From assembly GCF_002949795.1 (NCBI RefSeq), contig NZ_CP026692.1, positions 2,960,545-3,024,544 of the forward strand: a DNA stretch of 64,000 bases. The letters run 5' to 3'. Both the position numbers and the translations under genes were made by a program. Below the pieces are notes generated by a model. The model made no database searches. It worked only from the letters and a program-made list of their open reading frames with translations, and was not told where the DNA came from. This DNA is from Nostoc sp. 'Lobaria pulmonaria (5183) cyanobiont'. GTDB taxonomy: Bacteria > Cyanobacteriota > Cyanobacteriia > Cyanobacteriales > Nostocaceae. Within the stretch, counting starts at the first letter, position 1. Each line of letters begins with the position of its first letter. Shown here piece by piece: positions 1 to 64,000 of the stretch.

Positions 1-2
1 TC

Positions 3-1345
3 TTAGGTGGAACGATTGCACATACCCAGGAGAAATTAGCTGCCACAGCCCATGAACATGGTGGTTTAATTTGGGCAATTGATGCCTTACAGCCCGAAGG
101 TCATGGAACCTTGCTGTATGTATTGTACGAAGTACTAAGTGGCACACCAGTCAGTGGAATTCAGTTACAACAAGCACAAGCACAACGGCTAATTGAATGG
201 CTGCAACCATATAAGGAATTACCTTTTACAGTGCTAGCAACGCTGTCAGATGGGGAATCAGCAATCATTGCTGCAATGAATTCAAGTTGGTCAAATGCAC
301 CACATCAGCGTTGTCAAGCCCACTTTCTAAGTAATTTGAGTGAGTCTGTACTGCCATTAGATACAAAGCTCCGACAGCAATTAAAGGCAGATTTGGATGG
401 GCTGCCACAAGTTCCAGATCGCTCAGAAAGACTTCTTCACCCAAATCAATTAAGACAGCCAGACAGTAGCCCCCTTTTTTAGCAATTCCCTATTTGTCAA
501 GAGATGCGGAGTTAATGGCAGTCGAATCCCAAATTCGTGCTGCGATTCGGGATTGTGTAAATCGTACCAATCGTAAACCTTTTAATTGGGGAGGTATTGA
601 AGGCTACCAACAATTATCAGTTATTGGAGAAATACTACGTAGTTTACCATGCCGGGAAATTGACACAGATTATTTATCTCTATTGTCAGTATGGGTGGAC
701 CTTGCTTTACTGACTAATTGTTCAGTAGCATCGGATTTAGAAGAGGCGCACAAGTGGCTGCGAAGAATTGCCGAATGTTTGCACTATCCAGAACACACCA
801 GTCGTAACACAGATGATGTGACTTATATCACAGAAGCTGCAAAATTACCTTTAACAAGCTTTCAAGTCCGGTGCAAGATGGAAGAGTTATTACAACAGTT
901 TGTGCCTGACAGTCAACAAAATCCGGCACAATTTGCTCTCAAAAAAAAGTTACAACTGCTGTGGCACAAATACGGGGCTAATTTGTTGCACTGCTATGAT
1001 ATCCCTGGTTTACCGCCAGATAATCTCAAAATTGAGTCAAAATTCAGCCAGTTGCGTCGCCATCAGAGGCGAATTAGTGGGCGCAAATCAACTGTTGAAT
1101 TGCGTGATTTTGGGCAATATCAAGTTCTCTTTTTTGCTGAGAATGAAAAACAGCTACTTGAACAAATTCAGCAAGTACCTATAACTGAGTATAAAACTCA
1201 ACGTCGTCGATTAGCAATGGCAGAAGCTCCTCGCCAACAAAAACGTCGTCTTCATCGTAATCCAGTTAGCGCAATACAAGCTTTGGTTAATCAACATCAA
1301 GAACTTCTCACTGTGCTTGAGTTTCAAGCTCTCAATACCAATTAG
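3..1345 (+). pseudogene. Broken DDE-type transposase (5' end outside window)
   Basis: An open frame enters from the left edge at base 3 and runs to a stop at 482; a second frame, open from 470 to 1345, continues the protein. The first part has an Asp in AIDALQPEG, a second Asp in LSDGESAI and the QRCQAH (C-x2-H) motif seen after the second Asp in MULE/IS256-like transposases. The second part is basic and helical, as transposase C-termini are. The frames meet near a C5-T7 run at 470-481, but frame 2 has a TAG at 467 and the third frame a stop near 451, so a simple slip does not clearly restore one protein. I read it as an inactivated insertion-sequence gene; I cannot name the exact IS family. 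Confidence 0.6.
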
Positions 1346-1461
1346 ACAGCTAGGGGTTACAAAACTTACTTGCGACTTGAGTTTAACGTACCATACCGCA
1401 CAAAAAATTGCAAACATAACGTAAACTGCCGTACTATCTTTATATTATTTCTCTGTTGTGT

Positions 1462-1731
1462 ATGCCGAAATCAGGATTTAAAACAATCACAGTACCGGAC
1501 TGGATTGTTGATGAAATTAAGAGACAGCCTGACTATAAAGGGAATCAAGCTGCCACTTTGGGGGCGCTCGTTAGGGATGGTGTTGCGGCTCGTGGCGGAG
1601 AATTGGAAAACCCAGCAATATTCCTTGCACAAGTACTGAATCACTTACCTAATTGGGAGCGGCGCGAATCCTGGGAGTTGGCGCTGACTATTTTAAGTTG
1701 GTTGCAAGAAACAGAGCGCCCTTCTAGTTAG
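1462..1731 (+). CDS. Small unknown protein, first gene of a three-gene cluster
   Basis: An 89-residue protein. ATG at 1462 is chosen over an upstream TTG at 1456. The N-terminus (SGFKTITVPDWIVDEIKR) looks like the beta strand plus helix of ribbon-helix-helix or antitoxin-like DNA binders, but this is only a resemblance. The C-terminal half is Trp-rich and helical. It lies just upstream of a DUF5674 gene and a third small gene on the same strand, probably one operon, in a region full of transposase debris. I do not recognise the family. Confidence 0.55.
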   Translation: MPKSGFKTITVPDWIVDEIKRQPDYKGNQAATLGALVRDGVAARGGELENPAIFLAQVLNHLPNWERRESWELALTILSWLQETERPSS

Positions 1732-1762
1732 CTTTGATGATATTACAGAGGTTTTCAGCTGT

Positions 1763-2095
1763 ATGATTTTGCTGTTACGCGAACGCGCTACCCCGGAACA
1801 ACTTGAACAAATGCTCCAAGAACACAAGTTCTACATTAAAACCGCAGTCGATATCGAGCGTCGGGTGTTGGTTGGTGGTGGTGATTTGCACTATGACTGC
1901 GAACAGGCTCTTTTAGGTGATGGTAGTCGGCAAGAAACTATCTGGGCAGCAAGCTTTATGCCTGTGACTCAAAAGATGATTTTTGAATCGATTGTCAATC
2001 TCCGCCCCCGGCAAAATAAATCAATGGAGATATTGGACTCTAATATTAGAGAAAGGGTCGCTCAAATCATTATCGAATTCCTGGGAAATTTATGA
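1763..2095 (+). CDS. DUF5674 family protein
   Basis: A 110-residue protein matching the DUF5674 pattern as I know it: an N-terminal RERATPEQLEQML segment, then AVDIERRVLVGGGDLHYDCE, then a DGSRQETIW segment and a C-terminal INLRPRQNKSMEI-like motif. No catalytic function is established for the family to my knowledge. Its stop overlaps the start of the next gene (ATGA at 2092-2095), so the two are translationally coupled. The cluster sits among mobile-element remains, which fits an accessory, possibly toxin-antitoxin-like role, but that is inference. Confidence 0.7.
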   Translation: MILLLRERATPEQLEQMLQEHKFYIKTAVDIERRVLVGGGDLHYDCEQALLGDGSRQETIWAASFMPVTQKMIFESIVNLRPRQNKSMEILDSNIRERVAQIIIEFLGNL

Positions 2096-2466
2096 TCGAA
2101 TTGACACCGAGACAACAAATTTTTATACAAGATGATGTGACTACCCGTTTACATCATCTAGCTGCACACCTTGAGCAAATTCAGTCTTTGTGGACTCAAG
2201 GCTCATCGCAGGAATTGATGCTGACTCTGGTAAAAGAAAGTCGATACTTTATTGAGTGGACTGTACCAGATATGGTGAAAGCAGATGATATTGATAGAGC
2301 AGCAGAGTTGGTTGACTTAGGTCGCTTATTGACTCGATGGCTATTCCACTGGGAGAACATTTGGTCGGATACCGAACAAAAGCAATCTGCATCTGTTGAA
2401 ACTTCATATTGGTTACGTCGGGTTTTGGAAATATCTCGTACAGAACCGGAATCACTGAGTGCTTGA
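2092..2466 (+). CDS. Unknown protein coupled to DUF5674 gene
   Basis: A 124-residue acidic, helix-rich protein starting in a 4-base ATGA overlap with the DUF5674 gene. It has several Trp residues (SLWTQGSS, WTVPDMV, WLFHWENIW) and an Asp/Leu-rich middle (AAELVDLGRLLTRW), with no signal peptide or membrane segment. I do not recognise the family. The overlap is the main evidence that it is a real gene in the same operon. It ends 3 bases before the 3' end of a convergent gene. Confidence 0.55.
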   Translation: MIELTPRQQIFIQDDVTTRLHHLAAHLEQIQSLWTQGSSQELMLTLVKESRYFIEWTVPDMVKADDIDRAAELVDLGRLLTRWLFHWENIWSDTEQKQSASVETSYWLRRVLEISRTEPESLSA

Positions 2467-2469
2467 TCT

Positions 2470-2988
2470 TTATGAAGTCTGACGTTGTTTAATCAACACT
2501 GAACGCAAGTACTGCCGACAAGCTGCTTCTCCCCGATAAATCAAAATCCTTAGCGCCTGCACTTCCTGGATCGGAGAAATACAAATTTCGGCGATGGCTG
2601 GAATCAAATTCTGTTGCGATACCACATAGTCTTTATGGCACTGTTCTAATTCCTGAATTTTAGAGTTTAACTCCTGTATCTGTCGCAATGCTTTTGTTAA
2701 AGAAGATTCTTTGTTTTTAGAGCGATTATCCAGAGTGAATGTCATGTTGTTGCTCCTATGTAAAACATGATTTTCTTGATGGTTTTCATAATCAACGCAT
2801 TGATCGCCAAGCAGCCGTGGGGATGAACATCTGTTATCGTTGTTTTTTAGTGGTTCGTGCTTAGATAACAAAGAAGAGAAGTCGTAAATCGTTACTGTTG
2901 GTTTTAGTTGTGGTTCAAGTTTTGGAAATGACTCTATTACGAGTTCAGGATTGCCCAAACCAATTGCATATTTAATTTCCTGTTCCAT
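2470..2988 (-). CDS. Unknown protein with coiled coil
   Basis: A 172-residue protein without signal peptide. Residues 1-90 are low-complexity and polar; residues about 90-125 form a likely coiled coil (LTKALRQIQELNSKIQELEQ); the C-terminal 45 residues (AIAEICISPIQEVQALRILIY...) are more conserved in character and contain paired Cys. It is the last gene of a minus-strand group of three and converges on the DUF5674 cluster with a 3-base gap. Function unknown. Confidence 0.5.
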   Translation of the reverse strand: MEQEIKYAIGLGNPELVIESFPKLEPQLKPTVTIYDFSSLLSKHEPLKNNDNRCSSPRLLGDQCVDYENHQENHVLHRSNNMTFTLDNRSKNKESSLTKALRQIQELNSKIQELEQCHKDYVVSQQNLIPAIAEICISPIQEVQALRILIYRGEAACRQYLRSVLIKQRQTS

Positions 2989-3151
2989 GACTGGATTCTC
3001 CTTGTTGAGAAAATTGCTCTACCTGCTCGATTGCGTTGACTACATCTCCCAAAATATTGAACGCATCATTTAGCACCACATCGTTTGAGGTAGAAAAATG
3101 CTCTGACGATTGAATTTTACGATAATCTCGACTACTCCCTACAAGCCGCAA
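2972..3151 (-). CDS. Possible small protein, TTG start, overlaps next gene
   Basis: The frame downstream of the stop at 3200 is open for about 75 codons and has no ATG; the only plausible start I see is TTG at 3151, giving 59 residues (LRLVGSSRDYRK... to ...GTGN). The end overlaps the following gene by 17 bases. The composition (NDAFNILGDVVNAIEQVEQF) reads like real protein. It would fill the otherwise empty gap between two minus-strand genes. The lack of an ATG keeps confidence low; it may be the remains of a larger gene. Confidence 0.3.
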   Translation of the reverse strand: MRLVGSSRDYRKIQSSEHFSTSNDVVLNDAFNILGDVVNAIEQVEQFSQQGESSHGTGN

Positions 3152-3199
3152 TGTATATTGACAGCCTTGTAGGATAGTCCGAATCTCTCTCTGCTGTGG

Positions 3200-3520
3200 T
3201 TAATTTGATTTCCATCGTTGTTTATCTCCCTGAAATTTATCTCGTTGAATACTGAGACTTGCTCCGACTAAAGAACTGCCTAAGAAGGCAGAAAAACTTA
3301 CCAGCATTGCACCCAGGCAAATACCTTTCTGCTGCTGCCAACCAGAGATAATTATGTTGGGATTAGCATTTGTCTCGATAATCTCCATTCCCCAACACCC
3401 CATTGCCCCTACTCCTGAAAAGCTAGTAATCAGCAGAGAGATAATTGCAGTTGTTTCTATGGTGCGATCAATGAAAATTTTGGGGTTAAATCTTCTCCTA
3501 GTACGGCGGCGAAGAACCAT
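3200..3520 (-). CDS. Small two-helix membrane protein, unknown
   Basis: About 106 residues from ATG at 3520, which has an AAGAG ribosome-binding site a few bases upstream; an ATG at 3580 would add 20 residues. A very basic N-terminus (RRRTRRRF) is followed by two hydrophobic segments (around TAIISLLITSFSGVGAMGCW and LGAMLVSFSAFLGSSLVGAS), suggesting two membrane helices with cytoplasmic ends. It is first in a minus-strand group with two other unknown genes, downstream of the broken ISAs1 transposase. Family not recognised. Confidence 0.5.
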   Translation of the reverse strand: MVLRRRTRRRFNPKIFIDRTIETTAIISLLITSFSGVGAMGCWGMEIIETNANPNIIISGWQQQKGICLGAMLVSFSAFLGSSLVGASLSIQRDKFQGDKQRWKSN

Positions 3521-3820
3521 TTTACTCTTGTGGTCTAACCTTGATTGGTAAACAACTTGTTTGTGGCAGGGCAAACGCATCTTATTTACTAATAAAAACT
3601 AAGGGAGATTCCAAAATGACATAGATAATTGTAAAAATTGGTGAAATGATAAATAAAACAAATCAAATATTTTTTCAAAATGTGAATTAGCTTACTTCAA
3701 CTCAATGACTAATCGTCAATACTAAAATAATTCAATTATGAGCTACATAAGAATATATTTACTTAGAGGATAAATAAAACTTTTATGTAAAACATTCAAC
3801 TCAAGTTTTGATGTACTATT

Positions 3821-4955
3821 TTAAGCTAACGCTAAAATACTTAGTAAATATTTGTTATCCATCGCTGCAAGAAACTGTTTATTTTTGATTCCACGTTTGA
3901 CACGCTTCTCTTGAGTTAAAAGATTGACTGCAATATGTCTGAGAATTGCAAAATTCTGTGGAGCATTATCTTTTCTAATTCGACAGTCATCTTCTCTTAA
4001 GGCAACATCCAATAGCCAATGCAATGAATTTTCAATTCCCCAATGGCTGCGAATAGAATTACCAAACTGTTTAGCATCTGACTCAAGGCTACTGATAAAA
4101 TACCGAGTTTCAACCGTTGTTTCACCATTGAATGAACGGACAGATTCTACCATGCCAACACTATTAAAATTTGACCAAATCGAATCTGGGTTAAGCCGAG
4201 ATTCAATTTGAGAGAACATTACGTAATTGCGAATTTCATGACGGCCATGCCCTGTTCCTTCTGTTTTATATGTGCTATGTTTAATCCCATCAAAACCTGT
4301 GGCTATCCCTGAAGAGAATAGTTTTTCGACTTCATCATAAAGATTTCCTTGATTCTTCTTTAACGCAATTACATAATCTGCATAATGCTAGAGTGATTAG
4401 CTTCACAATCTCCTTCTGGCAGCCAATTGCATCAATGGTCACAATACATCCTGACAGTTCTAATACCTTTAATAATTCTGGAATTGCTGTAATTTCATTT
4501 GATTTTTCATCTACTTTTACTTGTCCCAGCACTAATTTATTTGTAGTTGCCCAGGCGCTTACCATTATAATTGCGCTTTGGTCACTACTTGTATCATAAG
4601 AACCACGTAAAGTTTTCCCATCAAGTGCGACAACTTCACCATCAGTTATCTTCTGTATTGATTTCATCCAGCTCAGAAAACATTCCTGGAACTGTTGAGG
4701 ATTTATTTGTGCAAATACTCTTGCAAATGTATCGTGGGACGGAATCCCATTTGGTAATTCTAAAAATGTTTTTAACCATTCATACTTTGCACAACCATAA
4801 GTCTCTACGGCTACCCAACCATCCGCACCACAAATCACAGCACATACGGCAATGGTCATGATATCGATTAATTTATGTCGTTTGGTGCGATCTATTCGTG
4901 GATCTTGTATCACCGCAAAATGGTCAGCAATCGTAATTTTGGGTTTGAGCTTCAT
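3821..4955 (-). pseudogene. ISAs1-family transposase, frameshifted
   Basis: The N-terminal part (start ATG 4955; ITIADHFAVIQDPRIDRTKRHKL, then GADGWVAVETYG) and the core (VALDGKTLRGSYD, ITIDAIGCQKEIV) are typical of ISAs1-family DDE transposases. Near 4386-4390 the frame is lost: translation in another frame recovers HYADYVIALKKNQGNLYDEV and continues to the stop at 3821, including SHWGIENSLHWLLDVALREDD with the family's catalytic region. One base too many (or two too few) beside CTAG explains the break. Apart from that shift the gene looks full length (about 375 codons). I could not define the terminal inverted repeats. Confidence 0.85.
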
Positions 4956-5060
4956 AGAGAGGAGAATAAGAACGTAATTCTTCTTTGTGATCAATGTGAG
5001 AATACCACGTTCAATGAAGGGCAGCTGTCCTGACTTTTCACAACATCTGTAAAAGTCACT

Positions 5061-5258
5061 TTGGTCAGGGGAGCAACGCGATTTGGTGAGGTCTGGGAAA
5101 AAAGGTGCGATCGCTAAATCCTTTCATCAGTAATAAAAATATATTTATACATATTAAGTAGTAAATTGTAAATGAAATTACTTAGTACTCAGATTTGATT
5201 TTTAGCGATCGCACCTCGTTTACCGAATCTGACAAAATCGCATTGCTCCCTTGGTCAG
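5061..5258. mobile_element. MITE (182 bp, 5069-5250) with 8-bp target-site duplication
   Basis: Two arms of about 55 bp form an imperfect inverted repeat: the left arm begins GGGAGCAACGCGATTTGG and includes GGTGCGATCGCTAAATC; the right arm, read on the other strand, begins GGGAGCAATGCGATTTTG and includes AGGTGCGATCGCTAAAAATC. The centre is AT-rich with no coding frame. The element is flanked by perfect 8-bp direct repeats TTGGTCAG (5061-5068 and 5251-5258), the mark of transposition. It lies about 100 bp beyond the start of the ISAs1 transposase, a family that makes 8-10 bp duplications, but no relation is shown. Confidence 0.8.
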
Positions 5259-5395
5259 TTAGCTATCGCATAAATTGAGTTTTTCTTTTCGCTGATCTTC
5301 TCGTGATTCCTAGTCATTAATCTAAAACTATTGAGAATCAGACTGTGAGAAAACTTACGCTATTTAGTGACTTGAGAACTGACCGTGAAAATTCA

Positions 5396-5416
5396 GGCAG
5401 CCGTCCGTCGGCTGCC
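5396..5416. repeat. GC-rich hairpin
   Basis: Perfect 8-bp stem GGCAGCCG / CGGCTGCC with loop TCCGT. There is no T-run after it on either strand, so it is not a standard intrinsic terminator. It lies between the MITE and the phosphoglycerate mutase remnant. Confidence 0.5.
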
Positions 5417-5511
5417 TCTAACTCTCCCCTAATAATGATTATTATTTTCATCTAAAGTGAGGTTTAATATCCTGAAAGCCCTATGTAGTTTGAGTCTTGG
5501 TGTATTTCACC

Positions 5512-5703
5512 ATGATTCAGGCTCGTCAATATTTAGATGCGTTTGCCCTGGTTTCTGCCCACGGCAATTCTCTACGATCAATCATCATGTATATAGATAA
5601 CCTTAGTATTGAAGAAATACCCAACCTCGAACTTGCGACTAGTGTTCCGATTGTCTATGAGATTAATCAGCAAGGAAAAGTAACAAGTTCTGTAATCATC
5701 TAG
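5512..5703 (+). pseudogene. C-terminal remnant of phosphoglycerate mutase (GpmA type)
   Basis: A short open frame encodes VSAHGNSLRSIIMYIDNLS, then EEIPNLELATSVPIVYEINQ and a natural-looking stop. This is the C-terminal catalytic part of 2,3-bisphosphoglycerate-dependent phosphoglycerate mutase, including the second catalytic His in the AHGNSLR motif. The N-terminal two thirds, with the RHG phosphohistidine motif, is missing, and homology fades upstream of about 5545. It is therefore a gene fragment left by rearrangement, not a working glycolytic enzyme. Confidence 0.75.
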
Positions 5704-6223
5704 CCGATCAAAAATTGAGATTCTAGTACTATGTTTGTGAAAGATGAAAATTTAATATTTTGTGGGTTTCATCAGGAAAATTGTTGAGCAAATGGAAAAA
5801 ATAAGATTTATTAAGTTCTGAAATTTCTCAATTAAGTTTCCTAATTGAGAAAATATATTTAAGAGTCCTAAGCGTTGTCAAATCCTCAAAACTGGTTTGA
5901 GTTTTGTGACTAGCTTAACCATGACATCAGTGTTATCTTTTTTAATTACTAAATCCACGAAAAAAGCACGAGTAATTGTTGTGCAACGACTAAATGAGTT
6001 TGAACTTGAGGGCAAAAGTATTCACATCTTGATATTTAATTTTAAATGGAGTTCAACAGCTTGATTACAGAACTCAAAATTCTTCTGCCCATTTCAGTGG
6101 CGATGACATTGGGACATTCAGTAGACCGAAAACTTTTCCAAAACCCTTATCAGCCCTTAATTTCACCTTGGGAAGATCATCTGCTCAAATCAGCTTCTAA
6201 TCTACCTTTCAAGGACCTCTGTT
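5704..6223. other. Gene-poor stretch with unrecognised short frames
   Basis: AT-rich DNA with two short plus-strand frames, 5931-6074 (47 codons) and 6046-6237 (63 codons, MEFNSLITELKILLPIS...). Neither matches a family I know, and both lack convincing ribosome-binding sites. I treat the stretch as decayed sequence. Confidence 0.4.
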
Positions 6224-6448
6224 TTAGATGGACTTAAAAGCGATCGCTTGTGGTGATGATGGACAGTCCCAACAACGCCGCCTGAAACCCTTATTATCTC
6301 GGCAATTTAAGTCGGGTGAATTCTTAGGGATACAAAAATCTGGATAAGAGGGATCACAGTTATTCTGTTGCTGCCCTTGAGTTGGTTGCAAAGTTGTCTT
6401 TCGGGTAGCTCTGTGGCGGAAGTCCCAAGGCATTACGGGATTAGCCAA
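6224..6448 (-). pseudogene. C-terminal remnant of a thermonuclease-like protein
   Basis: The minus-strand frame contains NPVMPWDFRHR followed by NCDPSYPDFCIPKNSPDLNC. Both motifs are typical of the C-terminal tail of secreted cyanobacterial SNase/thermonuclease-family proteins (MPWDFR, then CDPSYPDxCIPxxxPDLxC). After DLNC the frame departs from the expected sequence, consistent with a frameshift, and the nuclease domain itself is absent. This is a fragment. Confidence 0.6.
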
Positions 6449-6985
6449 ATGGCATTAAGAAAACGTGAAACCTGGTCTGGCCAGGGTGTTGGGGTAGGGT
6501 GTAGTGTTAATAAACATTCATTTTTTAGGGGTGAAACAGAGGGGGAGCTACGCGAAAAAGTGAGATCGAGGTTTAATTCTCAATTATCTAGCTAGATTCT
6601 CAATAAAACCAGCCATTTCATTGCGATGCCTGCGGCGGGCTACGCCTACGCACTATTAAACAGGTGATTTATACCCCTAATTTTTAGCACCTCACTTTGG
6701 AGCGTTGCTCCCAAACAGACGTTACTTCTTCATTCCCTACATCCCACACCCCAAAACCAGTAATATCAATGATTTCCGCTTATCTTAGTGCCATTCAACT
6801 CTTACCCAACTGCGTCATAAATTAGCTTCTGTACTAGAAAATATTACACCAGAGGTGATTGTTTCTCTTACCTCTTACGACTTTATTCTTGAAGCTTTAT
6901 TTAACGCAGCTTCATAAAAAATTGGTATAATACCTAACTAGTCACAAGCAAGCAAAAACAGATTGCATAATTATCATTTTTCCCA
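6449..6985. other. Gene-poor stretch
   Basis: No complete gene seen. At 6622-6650 there is a GC-rich repeat piece (CTGCGGCGGGCTACGCC) of a type scattered in Nostoc genomes; related pieces occur at 46546-46560 and 54068-54095. A 42-codon frame at 6789-6917 (TQLRHKLASVLENITPEVIV...) has no start codon and may be the end of a lost gene. Confidence 0.4.
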
Positions 6986-8764
6986 TCAGCAAAAACCTGA
7001 GTTTTTGTGGGTGCTTGTGCTGGTTGGAGGTGGTTCGATATTTTGGCCAGCAAATTTGAGTAGGTTAGCAAAGATAACTGTCTGATTGCCACCTAAAATT
7101 GGCTGCCAATCTTTAGGTGCTTTATTAATATAAGATTCCCGATCGGAATCTAAAAGTCCATAAAATACCTCGGCTACAATCCGACCACCTACCCAACCTA
7201 GCTGAGTTTTAGCACCAACACCATTTAGTAAGTCTACTTCGGAAAAACTTTTTCCCACACCAAAGCGATCTACTAAAGGAGCTTGACCCTCAGCTAAGAT
7301 GTAAAACCAGAGTGGGGTGTCGTTTTGCAGACTCTCAGCAATTGGCTCAAACTTGAACAGTGCATCGCCTGCCGAATTTTCACCCGCTGGTTGTCTCACA
7401 CTGAGTTGATCTGATGTGAGAGGAATAGCCTGAGTAAAACCTTTGTTCTGTAAAGCTTTGACAATCTGTTGCCCACCTTGTACTCTGTAGTTGTTGCCTC
7501 GCAATAAATTAAGCAGTGCTAGGGATGGACGTGGTGGTACTACTTTCGTGTCTGGTAAGGTGTCAGGGCTGATCGCATCTTTAACTTCTTTAATAACCCC
7601 CCCAACATTCTGGCTGGTTGGCAATACAGGAGACGGTAAAACGCCAAGTGGGTCAACCAAGTTGGAATCAATTTTGTAAGCTAGTTGTAAGCGTACTTCT
7701 GGTCTTTCTGTTTTATCAGCAGGCTCGTCACGAGGTTCATTAGGCAACACTCCTGGGTCTGTAAACGGGAAAAAGCGCGCCCAATTATCAATGACATGAT
7801 GACTCGGTAGTGGCTCGAATCCTAATAAACTGTCATTGTCTGGGTTGCAACTTTCACTATCCGGGAAAATGCTAAATCTTTTATCTTTGTTGAGGCGATA
7901 ACCAAAACGTACTCCAGAATGTCCAAAGCGGTAAGCTGCTACTACAAATTCGCGGGGTAAATTCTCGCGTTTGTCTTCTGTGTAAAGAGCATAGTTTTGG
8001 GCGCGCTGGTCACGAGTTTTGTCTTTTAGACCTTCTAGAACATCTGCGTTAACAATGCGCGGCAAAAAGTCTTCTATCACTATCTTTTGATAAACCCAGC
8101 GTACTTCGTTTCGTGCTGCTTCAAACAAAGCAGTACCCGTCAGTTTCTGATCGTCTTGCAGTCTCCGATTATTTTGTTTGAGCTTTGCTACTACTGCATT
8201 ATGATACTTGACAAAAGACAATTGAATTTGACTGATGATCGAGTTTTCATCATTACGTTTGTCACCAACAATCGCGCGACCATTGGGGCTACGCAGTAAA
8301 TCTTGATCTGCCTGATTTTTAAAGTCTTCAACTAGCTTTGTATTACTGACGGTAGGTTGAACCTGATTTTCAGTACCATTTTTATATAAAAGACTAGCTC
8401 CATCCTCAGCGTACATAAAAGGTTGAGCATCAGGACCGTCACCGTATAAGGAATCCAAATCAAAGCGTGGAGTTCGTAAATTACTTGGCAAACGATCTTG
8501 AGAACCAATATCTACTGGGTTTAAAGATGATGTGTTATCAAAGGTTAGATCGTGATCGATGAATTGACCAAAGTATGTATAACCTGCTGGTAACAGCAAA
8601 TTTTCTTCAGGATCAGGACCATCTTTCACGGTATCAAGCTCTGACTTTATGCTGTTGGCAAGTTTTAGTAGTTCATGGGTCGGATAGCTTTTTGCTCTTA
8701 AAGACAGTAAATGTGTAAATGCTTGTTCTCGTGTGCCGACGGAACCGTGACCAAATCCACTCAT
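6986..8764 (-). CDS. Animal-type haem peroxidase
   Basis: A 592-residue protein of the animal haem peroxidase (An_peroxidase) family, which oxidises halides or organic substrates with hydrogen peroxide. The distal site is visible at residues 66-76 (GQFIDHDLTFD): His71 is the distal histidine and the flanking Asp residues are where haem ester linkage and calcium binding occur in the family. The proximal histidine is at about residue 280 (YRFGHSGVR). No signal peptide is seen, so export, if any, uses another route. Bacterial members are few compared with animal ones; cyanobacterial peroxicins are known. It is downstream, same strand, of a WD40 protein and a haem membrane protein. Confidence 0.9.
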   Translation of the reverse strand: MSGFGHGSVGTREQAFTHLLSLRAKSYPTHELLKLANSIKSELDTVKDGPDPEENLLLPAGYTYFGQFIDHDLTFDNTSSLNPVDIGSQDRLPSNLRTPRFDLDSLYGDGPDAQPFMYAEDGASLLYKNGTENQVQPTVSNTKLVEDFKNQADQDLLRSPNGRAIVGDKRNDENSIISQIQLSFVKYHNAVVAKLKQNNRRLQDDQKLTGTALFEAARNEVRWVYQKIVIEDFLPRIVNADVLEGLKDKTRDQRAQNYALYTEDKRENLPREFVVAAYRFGHSGVRFGYRLNKDKRFSIFPDSESCNPDNDSLLGFEPLPSHHVIDNWARFFPFTDPGVLPNEPRDEPADKTERPEVRLQLAYKIDSNLVDPLGVLPSPVLPTSQNVGGVIKEVKDAISPDTLPDTKVVPPRPSLALLNLLRGNNYRVQGGQQIVKALQNKGFTQAIPLTSDQLSVRQPAGENSAGDALFKFEPIAESLQNDTPLWFYILAEGQAPLVDRFGVGKSFSEVDLLNGVGAKTQLGWVGGRIVAEVFYGLLDSDRESYINKAPKDWQPILGGNQTVIFANLLKFAGQNIEPPPTSTSTHKNSGFC

Positions 8765-8996
8765 ATAATGCTCCTTAATTAAGGTAAAGTTAATTGATTG
8801 AATGACTATTGCGTTAAAGCAATCTGCACTTTAGATTTCGATAAAATTATCAAAAGAAAGTGATTTTGACAGCTTTGACATTTTTGTAAGCAGAGATGGC
8901 ATAGCCTAGTTGTCAAATTAATGTCGGCTAGGATGTATCCCTGTCTATCATCAGATTTCCTCCTTATAGATTTGTTTACTTTCTGAAAGCTTTTTA

Positions 8997-10022
8997 TCAC
9001 TCTTTAGGAAGAGACCAGAGTTTGATGGTTTTGTCGGCACTGCTGCTGGCTATCATGTTTCCATGCGGTCTGAAAACTACTGACCGCACGCCTCGCTCAT
9101 GCCCGATCAAATTCTCCAAGAGTTTGCCTTTAGGCAATCCCCATAACTTGATAGTGCTATCATTGCTACCACTAGCTAATCTCTTGCCATCGGGACTGAA
9201 AGCCACTGACCACACAACTCCTGAATGTCCATTTAGGGAGTGCAACAATTTACCAGTGGGCATTTGCCAGAGTTTGACTGTCCTATCAGCACTGCCACTC
9301 GCTAAAGTCCGTCCATCAGGGCTAAAAGTCACTGAGCGCACGGCTTGTGAATGAGCATTCAGGGTTTTTAGAACAGCACCATCCATGAGCCGCCAAATTT
9401 TGAGTGTCCCACTCTCATTGCCACTAGCTAAGGTCTGCCCATCCGGACTAAAAGCAACAGTTCTTACCCACTTTCCATCCGATAACTGATGAACTTGTAC
9501 GCCAGTCTGCACGTTCCAGATGCGGATGGTTGTGTCAGCACTACCACTGGCTAACCACTTTCCGTTGGGGCTGATGGCAACGGCTTCTACATCATCTGTA
9601 TGGCCATCTAGAGTACGAAGCAGTTGCCCCGTCTCTAAATTCCAGAGTTTAATACGGTTATCCCAACTGCCACTAGCGAGCAGCTTGCTATCTGGACTGA
9701 TAGCAAGGCTTACCACTGCATCGCCGTGTCCTTCTAAAGTATAGAGTAAGGTGTTACTAGGCAGATCCCAAATTTTGATTTTTTTATCGTAACTGCCACT
9801 GGCGAGGAAGCGTCCATCAGGGCTGATTGCAAGAGCGTAAACCCAAGTTGAATCTCCTTGGACAGAACGTAAAGGTTGAGTGGTTGCAACAGAGATAGTA
9901 GCAACACTAGCGTTTCGGAAGGAAGACAATAGGTTAGCACAACTGCTACTACCAACCAAGATCGTTAGGGTGCTGATTGCGAATGCTGCTGAAGATTTCC
10001 AGGTAATTTGTTTCGATCTCAT
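8997..10022 (-). CDS. Secreted WD40 seven-repeat beta-propeller protein
   Basis: Seven consecutive WD40 repeats fill the protein from about residue 60 to the end, each with the SPDG...LASGS.D..IK.W pattern, giving one closed seven-bladed propeller. ATG at 10022 is preferred to 10067 because an AAGGAA ribosome-binding site lies in front of it. The N-terminus has a hydrophobic stretch (FAISTLTILVGSSSCANLL); the Cys suggests a lipoprotein, although SSSC is a poor lipobox, so a plain signal peptide is also possible. The propeller is a binding scaffold; its partner is unknown. The haem peroxidase lies 232 bp downstream. Confidence 0.85.
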   Translation of the reverse strand: MRSKQITWKSSAAFAISTLTILVGSSSCANLLSSFRNASVATISVATTQPLRSVQGDSTWVYALAISPDGRFLASGSYDKKIKIWDLPSNTLLYTLEGHGDAVVSLAISPDSKLLASGSWDNRIKLWNLETGQLLRTLDGHTDDVEAVAISPNGKWLASGSADTTIRIWNVQTGVQVHQLSDGKWVRTVAFSPDGQTLASGNESGTLKIWRLMDGAVLKTLNAHSQAVRSVTFSPDGRTLASGSADRTVKLWQMPTGKLLHSLNGHSGVVWSVAFSPDGKRLASGSNDSTIKLWGLPKGKLLENLIGHERGVRSVVFRPHGNMIASSSADKTIKLWSLPKE

Positions 10023-10099
10023 AACAGGACATTCCTTGTGCGAGTGGGAGAATAATCTGATTTGCACCCACTGCGTAACGGTGTCGGAGACTAGCGGTA

Positions 10100-10666
10100 C
10101 TATAGAGTAATTTTTTCTGGAATTTGAGATGAGAACGCTTTTCCTTTGGCTTTTTGTTGTTTATTCCGATATTCAAGCCAGCGTCGCATCAGAAATAAAA
10201 GAGTTGTCGTGACAATCCCTACTAGCCCAATCGGGGTTAAATAGCTCCAATGATCTAACATTTTGTCCCAAACGTGCCAAGTGAGCAGGAACATAGCTAA
10301 GTAAGTCAGGGTATGTAATCGCTTCCAATTTTTTTTCAGTCTTTTGACACTCCAGTCATTAGAAGTAATTGCCAATAGGGTAAAAATTATAAAGGTAGAT
10401 ACACCTTGGATATAAATCCAATAGGTATTGGGATCTAAAAAATCAAGGTCTCTCTTTTTCACTAAGAGGAAACCGTGAAGCAAAGCCAAGCAGAAAGCCA
10501 GAATACCGATAATTCGTCGATATTTCAACAGCCATTTGGGAAGGTTCGCTTGTTTAGTTTGAGGAAAAATAATTCTGAGATTCGTGGGCATTAAGGTGAG
10601 AATATAAGCTCCTAAAGCTATAAATCCCAAGCTGTTTTCTAACGGTGCTGTATCGATTGCTGCCAT
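10100..10666 (-). CDS. Ferric reductase-like / MsrQ-like haem membrane protein
   Basis: A 188-residue integral membrane protein with about five hydrophobic segments. Conserved His residues in RRIIGILAFCLALLHGF and WKRLHTLTYLAMFLLTWH match the haem-ligand pattern of the ferric-reductase-like transmembrane domain (YedZ/MsrQ group). MsrQ carries electrons to the periplasmic methionine sulfoxide reductase MsrP, but no msrP lies nearby. It is followed on the same strand by the WD40 and haem peroxidase genes. Family assignment is firm; the redox partner is not known. Confidence 0.8.
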   Translation of the reverse strand: MAAIDTAPLENSLGFIALGAYILTLMPTNLRIIFPQTKQANLPKWLLKYRRIIGILAFCLALLHGFLLVKKRDLDFLDPNTYWIYIQGVSTFIIFTLLAITSNDWSVKRLKKNWKRLHTLTYLAMFLLTWHVWDKMLDHWSYLTPIGLVGIVTTTLLFLMRRWLEYRNKQQKAKGKAFSSQIPEKITL

Positions 10667-11070
10667 GACTAATCCTCCTTAATTTTTCAAGAAAAGCCAC
10701 TTTTTTATAAGCTAAATATTTCCTACTGGTATATTTATCTAACTCCACTGCTAACTAAGTTAAAGCCTGAGATTTACTGACTCATTTTTGACTTGTGACT
10801 ACTTTTGTTATGACTTTTATCATCTAAGAATTGAACAGTCGTCATGAGAGGATGTTTGTAAAGCCTGGGTATTTCTGTAGAACTATCTACGCCTAGTTAG
10901 ATATTTATGCAGTTTTGCAAAAACTGGGGTCAAATTTGTAGGGCAGCAGAAGCGGATTTGCCAGAATCAGGGTAAACGCTTCAGTAATCCTAGCGCGATC
11001 TTCTGAGAGAGAATCTCGCGCTTCAATTTCTGCTGCAGTTGCACTCAAAGTCTTTTGAGAACTCCACAGA
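10667..11070. other. Intergenic region with a possible minus-strand gene remnant
   Basis: A minus-strand frame ending at 10907 and open back to about 11090 reads SATAAEIEARDSLSEDRARI, then TEAFTLILANPLLLPYKFDP, with no start codon. It looks like real protein but I do not recognise it, so it is probably a fragment. The rest up to the upstream end of the 10666 gene shows nothing clear. Confidence 0.3.
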
Positions 11071-11640
11071 ATGATTGATCTAGGTTATGGGGGGCAATTG
11101 TTGGCTCAAAAAGAATTGGGATGGGATAGAAATATTATCCGTAAAGGAATCAAAGAATAAACAACTGGGATTACTTATATAGATAATTATTCTTTATAAA
11201 GGGCGCTGGAAGGCAGAAGAACACTTACCAAACCTTTTGGAAGATATTAAGAAACTGGTTGATTCTCACTCGCCAAACTGATCCAAGTTTTAAAAGTCAG
11301 AGATTGTATACACGCTTCACAGCCTCTGAAGTACGAAAGCTATTAATTTGACAAGTTTGGTTACAGTATTGACCAGTTACCAACTGAAGAAACAATTCGT
11401 GTGAAATTAAACTATTTAGGTTATCGACTCAAACGAGTAGCAAAAGTTTTACTTCAAAAAAAATACCAGAAACTGACGCAATTTTTGAACAACTAGCACT
11501 CTTTTAATGAATCAGCTTTAAATGATAAGAGTATTTTACGTCTTAGTCTTGATGCCAAAGGCCGTGTGGATATTGGTTCATTTGATCGAGGAGGCAGAAA
11601 CCGAGCTTTAACTAAGACTGAACGGTACTAGTGTTGCAGT
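11071..11640 (+). pseudogene. Decayed ISAzo13-family transposase
   Basis: Pieces in different frames spell an ISAzo13-type transposase: GGQLLAQKELGWDRNIIRKGIKE near 11090-11160, then LPNLLEDIKKLVD near 11230, the target segment YTRFTASEVRK near 11310, PTEETIRVKLNYLGYRLKRV near 11385-11440, and LRLSLDAKGRVDIGSFDRGG near 11535-11595. Several stops and frameshifts separate the pieces, and the C-terminal half is missing. It is a dead insertion sequence on the plus strand. Confidence 0.8.
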
Positions 11641-11742
11641 TGCAGACAATTACACTTTAGTAACAAACAATACTCGTCACTACAGATGTATTTCTAATTT
11701 ACAGTTGGAAAACTGGATTTTATCTTAAAAATATTAAGTATT

Positions 11743-12156
11743 TTACACTTTTGACTTAACTGCTTGCTGTGATGCTTGTAAAGTCTGAGGCAAACTCCAG
11801 TCGGGACGCAAGCTAGCGGCGTTGCGTAAATAAATATGATGAATTGAGGCGGAGGTTGGCAGATAAGCGTGAATTAAGAAGCGAATACAGCGCTGTAAGC
11901 TGCCTTCTACGTGCATTTGCTGCACATCCAACATAGCCACATTATCCCAACCAGAACGCGCTCTTGCGATCGCAGCTGGAAAAACTGCATCCAAATCGCG
12001 TGTCACTGAAAAAGTCACACTAATGATGTCCCTCTGCTGAAATTGATTCCGGTTTTCCAGTTCATCTAGTAGTTCTGTAACCACCTCTCGGATTGTCTCA
12101 ACAGTATTTTCTGAAGCGGTTGTTGCTCCGCGAATAGCCCGCATTTGCCAGTCCAC
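11743..12156 (-). CDS. aroH: Chorismate mutase, AroH type
   Basis: A 137-residue AroH-fold chorismate mutase, which turns chorismate into prephenate in Phe/Tyr synthesis. GTG at 12156 is the start: AAGGAGG lies 8 bases upstream, and RAIRGATTA follows as in known AroH proteins. Aligning from memory to Bacillus subtilis AroH, Arg9, Arg92, Tyr109 and Arg117 match the active-site residues Arg7, Arg90, Tyr108 and Arg116. The position of the catalytic Glu78 is Gln80 here (DVQQMHVEG), which deserves checking. The neighbour sppA is upstream on the same strand, 129 bp away. Confidence 0.93.
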   Translation of the reverse strand: MDWQMRAIRGATTASENTVETIREVVTELLDELENRNQFQQRDIISVTFSVTRDLDAVFPAAIARARSGWDNVAMLDVQQMHVEGSLQRCIRFLIHAYLPTSASIHHIYLRNAASLRPDWSLPQTLQASQQAVKSKV

Positions 12157-12201
12157 GCCAAAATCCTCCTTAAAACACAAAAGTGAGGAGTTAGGAGTTG
12201 A

Positions 12202-12241
12202 GAATGAGAAGTTAAGATTTTTAACTCATAACTTTTCATTC
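12202..12241. repeat. Inverted repeat in the sppA-aroH gap
   Basis: GAATGAGAAGTTA (12202-12214) pairs with TAACTTTTCATTC (12229-12241) with one G-T mismatch, next to heptamer-like repeats (GAGTTAG units). It lies between two co-directional genes and might form a transcript hairpin. Confidence 0.45.
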
Positions 12242-12284
12242 ATAACCAAAGGCAGAGCATCTCCGGCTCCGCTCCTAACTCATA

Positions 12285-13106
12285 TTAGGGTCGATATAAC
12301 CACAGAGGTAAACCACTAGTAGACATTTCAAATTCGAGCCAATCAATACCAGCCCTAATTCCTGATGAAAATTGACGACTTCCGGGTAGAAAGCGGCTCA
12401 ATAAAGGTTTACGCTCTTCTAGGGTATAGCAGAGAGTTTTTTCTGGATCGAGACCAACCAGTTCTGCTGTCCAACGACGGGCATCTTCTTCTGTGCCCAG
12501 GCGGTCTACAACACCCAAGGCTAGAGCTTGCTGTCCAGTAAAAATCCGGCCATCGGCGAAACTTTTCACAGTTTCTACCGTTAAAGAACGGCCCTCAGCT
12601 ACTGTTTGGACAAACTGCTGATAACTTGTGTCAATCAACTCTTGCAGGATATTTTCTTCTGGTTGAGTCAGTTCCCGGTCAAAAGCCAAAATGTCCTTGT
12701 AAGGGCCAGACTTAATTACCTGGAAGGAAACACCGATTTTTTCTAGCAAGCGTTCCAAGTTATTTCCACGCAGAATCACACCAATGCTACCCGTAATCGT
12801 ACCTGGGTTGGCGACGATGTGTTCGGCTCCCATGCCGATGTAGACTCCTCCAGAAGCCGAAATATTGCCAAAGCTAGCGACGATTTTGATTTTTTCGCGC
12901 AAACGCTTCAGGGCACTGTAGATTTCTTGAGAATCTCCGACTGTACCGCCAGGACTATCGATACGTAGCAATAATGCCGGAAACTTTTTTTCTTCTACAG
13001 TTTTCAGGGCTTCTAGGACGCGTTTGCGAGTAGCACCGGCGATCGCACCAGTAATTTCAATCCGCGCAATTTGTTTTCTAAACTTGGGCTTAAACGGCCA
13101 AACCAT
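12285..13106 (-). CDS. sppA: Signal peptide peptidase SppA (short form)
   Basis: A 273-residue SppA-type serine protease that degrades signal peptides left in the membrane. Visible features are LRIDSPGGTVGDSQEIYSAL, the nucleophile Ser85 in ISASGGVYIG, the GSIGV motif, and the general-base Lys at about residue 137 in SGPYKD. The length fits the short SppA form and not the tandem-domain long form of E. coli. There is no obvious N-terminal membrane helix; the start is a short WPFKPKFRK segment, so anchoring is unclear. Upstream of aroH on the same strand. Confidence 0.92.
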   Translation of the reverse strand: MVWPFKPKFRKQIARIEITGAIAGATRKRVLEALKTVEEKKFPALLLRIDSPGGTVGDSQEIYSALKRLREKIKIVASFGNISASGGVYIGMGAEHIVANPGTITGSIGVILRGNNLERLLEKIGVSFQVIKSGPYKDILAFDRELTQPEENILQELIDTSYQQFVQTVAEGRSLTVETVKSFADGRIFTGQQALALGVVDRLGTEEDARRWTAELVGLDPEKTLCYTLEERKPLLSRFLPGSRQFSSGIRAGIDWLEFEMSTSGLPLWLYRP

Positions 13107-13649
13107 GAGCTCTCAACATGCCTCGTAATAAATTCAATATAAGATGCCCAACGGTCAGACGACCTGCTTTCCTCTGTTAAGAAACATGAGCAGGCATTGT
13201 ACTCATCAGGATTTTAAGGAAATTTTTATATTTTTCAGTGAGTTTTATTTGATATTCTCAATTAAAGCTAATCAAATCCTTAAAGATTGCAGCTAGCACA
13301 AAATGCCAAATTCTAGTTTAGCGTTAACGTGATGATTTAGAAAGGCTATTTTAGCTATTTTGCCAAATTCAAAGTTCTCAATGCCTTGTTATTCTGGCTT
13401 TTTGAATGTTTGAGGACTGGTTTACTATGGTCGCGCACGTTTACTAGTTGTCAGTAATTAATAACTAATAACTAATGAATATATAAATATTTAATCAATC
13501 ACTTCGACAGTTAATTTAATTAATAAAAATCCATTCAGCAACACTAATCTCTAGTTAAGTTAAGATCAGTAGTACTTTCACTCTTGGAAATATTACTTTT
13601 TCCTGTCTTCTACAGCCTAATAATCTCCTGATGAAGCTATTTTTGCTAC
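13107..13649. other. Intergenic region upstream of sppA
   Basis: 543 bp, AT-rich, no supported gene. It must hold the sppA promoter. The AATTAATAACTAATAACTAATGAAT stretch near 13456-13480 is built from short TAATAAC repeats. Confidence 0.5.
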
Positions 13650-13946
13650 TTAAGAATCTATCCGTAAAATTTGATATCGGTAGTAGACAAACATATCAAA
13701 CAGTGCCCCAACGAAACTACAGGTCAAGCTAATTACAAATAATCCCCGTAGGGGAGTTCCACTACCAAAGGTGGCGAGAAAATGCATAATCTCAGTTGCG
13801 ATCGCCTCGGTTAACTCTTGTAAACCAGGGAAGTGACCAATCAGGGATAGAAAGAGGAATCCGCCGCCAACAAAAAACATGGGAACGACAAAACTAAAAA
13901 TGATTGTAAGTACTAGGGAGCGGAGAAAGTTAGTAAAAATAGTCAT
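13650..13946 (-). CDS. Small conserved-looking membrane protein
   Basis: A 98-residue protein with a hydrophobic N-terminal segment (LVLTIIFSFVVPMFFVGGGFLFLSLI region) and a second one (LFVISLTCSFVGALFDMFVYYR region), hence about two membrane helices with an acidic linker (ELTEAIATEIMHF). The composition is consistent and the frame is clean; it resembles small cyanobacterial hypothetical membrane proteins. No function can be given. It stands alone on the minus strand, divergent from the MlaE-like permease gene. Confidence 0.65.
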   Translation of the reverse strand: MTIFTNFLRSLVLTIIFSFVVPMFFVGGGFLFLSLIGHFPGLQELTEAIATEIMHFLATFGSGTPLRGLFVISLTCSFVGALFDMFVYYRYQILRIDS

Positions 13947-14431
13947 TTAAGACAAACTCCGTGAGTAGAGATGACAAAAGCAAGATAGCGGTTTGTCATT
14001 TTCTAGAATACGGGCGATCGCTCTTGAGCAGACAATCTGTCAAAAATCTTAAGTTTTCATTAAAATAAACGGCTAGTAGTTACAGCCCATGCTGGGGATA
14101 AAAAAAGCGACTTAAATCTACAAAAACCCTGCAAAATGGAGGTTATAGCCAAGGTTACTACTTATTTATTGCTTTGCAGCACGTTTAATAACAGCTTCAT
14201 TTTCTGAGAGCATCTTTAATATAAGTTAATATTCAGTCTTCTTGGGGAAGTGGGGAGATGAGGGCAGAGGGGCAGGAGAGCAGGGGAGCAGGGGAGAAGT
14301 TGCAGTAAGTTTTTCCTCTTTGCCCCTTTGCACCTCTGCCTCTTATGCCCAATGCCCAATGCCCCATTCCCCATTCCCCATTCCCATGACTTCCGCTATT
14401 CTTAAGGCAGTTACGAGTTAGCTAGAGAACA
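13947..14431. other. Repeat-rich intergenic region
   Basis: Contains G-rich GGGGAGCAG-type repeats (about 14254-14300), a matching C/T-rich part, and CCCAATG and CCCCATT heptamers (about 14348-14395). These short tandem repeats also occur at 34481-34503, 49800-49860, 55110-55190 and 56000-56070. No gene seen. Confidence 0.6.
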
Positions 14432-15226
14432 TTGAACCAGACTACATCCAAATCCAGTTTAGAGGAATGGAGTCAGCGGCTGCTGGCGGCAATTTTTCTG
14501 GGTGGGCAAGTACTAGTTCACCTATTGAGGGGCAAAATCCATCGGCGCAACACCTTAGAACAAATGGCAGCAGTTGGGCCAGATTCTTTATTTATTGCCC
14601 TATTAACGGCTATTTTCGTTGGCGCGGTGTTTACCATTCAGGTAGCGCGGGAATTTATCAACTTTGGCGCCGGAAACGTTATCGGCGGAGTGCTTTCTCT
14701 AGCTTTGACACGAGAACTCTCTCCCGTGTTAACAGCAGTGGTTTTGGCAGGACGAGTCGGTTCTGCCTTTGCAGCAGAAATCGGTACCATGCGAGTCTCA
14801 GAACAAATCGATGCCATGTTGATGTTAAGAACAGATCCAATCGATTATCTAGTTATCCCCCGCGTCCTTGCTTGCTGTTTAATGCTACCAATTTTAACCC
14901 TTCTGTCTTTGGTGACAGGGATGTTCGGAGGATTCATCATTGCGACAAATATCTACAACCTATCTGATACGGTATTTTTAGACTCAGCCCGTAACTTTCT
15001 TGGTCTCTGGGATATTTTTAGCGCCATGATTAAAGCCTGTTGTTTTGGCATTTTAATTGCTGTAATTGGTTGCAGTTGGGGGTTGACGACAACAGGAGGT
15101 GCAAAAGGTGTAGGACAGTCAACTACAACTGCTGTTGTGACTGCCTTGCTGATTATATTTGTTAGCAACTTCTTTCTTTCTTGGTTAATGTTTCAGGGGA
15201 CTGGTAGTGCATTCATAGGTCTATAA
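14432..15226 (+). CDS. mlaE: MlaE-family lipid ABC transporter permease
   Basis: A 264-residue MlaE/YrbE/TGD1-type permease, part of an ABC system that moves phospholipids between membranes. Typical motifs are LEQMAAVGPDSLFIALLTA near the N-terminus, the ALTRELSPVLTAVVLAGRVGSAFAAEIGTM core, and SEQIDAML. About five membrane helices follow. The start is TTG at 14432, chosen because the N-terminus upstream of RNTLEQM has the family's usual length; no ATG is available. The ATPase (MlaF) and substrate-binding (MlaD) partners are not in this window. DUF3119 and DUF3086 genes follow on the same strand. Confidence 0.9.
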   Translation: MNQTTSKSSLEEWSQRLLAAIFLGGQVLVHLLRGKIHRRNTLEQMAAVGPDSLFIALLTAIFVGAVFTIQVAREFINFGAGNVIGGVLSLALTRELSPVLTAVVLAGRVGSAFAAEIGTMRVSEQIDAMLMLRTDPIDYLVIPRVLACCLMLPILTLLSLVTGMFGGFIIATNIYNLSDTVFLDSARNFLGLWDIFSAMIKACCFGILIAVIGCSWGLTTTGGAKGVGQSTTTAVVTALLIIFVSNFFLSWLMFQGTGSAFIGL

Positions 15227-15318
15227 AACTGATGAGTTAGGAGTGAGGAATCTTAACTCCTAACTCCTGACTCCTAAAATAGGAGAGATGCCTACTAAAC
15301 AAAGCAGGATTTAAGACT

Positions 15319-15705
15319 GTGACCAGTTCATTTGCTTCTAACTCCACATCAACTGTGGAACTCAAGCCTAGTTACAATATACCCATAGTGTTGGTGATTG
15401 CCGCGATTCCACTACTGTTGGTACAACCGTGGGTAGGCTCTGTTTTCACTCTGTTTGGTTTGTTTCTCATGTTTCAGGCGTTAACGCTGCGTTTGCAATT
15501 TACCGCTACCGACTTAGATATTTACAGAGGCGAAAAATTGATTCGGCGCTTTCCCTACCAGGAATGGCAAAACTGGCGGATATTTTGGAATAGAGTCCCT
15601 ATCTTGTTTTACTTTAAAGAAATTAAAAGTATTCACTTTTTGCCGATTTTATTTGACCCCAACACCTTGAAAACTTGCTTAGAACAACGTTGTCCGCGTA
15701 TTTAG
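15319..15705 (+). CDS. DUF3119 family membrane protein
   Basis: A 128-residue protein starting at GTG 15319. Two hydrophobic segments (IPIVLVIAAIPLLLVQPWV and VFTLFGLFLMFQAL) are followed by a soluble region with a PH-like pattern (LQFTATDLDIYRGEKLIRRF, then PYQEWQNWRIFWNRVPILFYF) typical of DUF3119, a cyanobacterial and chloroplast family without known reaction. It lies between mlaE and a DUF3086 gene, a grouping that may be an operon. The stop codon lies in the first bases of a perfect inverted repeat. Confidence 0.82.
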   Translation: MTSSFASNSTSTVELKPSYNIPIVLVIAAIPLLLVQPWVGSVFTLFGLFLMFQALTLRLQFTATDLDIYRGEKLIRRFPYQEWQNWRIFWNRVPILFYFKEIKSIHFLPILFDPNTLKTCLEQRCPRI

Positions 15706-15750
15706 TGCTGAGTTCTGAGTCATTTTGATATAGACTCAGAACTCAGCACT
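15704..15750. repeat. Perfect 18-bp inverted repeat overlapping a stop codon
   Basis: AGTGCTGAGTTCTGAGTC (15704-15721) and its exact reverse complement (15733-15750) are separated by 11 bases (ATTTTGATATA). No T-run follows, so it may be a repeat element or RNA stem and not a classic terminator. It starts inside the TAG stop of the DUF3119 gene. Confidence 0.85.
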
Positions 15751-15832
15751 CATGCTCAGGACTTTTATAGCAGGTCAATTGTAATATTTCTGAAAGCTAT
15801 TTATTCGCGTCATAGGAATTACACTATTGTTT

Positions 15833-17107
15833 ATGAACCCAGAGGCATCTCAAACCCCAGAACCAATTGATGAGCGGTTGACAGAAAAACCAGAAGAGAA
15901 CAATGTAGTTGAACATCCAGTTGATCCATCAGTTGAGTCAGTGGTAGACACAAAAGCCATTAGCTCATCAGAGGACTACACAACTTTTGAGCCACTCATT
16001 TCCAATGCAGAAGTGGTAGATTCTACAGTAGAGCTAACAGAAAATTCAAATGGCGAGTTTGTCGCGCAGTTAGAAGCGGAAAATGTCGCCCTGGGGTCTG
16101 AAATAGGATCGGGAAATCATTCATTATATGTAGAAGCAGAGCAGCGAGTGGCAGAGTTGCAAAGTGCCCAAGCAGCTCTCAAGTCAGAAATAGCCAAGCT
16201 GCAAGCTTCTTACGAAAAGCTTCAGACACAGGTGAGTGAAACTCAAACCTCACTGGGGCGACTCGTGCAAGAGTCGCTAGTGCAATTAGAACAACGCAAA
16301 CAAACCCTGCAAATTTCTGTAGAACAATTAGAACGCCGTCAAGAACGTATCCGCAATGAGATGCGAACTACTTTTGCTGGTACATCCCAAGACTTGGCAA
16401 TTCGGGTACAGGGTTTTAAGGACTATCTCACAGGTAGTTTACAGGATTTGGCTTCTGCCGCCGAGCAGTTGCAACTAACGCCAAGTGTGGTGGAACGAGA
16501 AAAACCATCTGTAAAAGAGGCTAAACCAACTGAACCCCAACCTGGAATACCCCAATTTGCCCAACAGCAGTTTCAAGATACTACAAAGCAAATTCGCCGC
16601 CTAATTGACCAATACCGCAATAAACCAGATTACTACGGCCCACCGTGGCAACTACGCCGTACCTTTGAACCAATCCACGCTGAACGAATCTCCAACTGGT
16701 TTTTTACCCAAGGAGGAAGGGGTGGTTTGCGGACAATGGGTAGCCGCTTACAAAATATTCTGATTGCCTCAGCTGCAATTTCGATATTACACAAGCTGTA
16801 TGGCGATCGCGTCCGTACTTTAGTCTTAGCTAATACGCCAGAGCGATTAGGTGAATGGCGGCGCGGCTTGCAAGATTGTCTAGGAATCGGTCGCCCAGAT
16901 TTCGGCCCAGACCGGGGTGTGGTATTATTTGAGGCATCTGATGCTCTCGCTCAAAAAGCAGACCGATTGACGAAAGCCAATCAATTGCCTTTAATTATTA
17001 TTGACGATTCAGAAGAGCAAATCAGTCTATCACTGCTGCAATTTCCACTGTGGTTAGCCTTTGCTCCTGACCCCAAAATAGTGAGAAACTATGATGATGA
17101 CTTTTAA
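15833..17107 (+). CDS. DUF3086 family protein with coiled coil
   Basis: About 424 residues from ATG 15833; a TTG at 15827 with AGGA nine bases upstream is an alternative. The first 90 residues are acidic and disordered. Residues about 100-185 form a long coiled coil (AEQRVAELQSAQAALKSEI and following). The C-terminal half carries the conserved DUF3086 domain (RRTFEPIHAERISNWFFTQG, later LGEWRRGLQDCLGIGRPDFG). The family is cyanobacterial and unstudied as far as I know. No membrane segment. It follows mlaE and DUF3119 and precedes plsY. Confidence 0.82.
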   Translation: MNPEASQTPEPIDERLTEKPEENNVVEHPVDPSVESVVDTKAISSSEDYTTFEPLISNAEVVDSTVELTENSNGEFVAQLEAENVALGSEIGSGNHSLYVEAEQRVAELQSAQAALKSEIAKLQASYEKLQTQVSETQTSLGRLVQESLVQLEQRKQTLQISVEQLERRQERIRNEMRTTFAGTSQDLAIRVQGFKDYLTGSLQDLASAAEQLQLTPSVVEREKPSVKEAKPTEPQPGIPQFAQQQFQDTTKQIRRLIDQYRNKPDYYGPPWQLRRTFEPIHAERISNWFFTQGGRGGLRTMGSRLQNILIASAAISILHKLYGDRVRTLVLANTPERLGEWRRGLQDCLGIGRPDFGPDRGVVLFEASDALAQKADRLTKANQLPLIIIDDSEEQISLSLLQFPLWLAFAPDPKIVRNYDDDF

Positions 17108-17184
17108 ATGAGTCATTAGTTATTGGTCATTGGTCAAGAGTAATACCTCTTGACTTTTTTAAATTTTGAATTTTGAATTGTATT

Positions 17185-17865
17185 ATGGCTATTTGGTTAA
17201 CTCTGTGCGGGGCAATTGTAGTTATAGCTTACCTGCTGGGTTCTTTTCCCACTGGCTACATCGCTGTGAAGCAGTTAAAAGGTATTGATATTCGGGCGGT
17301 TGGTTCAGGTTCCACTGGCGCAACTAATGTACTAAGAACCTTGGGGAAAGGCCCAGGAGCATTGGTTTTAGTACTTGATTCCTTAAAGGGAGTATTAGCG
17401 ATCGCTCTAGTTTATTGGTTGTTCAACTTTGAACCAATTCAAAATTATATCCCTCCAACGGTAGATGTACAACTGTGGCAGGCGTGGGTAGTAACAATAT
17501 CTGGGTTAGCTGCTATTCTGGGACATAGTAAATCAATTTTTTTGGGCTTTACCGGTGGTAAATCTGTTGCCATCAGCTTGGGGATTTTGTTGGCAATGAG
17601 TTTGCAGGTAGGTTTAGCAACAGCAAGTGTGTTTGCTGTCGTTATGGCAATATCGCGGATTGTTTCTTTAAGTTCAATTGCAGGTGCGATCGCAGTTTCC
17701 ATTTTCATGGCACTTTTGCATCAACCTTTACCCTATATTCTGTTTGGGATTGGCGGTGGGTTGTATGTGATTTTACGCCATCGCACTAATATTGAACGAC
17801 TATTTGCGGGAACGGAGCCAAAAATTGGGCAACCTGTAGCGACAGAACCCGAACAAACTGCATGA
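17185..17865 (+). CDS. plsY: Glycerol-3-phosphate acyltransferase PlsY
   Basis: A 226-residue membrane enzyme that transfers acyl groups from acyl-phosphate to glycerol-3-phosphate, the first step of phospholipid synthesis. The PlsY motifs are present: GSFPTGYI at the N-terminus, GSGSTGATNVLRTLGKG, and GHSKSIFLGFTGGKSVA. About five to seven membrane helices are visible. ATG at 17185 is used because MAIWLTL is the natural N-terminus; the TTG at 17173 would add four residues. Its position after the lipid permease mlaE is suggestive of membrane lipid functions grouped together. Confidence 0.95.
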   Translation: MAIWLTLCGAIVVIAYLLGSFPTGYIAVKQLKGIDIRAVGSGSTGATNVLRTLGKGPGALVLVLDSLKGVLAIALVYWLFNFEPIQNYIPPTVDVQLWQAWVVTISGLAAILGHSKSIFLGFTGGKSVAISLGILLAMSLQVGLATASVFAVVMAISRIVSLSSIAGAIAVSIFMALLHQPLPYILFGIGGGLYVILRHRTNIERLFAGTEPKIGQPVATEPEQTA

Positions 17866-17950
17866 TAGGTAAGCGAGAGCAAACTCAAAACTCTTCTCTC
17901 ACAAGGGGAGAGCTTCTTCCAGAATTAGTATCTATATTGATGTTTTAGGA

Positions 17951-18208
17951 TTATGACCGAACGTTGCCTTTAATTAAACGGTGGAAAAGGCGGCAAGGCC
18001 AGAAAAAAGCTCCACAAATACTGACTGAGGCGATGGCGGCCACAACTCGCCAACTTGAACTAAACTCAGTTTCAGACTCTGAAGGATGAGCTTGTGTATT
18101 TTTAGCTAATTCTGGCATTGAATGAGATAGCTGACTGGCTGTACTCACCCCTTCAATCGCTGCTCCAATTAGATAAGCTACTAGGGCAATTACTAGCCAG
18201 TTATTCAT
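17951..18208 (-). CDS. Small membrane protein downstream of T4SS-like cluster
   Basis: About 85 residues from ATG 18208 (GGAATATT precedes it), giving MNNWLVIALVAYLIGAAIEG. Two hydrophobic helices (residues about 4-20 and 53-70) flank a polar linker of about 30 residues. The ATG at 18247 would add 13 polar residues. It is on the same strand as the secretion-like genes upstream and could belong to them, but a 355-bp gap and another small gene intervene. No family recognised. Confidence 0.5.
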   Translation of the reverse strand: MNNWLVIALVAYLIGAAIEGVSTASQLSHSMPELAKNTQAHPSESETEFSSSWRVVAAIASVSICGAFFWPCRLFHRLIKGNVRS

Positions 18209-18271
18209 AATATTCCACTGTTTGAACTCTGAGCGTATGATTGGCAACGAGCAATCATTTGATTTTTAGGA

Positions 18272-18511
18272 CTAATGATTGCCACCTTGGCCTAAAGATA
18301 ATCGACCTTCAGCTGTATCACGTATTAGGGGCAGTTTAGATTTTATATAAGTATTGAGAGTGCTATCTGTCTGGGCGTCAAGACCTTGCTTTGCTTGTAA
18401 CTGCTGGAAAAGCAATTGTACTAAAGCGGCATCATCAAACTGGAGCAGGGTGCTAACTTGGGTAGACTCGATTACAGCCCAAAGCTGTTGCATCATTTTC
18501 GCTGTTACCAT
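18272..18511 (-). CDS. Small unknown protein
   Basis: A 79-residue soluble, helical protein (MMQQLWAVIESTQVSTLLQF, then FDDAALVQLLFQQLQ). ATG 18511 has AGAGG about 9 bases upstream. Lacks membrane segments or known motifs. It lies between the secretion-like cluster and a small membrane protein, all on the minus strand. Function unknown. Confidence 0.5.
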   Translation of the reverse strand: MVTAKMMQQLWAVIESTQVSTLLQFDDAALVQLLFQQLQAKQGLDAQTDSTLNTYIKSKLPLIRDTAEGRLSLGQGGNH

Positions 18512-18866
18512 GAGTCTGTAACCTCTTAAGCTTTTCTTTATATTTACACGATTTTGGAATTTATGGTCAGTTTTTATTTGAAGATTTATAAAGATATAGG
18601 CTAAAAATGCCTGAGTTTGTTAAGTCAGTATAAGCTATAGCGTTTTTTAAGTGATTGAACTATTACACAACTGTATACACTTTATCTTAGCCGTACCATT
18701 TAAAGAAATAAAACTGCCAAAAGGCTTAAATCCTCCCTAACCTTTTTTAGAAGGAGGGAATTATAGCAAGGGTTTTGATCGGCAAAAATGCAGACATACG
18801 TAGGCATCAACGCTTTTTTCAACAGTAAATTTCTGTGGCTATCGGGTAATTTTGCTAGAACTTTAT
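18512..18866. other. Gap below the T4SS-like cluster
   Basis: 355 bp. Read on the minus strand, 18765-18722 can fold into a weak stem (CCCTCCTT with AAGG..AGGG, two-base bulge) that could end the secretion cluster's transcript. A 62-codon minus frame here overlaps the real gene end and is not credible. Confidence 0.35.
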
Positions 18867-19439
18867 TTATTGTAAAACTTTCGCACAAGCTCCTTCCTGA
18901 CCAGAAGGATCGGGAAAAACTGCTAAAGTGTGATACTCAGGATTATCTGTTTTATATATAACTCGAAAAGTATACAGCTTGTTTTTACCTTGCGCTTCGG
19001 TAACAACTGTTAAAAGTGTATTACTAGTGGGAGGAAGTCCAGGAATGTCCAGTTTTTGAATTCGTCTGAGTTGAATTACATTTGCTGCGGAGTTTTTACA
19101 ATCTTCTGAACTACTATTAGCTTCTTGACCAAACTGCATACATACTGGGCCATCAAAACTTATAGTTACTTGTGATGGGTCATTTAACCAAACTTTTTTA
19201 ATTACTTCTCCAGCCGGAATAAAACTTAAGTTTGTTCCTTGTTGATACCAAACGTCGATCGTAGGTATTAGTCCCCCTAAACCTTGTGCTTGGCAGGAAA
19301 ATACGGAACGCAGAACGGCGTTATTAGCTACAACGCGACCTACCAATAAGAACATAGCAACCGAGAAAATTAAGGAAGCTATAGGTATGAAATAAGAACG
19401 TTTTGGGGTATTTACTGACAAGTTAATATTCTTTTTCAT
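18867..19439 (-). CDS. VirB9/TraK-like secretion protein (tentative)
   Basis: A 190-residue protein with a basic N-terminus, one membrane helix or uncleaved signal (IASLIFSVAMFLLVGRVVA), then a beta-rich extracytoplasmic domain. The segments TNLSFIPAGEVIKKVWLN and QLRRIQKLDIPGLPPTSNTL resemble the beta-sandwich of TraK/VirB9-type outer ring proteins. Three or four Cys residues may form disulfides. It is the last gene of the cluster, directly after the VirB10-like gene, a common place for a VirB9 relative. The assignment rests on context plus weak pattern, so it is tentative. Confidence 0.5.
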   Translation of the reverse strand: MKKNINLSVNTPKRSYFIPIASLIFSVAMFLLVGRVVANNAVLRSVFSCQAQGLGGLIPTIDVWYQQGTNLSFIPAGEVIKKVWLNDPSQVTISFDGPVCMQFGQEANSSSEDCKNSAANVIQLRRIQKLDIPGLPPTSNTLLTVVTEAQGKNKLYTFRVIYKTDNPEYHTLAVFPDPSGQEGACAKVLQ

Positions 19440-19476
19440 GGTTGCAAATATCTAAAATTGGTATAAATATTACCCC

Positions 19477-21093
19477 TTAAAACTGAGTTGGTTGATTAAC
19501 GTAGATTTCAATATTTGTGCCTGCTGGCAAAAACCAAACATTAGTTTGTTGAGACATTTGAGCGATCGCCTGTTGATTGCGTTGGGCGATTTGGGGAACT
19601 ACAGAGTTCATACCACCTTCTAAAACAGCAGCTGCAAGGTTGCGTCTGTTCTTAGTGACTAAAATAGGATATGCACTGGTGACGTTACCGTTAGAAGAGC
19701 CATCGGGGTTGGGGGTGGGGTTAATTGTTGGATATTGGTATTCACTATCACTACGATTTACTAACTCTGCTGCTTTACCAATACCTCCCAAAACGAATAG
19801 TCCTGCATCCATTGAGGCTATAGATGAACTTTGACCAGGAAATTTATTTGCGATTAAAGGTTTACCTTGAGTACCGCGAAGAATAATTGCATTGTTGGGT
19901 AAGCTTCGTTCTGTGGGGTTGCCATTATTTTGCGAGATAACTTTGACTATGTTCATCTGCAAAAGACCTTGTTCAGAAAGCGAACCAATTTCAGCTAGGA
20001 ACTCGGTGTTTGCAGGTAGAGCGACCGTACCATCGGTAGATTTTAGTGCTTCTTTCAATCGGATCACAAATACGTTTTTCGCTTCATCTGCATCACCACC
20101 ACCACCTGACTTATTACTAGTTTCTCCAAATATTGCTGTCGCCAACACAGCTTTGGCACTACTCCCAACTGCTACAGATTTCTGTCCCTGCGGTTGGGCT
20201 TGACTGACCGCAGAATTTTCCGGTTGTGGGGTTTGTGGGGTTTGCTCAGGATCGGGGTTTGGTGTCTCTTGCTGCTGCGGCTGTGTAGTCTTTGCAGGTT
20301 CCAAAGTAGCTATATTACTAGTAGGTTGATTGCTAGGATTCACTTGACCGTAGCTACCTAACTTTGCTAACCTTGCCCACTCTTCAAATGGGCTTGGTGG
20401 GGGTGGTGGAGTTACATTAACAACCGGTTGAGTATTTGGCTTCGCAACTAGTGGCTGGGGTGATAGCAAAGGTTGAGAAGCAGGTACTCTAATGATGCGC
20501 TCAACTGTCACTGTCCGAGGTACGTAAGCTGTTGGTGGGGGTGTTGGGATCACTTTCTGTCTAACTGACGGTTGTTGTAAGGCTACTGTCGGCGTTGATT
20601 TGGCAATTCTAAGCTGTTGTTGGGCAGCTTTCACCATCTGTGCTTGTTCACTCAGGGCTAATTTCGTTTTGAGAGTATCTATTTGGCCTTCCATCTGTTG
20701 AGATATGGATTCATCAGTGGGCTGCTGTTGCACTGGTGGAGAAACAATAGTTTTTGGCTTTTGATTGCTGCCACTCATCAACTGAGACAAAAACACACCA
20801 CCCACCAAAACGATCGCTAAGGTAGCAGCCCCCACCAAGCCTAACTTGGCAAAGGGATTAGATGAGAGTGCTTGCTTGGTCTGAACTTCTTGTGGAAGAG
20901 ATAGCGACTCTGGCGGCGTTGCAGAGTCTTCCGATCCTTGAGTATCACCAGAAGAAGATTCTTCTTCAAAGCCGACCAACCTTGACATCCGTGATTCCCA
21001 ATCTACAGATTCTACTTCTGGTTGGCGATCGTCGGTGGTAAGAGTAAATCCATTTTGGGGAGGCGTTTGGGCAGGAATTGAGTATCGGGTCAT
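19477..21093 (-). CDS. VirB10/TraB/TrbI-like T4SS channel protein
   Basis: About 538 residues from ATG 21093; a TTG at 21123 would add ten. The domain order is that of VirB10: an acidic cytoplasmic N-terminus, one membrane helix (GLVGAATLAIVLVGGVFLSQ), a coiled-coil stretch (EGQIDTLKTKLALSEQAQ), a long Pro/Gln-rich periplasmic linker, and a C-terminal domain with SSAKAVLATAIFGE, VALPANTEFLAEIGS and the VWFLPAGTNIEIYVN end that matches TrbI-type C-termini. VirB10 spans the envelope and forms the T4SS core with VirB7 and VirB9. Eight bases separate it from the gene upstream. Confidence 0.82.
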   Translation of the reverse strand: MTRYSIPAQTPPQNGFTLTTDDRQPEVESVDWESRMSRLVGFEEESSSGDTQGSEDSATPPESLSLPQEVQTKQALSSNPFAKLGLVGAATLAIVLVGGVFLSQLMSGSNQKPKTIVSPPVQQQPTDESISQQMEGQIDTLKTKLALSEQAQMVKAAQQQLRIAKSTPTVALQQPSVRQKVIPTPPPTAYVPRTVTVERIIRVPASQPLLSPQPLVAKPNTQPVVNVTPPPPPSPFEEWARLAKLGSYGQVNPSNQPTSNIATLEPAKTTQPQQQETPNPDPEQTPQTPQPENSAVSQAQPQGQKSVAVGSSAKAVLATAIFGETSNKSGGGGDADEAKNVFVIRLKEALKSTDGTVALPANTEFLAEIGSLSEQGLLQMNIVKVISQNNGNPTERSLPNNAIILRGTQGKPLIANKFPGQSSSIASMDAGLFVLGGIGKAAELVNRSDSEYQYPTINPTPNPDGSSNGNVTSAYPILVTKNRRNLAAAVLEGGMNSVVPQIAQRNQQAIAQMSQQTNVWFLPAGTNIEIYVNQPTQF

Positions 21094-21101
21094 GGTAGAG
21101 C

Positions 21102-21794
21102 CTAGTTTGGATTTCCAGAACAATTATTATCTTTAATTTCACATATATTATAAATTTCTAATCTGGCTTCCCCAAGGCGGTAAGCTGCAAACTGCGACGG
21201 TAGTGCTGCATTTGGTAGTGAAGTTGCAGGTTGATCTATTGCTCTAACTAAAATTTGTTTATTAAAGGAAACTGATTTCCCTAATTTATCATAACTGTTA
21301 AAAATTAATTGATTGGCAAGTATCTCTACTTTCCACTTTCCATTACTTATTTCTTGAGGTTGAGAAACTTTTTGGATTACTAAGACATTCTCCGCTCCTC
21401 GATTAACATTTTCAAATTGGCTATCTGGATTTAAATTAGTAATTTGTGACTTAAGTTTTTGTTTAAAATCATCAGCTACTAGTTGGGAGGTAATTTCCCA
21501 GATTTGTGTTGGTGGCTGCTGTTGTGACCAGGTAAGCATTAAACTCATAGTTTCACCCACAAAGCGCCGAATAGTCTCTGGTTGTCGCTCTAAATTGGGT
21601 TGCGGGTCTACCGTTATAGCATGACCATCAACAAGTTGCACTAAACTTTGAGGTGTGAGTTGTCGACCTAACTGTTGTAACATAGACCAGTGAAATATTA
21701 GTAACAGTAAGGTAAATAGATGTAAACCAAACGTTCCTACTGCCAACAGGGGTAAAGGGCTATTTTTTTTATTTTCTGGTTTGAGTAATTGCAT
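21102..21794 (-). CDS. VirB8/TraE-like T4SS protein, copy 2
   Basis: A 230-residue bitopic protein: short cytoplasmic N-terminus, one membrane helix (AVGTFGLHLFTLLLLIFHWS), then a soluble alpha/beta domain (PETIRRFVGETMSLMLTWSQ, later ISNGKWKVEILANQLIF). This shape is that of TraE/VirB8 proteins, which bridge the inner membrane platform to the core. It shares the layout and several motifs (LVQLVDG or FVQLIDG; E-P/T-I-R-x-F; M-x-W-S) with the gene just upstream, so the two are paralogues. Two Cys near the C-terminus may pair. Confidence 0.6.
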   Translation of the reverse strand: MQLLKPENKKNSPLPLLAVGTFGLHLFTLLLLIFHWSMLQQLGRQLTPQSLVQLVDGHAITVDPQPNLERQPETIRRFVGETMSLMLTWSQQQPPTQIWEITSQLVADDFKQKLKSQITNLNPDSQFENVNRGAENVLVIQKVSQPQEISNGKWKVEILANQLIFNSYDKLGKSVSFNKQILVRAIDQPATSLPNAALPSQFAAYRLGEARLEIYNICEIKDNNCSGNPN

Positions 21795-21840
21795 TAATAA
21801 TCGATCGTATAAATTGAACTATCTTCATGTAAAAAATCGA

Positions 21841-22662
21841 TTATCTGATAAAACTATCAGATGTTTGTCCAGTTCCGCATTGTTGTGATTGATTTTTGTT
21901 CGGGTTGTAGTCATCTAGCAAACATAAATTCCGAATTTCATAAATTTCTAGTCTATCAGCGCGGACACTATAAATTGCTTTTTGCACATCGGTGCTATTG
22001 TCGGCTTGGGGATTAGCGAAATAATCTGCTGCACGTACAAGTAAATCTTTATTAAAAGGAGTTATAAGTTTTGCACCACCAACTCGATTTTTTTGAACTA
22101 AGTCCGCTACCATACCCACTTGCCACTTCCCTGGTGCAATTTGTTTTGGCGGATAAACTCTTTTAATTACTAGTTGTGAAATCATCGCTTGGTTGGGATT
22201 TTCAGAGAAAACTTCTGGCGGTGTTATTTCTGCAACTGTGCTTAAGAAACCTTTGCGAAAGTCTTCTGACAAGGCAAAACTAGCTACCCAACTGCTGGTA
22301 GTAATTTTTTGGCTACTACCTTGAGGTGTGTTAATCAGTATTCCTAAATCGGATTTGGGGTTTGCGACTTCTTCAATAGTTTGTGGTGGTAAGGTTCCAG
22401 ACCAACTAAACATTGATATCATCGTTTTGCTGATAAATTGGCGAATTGCTTCTGGTTCTCTTGCTAAATCATCAATATTAGCTACTGGTTTACCATCGAT
22501 TAATTGCACAAAGTTGGGAGGTTTTCTCAGACTGAGTTGGCGAATATTTAGCCCTTGTAATAAGAATAAAAATAAAACTAATATATGTAAACTAAAGGTT
22601 GCGATCGCAAAAAGCGTCAAAACACTTCCCGTTCTTTGTCTTTTTTCTAGTAAACGCACCAT
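21841..22662 (-). CDS. VirB8/TraE-like T4SS protein, copy 1
   Basis: A 273-residue relative of the following gene: basic N-terminus, membrane helix (IATFSLHILVLFLFLLQGLN), the FVQLIDGKPV motif, EAIRQFISKTMISMFSWSG, and a C-terminal alpha/beta domain ending near RADRLEIYEIRNLCLLDD. It is longer than its paralogue by an inserted segment around residues 105-130. Being a single-pass protein in a run of secretion genes between VirB6-like and VirB10-like genes fits the VirB8 slot. Sequence similarity alone would not prove it. Confidence 0.6.
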   Translation of the reverse strand: MVRLLEKRQRTGSVLTLFAIATFSLHILVLFLFLLQGLNIRQLSLRKPPNFVQLIDGKPVANIDDLAREPEAIRQFISKTMISMFSWSGTLPPQTIEEVANPKSDLGILINTPQGSSQKITTSSWVASFALSEDFRKGFLSTVAEITPPEVFSENPNQAMISQLVIKRVYPPKQIAPGKWQVGMVADLVQKNRVGGAKLITPFNKDLLVRAADYFANPQADNSTDVQKAIYSVRADRLEIYEIRNLCLLDDYNPNKNQSQQCGTGQTSDSFIR

Positions 22663-22765
22663 TTACTCACCTCCTTTTGCAAAAACTTCAGCTATTATAT
22701 ATGATGTTTTGCATATACTTACTAGTTACAACACTTACATTTATTCATTTTTAATTTTTAATTTT

Positions 22766-23815
22766 CTATATCCTTTCTTTTACTAAAGAAGCCGTACTGC
22801 TGATAGCACTGAAGACCGCAAAACCACCAGCAGCAGCCACAAGTAAAGATAAAATTGGTGCTAAAATCCCCAGAAAAATTATGAACCACATTAAATCTGG
22901 ATCGACATTAGCATTTTGACCTGGGCCATTGACAATCACTGCGGCAGTCAGCACAGCAATAATATTGAATGAAATTTTAGCGATTCCAATAGATAAAAAG
23001 CCGGTCAGCCATGCAAAAATTGGTTTACCAGCTACAGGTAGCAAAGATCCACCTACAGCAATTGGCCCTAAAACTGCTATTAACAACATAGTAGCTTCTA
23101 TCAAATTTTGGAAGGCATATTGTAAGGAAACTAAAAAGTTTTTGATGCTCGTTTGGACTGTAGAACCTAACAGAGAATTAAAAGAAGTTTCTGATACAAT
23201 GCCAGTCCCATATCTGATATTATCTACTTTAGTTTGTAGTCTATTTATCCAATTTTTATTTCCATAAATATTTCTATATTTCTGCCAGAGAACCTTAATT
23301 TTTTCAGCAGCATTAACAAAACATTGACTTTGTTGTTCACCAGTAAGAGATTGACAAGGACGTAGTAAAGAACCAGCTACTTCTTCAGCAACACTCATAT
23401 TCAGTGCTTGCTGATATATTTTATCTGCATCTGCTGAAACCACTACTTGCTGATTCACAGTGTTTAAAACATTCCGTACTCCCAATGTCAGATTAGACAG
23501 TATACTTCCATTGCCTGAATTACTTAAGAGTACTACCACAATAAAAGGCCAAATTAAAGCTGATATGGGACGGGTGTATTCGTAGGATATTAAGTCTTTA
23601 AGGAATTGTATCATAAAAAACAACAAGGTTCCTACAGCAAAAAAAATACCCAGATTTGTCAGCGCTCCATACAAGTTATTACTGGTGTTATTTTGTAATA
23701 AATCCAGCCATTGTTTGTCCCAACCTTCGGCAATACTTTGGGAAGTTGCGGCACCATTATCGATAACCTGATCGATGCCTACTTGGGCAAAAATTAGTTT
23801 AATAGCAAGTTGCAT
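22766..23815 (-). CDS. VirB6/TrbL-like polytopic T4SS protein
   Basis: A 349-residue integral membrane protein with five to six hydrophobic segments: near residues 50-70, 85-100, 225-255, 260-290 and 305-345. A loop of about 120 residues (VLNTVNQQVVVSADADKIYQ and following, with the Cys pair LRPC...QCF) lies between segments two and three. This arrangement, together with its position, fits VirB6/TrbL, the inner-membrane platform protein. The C-terminal Ala/Gly-rich helix (LSLLVAAAGGFAVFSAISS) is typical of the group. Confidence 0.65.
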   Translation of the reverse strand: MQLAIKLIFAQVGIDQVIDNGAATSQSIAEGWDKQWLDLLQNNTSNNLYGALTNLGIFFAVGTLLFFMIQFLKDLISYEYTRPISALIWPFIVVVLLSNSGNGSILSNLTLGVRNVLNTVNQQVVVSADADKIYQQALNMSVAEEVAGSLLRPCQSLTGEQQSQCFVNAAEKIKVLWQKYRNIYGNKNWINRLQTKVDNIRYGTGIVSETSFNSLLGSTVQTSIKNFLVSLQYAFQNLIEATMLLIAVLGPIAVGGSLLPVAGKPIFAWLTGFLSIGIAKISFNIIAVLTAAVIVNGPGQNANVDPDLMWFIIFLGILAPILSLLVAAAGGFAVFSAISSTASLVKERI

Positions 23816-23964
23816 TTTGAATTGATGGGCTATTTTTTTAGATTTTGCCAGGTGCGTTAGGAAAATAACCCACCATACTAAGCTTTTTTAGATTTCCTGT
23901 TGCTTTTTCAGAAGTTAAAGGATTTTAAAATTGTCTAAAATATTAGAGGTTTTTTATTAAAATC

Positions 23965-24798
23965 CTACTTATTAACTTGTCTGCCAAACAAATCTAGTTG
24001 AGAAGTCGCTCGTAAAAGTCGCGCTGCTTCTGTAGATGTTTCTACTCTCCGAGCGCGATTCGCCTCTTCTGACTGCTGAGAAATGTTTGCTAAATTTAAG
24101 TTGGAATATTGTAAAGCCTGATTATTTTGTAATGTCTGACCAAATGTTTCAGCTACAATTTTTATTTGTTCCTGTTGAATTTTCATCATTTGCACTTGAC
24201 TAACACCTAGCAATTCTGCTAATCCAGAAATAGCATTTGCTTCTGGAGTTGCAGCTTTACCTGCATTAGTAATACCAGACTTGATTTGATTGATAAATGT
24301 ATTATTACTATCCTGTATATCCTGAGCAAATCCCTCAATATCTTCCAGAGATTTTTCTGTATTTTCTAACTTTACTTTTGTCCTAGTTTGTCCATTTTTA
24401 CCGAGAACACCTACCGCTACTCCACGGGTAATTATACGATTAAGTTCATTACTAATTAAATTTCCCCGTACTGCTGCATTATTCTCAAAGCGACTTGATT
24501 TAGCATCTGAATTATAAGAGTAGTTAATTGAATCATCACGAATTTTTTGTCCCGCAGCAACGGGGTTAGGTATCTTCAAATCTCCCTTGGCACTCTCAAT
24601 AGCAATTTGACTCTGACTTTGTTCTAAAGGGTTTAAGGTATACTTCAAGTTATTATGTTGAAAGTAATCTTGCATATCTTGGGAATATGATTGAAAGTCA
24701 GTCCAAACCTGACCTAATCCGCCTGTCTGAATTTGTGCGATCGCTGGTAGTATTCCCAGAGATAGCAAGGTAAAAGTAAAAATGATAGTTTTTCGCAT
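23965..24798 (-). CDS. VirB5/TrbJ-like secreted T4SS protein (tentative)
   Basis: A 277-residue protein with a clear signal peptide (IIFTFTLLSLGILPAIAQ, cleavage after AIA) and a helical mature part. The C-terminal region (MMKIQQEQIKIVAETFGQTL, later QLDLFGRQ) and the early DFQSYSQDMQDYF segment resemble VirB5/TrbJ proteins, which sit at the pilus tip and hold a helical bundle. Located between the VirB4 and VirB6-like genes, the usual VirB5 slot. The match is by shape and position, not by strong motifs. Confidence 0.6.
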   Translation of the reverse strand: MRKTIIFTFTLLSLGILPAIAQIQTGGLGQVWTDFQSYSQDMQDYFQHNNLKYTLNPLEQSQSQIAIESAKGDLKIPNPVAAGQKIRDDSINYSYNSDAKSSRFENNAAVRGNLISNELNRIITRGVAVGVLGKNGQTRTKVKLENTEKSLEDIEGFAQDIQDSNNTFINQIKSGITNAGKAATPEANAISGLAELLGVSQVQMMKIQQEQIKIVAETFGQTLQNNQALQYSNLNLANISQQSEEANRARRVETSTEAARLLRATSQLDLFGRQVNK

Positions 24799-25062
24799 AT
24801 ATCTGTGCCTGAAAAAGGTAGACTACATTATATAGTGAGGTAAAAATTTAGCTTTTGAACCGTGCTGATTTTGGATTTTGGATAATAGAATTAGTTTTTC
24901 GGTTAAATCCCCGACGCTATTCTAAAATCTAAAATTCCTAAGCTACAACCCAAGAATGGGTGCAGGAAATCTAAAAGACGTTGGTAATTTGCTAATGCTA
25001 CACTATCAGAAATTTAAAATCCAAAATGGTTTGACTCACTATTAACTACTTACATAACTCAA

Positions 25063-27810
25063 TTAACTACTACGTAGAGTAGCCACTAATTGACGCGCAA
25101 ACGCAGAAATTGCTTCATATTTATCACTGTGAAGTTGCATCATTTTGCTACGTGCAGTTTGTTCAGAGGGGTTATTCGCAACTGCTGCCAATTGTTCGTA
25201 ACCTGGATAGTAACGGCAGAATGTATAAATACCGTTATCATCTAGCAGCCATTGGCTATAAACGCCTTCTTTGCGGGGAAAAAAGCTTTCTGAGGCATTA
25301 CGAGAAATAACTTGGCGGGGATATTTCAAGATGTCTGCAAAACTATCTACTGCAACTGGCTGGATGCGTCCAATCAACCGTGTTGTCAGGTTTTGCAATA
25401 TTTTCGATGCAGCTTTAGATTTGGCAATGGTGTCAGGATCTTGTCCTGATAAAATAACTCTGATACCGGCTTTAGCACCGTTAGCACAAATTCTACCAAC
25501 TAAGTCGGAAATTTGCTCAAACTCAAATAAAATTGGTGCTTCGTCGATAAAGAATATGGAAGCTGGACTACTTAATGCGCGTCGGAGTGCGGCTGAATAG
25601 GCACTTAAGGATAGTACGGCTGCATCTTCACTATCTGATAAGTTTCTGAGAGCAAAAACTAAAAGCTGTGCATCGGTAGGAAAGCTAGATGGTGCAGAAA
25701 TAGCTTGTCCTACGCGGCTAGAAAGCCAAAAGCGTAAGCGCAACTGAATTTGGCTGAGAGCGTCTTCTACTCTGCCAGTTAAAGAACTTAGCTGCAAGTG
25801 TTCTGGCGAGCAGAAAAAGAGAAAATCTTTTAAAGTGGGGGTTTTCTGCCAAGCAAGAGTGCCAAATCCTCCCTCCATAGCCTGTTTATATCGCTCTTTG
25901 ATACCCTCATCTCTAAAGAAGGCTTCTAAAGCGAGGTTGAGCAGCGATCGCACGGTTTGCGATAAGATTTGACTTTCAGTGGACGATCCTAAAACCATTG
26001 TCATTAACGCTGATTCGAGGAAGGCGGTATAATCATTAAAGCGATCGCGCTGTTGTTCTGCTTCTAGCGATCGTAAATCTGGCTGTTCAAATAAGTTATT
26101 CGATTGTTTGGAGATATCAAAATAGGCTCCATTCCCCTCCATAAACTCTGTATAGTCAGTGAAAGTAGATGTTCCATCAGGTTTGGGGAAATCTAACGCC
26201 ACAACCGGAATCCCATGCGCTAAAGCCTGAGTTAAAATCCCTGATACCAACACCGATTTACCAGCACGAGTTGTAGCAAACAAAGCTAAATTTTTGTGTT
26301 GATTAAATAAATCTAAATGTATTGGTGTTCCACCTTCTTCAGCAATCAACTCAAAACCTTGTTTGTCACCTTTTTTACTTAAAACTAGAGGCATTAATCC
26401 CGGAACTTCACTAGTTAAATATAGCTGGCGACGGTTGAAGGGTGTTGCTAATAAACCCTCCCAAACTATTGGTAGAGTTTGCAGCCAAATTTTCCAGGCA
26501 TATTCAGTTTCCCTAATTACCTTGGCTGGGCGTTGAAAACAATTTTCAATATATCTTGTCGCCTCATCTAATTTTTCTACAGTTGGACGATGTACTAAAA
26601 TGGCGACACTCGTATAAATCGGGACTGCACCTTCAAATAACTGTTCTTGTGCTGCTACCGATTTCTTCAACTTTAATTGAGCGTTGACATCAATAGTTTT
26701 ACTTTTTTCTTGAGCCATGATTGTCGTCATGTTTGACTGCTTCAGCACTCGTTGCAAAGTAGTTTTTACCACTGCTGGATTTGCGGCAGTCAACTCACAA
26801 AAAATTTCTGTATCTACTACTGTTTCTCTGGCCAACAGCTCCCATAAATAGCGCAGTTGAGCCGATTTATTGGGCCAACCGCCGGGTTTTTCCAGAAATG
26901 ACAGCGTGCCAATATAACGATTATTAACATTAACCCAGCGGCGATCAGCACAAGGTACACTGGATTCCATCAGCAAAGTTGTGCCGTGGATATTGTCTAG
27001 AAGTAATTTAGTACTAGCTAAATCGGAATTAACTTGTTCGTGTAGTCCTTGTTCATCTAAAGTCATTAACTGGGGAATATCTATTGGCTGCGTATCATTA
27101 AACCTTTTCCAGATGTCACTCCAAAGTTCATCAGCAGTCAAAGGTTTGACATCCAATCCCATTTTGTTAGATAAGATTTGTTCCCAGCGAAGAAAACCTT
27201 GGTTGTAAGCATTTGTAATCAGGGTTTCAATGCGTTGATTTTCAACTTCTGAAAGATCGCCTTTGAATTTCAACCACCACGATTCAGCTTTGACTAAAAG
27301 CTTTTCTATCCAATCATCTGCGTGTTGCGAGTTAGATTCAATGGTGTAAGTGACATAAATCCGCAAAAATTTGGGTTTACGAATTCCAGAAAGAGTCAGC
27401 TCTTTAACTCTGGCTCTCTCCGCCATCAATAAATATTTTATGTCTCGCGATGGGGCATTTCTGATTAATGTTGCTAATTCTTTTTGGCGTTCTTTGTCTG
27501 AACTAAAAGATCCCAAGTGCAGCGTCATCCTTTCACCGCTAGGAATATCTTTTAATCCGGCTTCAATGTTATTAAAAAGTGTATCAATTTGTTCAGGTCT
27601 TAAGGTGGTATGAATTCCCTTACAATCAAAACCAAAAACAAAGCAGAACCGATCTTTTTGAGTACCTTTTGTCAAAAGATAAGCGCCAATATCACGTCCA
27701 TTCATTGCTACACGCAGCATTGTCGCCAAGTGCAAGGCATCTTCAAATGGTGTTAATCTACTTTCATTTCCGGCGATGCCGACGCTTTGTTTTCCGATTT
27801 TTTGCTTCAT
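25063..27810 (-). CDS. VirB4/TraC-type T4SS ATPase
   Basis: About 915 residues from ATG 27810, which has GGAAG upstream; a TTG at 27843 would add 11. The C-terminal half carries a P-loop, ATTRAGKSV (about residue 515), fitting [AG]x4GK[ST], and a Walker B SIFFIDEAPILFEF about 240 residues later, then SGQDPDTIA and TTRLIGRI. These are the marks of VirB4/TraC ATPases that power pilus assembly and substrate transfer. The N-terminal domain (PSGERMTLHLGSFS, TRYIENCFQRP) is the platform-binding part. The start overlaps the VirB3-like gene by 47 bases, indicating coupled translation. Confidence 0.9.
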   Translation of the reverse strand: MKQKIGKQSVGIAGNESRLTPFEDALHLATMLRVAMNGRDIGAYLLTKGTQKDRFCFVFGFDCKGIHTTLRPEQIDTLFNNIEAGLKDIPSGERMTLHLGSFSSDKERQKELATLIRNAPSRDIKYLLMAERARVKELTLSGIRKPKFLRIYVTYTIESNSQHADDWIEKLLVKAESWWLKFKGDLSEVENQRIETLITNAYNQGFLRWEQILSNKMGLDVKPLTADELWSDIWKRFNDTQPIDIPQLMTLDEQGLHEQVNSDLASTKLLLDNIHGTTLLMESSVPCADRRWVNVNNRYIGTLSFLEKPGGWPNKSAQLRYLWELLARETVVDTEIFCELTAANPAVVKTTLQRVLKQSNMTTIMAQEKSKTIDVNAQLKLKKSVAAQEQLFEGAVPIYTSVAILVHRPTVEKLDEATRYIENCFQRPAKVIRETEYAWKIWLQTLPIVWEGLLATPFNRRQLYLTSEVPGLMPLVLSKKGDKQGFELIAEEGGTPIHLDLFNQHKNLALFATTRAGKSVLVSGILTQALAHGIPVVALDFPKPDGTSTFTDYTEFMEGNGAYFDISKQSNNLFEQPDLRSLEAEQQRDRFNDYTAFLESALMTMVLGSSTESQILSQTVRSLLNLALEAFFRDEGIKERYKQAMEGGFGTLAWQKTPTLKDFLFFCSPEHLQLSSLTGRVEDALSQIQLRLRFWLSSRVGQAISAPSSFPTDAQLLVFALRNLSDSEDAAVLSLSAYSAALRRALSSPASIFFIDEAPILFEFEQISDLVGRICANGAKAGIRVILSGQDPDTIAKSKAASKILQNLTTRLIGRIQPVAVDSFADILKYPRQVISRNASESFFPRKEGVYSQWLLDDNGIYTFCRYYPGYEQLAAVANNPSEQTARSKMMQLHSDKYEAISAFARQLVATLRSS

Positions 27811-28135
27811 TGTTAACTTCCAGTAAGCTTTGATAACGAGCAAAGCCTCTTGTCCAAGCGGGAACCCCGATAAATTTACTTAAAAAACTCCAACTCCTAC
27901 CACCAGTTAAGATCCACCAAGTTCCTATTCCCCAACCAGTAATTAGTACTGTCCACAACCATTTTTGAAACTCTTCTTGAAAAATCCCCCCAAAAATCCC
28001 ATTGATAATAAAGTAGGAGGCTAAGGCAATTACCGTCCAAGGAAGAATTTGATCGGCAGGAATTGGCCCTAACGAAGGTTGGCTTCCCAGAACTTGATTG
28101 ACTGGACGAAATTCTTGTTCCCGCTCTTGAGACAT
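27764..28135 (-). CDS. VirB3/TraL-like membrane protein
   Basis: A 123-residue protein with a polar N-terminus (QEREQEFRPVNQVLG), two close hydrophobic helices (ILPWTVIALASYFIINGIF and WLWTVLITGWGIGTWWILT) and a basic tail. Small two-helix proteins directly before virB4 are typically VirB3/TraL, which anchors the ATPase. The 47-base overlap with the VirB4 gene supports this. The tail ends KTKRRHRRK. Confidence 0.6.
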   Translation of the reverse strand: MSQEREQEFRPVNQVLGSQPSLGPIPADQILPWTVIALASYFIINGIFGGIFQEEFQKWLWTVLITGWGIGTWWILTGGRSWSFLSKFIGVPAWTRGFARYQSLLEVNNEAKNRKTKRRHRRK

Positions 28136-28149
28136 TTGAAATATCTAAA

Positions 28150-28770
28150 TTATTTATTAGGGCTAGCGCCAATTACAAAGCCTGTAAGTACATCAGCAAC
28201 GGTAACAGCAACAACCACTAATAGGGGAGTTCTGGCGATGCTTTGCCAATCTTCATCTTTACGCACTGCGTTAATCACACCAACTAAGGAAATTGCAATA
28301 TAGAGTAAGTAAATTGCCCGCAACACATTAAATATCAAACTTATTGCTGTGTTGCTATCACCACCATTGGTTGCTGAACCACGGAAGCTGGTTTTGAAAA
28401 AGTCTTCAGCTTTACCAAAAAATTGAGCTTGTGCGGGGGCTGCAAACCAGTCTAACCAATACAAACTCAGAACGATCGCTGCTGCTAAAATTTGTAATAA
28501 TATTAGCGATCGCCTTGGTAAATTCACTTGCTGTCCCATTTGCTGGATGATAACAGCAATTAAACTACCAACAAGTAAACAAAACAGCAGGATAGGACTT
28601 TTTAGGCTGATAACGCTAACCAATACAGCACAAGCAATCAAAAAAGGTACAGATTCAAGCAGAATAGTCAGACAGGATTTAAATGCCCGTCTTAACTTGT
28701 GAGATTTTTTCGCCGCACTACCAGTTAAAGCTTTGAAAAAGTTTCTCTCGTGAGAACTTTGTCTAAACAT
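28150..28770 (-). CDS. VirB2-like pilin precursor (tentative)
   Basis: A 206-residue protein with AGGAAAA before ATG 28770. Residues 1-35 are basic, 36-110 hold three hydrophobic segments, and a signal-peptidase-like site lies near residue 115 (DWFAAPAQA|QFFGKAEDFF). The part after the site, with two helices (NVLRAIYLLYIAISLVGVI and TPLLVVVAVTVADVLTGFVI), has the size and hairpin topology of a mature VirB2/TrbC pilin. The N-terminal region is much longer than usual pilin leaders. It is first in the cluster, where virB2 commonly lies. Confidence 0.5.
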   Translation of the reverse strand: MFRQSSHERNFFKALTGSAAKKSHKLRRAFKSCLTILLESVPFLIACAVLVSVISLKSPILLFCLLVGSLIAVIIQQMGQQVNLPRRSLILLQILAAAIVLSLYWLDWFAAPAQAQFFGKAEDFFKTSFRGSATNGGDSNTAISLIFNVLRAIYLLYIAISLVGVINAVRKDEDWQSIARTPLLVVVAVTVADVLTGFVIGASPNK

Positions 28771-29261
28771 TTGCTAATTTTCCTATGGTGTACTATAATT
28801 ATTACATGTATCAATTTTTACAATCAAACGTGCTTTAACATCATTCATTATTAATCAAATTATAAACCTATAGTAAAGTTTTATATTTTACATTAGTATT
28901 CTGAAGTTAAGTTAACATGATATTAAGATTTATCTAAAACTAAATTTCTCTGATTTGAAAAGCTGGATTGCAAATATCGAGATTGAACTGGTAGAGTCTT
29001 CTCGACTTTGAGAATTTACTCAATCTTCTCATACAGACAGCCTGGATAAACCAACTTCAAAGCCTTGACTTTCCCTATCTCATAGGTATCTGAGCAAACT
29101 GCTATGCTATAAATATTTCAGACTTGTATGTACACCGTAGGCTTGCTCTGAGTGCAGATCAAGGGTATTTTGGCTCTTTAGGGTTCTTCGGAGCGAACAT
29201 GAGATGAAACAGTATTGAGTCACCGAAATTCAAATACCTGTCTTGAAAAGTTTAGATCGAT
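28771..29261. other. Intergenic region upstream of the T4SS-like cluster
   Basis: About 490 bp, AT-rich near 28790-28960, with no supported gene. It must hold the promoter of the secretion-like cluster; I could not pick a specific one. Confidence 0.5.
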
Positions 29262-29309
29262 TGTAGAAAAATGGTAGACGTTCAAATGTACGTTTTACCA
29301 TTTTCTACA
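29262..29309. terminator. Bidirectional-looking hairpin after the GloVer gene
   Basis: TGTAGAAAAATGGTA (29262-29276) pairs with TACCATTTTCTACA (29296-29309), a 14-bp stem with one bulged A. On the minus strand it follows the GloVer-repeat gene by 18 bases and the descending arm is T-rich (CATTTTTCT), as in an intrinsic terminator. Confidence 0.6.
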
Positions 29310-29327
29310 TGCCGATTAGATTTGGAA

Positions 29328-30521
29328 CTAGATTACAAACTTAAACACAGTTCCTAGATTAGAACTACCGCCATTCGAGGCAGTACCGTAAAAGGCACCA
29401 TTTGAGAGCTGAATTAGCGTGGACTCTGGCGTTGCTCCATTAGTACCATTAAAACTAATTAAGCCGGTGATGGTTGCCCCAGTCAGCTGATAAATAACTC
29501 CTTTGTTATTTGCCCCACCAGCAGATGCTGTGCCATAGAAGTTACCATTGCTTGCTTTTATGAGTGCAGCCGTTGGGTTGGCCCCATTGGTGCCATTAAA
29601 ACTAGCAACTAAAACGGGTGTACCGCCACCAACTGGAACCTTGAATATAGCTCCTTTATTGCTGGCTCCACCCAGTTTAGCGGTGCCGTAGAGGAATCCA
29701 CTAGATTCAATTAATCCAGATTGCGGATTTGCCCCATTGGCGCCACTAAAGCTATATGAAGTCAGTATTCCTGCGGGAGTTAACTTGAACACAACTCCTT
29801 TAGCACTTGTTCCACCGGCAGAAGCACTGCCATAGTAGTTTCCATCGGTAGCCAGTTGCAATCTTGCTAATGGAGTTGCTCCATCAGTACCACTGAAGCT
29901 TCTAATGGTGGTGAGTGCCCCGGTGGTGGGCGAAACCTTGAATATAGTTCCTTTCTTATTGGCCCCACCTGTAGAGCTTGTCCCCCACAAATTGCCATCA
30001 GTACCTGTAATCAGTCGGCCTGCTGGGTTAGCCCCATTAGTGCCTGTGAAATTTGTAAGAGTTGTCAGGGTTGTAAAAGCTGTTTTTGCCAACTTAAACA
30101 CACTGCCGAGGTCACTTGTACCACCTGTAAAGGTTGCCCCATATAAATTGCCATCGGCTGCTTGGAATAATCTAGCAACTGGATTAGTCCCTTTATTGAT
30201 TCCAGAGGTTCCGGTGAAGTTTATTAGTGTGGTCAGAGTAGTGAAAGCAGTAGGAGTTAACTTGAATGCAGTTCCTTTGCCAGAAGTGCCACCAGCAGAA
30301 GTAGTTCCATAAAGATTGCCATCAGTACCGTTGCCTTTAAGTACACCAGCTCTTGGTGTAGCTCCGTTGGTGCCGTTGAAATTTACAACAGTAGTCAATG
30401 TTGCAGCAAAGGCTTGTTGGAAGGGTAGTAGTAGTGAAGAAGCTAAAACAGTCGTCAGAGAAGTTAAAATCAATACCTTATTTTTGCTCTGGCGTTGTTT
30501 GTACAGATTAATCTTGTTCAT
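29328..30521 (-). CDS. Secreted seven-repeat GloVer protein
   Basis: About 397 residues from ATG 30521, which has GAGG six bases upstream. A signal peptide (VLILTSLTTVLASSLLLPFQ, cut after AFA) is followed by seven tandem units of about 50 residues, each with a variant of DGNLYGTTSAGG..KGT.FKL. This is the GloVer tandem repeat (TIGR03803 type), which should fold as a beta-propeller; seven units suit one closed ring. No C-terminal anchor is seen, so the protein is probably released or surface-associated. Function of the family is unknown. It is not co-directional with any close neighbour except the secretion cluster beyond the terminator. Confidence 0.85.
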   Translation of the reverse strand: MNKINLYKQRQSKNKVLILTSLTTVLASSLLLPFQQAFAATLTTVVNFNGTNGATPRAGVLKGNGTDGNLYGTTSAGGTSGKGTAFKLTPTAFTTLTTLINFTGTSGINKGTNPVARLFQAADGNLYGATFTGGTSDLGSVFKLAKTAFTTLTTLTNFTGTNGANPAGRLITGTDGNLWGTSSTGGANKKGTIFKVSPTTGALTTIRSFSGTDGATPLARLQLATDGNYYGSASAGGTSAKGVVFKLTPAGILTSYSFSGANGANPQSGLIESSGFLYGTAKLGGASNKGAIFKVPVGGGTPVLVASFNGTNGANPTAALIKASNGNFYGTASAGGANNKGVIYQLTGATITGLISFNGTNGATPESTLIQLSNGAFYGTASNGGSSNLGTVFKFVI

Positions 30522-31434
30522 TGAATACCTCAAAAAAAGTTAGTGGAGACGGAATTGTAGCTAGTTCTAACGGATTTTGTGATGGCTGCTACTCATGACT
30601 AAATACCAATTTGAAAAACGATCGCTACAAATGTAGGTTAGGAAGCCACGTCTGTAGAAGGGTTTTCCAGCTTTTCTGCGTTTAAGCAAGCTACGCCTAG
30701 CCTCTCCCTTTGGATAAAAGGAAGAAACAAGTGGCGTTTGAAGGAGGAAACCCAAGACCCCAACATCTTGTATGTGTTGGGTTTTACTCCGTCATCTACA
30801 AGATATTGCTACGACTCAATCTACGTGTTGAGCGCAGTTTTATCTAAAGTTAGTAGAATTTGTCAGCCTAGACACTAGTGAGAAAATGCCTTAAATGTTG
30901 GTATAGCCCTATTTGAAAAGGACTCAGAAAGCCTGTTTTACCAACACCACAAAAACCGTACTAGCACTGAGTCAATAACGTGAATGGCACGATTAATGAT
31001 TTCGTTCGGTAGCATAAAACATTATTTATATTTTTGATGTCGTGAAAAACACAAAAACAGTGAAAAATCCACGATTTTGACAGAATATAGTCACAAAACT
31101 CGATTCCGAGCAACCCAGATAGTGTGTTTTTTGTCAAGCAATTAGTAAACTCTATTAAATACTGATTAAAGCCTCTAAAAAATATTAATAAGAAAAACTA
31201 CATACTTAAATGAAAAATGAAAGGTTTTTATTTTCTTTAAAAAAAGAATAAAAGTGTTTTAAAAGTAGTTTTAAAACAGTGGATATGCTCCTCTTCCCGC
31301 TGCCATTAAAACTCTATCTCGAAATGTTGTGAATACTTACGTCAAACCATAATTGGGTGAATACTGTTTTTAGTCTTATCCTCCCTTGTATCCTTTAGGT
31401 TTTTAAATGTCTTGACAAAGATATGAAAGTTATA

Positions 31435-31462
31435 CCCCAGGATTATATTTATAATCTTGGGG
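31435..31462. repeat. 12-bp stem hairpin in noncoding DNA
   Basis: CCCCAGGATTAT and ATAATCTTGGGG pair over 12 bases (one G-T) around an ATTT loop, followed by ATTTATTG on the plus strand. A TTGACA lies at 31412-31417. It may end or form a small RNA, but no transcript is shown. Confidence 0.6.
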
Positions 31463-31641
31463 ATTTATTGAGGCGATAATTTTATATCAATAACTCCTGA
31501 AAATGTCCTTATTTAGCAACTTTAAGGCATTATTAGCAGTAATAGTCAAGCTTTTAGAAGTTTATCTTATTCAACTATAGATAGTAAATTGAGTACCCTT
31601 GAAGTCTATAAGTTGATGGGTATAAATAAATATTCAGATAG

Positions 31642-31694
31642 TTTGCGATCGCTTTTAGGCATCCACCGATGCTGTCAGGTGAAGCGATCGCAAA
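31642..31694. repeat. Inverted repeat built on two HIP1 sites
   Basis: TTTGCGATCGCTT (31642-31654) and AAGCGATCGCAAA (31682-31694) are exact reverse complements of 13 bases. Inside, GCAT (31659) and ATGC (31669) can form a nested stem. Since HIP1 is itself a palindrome, the extra flanking pairs are what make the repeat notable. Confidence 0.65.
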
Positions 31695-31975
31695 GTTTGG
31701 CATCAACTATGTTATAATTTTTATCTGTTGAGAAATATTTTCGGTCATGTGACTGACTATATAGACGCCTCTCCGAATCTAAATCTCTACACCCTTTGAT
31801 TCTGAAGGTGTTTGATGTTATCAGTATTCCAAAAATTGAAATTTTAGTTAGCCGAAATGTATTGCAATACCTCGCGTGATGCTGATACATCCAACTGTCA
31901 AAAAAAGGTGCTAAGAAGAACGGACAAGTCTAGTGTGTCACACACGCAGACAACCTACGGATACTACTGGAACTT

Positions 31976-32404
31976 ATGCCCACGGATATAATTACTCGTC
32001 CTGAGTCCCTTACAGAAGATTGCTTTTTTACTTACGCCCTTGGGACTGATTTGCACGATCCTAATTCGACAGCCAAATATTTACGCCGAATCAGAAAAGA
32101 AGATAAACCATATATCGATATAGCTGTTTCTACCAGACCTGGCTATCGGTTTGAGGTTTGCCTTATCCCTGTTGAAGGGTTCGTTCAAGAAACAATATTG
32201 ACAAAAGACGGGTTAGCCAAAGCTTTAGCGATTATTTGTGCCGTATCTAGTAAAGCTAGGAAACGATTCCCTTCAGGAAATGGACAAGAAATAGTCCGGT
32301 GTCAATTTAGTAACTTAGCTGATGCAGTCGCTGTAGCGAATAGACTATCTGCATTACCCTCTGATATGTATGAAACTCTCGTCAAGCTACCAAATGCTTT
32401 GTAA
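31976..32404 (+). CDS. Unknown protein
   Basis: A 142-residue soluble protein with a clean frame and ATG start. It has no signal peptide or membrane segment; the segments RKEDKPYIDIAVSTRPGYRF and GNGQEIVRCQFSNLADAVAV suggest an alpha/beta fold. I do not recognise a family; it reads like a conserved cyanobacterial hypothetical protein. It precedes the DUF3134 gene by 206 bp on the same strand. Confidence 0.6.
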   Translation: MPTDIITRPESLTEDCFFTYALGTDLHDPNSTAKYLRRIRKEDKPYIDIAVSTRPGYRFEVCLIPVEGFVQETILTKDGLAKALAIICAVSSKARKRFPSGNGQEIVRCQFSNLADAVAVANRLSALPSDMYETLVKLPNAL

Positions 32405-32610
32405 TAATATATTGCATCGGCTGGAATATTTATTATTAAAACTGACGCGGGGACATTTTAATGGTAAATAGCTAGATGGACTTGAGACGAAAACTTCAAT
32501 GGGTCATATTTCATCTGTTGATAAAAAGCTTGTCATACAAGACTTTTAACCTTAATGTACAATTTTGATGTTTTTGTACGCCAACCTATAATTCAAAGTG
32601 AGTTTTTTTT

Positions 32611-32844
32611 ATGCCTATAAGTCCTTTGCGTGAAGAACCTCGTAACCAGCGAGCGCCTGTAATTCGTACAAGTAATGAGTTTATTCTCTTGGAATGGCTG
32701 AAGTCTACTGGTCGTCTAATCGAGCGCGAACATCAAGAATCTGAGTATCTAACTGAAGTAGAAGAAATTTCCGAAATGATCGACCTTGACGATATCCCTT
32801 ACGATCATGACGATGATGATGCTGAAATGGATTTGGAAGCCTAG
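32611..32844 (+). CDS. DUF3134 family small acidic protein
   Basis: A 77-residue protein beginning PISPLREEPRNQRAPVI, with EWLKSTGRL in the middle and a very acidic tail (IPYDHDDDDAEMDLEA). These match the DUF3134 family of small cyanobacterial proteins, whose role is unknown. The stop at 32844 is followed by a heptamer repeat array and, further on, a bidirectional terminator. Confidence 0.8.
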   Translation: MPISPLREEPRNQRAPVIRTSNEFILLEWLKSTGRLIEREHQESEYLTEVEEISEMIDLDDIPYDHDDDDAEMDLEA

Positions 32845-32863
32845 TACCGCAAGGCGGAAGTCA

Positions 32864-32976
32864 AAAGTCAAAAGTCAAAAGTCAAAAGAAGTGTATTCCG
32901 GGCTTTTACGCCATTTGAAATGGTATGTTTATTTCCGCCGTGTTGTACTAGTAGCGTAATTCGTAATTCGTAATTA
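32864..32976. repeat. Heptanucleotide tandem repeats
   Basis: Four tandem copies of AGTCAAA (about 32865-32893) and, 60 bases on, about three copies of GTAATTC (about 32955-32975). Such heptamer arrays (STRR) are common in Nostocales genomes and vary in copy number. Confidence 0.85.
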
Positions 32977-33031
32977 CTATATCGCAAGCGTTCCATTGAT
33001 TTGGAATGGGTGTTTCATTGACGCCGAAAGG

Positions 33032-33070
33032 CTAAAATTCCTGACTGATCTAAAAAGTCGGGAATTTTAG
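33032..33070. terminator. Bidirectional terminator between DUF3134 and mltA
   Basis: CTAAAATTCCTGAC and GTCGGGAATTTTAG pair over 14 bases with one G-T, loop of 12. A/T-rich arms give T-runs on both strands. It serves the convergent plus-strand DUF3134 gene and minus-strand mltA. Confidence 0.7.
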
Positions 33071-33089
33071 TATTAAAATGCGAGTGTGT

Positions 33090-34382
33090 TTAATTCTTGG
33101 ACTTAAGTAAGAGATAAAATAATTGTCCATTACTGACTGTAACACCAGCGCGATCGCCTGCTATTTTCCCAGTACCTAAAAAATAATCTACTCTACCTGC
33201 ACCTTTAATTGCACCTCCGGTATCTTGGTCAAGAACATAGCGACTAACGATGCGCTCCTCCATTTTTCCGGTAGGATTAACAAAGGGAATGGAAGCGCGA
33301 ATCAACGCTAAAGCACCAGGAGGCATGAGAGATTTATCTGTAGCAATAGAACGCTCTGCTGTTAATGGTACGTTGATAAAACCTTGCGCTGGCTCACCGT
33401 GATTTTCTTGAAAAAAAACAAAGCTGGGATCGCGCGGAATATAAATATTTAATTCTTGGGGATGCTTTTGGAAATAGTTAAGAATAATTGGCATAGTTAC
33501 ACCTTGTAGCGGTAATTTGCCATCATTCACTAATTCTCGCCCAATACTTTTGTAGTTATAAGCGGTATTACCCGCATAGCCAATTGCTGTTTGAGTCCCA
33601 TCGGGAAGTTGAAGTCTCGCCGAACCTTCAATTTGAGCTAGATATGGTTCGAGGCGAAGGCGAAACCAAAACAACTCTAATCCTCGCAATTTCCCTTTTG
33701 CACTTTGTAAACCATCTACTCCTTCTAACTCCTCGCGTGTCGGATGAGGTTTAGTCCAAGAGTTGAAATCAGGAGGTAAGCGATAAACAGGATAGCGATA
33801 TTCGGTTGTGAGGACGCGACTAGCTGCGTAAAGTGGCTCATAATAGGCGGTGAATAAAACGGAACCTTTCTTATCTTTACCGACTGACTGGTAAAGAACA
33901 AATTCTCGCAGGATGGCTTGATGTAATTCTGTTGCAGAATTAGTTTTTAATAGGAGTTCGCGGAATCTTTTCAAGCTTTTGATGACGCGATCGCGCGTAA
34001 TCCCAGCCACCGGATAGTTTTGATAAGCAGCCGCAGCATTAGCTGTTTGCAGATATTGAAGACTGCGAGCGATCGCACCGATCAGTGCCTTTTTGTCTGG
34101 TATTTTTCCATAAATTACTTCATCCAAACAAGAGGTATCATTTTGACAACAAGTAATTGGTAGTCTTGGGATTAATGGTAATTTTTGTTTTTGTGGAAAT
34201 GCATCTTGATTTTCAGCAGTCAAGGACACTGGTAGATCCCACTTTTTTATCTTACATTCTGGCGAAATGAGTTCCTGATGCGTCAAAGATTGCATCCGCA
34301 CCAGGAAAATTGATAAAATCACAGGTAAACTGATGGCGATAATTTTGTTAAACTTTCCTAACCCAGTAAGTGTCTTTTTCAT
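33090..34382 (-). CDS. mltA: Membrane-bound lytic murein transglycosylase A (MltA)
   Basis: A 430-residue enzyme that cleaves peptidoglycan glycan strands, leaving 1,6-anhydromuramic ends. The N-terminus has one hydrophobic segment (IIAISLPVILSIFLVRM) as signal or anchor; no lipobox Cys is evident, unlike E. coli MltA. The MltA domain begins near GSVLFTAYYEPLYAASR and includes TAIGYAGNTAYNYKSIGREL; the C-terminal 3D-type domain shows VLDQDTGGAIKGAGRVDYFL with the conserved Asp residues. The length is above the E. coli enzyme because of a Cys-containing N-terminal extension. Minus strand, downstream of pcxA. Confidence 0.93.
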   Translation of the reverse strand: MKKTLTGLGKFNKIIAISLPVILSIFLVRMQSLTHQELISPECKIKKWDLPVSLTAENQDAFPQKQKLPLIPRLPITCCQNDTSCLDEVIYGKIPDKKALIGAIARSLQYLQTANAAAAYQNYPVAGITRDRVIKSLKRFRELLLKTNSATELHQAILREFVLYQSVGKDKKGSVLFTAYYEPLYAASRVLTTEYRYPVYRLPPDFNSWTKPHPTREELEGVDGLQSAKGKLRGLELFWFRLRLEPYLAQIEGSARLQLPDGTQTAIGYAGNTAYNYKSIGRELVNDGKLPLQGVTMPIILNYFQKHPQELNIYIPRDPSFVFFQENHGEPAQGFINVPLTAERSIATDKSLMPPGALALIRASIPFVNPTGKMEERIVSRYVLDQDTGGAIKGAGRVDYFLGTGKIAGDRAGVTVSNGQLFYLLLKSKN

Positions 34383-34507
34383 TAAAATTCAAAATTTTTA
34401 AGATTCTCCCACCTCGCTCAAATTCTAAAATCAAAAACCAAAAATTATTTAATTGTTTCACAACACCAAAAGTTTTACCCAATGCCCAATGCCCAATGCC
34501 CTATTGC

Positions 34508-35854
34508 TTATTCATTCATATTACGGTAAGTCGCAACAGCAGAAGGCGATATCCGGTTCAAATATCGGAAGATCCAATACTTAAATATGGTATCCAAAAT
34601 CACCGGAAATGTAGCGATAAATAAGAAGATAAAATTTCTATCTGCCGGTAATCCCCAATGGCGTGATACTCCTTCTAGAAGTACTTCCCAGCCATGAGGA
34701 GAGTGGAATCCTACAAAGATGTCAGTAAACAAAATAATGATAAATGCCTTGGCACTATCACTAAGTCCATAGACAATATTATCAAAGAAATCTTTGAGCA
34801 CAGCAATAGAAGACTTACTGACTAACAAAAGCCAGATAAAAGCAACCACCGAGAACATATCTGCAAAAACATTTTTGATCGCACCAGAGCTTTCGTGACG
34901 AAATTCTTCAGCAAGCTCTTTCGCCTTATTTTTCATTTCAGTCTCTATCTGCTCAGGTAACAGTGGAGGAGCTTTGACAATGAGATTTTCAAACTTGAGC
35001 TTTTCTTCAAATGTTTGTAATTTTTCAAAGGCTTCCTCTTCCATTTCAGAATTGAGAAATATCTGCATTTCCTCAGTATTTCTAAATTTCTCAATAATTG
35101 GGCCGACTACAAAAGTTTTTGCTATCTGATGCGTTAAAAGTGGTACGATAATTAATAGTAAAAGAAACCTGAGAGATATTATTGTTCTTTTTTGAGTTTG
35201 ACGAAAATTCTGAATTACTTCTTGTTCCGAATTAGGGTCTAATTCAACTTGCAGACGAGTAATAGTACTTAAAATAGAGCGAGGTAAAACACCCGTTGTA
35301 TCGGTTTTACTCTTAGCTTTTGGTTTATGATTTAAGTCTTGATTTGATATTTTGGGTGGTAATGTTGGAGTATTAACGAGCAGCGATTTGTCGTCAGATA
35401 TTACAGAGTTAACTGGCAGACTTGGAGGTTTGACTACTAAAGCGTTAGAAGTTACTCGCTCGGAACTTGTTGTGTATTTAGATAAAACTTGGTCGATATA
35501 GTTTAGCTTTTCCAAAACTAAAGAAGGACTTAAATACTCTATACCTGCTTTTTGAGCAGCTTTTTGATTCTCTTCATTTAGAAACCAACGGCTTCCTCTA
35601 AACTCCGTCAGCCGCATCCTGGCAATTTTTAATAGCTTGTTGAGGTCTGACTCAAAATAATCCATCACACTGTTACTGTACATGGCTGAGTCAATGTCTA
35701 TTTTGTTACCATTGAAATGCTTATCTTCTATTTCCTGAATCTTTAATACTGCATCGTAAGCTTGATTTAAAGAACGTTCAGGAGTCTGTAAGTACCATCG
35801 ATAAGCAGCAAGTAAGAAAGAATAGATTTTTTGGCTAAAAACAGAGTTTTTCAT
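34508..35854 (-). CDS. pcxA: Proton extrusion protein PcxA (CemA homologue)
   Basis: About 448 residues from ATG 35854. PcxA/CotA is a cytoplasmic-membrane protein needed for light-induced proton extrusion, related to chloroplast CemA. The N-terminal soluble half holds SFLLAAYRWYLQTPERSLNQ and a variable linker; the CemA-like part starts near LPRSILSTITRLQVELDP. Four membrane segments follow (FLLLLIIVPLLTHQIAKTF; FSVVAFIWLLLVS; FIIILFTDIFVGFHSPHGWE; FIFLFIATFPVILDTIFKYW), ending NRISPSAVATYRNMNE, a typical family C-terminus. Confidence 0.93.
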   Translation of the reverse strand: MKNSVFSQKIYSFLLAAYRWYLQTPERSLNQAYDAVLKIQEIEDKHFNGNKIDIDSAMYSNSVMDYFESDLNKLLKIARMRLTEFRGSRWFLNEENQKAAQKAGIEYLSPSLVLEKLNYIDQVLSKYTTSSERVTSNALVVKPPSLPVNSVISDDKSLLVNTPTLPPKISNQDLNHKPKAKSKTDTTGVLPRSILSTITRLQVELDPNSEQEVIQNFRQTQKRTIISLRFLLLLIIVPLLTHQIAKTFVVGPIIEKFRNTEEMQIFLNSEMEEEAFEKLQTFEEKLKFENLIVKAPPLLPEQIETEMKNKAKELAEEFRHESSGAIKNVFADMFSVVAFIWLLLVSKSSIAVLKDFFDNIVYGLSDSAKAFIIILFTDIFVGFHSPHGWEVLLEGVSRHWGLPADRNFIFLFIATFPVILDTIFKYWIFRYLNRISPSAVATYRNMNE

Positions 35855-35942
35855 TGCAGACAATCATTCAGCATTATTTAATGACTTATTAACCTTAAGT
35901 TAACGCACGAGGTATACTAACAAATCTACAAGGAGAAAGGTT

Positions 35943-38198
35943 GTGGTTTCTCATTCGGTTTGGATTGTTGGCAGTAGCCGTAGTGGTAAGACGGCTCGCT
36001 TGGTAGAGCAATTTTGTAATTGGGTAACATCAGAAACACAATACACTGAATCATTTTATACGAAAAAATCAGGACGTAAAAAAACTGGTGATGTATCTGA
36101 ATTTTTATATCTTAAACAAACAGAGCCGGGAGTTTTAGTCTTAGCTGCCAATGATGATAATCGTCGAGAATTAGGGGATATAATTGTTACATCTACTTTG
36201 GGTAAATATCCGGTTCGTGCCAAGACGCCACTAGGTTTTTTTCAGGATGAAGTTATTTTATTTTGGCCGTTGCTCATTAACTCGTTGAACTTGAAAGCCC
36301 AGTTTCCGGTAAGATTGCGACCAGAAACAGAGCAAGAGTTAGCAACCAAACTTTGGCGTCCCCAATTAGACGAAGAAATTTTACGTCTTGCGGGAGTGAA
36401 TGAATCTCGTTTGGTGCGTCGCATCTTGGACTTATTACAATTAGCAGCTTACAGTGGTATACCTTGCGAAGATATTGCCCAGATTTTGGCCAAGGGTTTT
36501 GGGGAAAATACCACAACTTTAGAGCCGGAATTTTTGGCATCTTTGCTACTAGATTGGCGTAATTGGTGTTTAGATAGGGGGTTACTAACTTATGGGATTA
36601 TTACGGAACTTTATAGTCAGCATTTGTTAAGCGATCGCCATTACCAGCAGCATCTAACTAAACGCTATCAGGCGGTACTGGCGGATGATGTCGATGACTA
36701 TCCTAGCGTAGCGCGTCTTTTGTTTGAGTTGCTATTAGATCGAGGTGCAGTTGGCGCGTTTAGCTACAATCCTGATGGTGCGGTGCGATTGGGATTGGGA
36801 GCAGATCCCAACTACCTAGAAGGATTAGCAGAGCGTTGTCGGGTAGAAATCTTGAATGGGCCGCCTCCAGAGTCTCTGAGCGAACAACTGACTAAACAGA
36901 TGGTGGAATTAGTCACAGAACCGATGGTACTGTTGAGTTTACCAAAAACAGTGCATTCAATTCAAACTACCTCCCGCGCCCAATTATTGCGGCAAACAGC
37001 AGAGGTAATTGCTAATGCCATCCAATTACAGCAAGTGCAACCAGAAGAAGTGGCGATTATTGCACCAGGTTTAGATGCGATCGCTCGTTATACTTTAGTA
37101 GAAATCCTCGTCAAGCAAAACATCCAAGTAGAATCGCTCAACGATCAACGTCCCCTAATTAGTTCGCCCGTGATTCGCGCCTTACTCACCATGCTGGCGC
37201 TAGTTTATCCCGGCTTGGGACGACTCGTAGATCGGGATGCCGTGGCAGAAATGCTGGTTGTATTGAGCAGGAAACAACAACCACCAGAAAACTCCTCACT
37301 CCTAACTCCTAACTCCTCACGGGCTAAACGCCCCGCTAACGCTAACAGCACTCACAACGGGCTAAACCTTAGCTATCCGCTAACAGCACTCAGCACTCAT
37401 ATTGACCCGGTACGTGCTGGTTTGATTGCAGATTACTGCTTTGTACCCCATCCCGATCGCCCCAACTTACTACCAGTGTCAGCCTTTGAGCGCTGGGATC
37501 GAATCGGCTATGCAGCGACTACAGCATATAATGAGATATTACAGTGGTTAGAACAGCAGCGATCGCAACAAGAATTGCGGTTAATTCCCAGTCCCATTTC
37601 TCTGTTAGACAGAGCAATTCAACGTTTTTTGTGGAATGGTAGTAATCTTCCTTACGAACAACTAGCAGCATTGCGGGAATTATTAGAAACTGCCCAACAT
37701 TACTGGGAAATTGACACCAGGTTACGACAAATTGCTCCAGTGGAGACAACGCCTCAGACAACTATTATTGAATTCATTCAACTACTGCGACGTGGTACGA
37801 TTACCGCCAACGCTTACCCTGTGCGTCCCATTGGTGGAGCGAGAAAGGCTATCACACTAGCAACCATATTTCAATATCGATCTAGTAGGCGATCGCACCA
37901 GTGGCATTTTTGGTTGGATGCTGGTTCACCCCTATGGGCGAAAGGTGGTGCAGCGACTTTGTTTGGTGCGCCGTTTTTCCTGCGAGATAGATTAGGCGAA
38001 CCTTGGACAGCAGAAGATGAAAAATTGGCAGAAGAACAACGACTGCAAAGGATTTTGACAGATTTGCTATCTCGTGTATCCCAGAGAGTTTATTTGTGTC
38101 ACAGCGATTTAGCCGTAAATGGACAAGAGCAATTAGGGCCGCTGTTACCCTTAGTAAATGCTTGTGTAACGGTTATTTCTGAGGCTACTGTTAATTGA
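35943..38198 (+). CDS. AddB-like P-loop helicase-related protein
   Basis: A 751-residue protein from GTG 35943, with AAGGAG eight bases upstream. A Walker A motif lies at the N-terminus (VGSSRSGKTARLVEQF) and a Walker B-like LADDVDDYPSVARLLFELL follows near residue 245, then LLRQTAEVIANAI and VEIAI-type segments characteristic of UvrD/AddB-like helicase-nucleases. The C-terminal part lacks a clear nuclease motif. Databases often call such cyanobacterial proteins recombinase-family; I would only say helicase-related ATPase. An in-frame insertion of repeat DNA occupies residues about 450-485. A strong terminator follows. Confidence 0.7.
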   Translation: MVSHSVWIVGSSRSGKTARLVEQFCNWVTSETQYTESFYTKKSGRKKTGDVSEFLYLKQTEPGVLVLAANDDNRRELGDIIVTSTLGKYPVRAKTPLGFFQDEVILFWPLLINSLNLKAQFPVRLRPETEQELATKLWRPQLDEEILRLAGVNESRLVRRILDLLQLAAYSGIPCEDIAQILAKGFGENTTTLEPEFLASLLLDWRNWCLDRGLLTYGIITELYSQHLLSDRHYQQHLTKRYQAVLADDVDDYPSVARLLFELLLDRGAVGAFSYNPDGAVRLGLGADPNYLEGLAERCRVEILNGPPPESLSEQLTKQMVELVTEPMVLLSLPKTVHSIQTTSRAQLLRQTAEVIANAIQLQQVQPEEVAIIAPGLDAIARYTLVEILVKQNIQVESLNDQRPLISSPVIRALLTMLALVYPGLGRLVDRDAVAEMLVVLSRKQQPPENSSLLTPNSSRAKRPANANSTHNGLNLSYPLTALSTHIDPVRAGLIADYCFVPHPDRPNLLPVSAFERWDRIGYAATTAYNEILQWLEQQRSQQELRLIPSPISLLDRAIQRFLWNGSNLPYEQLAALRELLETAQHYWEIDTRLRQIAPVETTPQTTIIEFIQLLRRGTITANAYPVRPIGGARKAITLATIFQYRSSRRSHQWHFWLDAGSPLWAKGGAATLFGAPFFLRDRLGEPWTAEDEKLAEEQRLQRILTDLLSRVSQRVYLCHSDLAVNGQEQLGPLLPLVNACVTVISEATVN
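37299..37402. repeat. Repeat DNA inserted in frame inside a coding region
   Basis: CTCCTAA-type heptamers (CTCCTCACTCCTAACTCCTA near 37301-37320) followed by GGGCTAAA pieces and GCTAACAGCACTCA twice (37336 and 37380 regions). It encodes a low-complexity, Ser/Asn/Thr-rich stretch in the AddB-like protein and does not break the frame. Confidence 0.75.
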
Positions 38199-38254
38199 GT
38201 GTTTTTGTAGCGGTTCTCGACAAGCGTGAAGTACAATTTTGACCTCTCTCCAAA

Positions 38255-38277
38255 CCTCTCTCCTAAAAGGAGAGAGG
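38255..38277 (+). terminator. Intrinsic terminator after the AddB-like gene
   Basis: Perfect 9-bp stem CCTCTCTCC / GGAGAGAGG with TAAAA loop, then CTTTGAATCTTTT. It lies 57 bases after the gene's stop. Confidence 0.65.
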
Positions 38278-38374
38278 CTTTGAATCTTTTACTAAATCAA
38301 CCTAGCACTTACTGAAATATCCGAGTAAATTAAAAATGATATTGCTGAAATAGTAAAAGAGGATTGTTAAGTTA

Positions 38375-38878
38375 ATGTTACTCGATTCGCTTAAGCAAGA
38401 AGCAAAAAGTCATAATACTTCACCACAAAGATTACGAGAATTAGCTGCAATTAATGATGAGTTAACGAGATTAGTTGCTGCCAATCCTATCGCCGATAGT
38501 AGTTTATTAGGAGAACTTGCCATACAAGCCAGAAACAACAAAGATGTGGAAATGCAAAGAGCGATCGCAAGTAATCCCAATACACCAACACAATGGTTAA
38601 TCGGACTAGCGCATCTATTTCCTGAAGAATTATTTAGCAATCCGGCTTATGATTTGTCAATTTTGGAAAATCTAAACTTTTCTCACACTTTTGAGAATAA
38701 ATTACTCTTTAAGCTTGTTTGTGCATTTAATGCAACAACCTCTTTTCTAGAATTTGCTGCTGGCATTTGTGAGACTAATATTAAGCGTATTCGGAATAAG
38801 GATAATTTTCAATACTTCTCTCTAGAACGTCAATATGAGATTAATATTAAGCGTCTTCGGAACGATATAGGAGCTTGA
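38375..38878 (+). CDS. HEAT/VLR-like repeat protein, first part
   Basis: A 167-residue protein starting MLLDSLKQEAKSHNTSPQRL, with repeat-like helices of the form (LVAANPIADSSLLGELA; AIASNPNTPTQWLIGLA; FSNPAYDLSILENL) typical of variant leucine-rich/HEAT-like repeat proteins that act as binding scaffolds. The C-terminus is odd: two similar pieces (TNIKRIRNKDN and INIKRLRND) suggest a small internal duplication. The stop overlaps the TTG start of the next frame (TTGA), and that frame continues the repeat pattern, so the two may be one gene split by a frameshift. Confidence 0.65.
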   Translation: MLLDSLKQEAKSHNTSPQRLRELAAINDELTRLVAANPIADSSLLGELAIQARNNKDVEMQRAIASNPNTPTQWLIGLAHLFPEELFSNPAYDLSILENLNFSHTFENKLLFKLVCAFNATTSFLEFAAGICETNIKRIRNKDNFQYFSLERQYEINIKRLRNDIGA

Positions 38879-39135
38879 CTCAAAAACCAGAAGCGGCGAT
38901 TCCTTTCTTGGATCGGTGTCTAAAATTTCCCGATAGACCATCATTTTCTCGCTTTTTGGTTCTCATGAATCCTCATATACCGAGTTCATTTCTGGCAAGA
39001 TACTATAAATCTTGGTTTTGGCCAGAAAGATATGCGATCGCTCAAAACCCTAATACTGATCGCGATATTTGCCAACAACTAACACAAGACCCCAACAGCA
39101 TTGTTCGTGCTGCTGCACGGGATAATTTAAAGTAG
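38875..39135 (+). CDS. HEAT/VLR-like repeat protein, second part
   Basis: 86 residues from TTG 38875, overlapping the previous stop by four bases. It contains SFWLARYYKSW-like and AIAQNPNTDRDICQQLTQDP-like helices, the latter matching the AxNPNT pattern of the upstream protein (read here as RYAIAQNPNTDRDICQQL). It is either a coupled small gene or, more likely, the C-terminal part of a single repeat protein separated by a frameshift. No start with a good ribosome-binding site other than coupling. Confidence 0.5.
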   Translation: MTQKPEAAIPFLDRCLKFPDRPSFSRFLVLMNPHIPSSFLARYYKSWFWPERYAIAQNPNTDRDICQQLTQDPNSIVRAAARDNLK

Positions 39136-39462
39136 TATTCACTTTTAGATGTTGAATTATAGCAGAAGTAAGTTAACCTATTAGGAATGAGCGTTTACTT
39201 AAATAGGTTTGTTAAACGCAGCGATCGCAGAAAAAAGGCTAAAGATGATTTCAGAAATTAGATAAAGGATTTAGCGATTTATCTACCCAAAATCTGTTGT
39301 TACAGCCTCCACTACTACTTATTAATTACTTTTAATTCTCAATTTAACAAACAAAAATATCTGTTTCTATTAACAAAACTTCCTAGAATATTTGGGGGTG
39401 AAATCAACCAAACAGCAATTAGGTTGAGTTTAGCTTCAACAGATAAGACAAAAGTCAGGTTG
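39136..39462. other. Convergent intergenic region
   Basis: 327 bp between the repeat-protein gene and the end of the hybrid kinase operon. AT-rich, contains one HIP1 site near 39221; no gene or clear terminator found. Confidence 0.5.
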
Positions 39463-41436
39463 CTAGACCTTTACTATAGTCAAAATAGCCTGTATTAATA
39501 CTTCTAGCTCAATTGGTTTAGAAATATGCTGTTGAAATCCGGCGGCTAGTGCTTGTTGTCGATCGGTTTCTGCCGCATAAGCAGTCAGGGCGATCGCTGG
39601 AATTTCTCCGCCCCGATCGGGTGACTGTTTTCTAATTTGACGAATTAGTGTGTAGCCATCCATATCGGGCATACCAATATCACTAATTAACAAATCAAAT
39701 TTTGCTTGCCCCAAATTGCTCAAAGCATCATCTGCTGAGTCTGCTTCAGTCACTTGTGCCCCGTACTGTTCTAGCACGAAAGCAATGAACTCCCGCGAAT
39801 CTTTGTCATCGTCTACAAGCAGCGCTTGCAATCCATTCAGATTGAAATCTGAGCGATCGCGATCGCCAGTATTATCTTGATTCAATTTGGAAGCAGCGAT
39901 CAGTGGAAGTTTAACTGTAAACACTGCTCCTTGACCTTCTCCAGGACTGGCTGCCTGAACAGTTCCGCCGTGCAATTCAACCAAATTACGCACGATCGCT
40001 AATCCTAACCCCAACCCGCCAAATTTTCGCGTCGTTGTCCCATCGGCTTGGCGAAAGTAGTCAAAGACGTAGGGTAAAAAGTCACCAGAGATCCCCCTAC
40101 CAGTGTCGCTGATAGTGATTTGAGTGTATTCCGCAGGATGAGTATCTACTTCATCCTTTATACTTTCTAACCGCACCTCTACTCGACCACCCTGTGAGGT
40201 AAATTTAATTGCGTTAGAAAGTAGATTCCAAATAACTTGTTGCAGGCGACCAGAATCACCTAACACTTGCCCAACGTTCGGTTCAAATATTGTTTGAATC
40301 TGAATAGATTTAGCTTCAGCAGCAAGCCGCACGGTTTCAAGGGCAGCTTTGATGGTAAAAGTTAGACCGACTGGAACTGTGTTTAAACTCAACTTCCCTT
40401 GGAGAATACGCGACACATCGAGCAAATCTTCGATTAGTTGTGCTTGCAGTTTTGCGTTGCGCTCGATCGTTTCCAGGGCGTACTGAGTTTTAGCTGCATC
40501 CTGATGACCCTTTTGCAGAATTCTTGCCCAACCTAGAATCGGATTCAGGGGCGATCGCAATTCATGAGACAGTACTGCCAAAAATTCATCTTTGATGCGG
40601 TTGGCTTGCTGCGCTTGTTCAGTCTGTTGCTGCAAAGAAATCATCAGTTGATTGAGGCGATCGTTTTGCTCTTGCAGCAAGGCTGATGCTCGCTTACGTT
40701 CGGTAATATTGGACAGGGTGAAAACGGCACCTGTGAGAGTCCCATGCTCATCAAGTACCGGGTCGATAGTTTTGGCAAACCACCGTTCTCGGGATTGAAA
40801 TTCGAGAATTTGGCGTTGGTGAGTTTCTTTCGCACGGCGAAAACAAGCGCCGTCACCGATTCCCAATTCTGCGTCCATCAACTCATGGTGGGCATAACCT
40901 AAAATTTCCTGAGAAGGCTTGCCAAAAAGCTGCATCATCGCTCGATTACAGCGCAGAATTATACCTTCTCTGTCTACCAGAGATACGCCGTCGTTGATGG
41001 AGTCAAAGGTGGTTTGCCACTCCCGCGCTGAGGACAAAGCAGCTTCCTCCGCTCGGCGAATTCGTAGGAGCGATCGCAAAGTGGCAAGCAATTCAATCGG
41101 TTCAACAGGTTGCACCAAATAAGCATCAGCACCACTATCTAAGCCTTCCGCTTTATCCTGGCTTTGGACAAAACTTGCAGAAAGATGTAGCACAGGGATA
41201 AAAGCCGTTTCCGAGTTTGCCTTAATTTGGCGACAGACTTCAAAGCCGCTAACATCTGGTAGTTGGACATCTAAAATTACTAAGTCAGGCTGAAAGTTAG
41301 TAATGGCTTCTAATCCTGTCGCTCCGGTTGCCGCTTCCACGACACTAAAGCCTGCATTTTGCAAAATCCGGTTAACAACGTAACGATTGGCTTCGTTATC
41401 GTCAATATGCAGGATCGTAACCCGTGGCTCAGACAT
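39463..41436 (-). CDS. Hybrid sensor histidine kinase (REC-PAS-HisKA-HATPase-REC)
   Basis: A 657-residue multidomain signalling protein. Domains in order: receiver domain (residues 6-125, acceptor Asp56 in LVILDVQLPD), PAS (about 140-260, TTFDSINDGVSLVDREGI), HisKA with the phospho-His in FLAVLSHELRSPLNPILG (about 290), HATPase (about 400-515, with N-box LLSNAIKFTSQGG, DTGRGI and FGGLGLGLAIV), and a C-terminal receiver (about 535-655, LLISDIGMPDMDGY). No membrane segment, so cytoplasmic. Its start overlaps the preceding kinase gene by 8 bases, and it is the last gene of the stressosome operon. Confidence 0.92.
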   Translation of the reverse strand: MSEPRVTILHIDDNEANRYVVNRILQNAGFSVVEAATGATGLEAITNFQPDLVILDVQLPDVSGFEVCRQIKANSETAFIPVLHLSASFVQSQDKAEGLDSGADAYLVQPVEPIELLATLRSLLRIRRAEEAALSSAREWQTTFDSINDGVSLVDREGIILRCNRAMMQLFGKPSQEILGYAHHELMDAELGIGDGACFRRAKETHQRQILEFQSRERWFAKTIDPVLDEHGTLTGAVFTLSNITERKRASALLQEQNDRLNQLMISLQQQTEQAQQANRIKDEFLAVLSHELRSPLNPILGWARILQKGHQDAAKTQYALETIERNAKLQAQLIEDLLDVSRILQGKLSLNTVPVGLTFTIKAALETVRLAAEAKSIQIQTIFEPNVGQVLGDSGRLQQVIWNLLSNAIKFTSQGGRVEVRLESIKDEVDTHPAEYTQITISDTGRGISGDFLPYVFDYFRQADGTTTRKFGGLGLGLAIVRNLVELHGGTVQAASPGEGQGAVFTVKLPLIAASKLNQDNTGDRDRSDFNLNGLQALLVDDDKDSREFIAFVLEQYGAQVTEADSADDALSNLGQAKFDLLISDIGMPDMDGYTLIRQIRKQSPDRGGEIPAIALTAYAAETDRQQALAAGFQQHISKPIELEVLIQAILTIVKV

Positions 41437-43579
41437 GACTTTCCCCTGAAACCTCTAGAACAAGTCCGGCTTTGACGAGCGCATCTTGAAGTTGGGCGAT
41501 CGCCGTCGTTTGAGAGCCTGTTTCTTTGGAAACAATCGCAATGCTTTGTTTCGCTAACCAGCTCTGCGCTTCTGCATCAAGTTGGGCAGATGAGTAGATG
41601 ATTGCAGGAATCGACTGAGTGACGGAATTGTTTTTAAGCTCCTTGAGTACATCAAACCCACCGAGTTCTGGCATCTCCAAGTCCAGTACGATCGCGTTTG
41701 GCTGCTCGCTTTGTGCCAAATTTAATCCTTCCTGTCCATTCGCGGCTTCTAAAATACTCAATGGTGTATTTATTAACAACTGTTTCACCAGATACCGATA
41801 GGCGGGGTCATCGTCAATTAACAAGATTTTTTGTGGCTTGTTCTCAGTAATTAGCGTATTAAGTTTGTTCAACAGCGGCAATCTGTCTACCGGCTTAATT
41901 AGAAAACCGTCTGCTCCTAACGCTAGTGCTTGCTTCTCGTTATCAATGATGGTAATAACGAGTACAGGGATAGTACGGGTTGTTTCATCCCCTTTGATTT
42001 CTCGCAAGAACGTCCAACCGTTTTGCCCCTCCAGCAGAATATCTAGGATAATCGCCGCCGGTCGAAATTGTTGTAAAGCAAGCCTTGCCTCAGCTAAGGT
42101 ACGGGTGGCAATCAATTGATAGATTGATTGCTGAAGGTGCTTTTCGTAAATAAATAGGGTGTCTGGATGATCTTCAACCACCAGAATTGGCAGGCGAGTT
42201 GGCTCAACTGATACGATTGGTTGCACTACAGTGGGAAATTCGCTGGCATTTGGGTAGACGATCGGAATCAAGGCTGTAAAGCTAGAGCCTTCACCCAGCT
42301 GACTTTTCACCGAAATGCTACCGCCAATTAGCTCCGCTAGCTTGCGCGATAACGGCAATCCTAACCCGGTTCCCTTCACCTGCTTTTGCAAAGGGGACTC
42401 AATTTGCATAAAATCCTCAAAAATCCGCTCTTGATCGGCGGGAGCAATGCCGATGCCGGTATCAGATACAGAGAAGGTGACGGTATGACCCGTTTGTACA
42501 GCGCTGACGCGCACCTCTCCCTGCTCGGTAAATTTGAGCGCATTCGAGACAAAGTTTCTCAGAATTTGAGCGACTTTGCCCTCATCGCTATAGAGCGGCG
42601 GAATGCCTTCAGGTTCCTCGACAATCAGCGCTACAGAGGAGCCTTGAACCAATAATGGGCGCAGCATCCCCCGCAGCGTGCCAAACAAGTCACTCACTTC
42701 AAAAGAACTGGGATGCACTTCAATTTTTCCAGCTTCCACCTTTGCCAAATCCAGCAAGTCGTTGACCAATTCTGATAATCCGCTTGCCGCCTTTTGGATA
42801 AATGTTACCTGCTTTTCTTGCTCGACAGTCAAATCACCATCCATCCGGGCCAGCAGCATCCGAGAGAGGGAGAGAATTGAGTTGAGCGGCGTGCGAAACT
42901 CATGGCTCATGTTCGAGAGAAAGCGGGTTTTTAGCTCGTTTACCTGTTGCAGGGAGCTTGCCTTCTCATCCAGTTCTGCATAGAGGGCAACTACACCGCG
43001 ATTGGTATCTTCCAACTCCTGATTGAGCTGGCTCAGTTCTTCTTCGCGCTTGCGTAGCTCTGCCATTGCCCGGAGTAATTCCTGGTTTTGCCGCTGGATT
43101 TCTTCATAGGGGTTTTCGGGCGATCGCCGAATTACGGTTTCTCGAATCTGCTGCAATTGCGAATCAGTGAAAGTAGGCGTGCGCTTCAACAACCTTTTGC
43201 CAATTGTTACCGTTGTTCCCTGCTCTGGCAGCGATTCAATCTCAAAGAAATCCATCAACCTGCGCGTACCGACGATGCCTAGCCCCATTCCTGTTTCAGA
43301 GGTGTAGCGTCCTGCCAAAACGTCTGCTAAATGAGGAATACCGCCACCCCGATCCTGAATCCGAATCAGAAACGTTTGCGGCTCTCCGGCCACGGAAAAT
43401 TCAACTGTTCCGCCTTTGGCATACTGAAACGCGTTACGGGCAATTTCGGAAACTGCCGTTGCCAATCGCGCCCGATCTTGAGCATCAAAGCCCAACTGCT
43501 CGGCGATCTCACGAGTTCGTTGCCGAGCTTGCACAACATCCTCTTCATACTGGATGGCGATCGTGAAAACGATTGTCAT
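41429..43579 (-). CDS. Hybrid histidine kinase with N-terminal RsbT-like ATPase domain
   Basis: A 716-residue fusion. Residues 1-130 form an RsbT/RsbW-like GHKL ATPase domain (ATAVSEIARNAFQYAKGGTV, RIQDRGGGI, TGMGLGIVGTRRLMDFFEIE). A coiled coil (about 160-215) leads to HisKA (FLSNMSHEFRTPLNSILSLS), HATPase (LRNFVSNALKFTEQGE, SDTGIGIAP, KGTGLGLPLSRKL) and two receiver domains with Asp in AAIILDILLEGQNG and NAIVLDLEMPELGG. Start is in an ATGA overlap with the phosphatase gene upstream. The RsbT-like domain suggests it is controlled by the RsbS/RsbR complex encoded in the same operon. Confidence 0.9.
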   Translation of the reverse strand: MTIVFTIAIQYEEDVVQARQRTREIAEQLGFDAQDRARLATAVSEIARNAFQYAKGGTVEFSVAGEPQTFLIRIQDRGGGIPHLADVLAGRYTSETGMGLGIVGTRRLMDFFEIESLPEQGTTVTIGKRLLKRTPTFTDSQLQQIRETVIRRSPENPYEEIQRQNQELLRAMAELRKREEELSQLNQELEDTNRGVVALYAELDEKASSLQQVNELKTRFLSNMSHEFRTPLNSILSLSRMLLARMDGDLTVEQEKQVTFIQKAASGLSELVNDLLDLAKVEAGKIEVHPSSFEVSDLFGTLRGMLRPLLVQGSSVALIVEEPEGIPPLYSDEGKVAQILRNFVSNALKFTEQGEVRVSAVQTGHTVTFSVSDTGIGIAPADQERIFEDFMQIESPLQKQVKGTGLGLPLSRKLAELIGGSISVKSQLGEGSSFTALIPIVYPNASEFPTVVQPIVSVEPTRLPILVVEDHPDTLFIYEKHLQQSIYQLIATRTLAEARLALQQFRPAAIILDILLEGQNGWTFLREIKGDETTRTIPVLVITIIDNEKQALALGADGFLIKPVDRLPLLNKLNTLITENKPQKILLIDDDPAYRYLVKQLLINTPLSILEAANGQEGLNLAQSEQPNAIVLDLEMPELGGFDVLKELKNNSVTQSIPAIIYSSAQLDAEAQSWLAKQSIAIVSKETGSQTTAIAQLQDALVKAGLVLEVSGESHV

Positions 43580-44583
43580 CTGCCCATTCCTTTAGCGACT
43601 AACACCGTTACATCGTCCCGCTCTCGGTTAAAGTCTCGGTATAGCACACCTGCAATCAGACTGGGATGTTTTTGCATCAAGCCTGGATAGTGATCAATCT
43701 GCCACTTAGCGCCTAATCCGTCAGAATGCATAATTAAAAGTCCGTTGGCATACCAAGAATAGCTAAACTCTTGAATTTTGCGGATTTCATGTCCAACCGT
43801 ACCATTGTGAGACACCAGATTGTGATGTTCAGTAAAGGAGAAAATGCTGGCAGCAATATTGCCAATTCCGGCAAAGCGGACAGACTGTTGTTCAAAGTCG
43901 ATTTCGGCAATAGCCAGTGCCGCTCCTCGCGTACTTCGCAAGGCGGCGTGGGCAGCTTCCACGATCGCACCAGGAGAACGCTGAAGATGCTCTTGAAAGA
44001 TTCTTACGGCTGCGTCAGCAGCACTGGCAGCCGCAGGCCCATGCCCTAAACCATCGGCTACTAGCAACAGGCTACGGCAACAATCGACTTCGGATACCCA
44101 GGCATCTCCTGAAACCTCTTCTCCTCGTATGGGCAAACAGATCGCTCCAATTTCTAAAATCTTCTCAGGCAGATGGGGGGCTGGGTCTGGCCAGAGGTGA
44201 GCCAGGAGTGCTGTTCCTTGGTTGGGAACAGAGTAAATTTCAAATAAACCAGAAAGACGACGAATTGCACCCATTCCATTGCCTAAAGTTCCGGCTGTGG
44301 AAAAGCCATCTTGCAAACACTCATCCACATCGACCATTCCTCGTCCTTTATCTAACGATAAGATTTCAATGCCAATTCTGGAATGTTGCTTGAGCGATCG
44401 CAGCAGCACTACTCCGCCGTGGCCATGCTGTACCAAATTATTAGCAATTTCTGTCACCACAATGCCAACCTTGCCCCGTTCAGTTTCCTGAAAGCCGAGC
44501 CGAGTTGCCAAAGCCATCGCTGCCCGTCGGGCTTCCCCGGTCTGGCTAAATTCAGTAATTGTAATGGCGACAGACTCTCTCAT
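43576..44583 (-). CDS. RsbX-like fusion: GHKL ATPase domain plus SpoIIE-type phosphatase
   Basis: About 335 residues from ATG 44583, one base after the rsbT stop. The N-terminal 130 residues are an RsbT-like ATPase domain (VGIVVTEIANNLVQHGHGG, SLDKGRGMVD, TLGNGMGAIRRLSGLFEIYS). The C-terminal part is a PPM/SpoIIE phosphatase of RsbX type (VSGDAWVSEV, LLVADGLGHGPAAASAADAA, and RDDVTVLVAKG with metal-binding Asp). In B. subtilis RsbX dephosphorylates the stressosome proteins RsbS and RsbR; the same role is likely here. Translation is coupled on both sides. Confidence 0.88.
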   Translation of the reverse strand: MRESVAITITEFSQTGEARRAAMALATRLGFQETERGKVGIVVTEIANNLVQHGHGGVVLLRSLKQHSRIGIEILSLDKGRGMVDVDECLQDGFSTAGTLGNGMGAIRRLSGLFEIYSVPNQGTALLAHLWPDPAPHLPEKILEIGAICLPIRGEEVSGDAWVSEVDCCRSLLLVADGLGHGPAAASAADAAVRIFQEHLQRSPGAIVEAAHAALRSTRGAALAIAEIDFEQQSVRFAGIGNIAASIFSFTEHHNLVSHNGTVGHEIRKIQEFSYSWYANGLLIMHSDGLGAKWQIDHYPGLMQKHPSLIAGVLYRDFNRERDDVTVLVAKGMGR

Positions 44584-44584
44584 T

Positions 44585-44989
44585 TTATTTCCATCGTACA
44601 ATTATTATCCGTGTCCCTTCTCCCACCGCAGACTGAATCTCAAACTCGTTAGCAAGTCGTTTGGCACCGCCCAACCCCATACCTAAGCCGCTGCCCGTGG
44701 TGAACCCATCCTTTAGGGCCAACTCGATATCGGGAATTCCTGGGCCCCGATCTTCAAAGGTCAGCCGGAGTCCTCGTCGTCGCCCTTCCTGAAGCGTTTC
44801 TAGCTTGACTGTGCCGCCCCCCCCATAGTCTAGGGTATTGCGGGCTAACTCACTGGCGGCGGTGACAATTTTTGTTTGGTCTACTAAGCCAAAGCCAATC
44901 TCCACGGCAAGCTGGCGCACGGCTTGCCGAACTAAAACTACATCTGTAGAAGATTGAATGTTGATGGTTTCAGTCTTCTCCATCGTCAT
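44585..44989 (-). CDS. rsbT: RsbT-type serine/threonine kinase of the stressosome
   Basis: 134 residues from ATG 44989, close to the 133 of B. subtilis RsbT; an ATG at 45031 would add 14. The GHKL ATPase motifs are clear: VTAASELARNTLDYGGGG, FEDRGPGIPDIELALKDGF, and SGLGMGLGGAKRLANEFEI. RsbT phosphorylates RsbS and RsbR on stress and, once released, activates a partner. No RsbU-type phosphatase is encoded nearby; the hybrid kinases may take that place. The start lies inside rsbS (20-base overlap). Confidence 0.92.
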   Translation of the reverse strand: MTMEKTETINIQSSTDVVLVRQAVRQLAVEIGFGLVDQTKIVTAASELARNTLDYGGGGTVKLETLQEGRRRGLRLTFEDRGPGIPDIELALKDGFTTGSGLGMGLGGAKRLANEFEIQSAVGEGTRIIIVRWK

Positions 44990-45383
44990 CTGCACGCCGT
45001 TTAGTGGCAGTGATTTGATTTGTGGTTTCATTAAGTGACGATCGCAACAATGCCATGCCTTTTTCTACGTTTAGGGCAGTGCGAATGCCCGTCAGCGACA
45101 TCCCCAATTCCACTAGGGTGATTGCCACCGCAGGCTGCATCCCGACGACAACCGTCTCAGCATCCAGTACCCGTGAGATTCTGGCAATGTTGCCTAAAAT
45201 CCTACCAATGAAGGAATCAACAATCTCTAATCCAGAAATATCAATCAGGACACCGTGAGCCTGAGTTTGAGTGATGCGGTTGGTCAGGTCGTCCTGTAGC
45301 GTCATGGCGAGGCGATCGTGCATATCTACTTGGATTGTCACAAGCAGGAAATTGCCCATTTTGAGTATCGGAATGCGTTCCAT
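44970..45383 (-). CDS. rsbS: RsbS-type STAS protein of the stressosome
   Basis: A 137-residue single-domain STAS protein. MERIPILKMGNFLLVTIQVD and VLIDISGLEIVDSFIGRIL match RsbS closely; Ser57 is equivalent to the RsbT-phosphorylated Ser59 of B. subtilis. AAGGAAG precedes the start. The last 20 residues (ITATKRRADDDGED) lie beyond the usual domain because the frame reads into rsbT. Together with RsbR it should form the stressosome core that holds RsbT. Confidence 0.93.
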   Translation of the reverse strand: MERIPILKMGNFLLVTIQVDMHDRLAMTLQDDLTNRITQTQAHGVLIDISGLEIVDSFIGRILGNIARISRVLDAETVVVGMQPAVAITLVELGMSLTGIRTALNVEKGMALLRSSLNETTNQITATKRRADDDGED

Positions 45384-45396
45384 TGCTTCCTTCCAC

Positions 45397-46275
45397 CTAT
45401 TTGGATTGAGAACGGCTAATGGTCGCTCCCAACCGTTTTAGTGCCGTGAGAAAGGCATCGGCTAACGTTGCCTTTGTTGTGACATTAGCCAAATCAATGC
45501 CGAGATAAACGATTGTTTGGGCAATTTGAGGACGAATGCCACTGATCATACAATCGGCTCCCATCAGACGGGCGGCGGTAACGGTCTTGAGCAGATGTTG
45601 AGCAGTCAAGGTATCGACGGTGGGAACCCCAGTAATGTCAATGATCGCAACTTCGGAACCGGTTTCAACAATTTTCTGCAATAACGACTCCATCATCATT
45701 TGAGTGCGGGCACTATCCAGAGTGCCGATAATCGGCAATGCCAAAATTCCCTCCCAAAGTTTAACCACTGGGGTAGACAGCTCCATCAACTCTTCCTGCT
45801 GCCGCAAAATCACCTCTTCCCGCGTCTTTTGATAGACTTCAATTGTCAGCAATCCCAGCTTATCCAGTAAGTTTGTGGCTAGCCAGATATTTTCACCCAA
45901 CTCAATAGAGTCTTTCAATTGCCGACGCATTCGTTTGAAGAGGGGTTGCTTGAACGAAAAGACGAATGTAGCCGTTTCTGAGGGTGTGAAGCCATTTTGC
46001 GATCGCGATCGAGAAATACTGTTGAGCATCTCCCGCATCTCCTGCCACTCTGCTGCCTGAATATTAATAAAGTTGCCTCGCCCAACGGCAATCCGAAACA
46101 AACTTAAGAATTCCTGGCACTCCTCCTTTAGCTGGGCTTCTTTAATCAAGCCTCTCCGAATATTTACAGTGGCTAGTTCCTGAGTCCACTCCGACAGCAA
46201 GTCTACCTCGAAGGTTTCTAATATCTCTGATATCTTACTTTCGCTCATCGTTTGTGTAAGGGCAACCGCTTTCAT
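45397..46275 (-). CDS. rsbR: RsbR-type stressosome sensor (RsbRD-like N-terminus + STAS)
   Basis: About 292 residues from ATG 46275; ATG 46248 is another choice and TTG 46320 is unlikely. The N-terminal half (ISEILETFEVDLLSEWTQEL to QPLFKRMRRQL) is an RsbRD_N-like helical sensor without visible cofactor motif. After a linker helix (EVILRQQEELMELSTPVVKL) comes the STAS domain (VAIIDITGVPTVDTLTAQHL, MISGIRPQIAQTIVYLGIDL), with Thr residues at the positions phosphorylated in RsbR. It is the first gene of the operon, 13 bp before rsbS. Confidence 0.9.
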   Translation of the reverse strand: MKAVALTQTMSESKISEILETFEVDLLSEWTQELATVNIRRGLIKEAQLKEECQEFLSLFRIAVGRGNFINIQAAEWQEMREMLNSISRSRSQNGFTPSETATFVFSFKQPLFKRMRRQLKDSIELGENIWLATNLLDKLGLLTIEVYQKTREEVILRQQEELMELSTPVVKLWEGILALPIIGTLDSARTQMMMESLLQKIVETGSEVAIIDITGVPTVDTLTAQHLLKTVTAARLMGADCMISGIRPQIAQTIVYLGIDLANVTTKATLADAFLTALKRLGATISRSQSK

Positions 46276-47009
46276 TAGTTCAAAATCAGTGTATGACGAT
46301 TCAGCCCAAGGTGAAAGCAATGATTACAAAAAGCCTAAAAGCTTGCTAGATATGAAGTGTGATCCAATCGGGCAGACATAGAGCGATGGCTGCGGTAAAT
46401 GCTCGCCTACGCTAAGATTGATTGAGAATCGGCAAAGAAGTTACAAAAAAATGCGATCGTCTAAAAAGCGTGTTTAACTTTTTGATGAATCTGATGGCTG
46501 GTTTGCCTGCTAATAACTATTTACCCAAAAAACCCTTAGCACAGCGGGGCGTAGCCCATTCTGACTCCTGAGTTCTAATAATCTGATTCGGGAGAAGGAG
46601 CTTTGGCAGTGCATCAATAGCGATCGCTAAATAACTGAATTCTGGAGCAGGTTATTGTTTTTGATGTGCGTAGACGAAGTTGCGGCTTTTCGTGTACATC
46701 GCACTGCACTTTAGACGAGAGCGCATGACTGATTGTCTCTGGGTAAAGAAGTTGAAGGGATGGCGATAGTATACTTCAAATCAAGTGACGAATGACCAAA
46801 TAATCACTAACAGAGTAATTCGTAATTAAATGGATACAAGGAAAGAGCCAAAGATACAGATATGATAGTGCTTGTAAGTGATGGGTTAAATCCTTAATTG
46901 TAGCAAGCATAAAGCTTTATATTTAGCAGCCTACCATGCTCTTTGACTACTCTTGTGAAAATATTTATGACTTGCTTAAAAGCTCTATTCAAAAGGTAGA
47001 GACATAAGA
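46276..47009. other. Intergenic region upstream of the stressosome operon
   Basis: About 730 bp without a supported gene. It should contain the operon promoter near rsbR. GC-rich repeat debris (GGGGCGTAGCCCA near 46547) and a GTAATTCGTAATT heptamer piece near 46817 are present. Confidence 0.5.
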
Positions 47010-48581
47010 TCAAGCGTGAAAAATTTGACTTTGCGGAATTAGGGGAATGCGAATAATAAACTCAGTACCAATTCCTGGTTGAGAAATGCATTCTAGAGAA
47101 CCATAATGTCTTTGTGTGATAATTTGGTAACTAATAGCCAGTCCCATCCCCGTACCTTGTCCAACGGGCTTAGTTGTAAAAAAGGGATTAAATATTTCCT
47201 TTTGAATATCTTCCGGTATTCCCAGTCCATTATCGGCAATGCGAATTGTGACTTGATTTGGCGTTAGTAATTGGGTACTAATATAAATTCGGGGATTATC
47301 CCAAATATTGTGTTTTGTTGCCCAGCGACCTTTAAGTACTGAATCTTCTAAAGCATCGATCGCATTCACTAAAATATTCAGAAATACTTGGTTTAACTGC
47401 CCAGCATAACATTCAACCAAGGGGAGGTTGCCGTATTCTTTGATCACATCAATTTGTGGGCGTTGATCGGTAGATTTAAGGCGGCTTTGGATAATCATCA
47501 TTGTACTATCAATTCCCTCATGGATATCAATCGCTTTCATCTCAGCTTCGTCTAAGCGTGAGAAAGTCCGCAATGATAGTACAATCTCTCGAATCCGCTC
47601 TGCTCCCATCATCATCGACTTGAATAATTTAGGGAAGTCTGACCTTAAAAAATCTAGTTCAATTTGATTTGAAAACTCCTCAATTGCCTTGACTGATTGA
47701 GGATAATGTTTTTGGTAGAGGTCTAAGAGTGAAAATAAATTTTGAGTATATTCATCAGCCGGTTTGAGGTTGCCGTAAATAAAGCTAACTGGGTTGTTAA
47801 TTTCATGGGCAATTCCAGCTACTAGTTGTCCTAAACTAACCATTTTCTCATTTTGAATTAACTGAGCTTGAGCCTGCTGTAAGTCTTTGAGAGTTGCAGC
47901 AAGTTCTTGCTTTTGAGTAAAAGTTTGTTTGAGTAATTCTGCCTGCTGCAATGCTATACCTAACTGAGAAGCAATTTGCGTCAGTATATATACTTCATCT
48001 GTTTGCCATTTTCGAGGCAAATCGTTCTGGTAAACTGCTAGCAGTCCCCAAAGTTGTTGACCTTGATAAATAGCGGTAATCACATAAGCTCTTGCCTGAC
48101 ATTGCTCTAGAATGGAGAGGTAGCACTTACTAAAGCCAGCACTGTAAATATCCTCACAAACGCGATAGGTTTCATTTTGAGAAAAGCGTCCTCCCTGTGT
48201 AGATTGTAAGTAAGTATCTACAATTGGAGGAATAGATAAATTTTTCAAGCTACATTCACTGATATTTTCTACTAATTCTGGTTGATGCACCTGCTGCTGA
48301 ATCAGAGGTAACCACCCTTGTGCTAAGGATTCAGACACAATTGTTCCACTCCAATCTGGATTGAAACGATATAAAATCACGCGGTCAGAGTTAAACAATT
48401 GTCTGATTTCTTGAGTGGTTGTCTGGAAAATATATTCTAAATCAAGAGACTGACGAATTTTCTCAACGGTAATAGCGATAATTTTTTGGGATGACGCTGC
48501 TTTGAGGAGTGCTTTTCTTCGTAAGAGTTTTACAGATTGGGAACTAGCTTTTTCTGAGGATCTTCGAGGTTGTAACAACAT
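47010..48581 (-). CDS. GAF-domain sensor histidine kinase
   Basis: A 523-residue cytoplasmic kinase. An N-terminal helix leads into a GAF domain (residues about 45-215, FQTTTQEIRQLFNSDRVILY, later YSAGFSKCYLSILEQCQARA) of the type found in cyanobacterial phytochrome-like proteins, but the Cys would need checking before assuming a bilin. HisKA follows with MVSLGQLVAGIAHEINNPVS (His about residue 270), then HATPase (LVNAIDALEDS, ADNGLGIPEDIQKEIFNPFF, GQGTGMGLAISYQII). No response regulator is adjacent. Separate from the stressosome operon by a long gap. Confidence 0.9.
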   Translation of the reverse strand: MLLQPRRSSEKASSQSVKLLRRKALLKAASSQKIIAITVEKIRQSLDLEYIFQTTTQEIRQLFNSDRVILYRFNPDWSGTIVSESLAQGWLPLIQQQVHQPELVENISECSLKNLSIPPIVDTYLQSTQGGRFSQNETYRVCEDIYSAGFSKCYLSILEQCQARAYVITAIYQGQQLWGLLAVYQNDLPRKWQTDEVYILTQIASQLGIALQQAELLKQTFTQKQELAATLKDLQQAQAQLIQNEKMVSLGQLVAGIAHEINNPVSFIYGNLKPADEYTQNLFSLLDLYQKHYPQSVKAIEEFSNQIELDFLRSDFPKLFKSMMMGAERIREIVLSLRTFSRLDEAEMKAIDIHEGIDSTMMIIQSRLKSTDQRPQIDVIKEYGNLPLVECYAGQLNQVFLNILVNAIDALEDSVLKGRWATKHNIWDNPRIYISTQLLTPNQVTIRIADNGLGIPEDIQKEIFNPFFTTKPVGQGTGMGLAISYQIITQRHYGSLECISQPGIGTEFIIRIPLIPQSQIFHA

Positions 48582-49124
48582 TTTTTATAAAAATTGAGAA
48601 TAATTAACAACTAATTTAGTCTAATATTTAAAAATAACTCTTAAATCCTGTTTAAATTTTTGATGAAGAATTCAAAGTTTTAGCTGATATGATTAAGTCT
48701 CTTCGGAACGACTATCTTCAAATTTTTGAGCAATCAATTTCAATTTTGCCAAGTTGTAGCCAGGATTTAATTTTTGTGAAAACAGCTTGATTGCACCAAT
48801 CTCAAGTTCCTGCGTGCAAATTTTCAAGACAACAGTGTCGTAAGGAACAAAATTATTTGAATCAGGACTTACGCAACTGGCACAATGTAATGGCTACTTA
48901 TGTACTATAAGTAGCCATTACACATCCATTCCAAAAGCTTTGTATTCGCAATAAAAATTGCTTTCTTTGACACCCTCAGGACTTACGCAACTGGCCCAAT
49001 CGGCTTCAGTGCGCCTTCGCCGCATCTTCGATATCAACTAAGGTATTAATACTTACAGCCCAAGCGATCGCGAGAATCTTTACAATAGTAAATAAGGTAA
49101 AGATATATATCAGAGTCAAAATCA
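48582..49124. other. Repeat-containing intergenic region before msrA
   Basis: 543 bp between divergent genes. It holds two copies of a 20-bp repeat and a 15-bp perfect hairpin (listed separately), a HIP1 site near 49063, and must carry the msrA promoter. No gene seen. Confidence 0.6.
48862..48995. repeat. 20-bp direct repeats flanking a 15-bp perfect hairpin
   Basis: TCAGGACTTACGCAACTGGC occurs at 48862-48881 and 48976-48995. Just after the first copy, TGTAATGGCTACTTA (48886-48900) and its exact complement (48908-48922) form a hairpin with a 7-base loop. The core AGGACTTACGCAA recurs in reverse at 59730-59742. It is probably a dispersed element. Confidence 0.8.
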
Positions 49125-49793
49125 ATGGCACTATTCGGATTTGGCAAAAAGGCAGTTATGCCCACACCTGAAGATGCTCTGTCAGGAAGGGCGCAATCTA
49201 TGTCAGTACCCGCAGCTCATTATGTCAACAAGAATCCCTTAAAACCTCCTTTTCCCGACGGATTAGAGAAGGTAATTTTTGGCTTGGGCTGTTTTTGGGG
49301 TGCAGAACGCAAATTCTGGCAACTTAAAGGAGTTTACACCACCGCAGTCGGTTACGCTGCTGGGTTAACACCTAACCCCACTTATGAAGAGGTATGTAGT
49401 GGGCGAACCGGTCACAATGAAGTGGTGTTGGTTGTGTTTGATCCCAAAGTGATTAGTTATGCCGAACTACTCAAAGTCTTTTGGGAAAGCCACAATCCCA
49501 CCCAAGGGATGCGTCAAGGTAATGATACTGGCACTCAATACCGTTCGGGAATTTATGTATATTCCGAAAATCAAAAGCAGCTAGCAGAAGCATCGCGGGA
49601 AGCTTATCAGCAAGCCCTCAACGATGCAGGTTATGGCAAGATTACCACTGAAATCTTAGATGCCCCGGAATTTTACTACGCTGAAGCCTACCATCAGCAA
49701 TACCTGGCTAAAAATCCCAATGGATATTGTGGTTTAGGAGGGACAAATGTATCTTGTCCCGTGGGTGTAGTTGAATCGCAAGTTAGTAGTTAG
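49125..49793 (+). CDS. msrA: Peptide-methionine (S)-S-oxide reductase MsrA
   Basis: A 222-residue MsrA, which repairs oxidised methionine using thioredoxin. The catalytic Cys56 is in [18 protein letters not shown]-type and [20 protein letters not shown] motifs and [13 protein letters not shown] follow. A possible recycling Cys pair is at the C-terminus ([14 protein letters not shown]). The first 45 residues are an extension before the domain without signal peptide, so it is cytoplasmic. ATG 49125 is the only good start. Alone on the plus strand, convergent with a protein kinase gene. Confidence 0.95.
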
Positions 49794-49861
49794 AAGAAAG
49801 CAGGGGAGCAGAGGGGCAGAGGAGCATGGGAGAATAAATAATACCAATGCCCAATGCCCCA

Positions 49862-51055
49862 CTAAAATGCCGATTTGAGCAAAGCGATCGCTCTAACCCA
49901 CAACATAATACTAATGGGCGCTCCAAGTAGAATACCAGCGATCGCCCAGCCTCTTTGATGGGCTTTGAATTGTTCAATACTGCGCCACGGTCTACTTTTC
50001 CAAGCCCATTCATTGCCTTTTGCACCAAGAGCGATCGCCATTAGCCACCAAGCATTAGGTACAAAACAGAATAAACCATACCACACTTGATTCGGCCACA
50101 TCCACAACCAAGGCATCAGAAAAGCGCCCCAATTCCAACCGAGAATTTCCTCTGGGACTGTTTCATTGTGATTATATATCCCGCATCCAGAATTGTTGAT
50201 TATTTCTTTTGGCGGCAAAAGTTGATTCTTGTTTGCAGATTTGACAGTCAGTCCCGATTTGAGGACATTCAGCGCAACACTTGCACTAGTAAATCTTTGT
50301 TCGGGAGCAGGTTCTATCAACTTTTGTAGCCAACTGACAAAACTGGGACTGAGGTTAACTCGGTCTGTAAATTGCAGTCGCAAATCCTGCTGGGGTAAAT
50401 CAGAGGGGGAAGTTCCAGTAAGCAAATGAATCAAAGTTGCTCCCAGTGCATATAAGTCTGAAGCCGCAACCGCTCGACCACCAAATTGTTCCATTGGGGC
50501 ATAACCATAAGTACCGACAACGGTAAAAGTAACACCTTCTCTTGCCGCTTTATCTTGAACTGCGCCAAAATCAACTAAATAAACCCGATTATCGTCGCCC
50601 CAGATTAAATTACTTGGTTTAATATCTCTATGCAACACCCCAGGATTCAATTCATGTAGATAGGTGAGAATATTTAAAACCTCAACAGCAATTTTTCGCG
50701 CTCGCTTTTCACTAAACCTTTTGCCAACAGCAAGTTTTTCCTTAAGCGACTCACCAGGAATATATTCTTGTATTAAGCCAAACCAGAGTGTGCGATCGTC
50801 GATACAAAAATAATCTATATATCGAGGGATGCGGGGATGATTTAGCTGTTTAAGAATTTGTGCTTCCCTCTCAAAAAGTTTCAGGTCATCCCACTGTACA
50901 GTACCGCCAAAGGCCAAAAGTTTGACCACAACGGTCGAATTTTCGCCATCAGAGGCTTGTAAATCCAATGCTTGCCAAGTTTGGCGAATTCCATTGTCGC
51001 CGAGTTGGCGCTTGATTTGATAACGATCTTGTAATATTTGTTCTGGTTGCAGCAT
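49862..51055 (-). CDS. Ser/Thr protein kinase with C-terminal membrane segments
   Basis: A 397-residue protein. Residues about 10-265 are a Hanks-type kinase: VVVKLL (ATP-binding Lys), GVLHRDIKPSNLIW (catalytic loop), YLVDFGAVQD (DFG) and GTYGYAPMEQFGG (activation segment). The glycine-rich loop is degenerate (QLGDNGIRQTW), yet the catalytic residues are intact. The C-terminal third is a Trp-rich region with about three membrane helices (WGAFLMPWLWMWPNQVWYGL, GWAIAGILLGAPISIMLWV), found fused to kinases in Nostoc-type cyanobacteria. It should sit at the membrane with the kinase domain inside the cell. Confidence 0.9.
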   Translation of the reverse strand: MLQPEQILQDRYQIKRQLGDNGIRQTWQALDLQASDGENSTVVVKLLAFGGTVQWDDLKLFEREAQILKQLNHPRIPRYIDYFCIDDRTLWFGLIQEYIPGESLKEKLAVGKRFSEKRARKIAVEVLNILTYLHELNPGVLHRDIKPSNLIWGDDNRVYLVDFGAVQDKAAREGVTFTVVGTYGYAPMEQFGGRAVAASDLYALGATLIHLLTGTSPSDLPQQDLRLQFTDRVNLSPSFVSWLQKLIEPAPEQRFTSASVALNVLKSGLTVKSANKNQLLPPKEIINNSGCGIYNHNETVPEEILGWNWGAFLMPWLWMWPNQVWYGLFCFVPNAWWLMAIALGAKGNEWAWKSRPWRSIEQFKAHQRGWAIAGILLGAPISIMLWVRAIALLKSAF

Positions 51056-51193
51056 CTTACACCTGCTGGCAATTTACGTTGATGTGATTCCCTTATATTC
51101 AAGGATAGTCATTATCTACAGAAACTGTGGCAGCCTGATAATTTATTGAAAGCAGGTGAAGATTCCAATTTTGGTGTTCTCTAGAAAATTAGT

Positions 51194-51230
51194 GCGAATT
51201 ATTGTTCGCATCTGCTATAAATATATAGTA
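51194..51230 (+). promoter_or_regulatory. Possible promoter/operator of the toxin-antitoxin operon
   Basis: An inverted repeat GCGAA-N6-TTCGC (51194-51209) is followed by TATAAATATATAGT (51216-51229), which holds -10-like hexamers, just upstream of the GTG start at 51241. HigA-type antitoxins usually bind palindromes overlapping their own promoter. Assignment is by eye. Confidence 0.35.
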
Positions 51231-51240
51231 GAGATTAAAA

Positions 51241-51585
51241 GTGGCCAAAGAAGCACAAGCAAAAAAGATTATCATCTATGCCAATCAAGACGGTTACGAG
51301 CCGTTTGCAGAGTGGATGGATAATTTACGCGATCAACAAGGAAAACGACGCATACTACAACGCCTACGCCGCCTTGAACAAGGCAATTACGGTGACGTTG
51401 CGCCAATAGGAGATGGTTTAAGCGAATTGCGAATGTTCTTTGGTTCTGGTTATCGCGTCTATTTCGGTGAAGATGCTGAAAATATTGTTGTCGTACTGTG
51501 TGGAGGCGACAAAAGTACACAGAATCAGGACATCGAAGACGCAAAAGCTTACTGGAAGGAGTACCTAAGCGGTGAGAAAATTTAG
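51241..51585 (+). CDS. HigB-type (RelE superfamily) toxin
   Basis: A 114-residue toxin of the HigB-like addiction-module killer family, from GTG 51241. Typical features: FAEWMDNLRDQQGKRRILQR at the N-terminus, LSELRMFFGSGYRVYFGE, VVVLCGGDKSTQNQDIEDAK near the C-terminus, which is the GSGYRVY and GGDKSTQ pattern of this group. Such toxins cut mRNA on the ribosome. Translation is coupled to the antitoxin by a 14-base overlap. As usual for hig modules, the toxin gene comes first. Confidence 0.92.
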   Translation: MAKEAQAKKIIIYANQDGYEPFAEWMDNLRDQQGKRRILQRLRRLEQGNYGDVAPIGDGLSELRMFFGSGYRVYFGEDAENIVVVLCGGDKSTQNQDIEDAKAYWKEYLSGEKI

Positions 51586-53041
51586 AACACTTGATGAATT
51601 TGAAGAAGAGTACTTCCGTAAGCACCCAGAAGAAATCGACAATTATTTGACGGAGATATTTCAGGAATATGCAGAAGACAATGACTCTGGTGCGTTGTTG
51701 GCATCCTTACGCGTCGTTGCTCGTGTACGAGGAATTAGTCAGATAGCCGAGCAAATAGGCATGACACGCCGGGGATTGCAAAAAGCCTTATCCAGCAATG
51801 GCAACCCACGCCTTGAAAACGTCAATTCCATCATGAAGGCACTGGGATATTTTCTCACACCAACTACCACTAACCAAGGCAGTAGGAGAAACAGCAATAT
51901 TAGCCAGAAGCTAGCACCAGCAAGAGTACCAATACCAGGAAAAATTTTAAGTCAAGAATTAGAAGCCCGTGGGTGGATACAGAAAGATTTAGCAGAAATT
52001 TTGGGGCGTCCAGTTCAAACCATCAATGAAATTATTCAGGGAAGCAAGCAAATTACACCTGAAACAGCTATCGAACTCTCCCAAGCCTTGGGTACTTCTC
52101 CAGAGTTCTGGACGAACCTTGAAGCACAGTATCGACTTCATCTAGTGGGAAAAGAAAAAAAGGAGCAAGATATAACTCGTAAAAGCCGATTGTATACAAT
52201 TGCCCCCATCTCTGAACTAATCAAAAATAAGTGGATTCAAGCAACAGATTCAATTGATGACTTAGAACGGCAAGTATGTGATTTTTTCGGCGTATCTTCC
52301 TTAGATGAAACACTCCAGCTAAACGTTAATTTCCGTTGTTCCGAGCATCGAGAGCTAGAGGAAACTTCTCGCATAGCTTGGATAAAACGAGTTGAGAACA
52401 TAGCGAAACAACAAACCGTTGCTAGTTTTGAACGCAAAAAACTAGAGACTGCTATCCCTGAAATTCTTGCTTGTGCTAAAGAAGTAGAAAGTATTGTGCA
52501 GATTCCTAAATTGCTGGCAGATTTAGGTGTACATTTTCTAATTGTGCCGCATTTAAGCAAAACCTACTTGGATGGTGCAGCCTTTTATTTAAACAGCAAT
52601 CCCGTTATCGCATTGACATTGAGATATGACCGGATAGATTCATTCTGGTTCACCCTCATGCATGAGGTAGCGCATATTGTTTTAGGACATCAAGGAGCTT
52701 ATTTAGACAATTTGGATGCGTTAGAAGAAAATGATGAGGAAAGAGCAGCTAATGAAAAAGCCGCTGACTGGTTAATAAATTATCAGACATTAAATGAATT
52801 TATTATCAGGAGCAAAAAAGTTTTTTCTCGGAAAGCGATTGAAGAATTTGCTCAAAATCAAAATAGACATCCAGGCATAATTCTTGGTCGGTTACATTAT
52901 GACAAATTAGTTCCCCATAAAAATTTGAGAGCATTACTCGTTAAAGTTAGCCCCATTTTGGGTAATTTTACAGATAATTTTTGCGATAGTAAGCTTGATA
53001 TTCCGCAGACAGCAGAGGTTCCCACCAATGACGATGATTGA
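51572..53041 (+). CDS. Triple-fusion antitoxin: two HigA-type domains plus ImmA/IrrE peptidase
   Basis: A 489-residue protein from GTG 51572 with AAGGAG upstream. Residues 1-95 match the addiction-module antidote family paired with this toxin (EIDNYLTEIFQEY, ISQIAEQIGMTRRGLQKALS, NVNSIMKALGY). Residues about 115-190 are a second, XRE/HigA-type DNA-binding domain (KILSQELEARGWIQKDLAEI, TPETAIELSQALGTSPEFW). The C-terminal part is an ImmA/IrrE metallopeptidase with the zinc motif HEVAH near residue 365 (FTLMHEVAHIVLGHQGAY) and a downstream acidic segment (ERAANEKAADWL). The family usually has one or two of these parts, not all three. The last codons overlap rfbB by 74 bp. Confidence 0.88.
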   Translation: MRKFRTLDEFEEEYFRKHPEEIDNYLTEIFQEYAEDNDSGALLASLRVVARVRGISQIAEQIGMTRRGLQKALSSNGNPRLENVNSIMKALGYFLTPTTTNQGSRRNSNISQKLAPARVPIPGKILSQELEARGWIQKDLAEILGRPVQTINEIIQGSKQITPETAIELSQALGTSPEFWTNLEAQYRLHLVGKEKKEQDITRKSRLYTIAPISELIKNKWIQATDSIDDLERQVCDFFGVSSLDETLQLNVNFRCSEHRELEETSRIAWIKRVENIAKQQTVASFERKKLETAIPEILACAKEVESIVQIPKLLADLGVHFLIVPHLSKTYLDGAAFYLNSNPVIALTLRYDRIDSFWFTLMHEVAHIVLGHQGAYLDNLDALEENDEERAANEKAADWLINYQTLNEFIIRSKKVFSRKAIEEFAQNQNRHPGIILGRLHYDKLVPHKNLRALLVKVSPILGNFTDNFCDSKLDIPQTAEVPTNDDD

Positions 53042-54026
53042 GATACCATTCAACAGTTAAACGTAAACCCTCAGCAATTGTTACTGAAGGCGTCCAACCA
53101 AGCTGAGTTTTAATTTTGTTTGCATTAATTGCATATCTTCGATCGTGTCCCTGTCTATCCTTAACAAAAGTAATCAACTGCTTTGCTGGATGTACTGGTA
53201 CAGGTGCTAATTCATCCATCATTTGACATAAAAGTTGGACAAGGTTAATATTTTTCACCTCATTATTGCCACCGATATTGTACGTTTCTCCTGGTTGACC
53301 ATGATTAATTACCACATCTAAAGCACGGCAATGATCGCCCACATAAAGCCAATCCCGTACATTTTTCCCATCACCATAAACAGGTAATGGTTTCCCTATC
53401 AAAATGTTGATACACATCAGGGGAATTAGCTTTTCGGGAAACTGATAAGGTCCGTAGTTATTAGAGCAATTTGTGATAATAGTTGGAAGTTGATAAGTAT
53501 GATAATAAGCACGGACTAAATGATCGCTACCCGCTTTTGAAGCTGAATAGGGACTATTGGGAGCGTAGGGTGTGGTTTCACAAAAAGCTGCGTCATCTGC
53601 GCCCAGGCTACCGTAGACTTCATCAGTAGAAACGTGCAGGAAACGATAATCAGATGGTTGTGCTTTCGCCTCCCAATGTTGCCGAAAAGCTTCTAGCAGC
53701 GTGAAAGTTCCCACCACATTAGTTTGCACAAAAGCAGCTGGCCCAAGAATCGAACGATCCACATGAGATTCAGCGGCAAAATGGGCGATGGTATCAATAT
53801 TTTCCGTTGATAATAGGTTGTCTATGATGGTGCGATCGCAAATATCCCCCTGCACAAACCGAAAATTCTCTCCACCCTCAACCAGCGCCAAATTCAGGCG
53901 ATTCCCCGCGTAGGTAAGAGCATCCAACACCACCACGCGATCGTCTGGATAAACCTGACACCAATGATGGACAAAATTCGCCCCAATAAACCCCGCACCC
54001 CCAGTAACTAATAACCGCCGAATCAT
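52968..54026 (-). CDS. rfbB: dTDP-glucose 4,6-dehydratase
   Basis: A 352-residue short-chain dehydrogenase that makes dTDP-4-keto-6-deoxyglucose, an early step of dTDP-rhamnose and other deoxysugars. NAD-binding GGAGFIGANF at residues 9-18, FAAESHVDRSI, the STDEVYG motif with catalytic Asp/Glu, and YSASKAGSDHLV with the Tyr-x3-Lys pair are all present. The length is standard. Its 3' end overlaps the antitoxin gene on the other strand by 74 bp. A glycosyltransferase gene is upstream on the same strand; other rml genes are not in the window. Confidence 0.96.
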   Translation of the reverse strand: MIRRLLVTGGAGFIGANFVHHWCQVYPDDRVVVLDALTYAGNRLNLALVEGGENFRFVQGDICDRTIIDNLLSTENIDTIAHFAAESHVDRSILGPAAFVQTNVVGTFTLLEAFRQHWEAKAQPSDYRFLHVSTDEVYGSLGADDAAFCETTPYAPNSPYSASKAGSDHLVRAYYHTYQLPTIITNCSNNYGPYQFPEKLIPLMCINILIGKPLPVYGDGKNVRDWLYVGDHCRALDVVINHGQPGETYNIGGNNEVKNINLVQLLCQMMDELAPVPVHPAKQLITFVKDRQGHDRRYAINANKIKTQLGWTPSVTIAEGLRLTVEWYLNHRHWWEPLLSAEYQAYYRKNYL

Positions 54027-54054
54027 CCAATTTCCTCTCTTTTCTCTGTATTCT

Positions 54055-54104
54055 CAGCGCCTCTGCGGTAGGCTGCGGCAAGCCGCTACGCGTCTACGTT
54101 TTTA
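54055..54104. repeat. GC-rich repeat hairpin between rfbB and glycosyltransferase genes
   Basis: CTGCGGTAGGCTGCGGCAAG followed by CCGCTACGCG contains GCGGC-AA-GCCGC and related nested stems. Similar GC-rich pieces with CTACGCxTACGC pattern occur at 6622-6650, so it is one of the scattered Nostoc repeats. Confidence 0.55.
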
Positions 54105-55100
54105 TTACTTAAAATATTTCTTCTTCAGCTTCCCATATATCTTCTGAGCGAGTAATTTTGCCATACGTATTTTAGTTAAATCCTTAATATTAGATGGCTG
54201 CTGTATTTTATGGTCAAAAAACTCATTTAATTCATCCAAAATAACTTGGAAACGCTTAATAATATTTTCAGTCCGATGCTCAACCAAAAACTCTTCAGGC
54301 AAGCTAAAAATTACTGAAGATTTAATCACCTTCAGAATACGTTGGACATCATATTCTTGGGAATATCCAGCAATTTTATAGCAATTAAATCCAGGATCTA
54401 AGTAATCAGCCAGTCCACCGTTGACACTAGAAAATACTTGACAACCACAGGCAAGAGCTTCCATTGGTTGTAAACCAAATCCTTCACTAACACGTTGTTG
54501 TGCCCAGTACTCAGCAGAATCATAAAGGTAAACCTTAGCTCGGTTGAATAGTCCAGGTAAATCCTCTATGTATGAGTCAACAACCAATACTTTACAACGT
54601 TTTTGCAACGCTGGAATCAATTCTTTAATTAAATACTCAGAAGACTTCCGAGCTTGAACTAAAACATCAATATCCCGTTCCAAACCTAAATTTTGAAACT
54701 CATCAGAAATTTGATTGGGCAAATAATAAATCAGAGAATTGGGTGATTTTCCTCCCCAGTATCCCATTGTATAGCGGCTAACAGTCATGATTGGAATACT
54801 TGCAGGTAGCCTAAATGGATAACCTGCACTATGTGCATGATAAACGACATTATGTTGCTTAAGTTTAGCCACAAGTTGAGCTATATCAAATCCCCAACTG
54901 ATCACAAAAATTACATCATTTAAATTTTTCTCTTTTAGCAAATCATCAATAAAAAGCTTATCTTTTTCCCGTTGACGGTAAGTTACAACATCAGCACTAC
55001 AGAAATTCTGAGCTAGATTAAGTGCTTTTAATTCAGCCCAAAGACCACCACAGGCAAATTTGCTATCTGTACCGGGAAGTAAGAAGTAAAGTTTTCTCAT
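54105..55100 (-). CDS. Family GT4-like glycosyltransferase
   Basis: A 331-residue protein with two Rossmann-like halves. The N-terminal half (CGGLWAELKALNLAQNF, VVYHAHSAGYPFRLP) would bind the acceptor; the C-terminal half has the donor-binding motif SEGFGLQPMEALACGCQVF, the E-x7-E signature of GT4-type retaining enzymes. No membrane helix; a basic C-terminus may touch the membrane. Being just upstream of rfbB suggests polysaccharide or glycolipid synthesis, but the sugar is unknown. Confidence 0.85.
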   Translation of the reverse strand: MRKLYFLLPGTDSKFACGGLWAELKALNLAQNFCSADVVTYRQREKDKLFIDDLLKEKNLNDVIFVISWGFDIAQLVAKLKQHNVVYHAHSAGYPFRLPASIPIMTVSRYTMGYWGGKSPNSLIYYLPNQISDEFQNLGLERDIDVLVQARKSSEYLIKELIPALQKRCKVLVVDSYIEDLPGLFNRAKVYLYDSAEYWAQQRVSEGFGLQPMEALACGCQVFSSVNGGLADYLDPGFNCYKIAGYSQEYDVQRILKVIKSSVIFSLPEEFLVEHRTENIIKRFQVILDELNEFFDHKIQQPSNIKDLTKIRMAKLLAQKIYGKLKKKYFK

Positions 55101-55196
55101 AATTTTTTTAGGGAAGTAGAAAGTAGGGAGTGGGGGGGAGATGGGGGAGACAAGAGAGAAAATTTTATCTTGTGCCCTTATCTCTTCTTGCTCTCT

Positions 55197-55898
55197 TCAT
55201 TCTTGCCAGCATACTTTAACAAAATGTGCCTCACGCCCCCAAACGTCGCGTGTACGGGTAATATTTTCAATTGCTAGGTTAAAAGGAATGGCAGTTGTCA
55301 GGTAACGCTGTACCATAGAACCTAAATCAGGTGCGAGTTCCGCGGCTGTCGTTGCTGCTAACCCCAAACCGATAAATTGCTCGATTGGTCGAAATGGTAG
55401 CAATAGATGCACACCGACAGCTAGTCCAGCCGTTAAGAGCATTGCTACTGATAAATTTGTGCCACAACGGGGATGTACAGCCAAATCCCACTCTCCACTA
55501 GTGATGCGATGTCGAGCAAGTGTTACCGCACGCCGCAAATCACTAATATTTACCTCACCATAGAGGTAGAATCCCTGCTCAGTAGATAAACCGCCTAATA
55601 GTTCATTATCTAGTTGAACGTTAGTGGATTCTGCTGGGGCAGAATAGGCGCTTTTTGATTCGCTAAGAACCCAAACAGTAGCATGTTCTAAAGCGTGAAC
55701 CTGCCGCAGCATCAAAATTTCTTTCAACCCTGGAATAAACGATAGCTGTCTGAGTAAGTCGGCATCTTGTCTGGGTTGCGGAAAGTCTGAAAATTGGTCT
55801 TCCAGACTCGGAATTTTCTCAGATACAGGTATCGTAAAATCAAAGTTAAAAAATTCAAAGGGAGACGAGCTACCCTGAAAAGAAGCGGAAGTATTCAT
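55197..55898 (-). CDS. DUF6391-type membrane protein
   Basis: A 233-residue protein. The conserved core starts LRQLSFIPGLKEILMLRQVH and ALEHATVWVLSE, includes GLSTEQGFYLYGEV and HPRCGTNLSVAMLLTAGLAV, and contains two hydrophobic segments (residues about 155-200). His and Cys in HALEHAT and HPRCGTN are candidates for metal binding, by inference only. I recall the family as DUF6391, widespread in cyanobacteria with unknown function. The N-terminal 35 residues are disordered. Confidence 0.7.
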   Translation of the reverse strand: MNTSASFQGSSSPFEFFNFDFTIPVSEKIPSLEDQFSDFPQPRQDADLLRQLSFIPGLKEILMLRQVHALEHATVWVLSESKSAYSAPAESTNVQLDNELLGGLSTEQGFYLYGEVNISDLRRAVTLARHRITSGEWDLAVHPRCGTNLSVAMLLTAGLAVGVHLLLPFRPIEQFIGLGLAATTAAELAPDLGSMVQRYLTTAIPFNLAIENITRTRDVWGREAHFVKVCWQE

Positions 55899-56281
55899 TG
55901 GAACACTACTCCCAAAGCCGATGGGGCAACATAGATTTCTTTCAAATGTAACGCTTGCACTACTGAATTGTTGCTAATTTTTGTAGATAATTGTTTTGTT
56001 AGGGCATTGGGTATGGGGCAGAGGGGAAAGACTTACTGCAACTTCTCCCCTGCTCCTCTGCTCCCCAATCAATTTGGAAAAGAATTCCGATCTTTTTAGT
56101 TTCCGAGTCCGAGGGTCAGCTGGCTCCACTAACATAAACTCCGGCTGAGTGATGGACTCGGAACTTTTGGTAGAGTGTTCACACTGAAAACTTAGGCGTA
56201 AGGAGGGGAACAATCAGTAAAACTCAAAATTGACTTGTAATTTACTAGACCAAAGCAATTACGCTTCTACTAGTAAATTGT

Positions 56282-56545
56282 TTATTCAATCTGGTTAGGT
56301 AGAGTACAGCAATTGACATCATTCAAACAGACTTTGCCCCACTGTAAAGCCCAGCGGACAAGAGCTACTCGGTTATCTGTCTCAGTCTTAGTGAGAATAT
56401 TACTGATATGGTTATCAACTGTACGCTTGCTAATCTCCAGTTTTCCTGCAATCTCTTGGTTAGTTAAGCCAGCGGCTACTAAATCGATAATTTGCAGTTC
56501 TCTGTCTGACAGACTAACGGGGGTCTCAGACTTGCCACCAGCCAT
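56282..56545 (-). CDS. pedR: LuxR-type regulator PedR
   Basis: An 87-residue protein made of a single LuxR helix-turn-helix domain (LSDRELQIIDLVAAGLTNQE, then ISKRTVDNHISNILTKT). The length and the tail with Cys residues (WGKVCLNDVNCCTLPNQ) match PedR, the small redox-responsive regulator that senses photosynthetic electron transport through thioredoxin in cyanobacteria. No receiver domain. It is alone, divergent from a sugar kinase gene. Confidence 0.9.
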   Translation of the reverse strand: MAGGKSETPVSLSDRELQIIDLVAAGLTNQEIAGKLEISKRTVDNHISNILTKTETDNRVALVRWALQWGKVCLNDVNCCTLPNQIE

Positions 56546-56907
56546 GACTATTTCTATCCTCCCTTGGTATATGTACTTAATCGCTCTTTCTAATTCTAGA
56601 AGATTCTTTTCTTGGTAGGGGTTTCAAGTGTTAGCAGTAATATGATTGTCAATATTTTCTTTGGATTTCAAGTTGGCAAAAATATAACCTACGCGAAGCT
56701 TCATGTAATAAATATAGCTTATTTTGATAAATTTATTGTCTAAGCACTTAGTTGAAATAAGCGAGAATGAGAAGCATATATATGCTATAGGGTAGTAAAA
56801 ATTGCTATTTAATTCTATGAAGGACTGGCGACAGATTAGTAAAAACTATTGTAGATTTTATACTGTAAATTCCTAATCCCAAATCGAAATCTAAAATTGA
56901 AAATGAG
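56546..56907. other. Divergent promoter region of pedR and sugar kinase
   Basis: 362 bp of AT-rich DNA between divergent genes. It must carry both promoters, but I see no specific operator. GCGAAGC repeat debris is at 56690-56700. Confidence 0.5.
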
Positions 56908-57885
56908 ATGAGCAATCCCCGTGTTTTGTGCCTTGGTGAAATTTTGTTTGATTGTTTAGCCGATCAATTAGGGCTAAAGCTGGAAGAAGTGAAATCTTGG
57001 ACTCCCTATCCAGGAGGGGCACCAGCTAATGTAGCCTGTGCTTTAGTCAAACTGGGAATGTCAGCGGGATTTATCGGATCTGTTGGCGAAGATGAGCCAG
57101 GGAATGCACTGGTCAAGCTATTACAAGATGTAGGTGTAGAGACGACGGGAGTACAACGCCATCCCACAGCACCAACGCGGCAAGTTTATGTTACACGGGA
57201 TCTGGCTGGCGATCGCACCTTTGCCGGATTTGGTCAGTACGATACTGCCGAATTTGCTGATACTCGCCTGCAAGCTAAAAAATTGCCAAATTCGCTGTTT
57301 CAACAGGCAGATTTTCTGGTTTTGGGTACTTTGGAATTAGCCTATCCTGAAAGTGAAGAGGCAATTAATCGCGCCCTAGAGTTAGCAGAACATTACGACC
57401 TGAAGATTGTGCTGGATGTCAACTGGCGTCCTGTATTTTGGGATGAACCAAACATCGCCCATCAAAAAATTCCAGAATTGTTTAAGCGAGTTGATTTCCT
57501 CAAACTCTCCAAAGAAGAGGCTGAATGGCTATTTGAAACCGCAGATCCTGGAGCCATCACTTATCGTCTAGCTTCAATTGAGGGAGTACTGGTGACAGAT
57601 GGGGAAAACGGCTGCACTTATTGTCTAGGTGAGAATGAAGGCAAATTACCCTCGTTTTCTATCCCTGTAGTTGATACAACTGGTGCAGGAGATAGCTTTT
57701 TGGCAGGTTTCATCCAGCAACTGAGTCAGTATGGTATCCACAGCTTGCGGGATGCAGAAACAGCAAAACGCATTGTCACTTATGCCAGTGCTGTTGGGGC
57801 ACTGACTACTATTAAACCAGGTGCGATCGCTTCTCAACCTACTGCTGCTGAAGTCAAAGCTTTTTTAACCACACATCAACTCTAG
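56908..57885 (+). CDS. PfkB-family sugar kinase, probably fructokinase
   Basis: A 325-residue ribokinase-type kinase. The N-terminus (CLGEILFDCLADQLG) and the first signature (YPGGAPANVACALVKLGM) and the second (VVDTTGAGDSFLAGFIQQL, with the catalytic Asp) are complete. Substrate pattern (GEILFD, GGAPANVA) is that of fructokinases, which phosphorylate fructose to fructose-6-phosphate, for instance after sucrose cleavage. Exact sugar specificity is not proven. Starts at ATG 56908. Confidence 0.9.
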   Translation: MSNPRVLCLGEILFDCLADQLGLKLEEVKSWTPYPGGAPANVACALVKLGMSAGFIGSVGEDEPGNALVKLLQDVGVETTGVQRHPTAPTRQVYVTRDLAGDRTFAGFGQYDTAEFADTRLQAKKLPNSLFQQADFLVLGTLELAYPESEEAINRALELAEHYDLKIVLDVNWRPVFWDEPNIAHQKIPELFKRVDFLKLSKEEAEWLFETADPGAITYRLASIEGVLVTDGENGCTYCLGENEGKLPSFSIPVVDTTGAGDSFLAGFIQQLSQYGIHSLRDAETAKRIVTYASAVGALTTIKPGAIASQPTAAEVKAFLTTHQL

Positions 57886-58590
57886 GAACTAGCATAAGCC
57901 ACTGGGATATCAGCCACCAAAGGCTGATACTCCCGACTAGAAAATGGACGAAAATCCTCATGCCATTCTGCGTTCGTATTGCACAATAAATGTAAATGCA
58001 ATTTATCAAATAGTTTTGCAACCCGAAGATCAATACTTTTGGATAAGATGCAAATACTTCAAATGGAAGCAAGGAACGTAATGTTTTTGCATACGACCCT
58101 AAGAAATTAGTTTAGAGTCGTAATTACGCTTCATAAAATAATAAAATATTAATTTTTAATACAATAAATTGATTTTACAAGTCTCAATTTTATTTGGTTT
58201 TATCATAAGTCTACATAGAGATGAATTCGCAACCTTCGGTGATGATTATAAAGTTACTTGCTTTAGGGCAGGAGGCACAAGGCAGAAAAGTTTTAAACAT
58301 TTTGCCTGTAGTCGTGGAACGTGACAAAGACTCAGATGCAACTTGAAGACGAGATTGTGATGCAGATATTCTACAACTCTTGCACTACAACAAATGATGG
58401 AGTTTTATTTCTTAACTCTTCTGCTCTCTGACTTGAAAGAACAGGGGAAGAAAGACATTTTTATGCTTGGCGGTGAAACTTGTTTCATTGGGACTACCTT
58501 ATGCCTTAACCAGGCATTTATTGATCGCTAAAATCTGACAATAACCCTAAGAAAACTAAAAATTTCAATAGAAATGTCGGAGCTATATAT
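57886..58590. other. Intergenic region with a possible minus-strand gene remnant
   Basis: 705 bp. A minus-strand frame open from about 58060 to 57886 reads SIDLRVAKLFDKLHLHLLC, then EWHEDFRPFSSREYQPLVAD and ends PVAYASS with no start; it looks like the C-terminus of a lost protein. Inside it, TATCAGCC-ACCAAA-GGCTGATA (57908-57929) is a perfect 8-bp hairpin that could end the kinase transcript. Nothing else seen. Confidence 0.4.
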
Positions 58591-59721
58591 ATGACTTCCA
58601 GCATTCCAAAAGATATCCAAAGACATACTCCTTTAGGAGGAGATGTAAATAATAAAAGTCGAATTGCTTACCAAGCGAGCCGCACAGCGATCGCCGGATT
58701 CAATACAATCTTAATGGCAGGAGCAGAGGCTTATATCAATGGGCTAAAAATCCCCGATCCTCTGCTTAAAGCCCTTTTAAATCTCTCCATACAAATCAGC
58801 TACAAGTATTTTCCTTCTCTGTTAGTTCCCTATGAATGGTTGTTGCAAGAAAGCGATCGCCTTGCAGAAGGGTCACACGAACTAATGAAGGTTCAATACA
58901 ACCTACCCGAAAAAATGTTCAGTCTGATCTTGAAAGAGACAGAACTTTTATATCCCAAATACACAATGGCTTTATGGGAAAAAGGAGCATCCAACCTTGA
59001 GCAAGCTCAAATGGACATGCTTGATGATTTGATTGCAAAAGTAGGCATCGAAGACGGAGACGAAATCTTAGATTTGGGATGCGGTTGGGGTTCTGCATCA
59101 AATTACATTCTTTCCCGGTTTCCGCATGTGAAAGTAACGGCTCTTAATTTGAGCCACGAGCAATGCGAATATATGCGGAAAAAAATGCAAGACCCTAGAA
59201 GTTACCTCAGTTCAGATAGATTCACTCTATATGAAAAGGACTTTAATGATATTGATTTGGAGACTAAATTTGATAAAATTATGGCGATTGGGCTGTTTGA
59301 ACATGTAGGTAATTTAACAAAATCATTCCCAAAACTAGCTTCTATCCTCAAAGATGATGGTAAGGTTTTAATTCACATAATCACAACAAAATTACCTGAC
59401 AACATAACCCATCCTTTTATCAATAAATATATTTTCCCCAATATGCGGGTATGGAATTATGATGTCATACCAAATATTAATACAGACCTAAAAACCATTA
59501 ATCGATGGTATTTAAATGGTACTAACTACTCAAATACCCTCAGAAATTGGTTGATGAATTTTGATCAAAATCAAGCAAAAATCAAAGATTTAAATTATGG
59601 CATGAATTATGCTAAGTTCTGCCGGATGTGGAGACTTTATTTGCTTTTGTGCATACAGTATTTTGACGGTTGTAATGGTGAAATTCTTGGTAACGGTCAA
59701 TACCTGTTGGTTCATAAGTGA
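58591..59721 (+). CDS. Cyclopropane-fatty-acid-synthase-like SAM methyltransferase
   Basis: A 376-residue enzyme. The SAM-binding motif is EILDLGCGWGSASNYILSRF (residues about 157-176), followed by VTALNLSHEQCEYM and MAIGLFEHVGN, which are those of the CFA synthase/coclaurine N-methyltransferase group. The N-terminal 120 residues are a helical cap typical of the plant-type branch. Substrate unknown: lipids or small amines are both possible. AT-rich leader of 700 bp upstream. The downstream gene is convergent. Confidence 0.85.
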   Translation: MTSSIPKDIQRHTPLGGDVNNKSRIAYQASRTAIAGFNTILMAGAEAYINGLKIPDPLLKALLNLSIQISYKYFPSLLVPYEWLLQESDRLAEGSHELMKVQYNLPEKMFSLILKETELLYPKYTMALWEKGASNLEQAQMDMLDDLIAKVGIEDGDEILDLGCGWGSASNYILSRFPHVKVTALNLSHEQCEYMRKKMQDPRSYLSSDRFTLYEKDFNDIDLETKFDKIMAIGLFEHVGNLTKSFPKLASILKDDGKVLIHIITTKLPDNITHPFINKYIFPNMRVWNYDVIPNINTDLKTINRWYLNGTNYSNTLRNWLMNFDQNQAKIKDLNYGMNYAKFCRMWRLYLLLCIQYFDGCNGEILGNGQYLLVHK

Positions 59722-59775
59722 CAAGTTAATTGCGTAAGTCCTAATAATTTAGCGATCGCCCAACCTATCGAGTTA

Positions 59776-60456
59776 TCAATAGCTTGTCTTAGCTTGCTGC
59801 CATAGAGTATCAACAGTTACAAACTCATAACCTTGTTGTAGCAGTTGTGGAATGAGAATTTGAATTGTGGCAGCAACATCTTGTCCACCACAAGCACCAT
59901 CATGCAAAACAATTATTGAACCATTTTTGACCTGCTGCATAATTCGCTGTACCACTGTAGTGACACCTGGCCGCACCCAGTCTTCTGGTACAACGCTCCA
60001 CATAACTGGGCGGTAATTCCACTGAGAAAAAAAATTTAAAGTAGCAGGTGTAAATAAACCATTGGGGGGACGAACATCCCGCACTTGTTCGGGTTGCAGG
60101 TTGCAGACATTGTAAATGGCTGCTTGGGTTTTTTCTAAACTATCCTTCAGGTCATTTGGGGAAAGCATGGGAAAAGAGCGATGATCGTAGCCATGCAATC
60201 CGATCCAGTGTCCGCGATCGCTAACGGTTTTAGCAATGGCTGGTGAACGGTTGACGCAAACACCCAACCAAAAAAAACTCGCTGTAATCTTGTAACTATC
60301 TAACACTGCTAAGACTTCGGGCGTGTATTGAGGATGGGGCCCATCATCGAATGTGAGTGCGATCGTCTTAGCATGGGGATTTCCACTCCAAAGGCAGTTG
60401 GGAAAATTCGGCTGGAGAATCCGGTAGAAAATTGGGAACAGGGGAGCTAGTTGCAT
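59776..60456 (-). CDS. Polysaccharide deacetylase (CE4 family)
   Basis: About 226 residues from ATG 60456, preferred because MQLAPLFPIFYRIL is the natural start; an ATG at 60546 would add 30 residues. The NodB-homology motifs are present: TFDDGPHPQYTPEVL (catalytic Asp and metal-binding Asp), GLHGYDHRSF (metal His pair), RPPNGLF, and IIVLHDGACGG. These enzymes remove acetyl groups from chitin-like or peptidoglycan glycans. The N-terminus may act as weak membrane-targeting sequence. Convergent with the methyltransferase gene, with a repeat piece between. Confidence 0.92.
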   Translation of the reverse strand: MQLAPLFPIFYRILQPNFPNCLWSGNPHAKTIALTFDDGPHPQYTPEVLAVLDSYKITASFFWLGVCVNRSPAIAKTVSDRGHWIGLHGYDHRSFPMLSPNDLKDSLEKTQAAIYNVCNLQPEQVRDVRPPNGLFTPATLNFFSQWNYRPVMWSVVPEDWVRPGVTTVVQRIMQQVKNGSIIVLHDGACGGQDVAATIQILIPQLLQQGYEFVTVDTLWQQAKTSY

Positions 60457-60718
60457 TTTGCGTTTATCTGCTACTGACAACTTTTTGTAGGTGTTGCTTA
60501 TGAAACTGCGATCGCACCGCATACAATGCCTCAATATTCTAGCCAAATTGGATGCCTTGGCACACGGTTGGGCAAGGAAGCACAGGATATCTTTCAGCAG
60601 TTCTCAGATGTGAACAGTAGGGACGCTTTGTAACAAAATCTGTAACAGCAATACTATTTTACCTATCTCTCGTCTAAATTGATGAGAAATCTACGGGGAA
60701 TCCCTGAATTAAGGGTTG

Positions 60719-61567
60719 ATGTTACTTAAAGATATACGAGATTATCAGATTTTATTTTTGGGCTTGTTCCTAGTCTTGGGAATCGGTACACGAGATTGGA
60801 CGCTGCGGCCAGAATTGATTGGGGTAGCGATCGCCACAAGTCTTGCAACTCAATGGATATTGTCATTAGTCATTGGTCATTGGTCATTAGCCAACAACAA
60901 AGGACAAAGCCTAAATTTGCGCAGTGCTTTAATTACCTCACTGGGACTGAGTTTACTGTTGCGGGCTGACCACTGGACGACAATGGCAATAGCCGCAGCA
61001 ATTGCGATCGCCAGCAAATTTATCTTCCGAGTCGGCGATAAGCATTTTTTCAATCCTGCCAACTTTGGCATCATATCTGCCTTGATTCTCACCCCCGATG
61101 CTTGGGTTTCGCCGGGACAATGGGGTGAAGAGTGGTGGTATGGGCTATTATTTCTCGGTACTGGCGGCATGATTTTGCAGCGCGTTGGTCGCTGGGACAC
61201 CACAGCAGCTTTTTTGGGTTCCTACTCTTTGCTAGAGGCGATTCGCAATCTCTGGCTGGGTTGGACTTGGGATGTTTACTGGCATCGATTGATGAGTGGG
61301 TCTTTGCTGCTGTTTGCCCTATTTATGATTACAGATCCGCGATCAATCCCCAATTCCCGAATTGGGCGCGTAGTTTGGGCAGTTTGTATCGCTGGATTAA
61401 CTTTTATCCTGCGAAATTATTTCTTTGTTTCCACAGCAGTTTTCTGGGCGCTGTTTGCCCTTGCACCGTTGAGCATCCTGCTAGATGTTTTCTGGTTAGC
61501 CCCAAGGTTTGCTTGGCAAGAGAAAGATGAGGGAGCAGAGGTAGAACTTCTAACTCCAAACTCCTAA
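60719..61567 (+). CDS. RnfD/NqrB-like membrane protein
   Basis: About 282 residues from ATG 60719 with about eight to nine membrane helices. RDYQILFLGLFLVLGI, LNLRSALITSLGLSLLLRAD, KHFFNPANFGIISALILTPD and LLFALFMITDPRSIPNSRIG are characteristic of RnfD/NqrB subunits, in which a conserved Thr/Ser carries covalent flavin. No other Rnf/Nqr subunit is nearby, so it may work in a different complex with the DUF2330 protein that starts 30 bp downstream. Heptamer repeat DNA (TCATTGG units) is incorporated in the coding sequence around residues 50-58 and at the C-terminus. Confidence 0.82.
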   Translation: MLLKDIRDYQILFLGLFLVLGIGTRDWTLRPELIGVAIATSLATQWILSLVIGHWSLANNKGQSLNLRSALITSLGLSLLLRADHWTTMAIAAAIAIASKFIFRVGDKHFFNPANFGIISALILTPDAWVSPGQWGEEWWYGLLFLGTGGMILQRVGRWDTTAAFLGSYSLLEAIRNLWLGWTWDVYWHRLMSGSLLLFALFMITDPRSIPNSRIGRVVWAVCIAGLTFILRNYFFVSTAVFWALFALAPLSILLDVFWLAPRFAWQEKDEGAEVELLTPNS

Positions 61568-61596
61568 CTTAGCACTAAAAAATAGAGGTATAAAAA

Positions 61597-62973
61597 ATGA
61601 AGTTTTTTCGACTTTTAACACCATTATTGTTGGCAATTGTAGCTGTTTTGTGCTTTGCACCAGCAGCTTGGGCATTTTGTGGATTTTATGTAGCCAAAGC
61701 TGATACAAAACTGTATAACAAAGCTTCTCAAGTGGCGATCGCGCGGGATGGCGATCGCACTATCCTAACAATGGCAAACGACTTTCAAGGCGAAGTCAAA
61801 GATTTTGCAATGGTAGTACCTGTGCCAACGGTGCTGCAAAAAGAACAAGTTCGCGTCACTGAACCCAAGATTATCGAGCGCCTAGATGCTTTTAGTGCGC
61901 CGCGATTGGTAGAATATTTTGACTCAGATCCTTGTGCCCCAGTTGAGGAAAGAGAGTTATCAGCAGCACCAGCACCAGCAGCCGCCAGAAGTGAGCCGGG
62001 GAGTGCAAGGGGCGATACTAGTTTGGGTGTGACGGTTGAAGCACGTTTCAACGTTGGCGAATACGACATCCTGATCCTCAGCGCGAAAGAATCTGGCGGA
62101 CTGGAAACTTGGCTTAAACGCAATGGCTACAAAATCCCCAGAGGTGCGAAACAGTTACTTCAGCCTTATATTCGCTCCTCAATGAAATTCTTTGTTGCTA
62201 AAGTCAACTTGGATAAATTCGAGCAATCTGGCTACCAGTTTCTCCGTCCGCTACAAATTTCCTACCAATCGCCTAAATTCATGCTGCCAATTCGTTTAGG
62301 CATGATCAATGCTACGACAGAGCAAGATTTGATTGTCTACATCCTCTCGCCCCAAGGACAAGCAGAAATCACCAACTATCGGACGGTGAAAATTCCCTCC
62401 GACGCGAACATTCCCTTATTTGTCAAAGATGAATTTGGTGAATTTTACAAATCCATGTTTCAAACTATCTACACCAAAGAAGACAGGAAAGTTGGTTTTT
62501 TAGAATACGCTTGGGATATGGGTAGTTGCGATCCTTGTTCTGCTGAACCCCTGACTCCAGAAGAACTCAAGCAAGCAGGCGTATTTTGGCTAGATGATAA
62601 TTCTACAAGTAATCTGCCAGTACCCCCCAGTTTTCGTCGTCCCTCTCCTAGAAGTAACGTCTTCATCTCTCGATTGCATGTTCGCTATACCCGCGACAAA
62701 TTCCCTGAAGACTTGATATTTCAACAAACTGCTAACAGTGAATCTTTCCAAGGACGCTATGTTTTGCAACATCCGTTCCAAGGGGAACTAAAATGTCAGG
62801 CTGGTAGACAATATAAGCAGTCTTTACCCAAACGTTTTGAACAAGAGGCGCAAACTCTAGCTAAACTAACCAACTGGAAAATCCAAGATATTCGCAACAA
62901 AATGAAGTTGAGTGTAGGTAATCTGCAATATTCTTGGTGGGGAAATTTACTATCCTGGCTGGGATTATATTAA
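61597..62973 (+). CDS. DUF2330 family secreted protein
   Basis: A 458-residue protein with a clear signal peptide (LLLAIVAVLCFAPAAWA|FC). The DUF2330 domain starts immediately with CGFYVAKADTKLYNKASQV, and continues with FAMVVPVPTVL, and the KFFVAKVNLDKFEQSGYQF segment. Cys residues (CGFYV; DPCAP; GSCDPCSAE) may bind metal or haem, by inference only. The Ala/Pro-rich stretch at about residues 130-140 is a linker. It starts 30 bp after the RnfD-like gene on the same strand, and this pair may be an electron-transfer module. Confidence 0.88.
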   Translation: MKFFRLLTPLLLAIVAVLCFAPAAWAFCGFYVAKADTKLYNKASQVAIARDGDRTILTMANDFQGEVKDFAMVVPVPTVLQKEQVRVTEPKIIERLDAFSAPRLVEYFDSDPCAPVEERELSAAPAPAAARSEPGSARGDTSLGVTVEARFNVGEYDILILSAKESGGLETWLKRNGYKIPRGAKQLLQPYIRSSMKFFVAKVNLDKFEQSGYQFLRPLQISYQSPKFMLPIRLGMINATTEQDLIVYILSPQGQAEITNYRTVKIPSDANIPLFVKDEFGEFYKSMFQTIYTKEDRKVGFLEYAWDMGSCDPCSAEPLTPEELKQAGVFWLDDNSTSNLPVPPSFRRPSPRSNVFISRLHVRYTRDKFPEDLIFQQTANSESFQGRYVLQHPFQGELKCQAGRQYKQSLPKRFEQEAQTLAKLTNWKIQDIRNKMKLSVGNLQYSWWGNLLSWLGLY

Positions 62974-63110
62974 GGAGAGTGGAGAGTAAGATTAATTCAA
63001 AAAATCAAATCTGATAATTTCCTTTTCTTACTTTTTATCAACTGATAACTCTTAAGGGATTGTCGGAAATACTCTCCACAGAAACTCCTAAATTCTCAAA
63101 TAAGCTAATA

Positions 63111-63401
63111 TTAGTTATTAATACCGCTCCGTTTTTTCTGATTGAATAATCCAGACATACTTATTCCTGTCACCAGCAAACCAATCAATCCCAATCCATT
63201 AAAAATTGGGTAAACTGCTTCTAAATGGAAGATTTCTCCTGTATGAATTCTTAACAGCAAACTAGAAGAAATCCCAGTGCTAATTGGCCATTCTTTAACA
63301 ATAGTTGTCAGCATTCCAGTCAATACAGTTAATATTAAAGGTAGACAAATTATGATGCCAATCGTGCGGTGATACTTGCGAAATGATCGTTTCATAGTCA
63401 T
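63111..63401 (-). CDS. PepSY-type membrane protein
   Basis: A 96-residue membrane protein. RKYHRTIGIIICLPLILTVL and LTGMLTTIVKEW are typical of the first helix of PepSY-associated TM proteins, with His13-like in YHRTIG; a second helix near the C-terminus (GLGLIGLLVTGISMSGLF) follows an RIHTGEIFHLEAVYPIF segment whose His could bind haem. Only two of the usual three or four helices are present, so it is a mini-form. Function unknown. Convergent with the DUF2330 gene. Confidence 0.7.
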   Translation of the reverse strand: MTMKRSFRKYHRTIGIIICLPLILTVLTGMLTTIVKEWPISTGISSSLLLRIHTGEIFHLEAVYPIFNGLGLIGLLVTGISMSGLFNQKKRSGINN

Positions 63402-63888
63402 CTTTCAGAAAGGTTATTATTTTTATACTAGTGGTTATGAAAATTAAGCGTTACTGAATTATGGGATGAATTAACCCAATATGGATCGAAATTTCAATGC
63501 TTACATCTGCCAATTTATCTTGCAAAGGAAGTAATACTTAAAATTGTTATCTATTATATAAAAAAATAGTCAATTTTCCGTCCTATGTTAAGTTTTTTCA
63601 AAAAATCACGTCTATTCACAACCTAGCTGAACTTTTCAAAAGACTGAAGCTGCCGCATCTACCAAAGTCCGTAAACAGTTTTGATAAAATTATATTTTGC
63701 TCCTGTGGCTTTGAGTTTTTGATATATGTTTTTCCACTTTGCAAACTTATTCTATAAATAAGTATAAGGTTAAGTGATATATTTATCTAGTAGAGACTAG
63801 CCGCATAAATATTGCTATTAATGCTGGCAAACAGCAGACTATTCACTTTTGTCAATTACAGCTTAATAATAAATCGAGGAGTTTTACA
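63402..63888. other. Divergent intergenic region before the lipoprotein gene
   Basis: 487 bp, AT-rich, no gene seen. It must carry the promoters of the PepSY-type gene and the lipoprotein gene. Confidence 0.5.
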
Positions 63889-64000
63889 ATGAAGCGTTTT
63901 CAACTAATGTCGAGCGTTGCAGGTATCAGCTTGCTAGCTTTGGTAGGCTGCAACAGTCCCGAACAACCTACTACCCAAACTACCCCAGCAGTGACTCCTA
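63889..64000 (+). CDS. Lipoprotein, N-terminus only (cut by window end)
   Basis: ATG 63889 follows CGAGGAG with good spacing. The first 37 codons give a lipoprotein signal: MKRFQLMSSVAGISLLALVG then Cys (lipobox LVGC), followed by a Thr/Pro/Gln-rich linker. The product is a membrane-anchored, exported lipoprotein; its domain lies outside the window. A solute-binding or Thr/Pro-linker redox protein is possible but not shown. Confidence 0.8.
   Translation, partial: MKRFQLMSSVAGISLLALVGCNSPEQPTTQTTPAVTP

Follow-up and report, generated by a model that had tools for sequence, protein, structure and literature searches.

A chromosomal VirB gene cluster of Nostocales without a coupling protein and with hypervariable segments in VirB5 and VirB10: a possible contact pilus derived from a conjugation apparatus

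A nine-gene cluster on the chromosome of the Nostoc cyanobiont of Lobaria pulmonaria may be an MPF_C-type conjugation apparatus that gave up conjugation long ago and persists as a chromosomal contact or recognition pilus, a reading of its genes in which our confidence is about even. The cluster combines a strictly conserved motor with variation in its outward parts and the loss of its loading parts, and this combination is best read as a pilus with a contact function. Since the cluster lacks a coupling protein by which cytoplasmic DNA or protein could be loaded, its product would be the pilus itself. What is new here is the presence of two hypervariable segments among the nine proteins, one in VirB5 and one in VirB10. 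The window referred to below is the whole stretch of DNA that was analysed, 64,000 nucleotides in length.

The cluster and its plasmid counterparts

Nine open reading frames at positions 18867 to 28770, all on the minus strand, are equivalents of VirB2-B3-B4-B5-B6-B8-B8-B10-B9. A sequence-only reading of the window had proposed a minus-strand T4SS-like cluster of nine genes; all of the frames lie where it placed them and are colinear with a conjugation operon (B2-B3-B4-B5-B6-B8-B10-B9) on plasmid C2 (121,770 bases) of the same cell, with significant similarity gene by gene. The first gene of the operon encodes a VirB2-like pilin precursor of 206 amino acids (28150 to 28770; 36% identity to its C2 counterpart) and is followed by genes for a VirB3-like protein of 123 amino acids (27764 to 28135; 37%) and a VirB4 ATPase of 914 amino acids from its likely ATG (25063 to 27807; about 54%). 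The start of this last frame had earlier been put at 27843, against the likely ATG at 27807. A VirB5-like pilus-tip protein of 277 amino acids (23965 to 24798) is 26% identical to the C2 protein over 99 residues, and its N-terminus resembles, by eye, a signal peptide. The VirB6-like membrane protein has 349 amino acids (22766 to 23815; 34%). Two VirB8 proteins follow, VirB8a (273 amino acids, 21841 to 22662; 32%) and VirB8b (230 amino acids, 21102 to 21794; 23%), which both match one and the same C2 gene, VirB8a being the copy closer to the single plasmid VirB8. VirB10 (548 amino acids, 19477 to 21123; 28%) is of the TrbI family, and the last gene encodes a VirB9/TraK-like protein of 190 amino acids with an N-terminal helix and a beta domain (18867 to 19439; 42%). 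No clear conserved motif was seen by eye upstream of virB2 among 18 loci.

Profile searches gave uneven results. VirB10 matched Pfam TrbI (PF03743) with 38 bits, above the cut-off of 35, while VirB4 matched the NCBIfam models TraC (1.6e-14) and VirB4_CagE (1.4e-10), both under the curated cut-offs. The Walker A sequence ATTRxGKS and the IDE motif of VirB4 are invariant across 16 aligned orthologues. The seven remaining proteins had no T4SS family match in Pfam, nor did the six of them scanned with NCBIfam (all except VirB3), and profile searches of B9, B8a, B8b, B5 and B4 against solved structures produced no T4SS match. The VirB9-like protein matched no known family or solved structure in Pfam, NCBIfam or the profile search. 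AlphaFold2 models of VirB8a (a long helix and an alpha/beta domain, pLDDT 61.1) and the VirB9-like protein (beta-rich, pLDDT 60.6) were too weak to be of use. The assignments of VirB5, VirB9 and VirB8 rest on place, weak homology and topology, the VirB9 one on place and topology; the small proteins nevertheless match those of a plasmid conjugation operon and are not drawn from unrelated families.

On C2 the operon continues with p399 (a 399-residue protein with no Pfam match), a VirD4 protein and a relaxase-domain protein. Plasmid A of Trichormus variabilis has the identical gene order from VirB3 onward. In Nostoc PCC 7120, plasmid pCC7120alpha, the reference for these systems in the literature, has alr7206 as VirB4 and alr7213 as VirD4 and is labelled MPFc (PMC8600333); the locus numbers suggest six genes between the two, as on C2. 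The cluster thus shares its genes and their order with the MPF_C plasmids (pCC7120alpha, T. variabilis plasmid A and C2); it is colinear with cyanobacterial plasmid transfer operons and its VirB4 is akin to theirs, which points to the MPF_C class. The chromosomal lineage differs from these plasmids in having two VirB8 genes and hypervariable segments in VirB5 and VirB10, and in lacking VirD4, relaxase and, with the exception of one locus (L051), p399.

Loading genes, distribution and genomic place

VirB4 matches were found in 86 of 243 genomes of the order, and the lineage was defined by 16 genomes with a near full-length VirB4 at least 69% identical to the protein of the window. In nine of the 16 the contig with the cluster is longer than 5 Mb, so that the cluster is chromosomal there, as the lineage loci are wherever the replicon can be told. 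Within the family of the window, 13 of the 29 genomes listed carry the cluster; all nine genomes of genus g5 lack it. Among named genomes, a scan detected 170 relatives, of which the best 80 are all 80 to 98% identical and come from Nostoc, Desmonostoc, Anabaena, Trichormus, Calothrix, Tolypothrix, Westiellopsis, Nodularia, Rivularia, Rhizonema and others; these are mostly Nostocales by name and mostly draft contigs of undefined replicon. All but one of 113 plasmid records with a VirB4 match were under 60%, the exception being an 880 kb replicon of Gloeothece verrucosa (75.6%). The window, the 80 named loci, 15 loci from other genomes and the Gloeothece locus make up 97 lineage loci, which are not 97 independent genomes because the sets of 80 and 15 share at least three apparent repeats. 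A VirB4 tree of 60 rows, made by a quick search and with some long branches outside the lineage, put 39 lineage rows (39 of the 97) on one side of a branch with an SH-aLRT of 97, and this clade spans several families.

All nine genes were seen in 82 of the 97 loci, with VirB2 in 96 and a VirB5-like frame in 94. Some loci are broken or rearranged: L134 has no B6, B8a or B9 matches, and L048 and L049 are partly inverted. Such loci would suit a decaying remnant of an integrated plasmid. Against this, in 10 of the 15 incomplete loci the sequence runs out no more than 1 kb past the last gene seen, dN/dS is far below 1 and a single clade spans several families; we find decay scarcely credible. Two VirB8 genes were present in 20 of 21 chosen lineage loci, as against one in each of 23 chosen other loci, and the VirB8a and VirB8b rows formed separate groups with an SH-aLRT of 98 each. 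Matches among the 80 named loci numbered 74 for B8a and 75 for B8b, and several loci without one or other match are contig ends. These groups and counts show a single ancestral duplication of VirB8 in the lineage, with VirB8b as the lineage-specific copy.

With VirD4 queries, tblastn found VirD4 near VirB4 in none of the 97 lineage loci, as against 17 of 21 other loci. Of the four others, L054 and L056 start where their contigs start, L060 is shorter than 10 kb and L053 has no VirD4 in its 20 kb. The sequence includes B9 and extends 3 kb or more past the cluster in 76 of the 97 loci, so that this regional negative is incomplete; whole-genome searches close the gap for the 16 genomes. The VirD4 family PF02534 was missing from seven of these, one of them a single contig, and PF03432 from eight. 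The search for relaxases covered two families, PF03432 and PF01076 (the latter in 10 of the 16), and six genomes, one single contig and five drafts, had no match to any of the three families. Nine of the 16 have a VirD4 gene at another site, from where its product could act in trans on the cluster; in the two genomes with VirD4 on the same contig, some 0.5 and 1.6 Mb separate it from the cluster. The window's own genome has its sole PF02534 match on C2; PF03432 was matched on C2 and C5 and PF01076 on C2 and C3, none of them on the chromosome. The p399 gene was found in one of the 97 lineage loci (L051, which branches off first in the tree) and in 19 of the 21 others. Among eight loci of the best-scoring relatives in other orders, VirD4 was present in all and p399 in seven, so that loss within the lineage is the simpler reading. 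Uniform VirB4 scores had suggested a second retired lineage in other orders; this was rejected, as all seven f39-type loci (five from family f39, one from f49 and one from f30) carry p399 and VirD4, with one VirB8 match region each.

The distribution of VirD4 also bears on whether the cluster serves as a spare mating bridge, a chromosomal channel used in trans by resident plasmids with a relaxase and VirD4. The cell's own plasmids do carry VirD4 and relaxases. However, C2 carries its own channel genes, and the seven cluster genomes without a PF02534 match include a single-contig one; we regard this role as very improbable. Matches to the VirB11 family PF00437 numbered four in the own genome and none in the window. 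VirB11 is missing from many conjugation systems (PMC13395361), and hence its absence tells less than was first suggested. An integrase of an own plasmid found no match in the 97 loci, and a Pfam scan found no integrase among the nine flanking genes of the window. The absences of VirD4, relaxase and VirB11 noted in the sequence-only reading are upheld, since none of these families matched at the locus. Neither a relaxase nor VirD4 adjoins the cluster as in an ordinary ICE, and the view of it as a chromosomal machine and not a conjugative element is supported by the 97 loci and the six genomes without the three families.

The flanks are ordinary chromosomal genes, as had been claimed, with Pfam matches to MlaE, DUF3119, DUF3086 and plsY on one side and to DUF3134, MltA and CemA on the other; Pfam gave no match for two more genes of the flanks. 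Beyond the nine genes, no gene family was common to the lineage in the 97 loci. Short minus-strand families over the cluster resemble shadow ORFs of conserved genes. The lack of a conserved neighbour as a candidate substrate weighs against two-step secretion, in which Sec-exported periplasmic proteins would leave the cell through the machine, as they do in Ptl and in the Brucella system, both likewise without VirD4, although a substrate may be unlinked. Those systems have VirB11, unlike the cluster, which has none linked to it. The envelope parts needed for such a route are retained. VirD4-less T4SSs of this kind are known and Ptl lacks VirB5 (PMC12857230), whereas VirB5 is retained here. Overall, we consider two-step secretion unlikely.

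The cluster occupies different places in different genera, and within a genus its place is only partly constant. Among Nostoc-group loci, two small genes, orf79 (18272 to 18511, minus strand) and orf98 (17951 to 18247, minus strand), adjoin B9 in 27 of 34 loci, and plsY lies within 0.4 kb after orf98 in 17 of the 34; in 10 loci with orf98, no plsY was found within the 2.2 to 2.8 kb available. A genome of the window's genus (G313) had no plsY match in 12 kb, and all four genomes of genus g2 share one different downstream gene set. The module has thus changed its place occasionally, but between close relatives it is mostly passed on at one site. The suggestion that the two small genes are private components has to be dropped. 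Homologues of orf79 are present in 114 of 117 genomes of the family (35 of the 114 full-length at 67% identity or more, the others more distant or partial), and orf79 adjoined orf98 in all 10 places fetched; nine of these stretches had no match to a VirB gene or to plsY. One genome (G085) has the pair and no VirB4 match at all. The two genes are an independent pair and neighbours of the cluster.

Selection and variable segments

Estimates of dN/dS, as medians among up to 34 Nostoc-group loci, were 0.064 for B3, 0.067 for B4, 0.165 for B6, 0.18 for B8b, 0.25 for B8a, 0.27 for B2, 0.33 for B9, 0.43 for B10 and 0.50 for B5, the highest of the nine; plsY gave 0.19. The cluster is thus kept under purifying selection. 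In the seven VirD4-bearing f39-type loci, values were 0.052 for B4, 0.087 for B5, 0.031 for B6, 0.058 for B8, 0.12 for B9, 0.18 for B10, 0.21 for B2 and 0.13 for B3. Most components evolve faster in the lineage than in this control, VirB5 most of all, with a B5:B4 ratio of about 7 as against about 2. As other components are also raised, part of the rise of VirB5 (0.50 versus 0.087) is general to the lineage. At VirB4 identities of 0.95 to 0.98, the median VirB5 identity was 0.67 in Nostoc (200 pairs), 0.86 in other chromosomal loci (25 pairs), 0.87 in plasmids (7 pairs) and 0.94 in f39-type loci (11 pairs); at 0.88 to 0.92, it was 0.67, 0.63, 0.79 and 0.80, respectively, these pairs not being independent and the control groups being small. 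The acceleration of VirB5 is smaller outside Nostoc in the closer class (0.86), though not in the other (0.63).

VirB5, which sits at the pilus tip in other systems, has a hypervariable segment at residues 151 to 200, approximately (24199 to 24348, minus strand), where column identity is 0.19 to 0.48 in 31 Nostoc-group loci and, at the like place, 0.15 to 0.34 in 49 other chromosomal loci. No such dip was found in 24 plasmid or f39-type relatives (10 and 7 plasmid, 7 f39-type), whose lowest 15-residue VirB5 windows were 0.46 (N-terminal) and 0.77 in the plasmid groups and 0.69 in the f39-type. One of the plasmid controls (L194) has no VirD4 in the stretch available, which stops at the end of the record. 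Identity in the segment did not follow that of VirB4 (Spearman -0.01, 465 pairs): a pair with 98% identical VirB4 had 6% identity in the segment and one with 91% had 80%. The 31 segment sequences fell into 22 groups at 70% identity.

A second region of this kind is a loop near the C-terminus of VirB10, at about residues 460 to 491 (19651 to 19746, minus strand), with conserved sequence of the C-terminal TrbI region on either side. Its column identity in 30 Nostoc-group loci is 0.25 to 0.40, flanked by stretches at 0.83 to 0.92 and 0.68 to 0.98, and it is the one low stretch in VirB10. The loop was almost uncorrelated with VirB4 (Spearman 0.11, as against 0.87 for the rest of VirB10) and with the VirB5 segment (0.09), and neither variable segment follows species divergence. 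Median loop identity was 0.31 and 0.32 in the chromosomal groups, 0.64 and 0.90 in the plasmid groups and 0.75 in the f39-type, as compared with 0.80 and 0.60, 0.61 and 0.82, and 0.85 for the rest of the tail. Some of eight pairs shared a loop type together with raised identity of the surrounding DNA, most clearly L085 and L101, which would fit allele exchange. Lengthening of the loop (median 37.5 residues in Nostoc, 20 in other chromosomal loci, 22 in plasmids and 20 in the f39-type) was rejected as a mark of the whole lineage, as the loop is long in Nostoc only (lineage versus rest, p = 0.29). In Nostoc, the other seven proteins had no 15-residue window under 0.57; hypervariability within this group is confined to the one VirB5 segment and the one VirB10 loop.

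The pN/pS of the VirB5 segment was 0.44, with 0.26 and 0.16 in its flanks, in 17 independent close pairs, and the pooled value was 0.99 over 277 unsaturated pairs of 465. These values do not show classical positive selection on the segment. Relaxed constraint also fits the numbers, as the segment lies above its flanks and yet below 1.

Both segments are in parts expected outside the cell. The loop of the VirB10 antenna faces the cell exterior in known systems, and we take the conserved stretches beside the variable loop for the putative antenna helices, which would put this loop outside as well. Elsewhere the antenna spans the outer membrane (PMC6520456), and VirB5 has been called the main pilus adhesin (PMC12624023). 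In a contact pilus, VirB4 would power the assembly of a VirB2 pilus, which would carry VirB5 at its tip and emerge through a VirB9/VirB10 outer-membrane channel; the VirB5 tip and the VirB10 loop would then touch something outside (a partner, a surface, kin or host), and this contact would favour new variants of both. The step from variation to recognition is one that we infer. More specifically, and tentatively, the variants may be exchangeable identity tags on the contact pilus that tell strains or partners apart; if so, kin or partner recognition has been built from a retired conjugation machine. It is also possible, though rather unlikely in our judgement, that the two segments vary because phages or grazers recognize them, whatever the function of the machine. 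Their outward position and their independence of each other and of VirB4 would be expected of such escape, but plasmid VirB5 and VirB10, which perhaps face the same phages, have no such variation, and we know of no phage of this pilus. The two segments offer a concrete, testable way to learn what the outer parts of a T4SS come into contact with.

Relation to known systems

Cyanobacteria take up DNA by type IV pili, which argues against DNA uptake through the cluster in the manner of ComB of Helicobacter pylori. The composition of the cluster is near that of ComB, which is likewise a VirB-only machine without VirD4 and without a linked VirB11 (PMC13395361). ComB uses a VirB11 coded elsewhere (PMC13395361), and so a distant helper is possible for the cluster too. 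However, ComB takes up DNA and has no VirB5, whereas the cluster retains a VirB5 with the highest dN/dS of its genes; we consider uptake improbable.

The contact pilus that we favour has its closest likeness in Trw of Bartonella, a VirB-only machine related to a conjugation system, without VirD4 and with variable pilus parts, which has been proposed to make adhesive pili (PMC12857230). Absence of VirD4 and retention of VirB5 are common to both. Trw is akin to plasmid R388 and multiplies its VirB2 and VirB5 genes; in the cluster these are single, with more than one VirB2 or VirB5 frame in none of the 97 loci, and it is VirB8 that is duplicated. Guglielmini et al. reported MOBless (relaxase-less) T4SSs in cyanobacteria, among others, in 2011 (PMC3158045); in the available parts of that paper we found no description of this lineage, of the doubling of its VirB8 or of the two variable segments. 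Nor was the lineage found in the accessible parts of the T4SS literature searched, including PMC3158045, PMC8600333, PMC4390875, PMC4793230 and PMC12857230. According to the TXSScan survey, non-conjugative systems that secrete proteins were known from two T4SS classes only, MPF_I and MPF_T (PMC4793230). The addition of a third class, with a widely retained lineage that lacks the coupling protein, would mean that cyanobacteria too have retired such machines from conjugation.

Flank on the VirB2 side

Among the genes beyond VirB2, two on the minus strand are noteworthy. The first (window 29328-30533) encodes a 401-residue protein that by eye looks repetitive, with an export-like start; a Pfam scan of it returned no match, and a match was found near the cluster in 10 of the 80 named loci of the VirD4-less lineage. 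The second (window 33093-34382) encodes an MltA-type lytic transglycosylase, whose family is present in 24 loci. This enzyme could supply a VirB1-like activity to the cluster, or it could be a chance neighbour.

Irregular members of the lineage

The locus of Nostoc sp. T09 (L134) has a full-length VirB4 match, while B6, B8a and B9 are without a match; this incomplete gene set is decay or rearrangement. L048 (genome G142) and L049 (G232) belong to the same lineage and have part of the operon on the opposite strand. B9 was not found in either, nor was one VirB8 in L049.

Transfer operons on chromosomes and plasmids

The G191 chromosome (C3) carries a VirD4-less cluster and, in addition, two near-identical plasmid-type transfer operons, L052 and L053, about 2.7 Mb apart; in L053, B9, VirD4 and p399 (the 399-residue protein encoded before VirD4 on the cell's plasmid C2) are all without a match. 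VirD4-bearing operons of seven genomes from other orders (L172-L174, L176-L179) are closely similar, several lie on megabase-size contigs, and they are perhaps ICEs. On the cell's own plasmid C2, at about 16235-24156, a TPR-CHAT protein and a kinase-TPR protein adjoin a TPS-domain secreted protein.

PLSDB types cyanobacterial transfer systems as MPF_T on plasmid records NC_007410, NC_007412 and others, whereas the pCC7120alpha system is assigned to MPFc in published work (PMC8600333).
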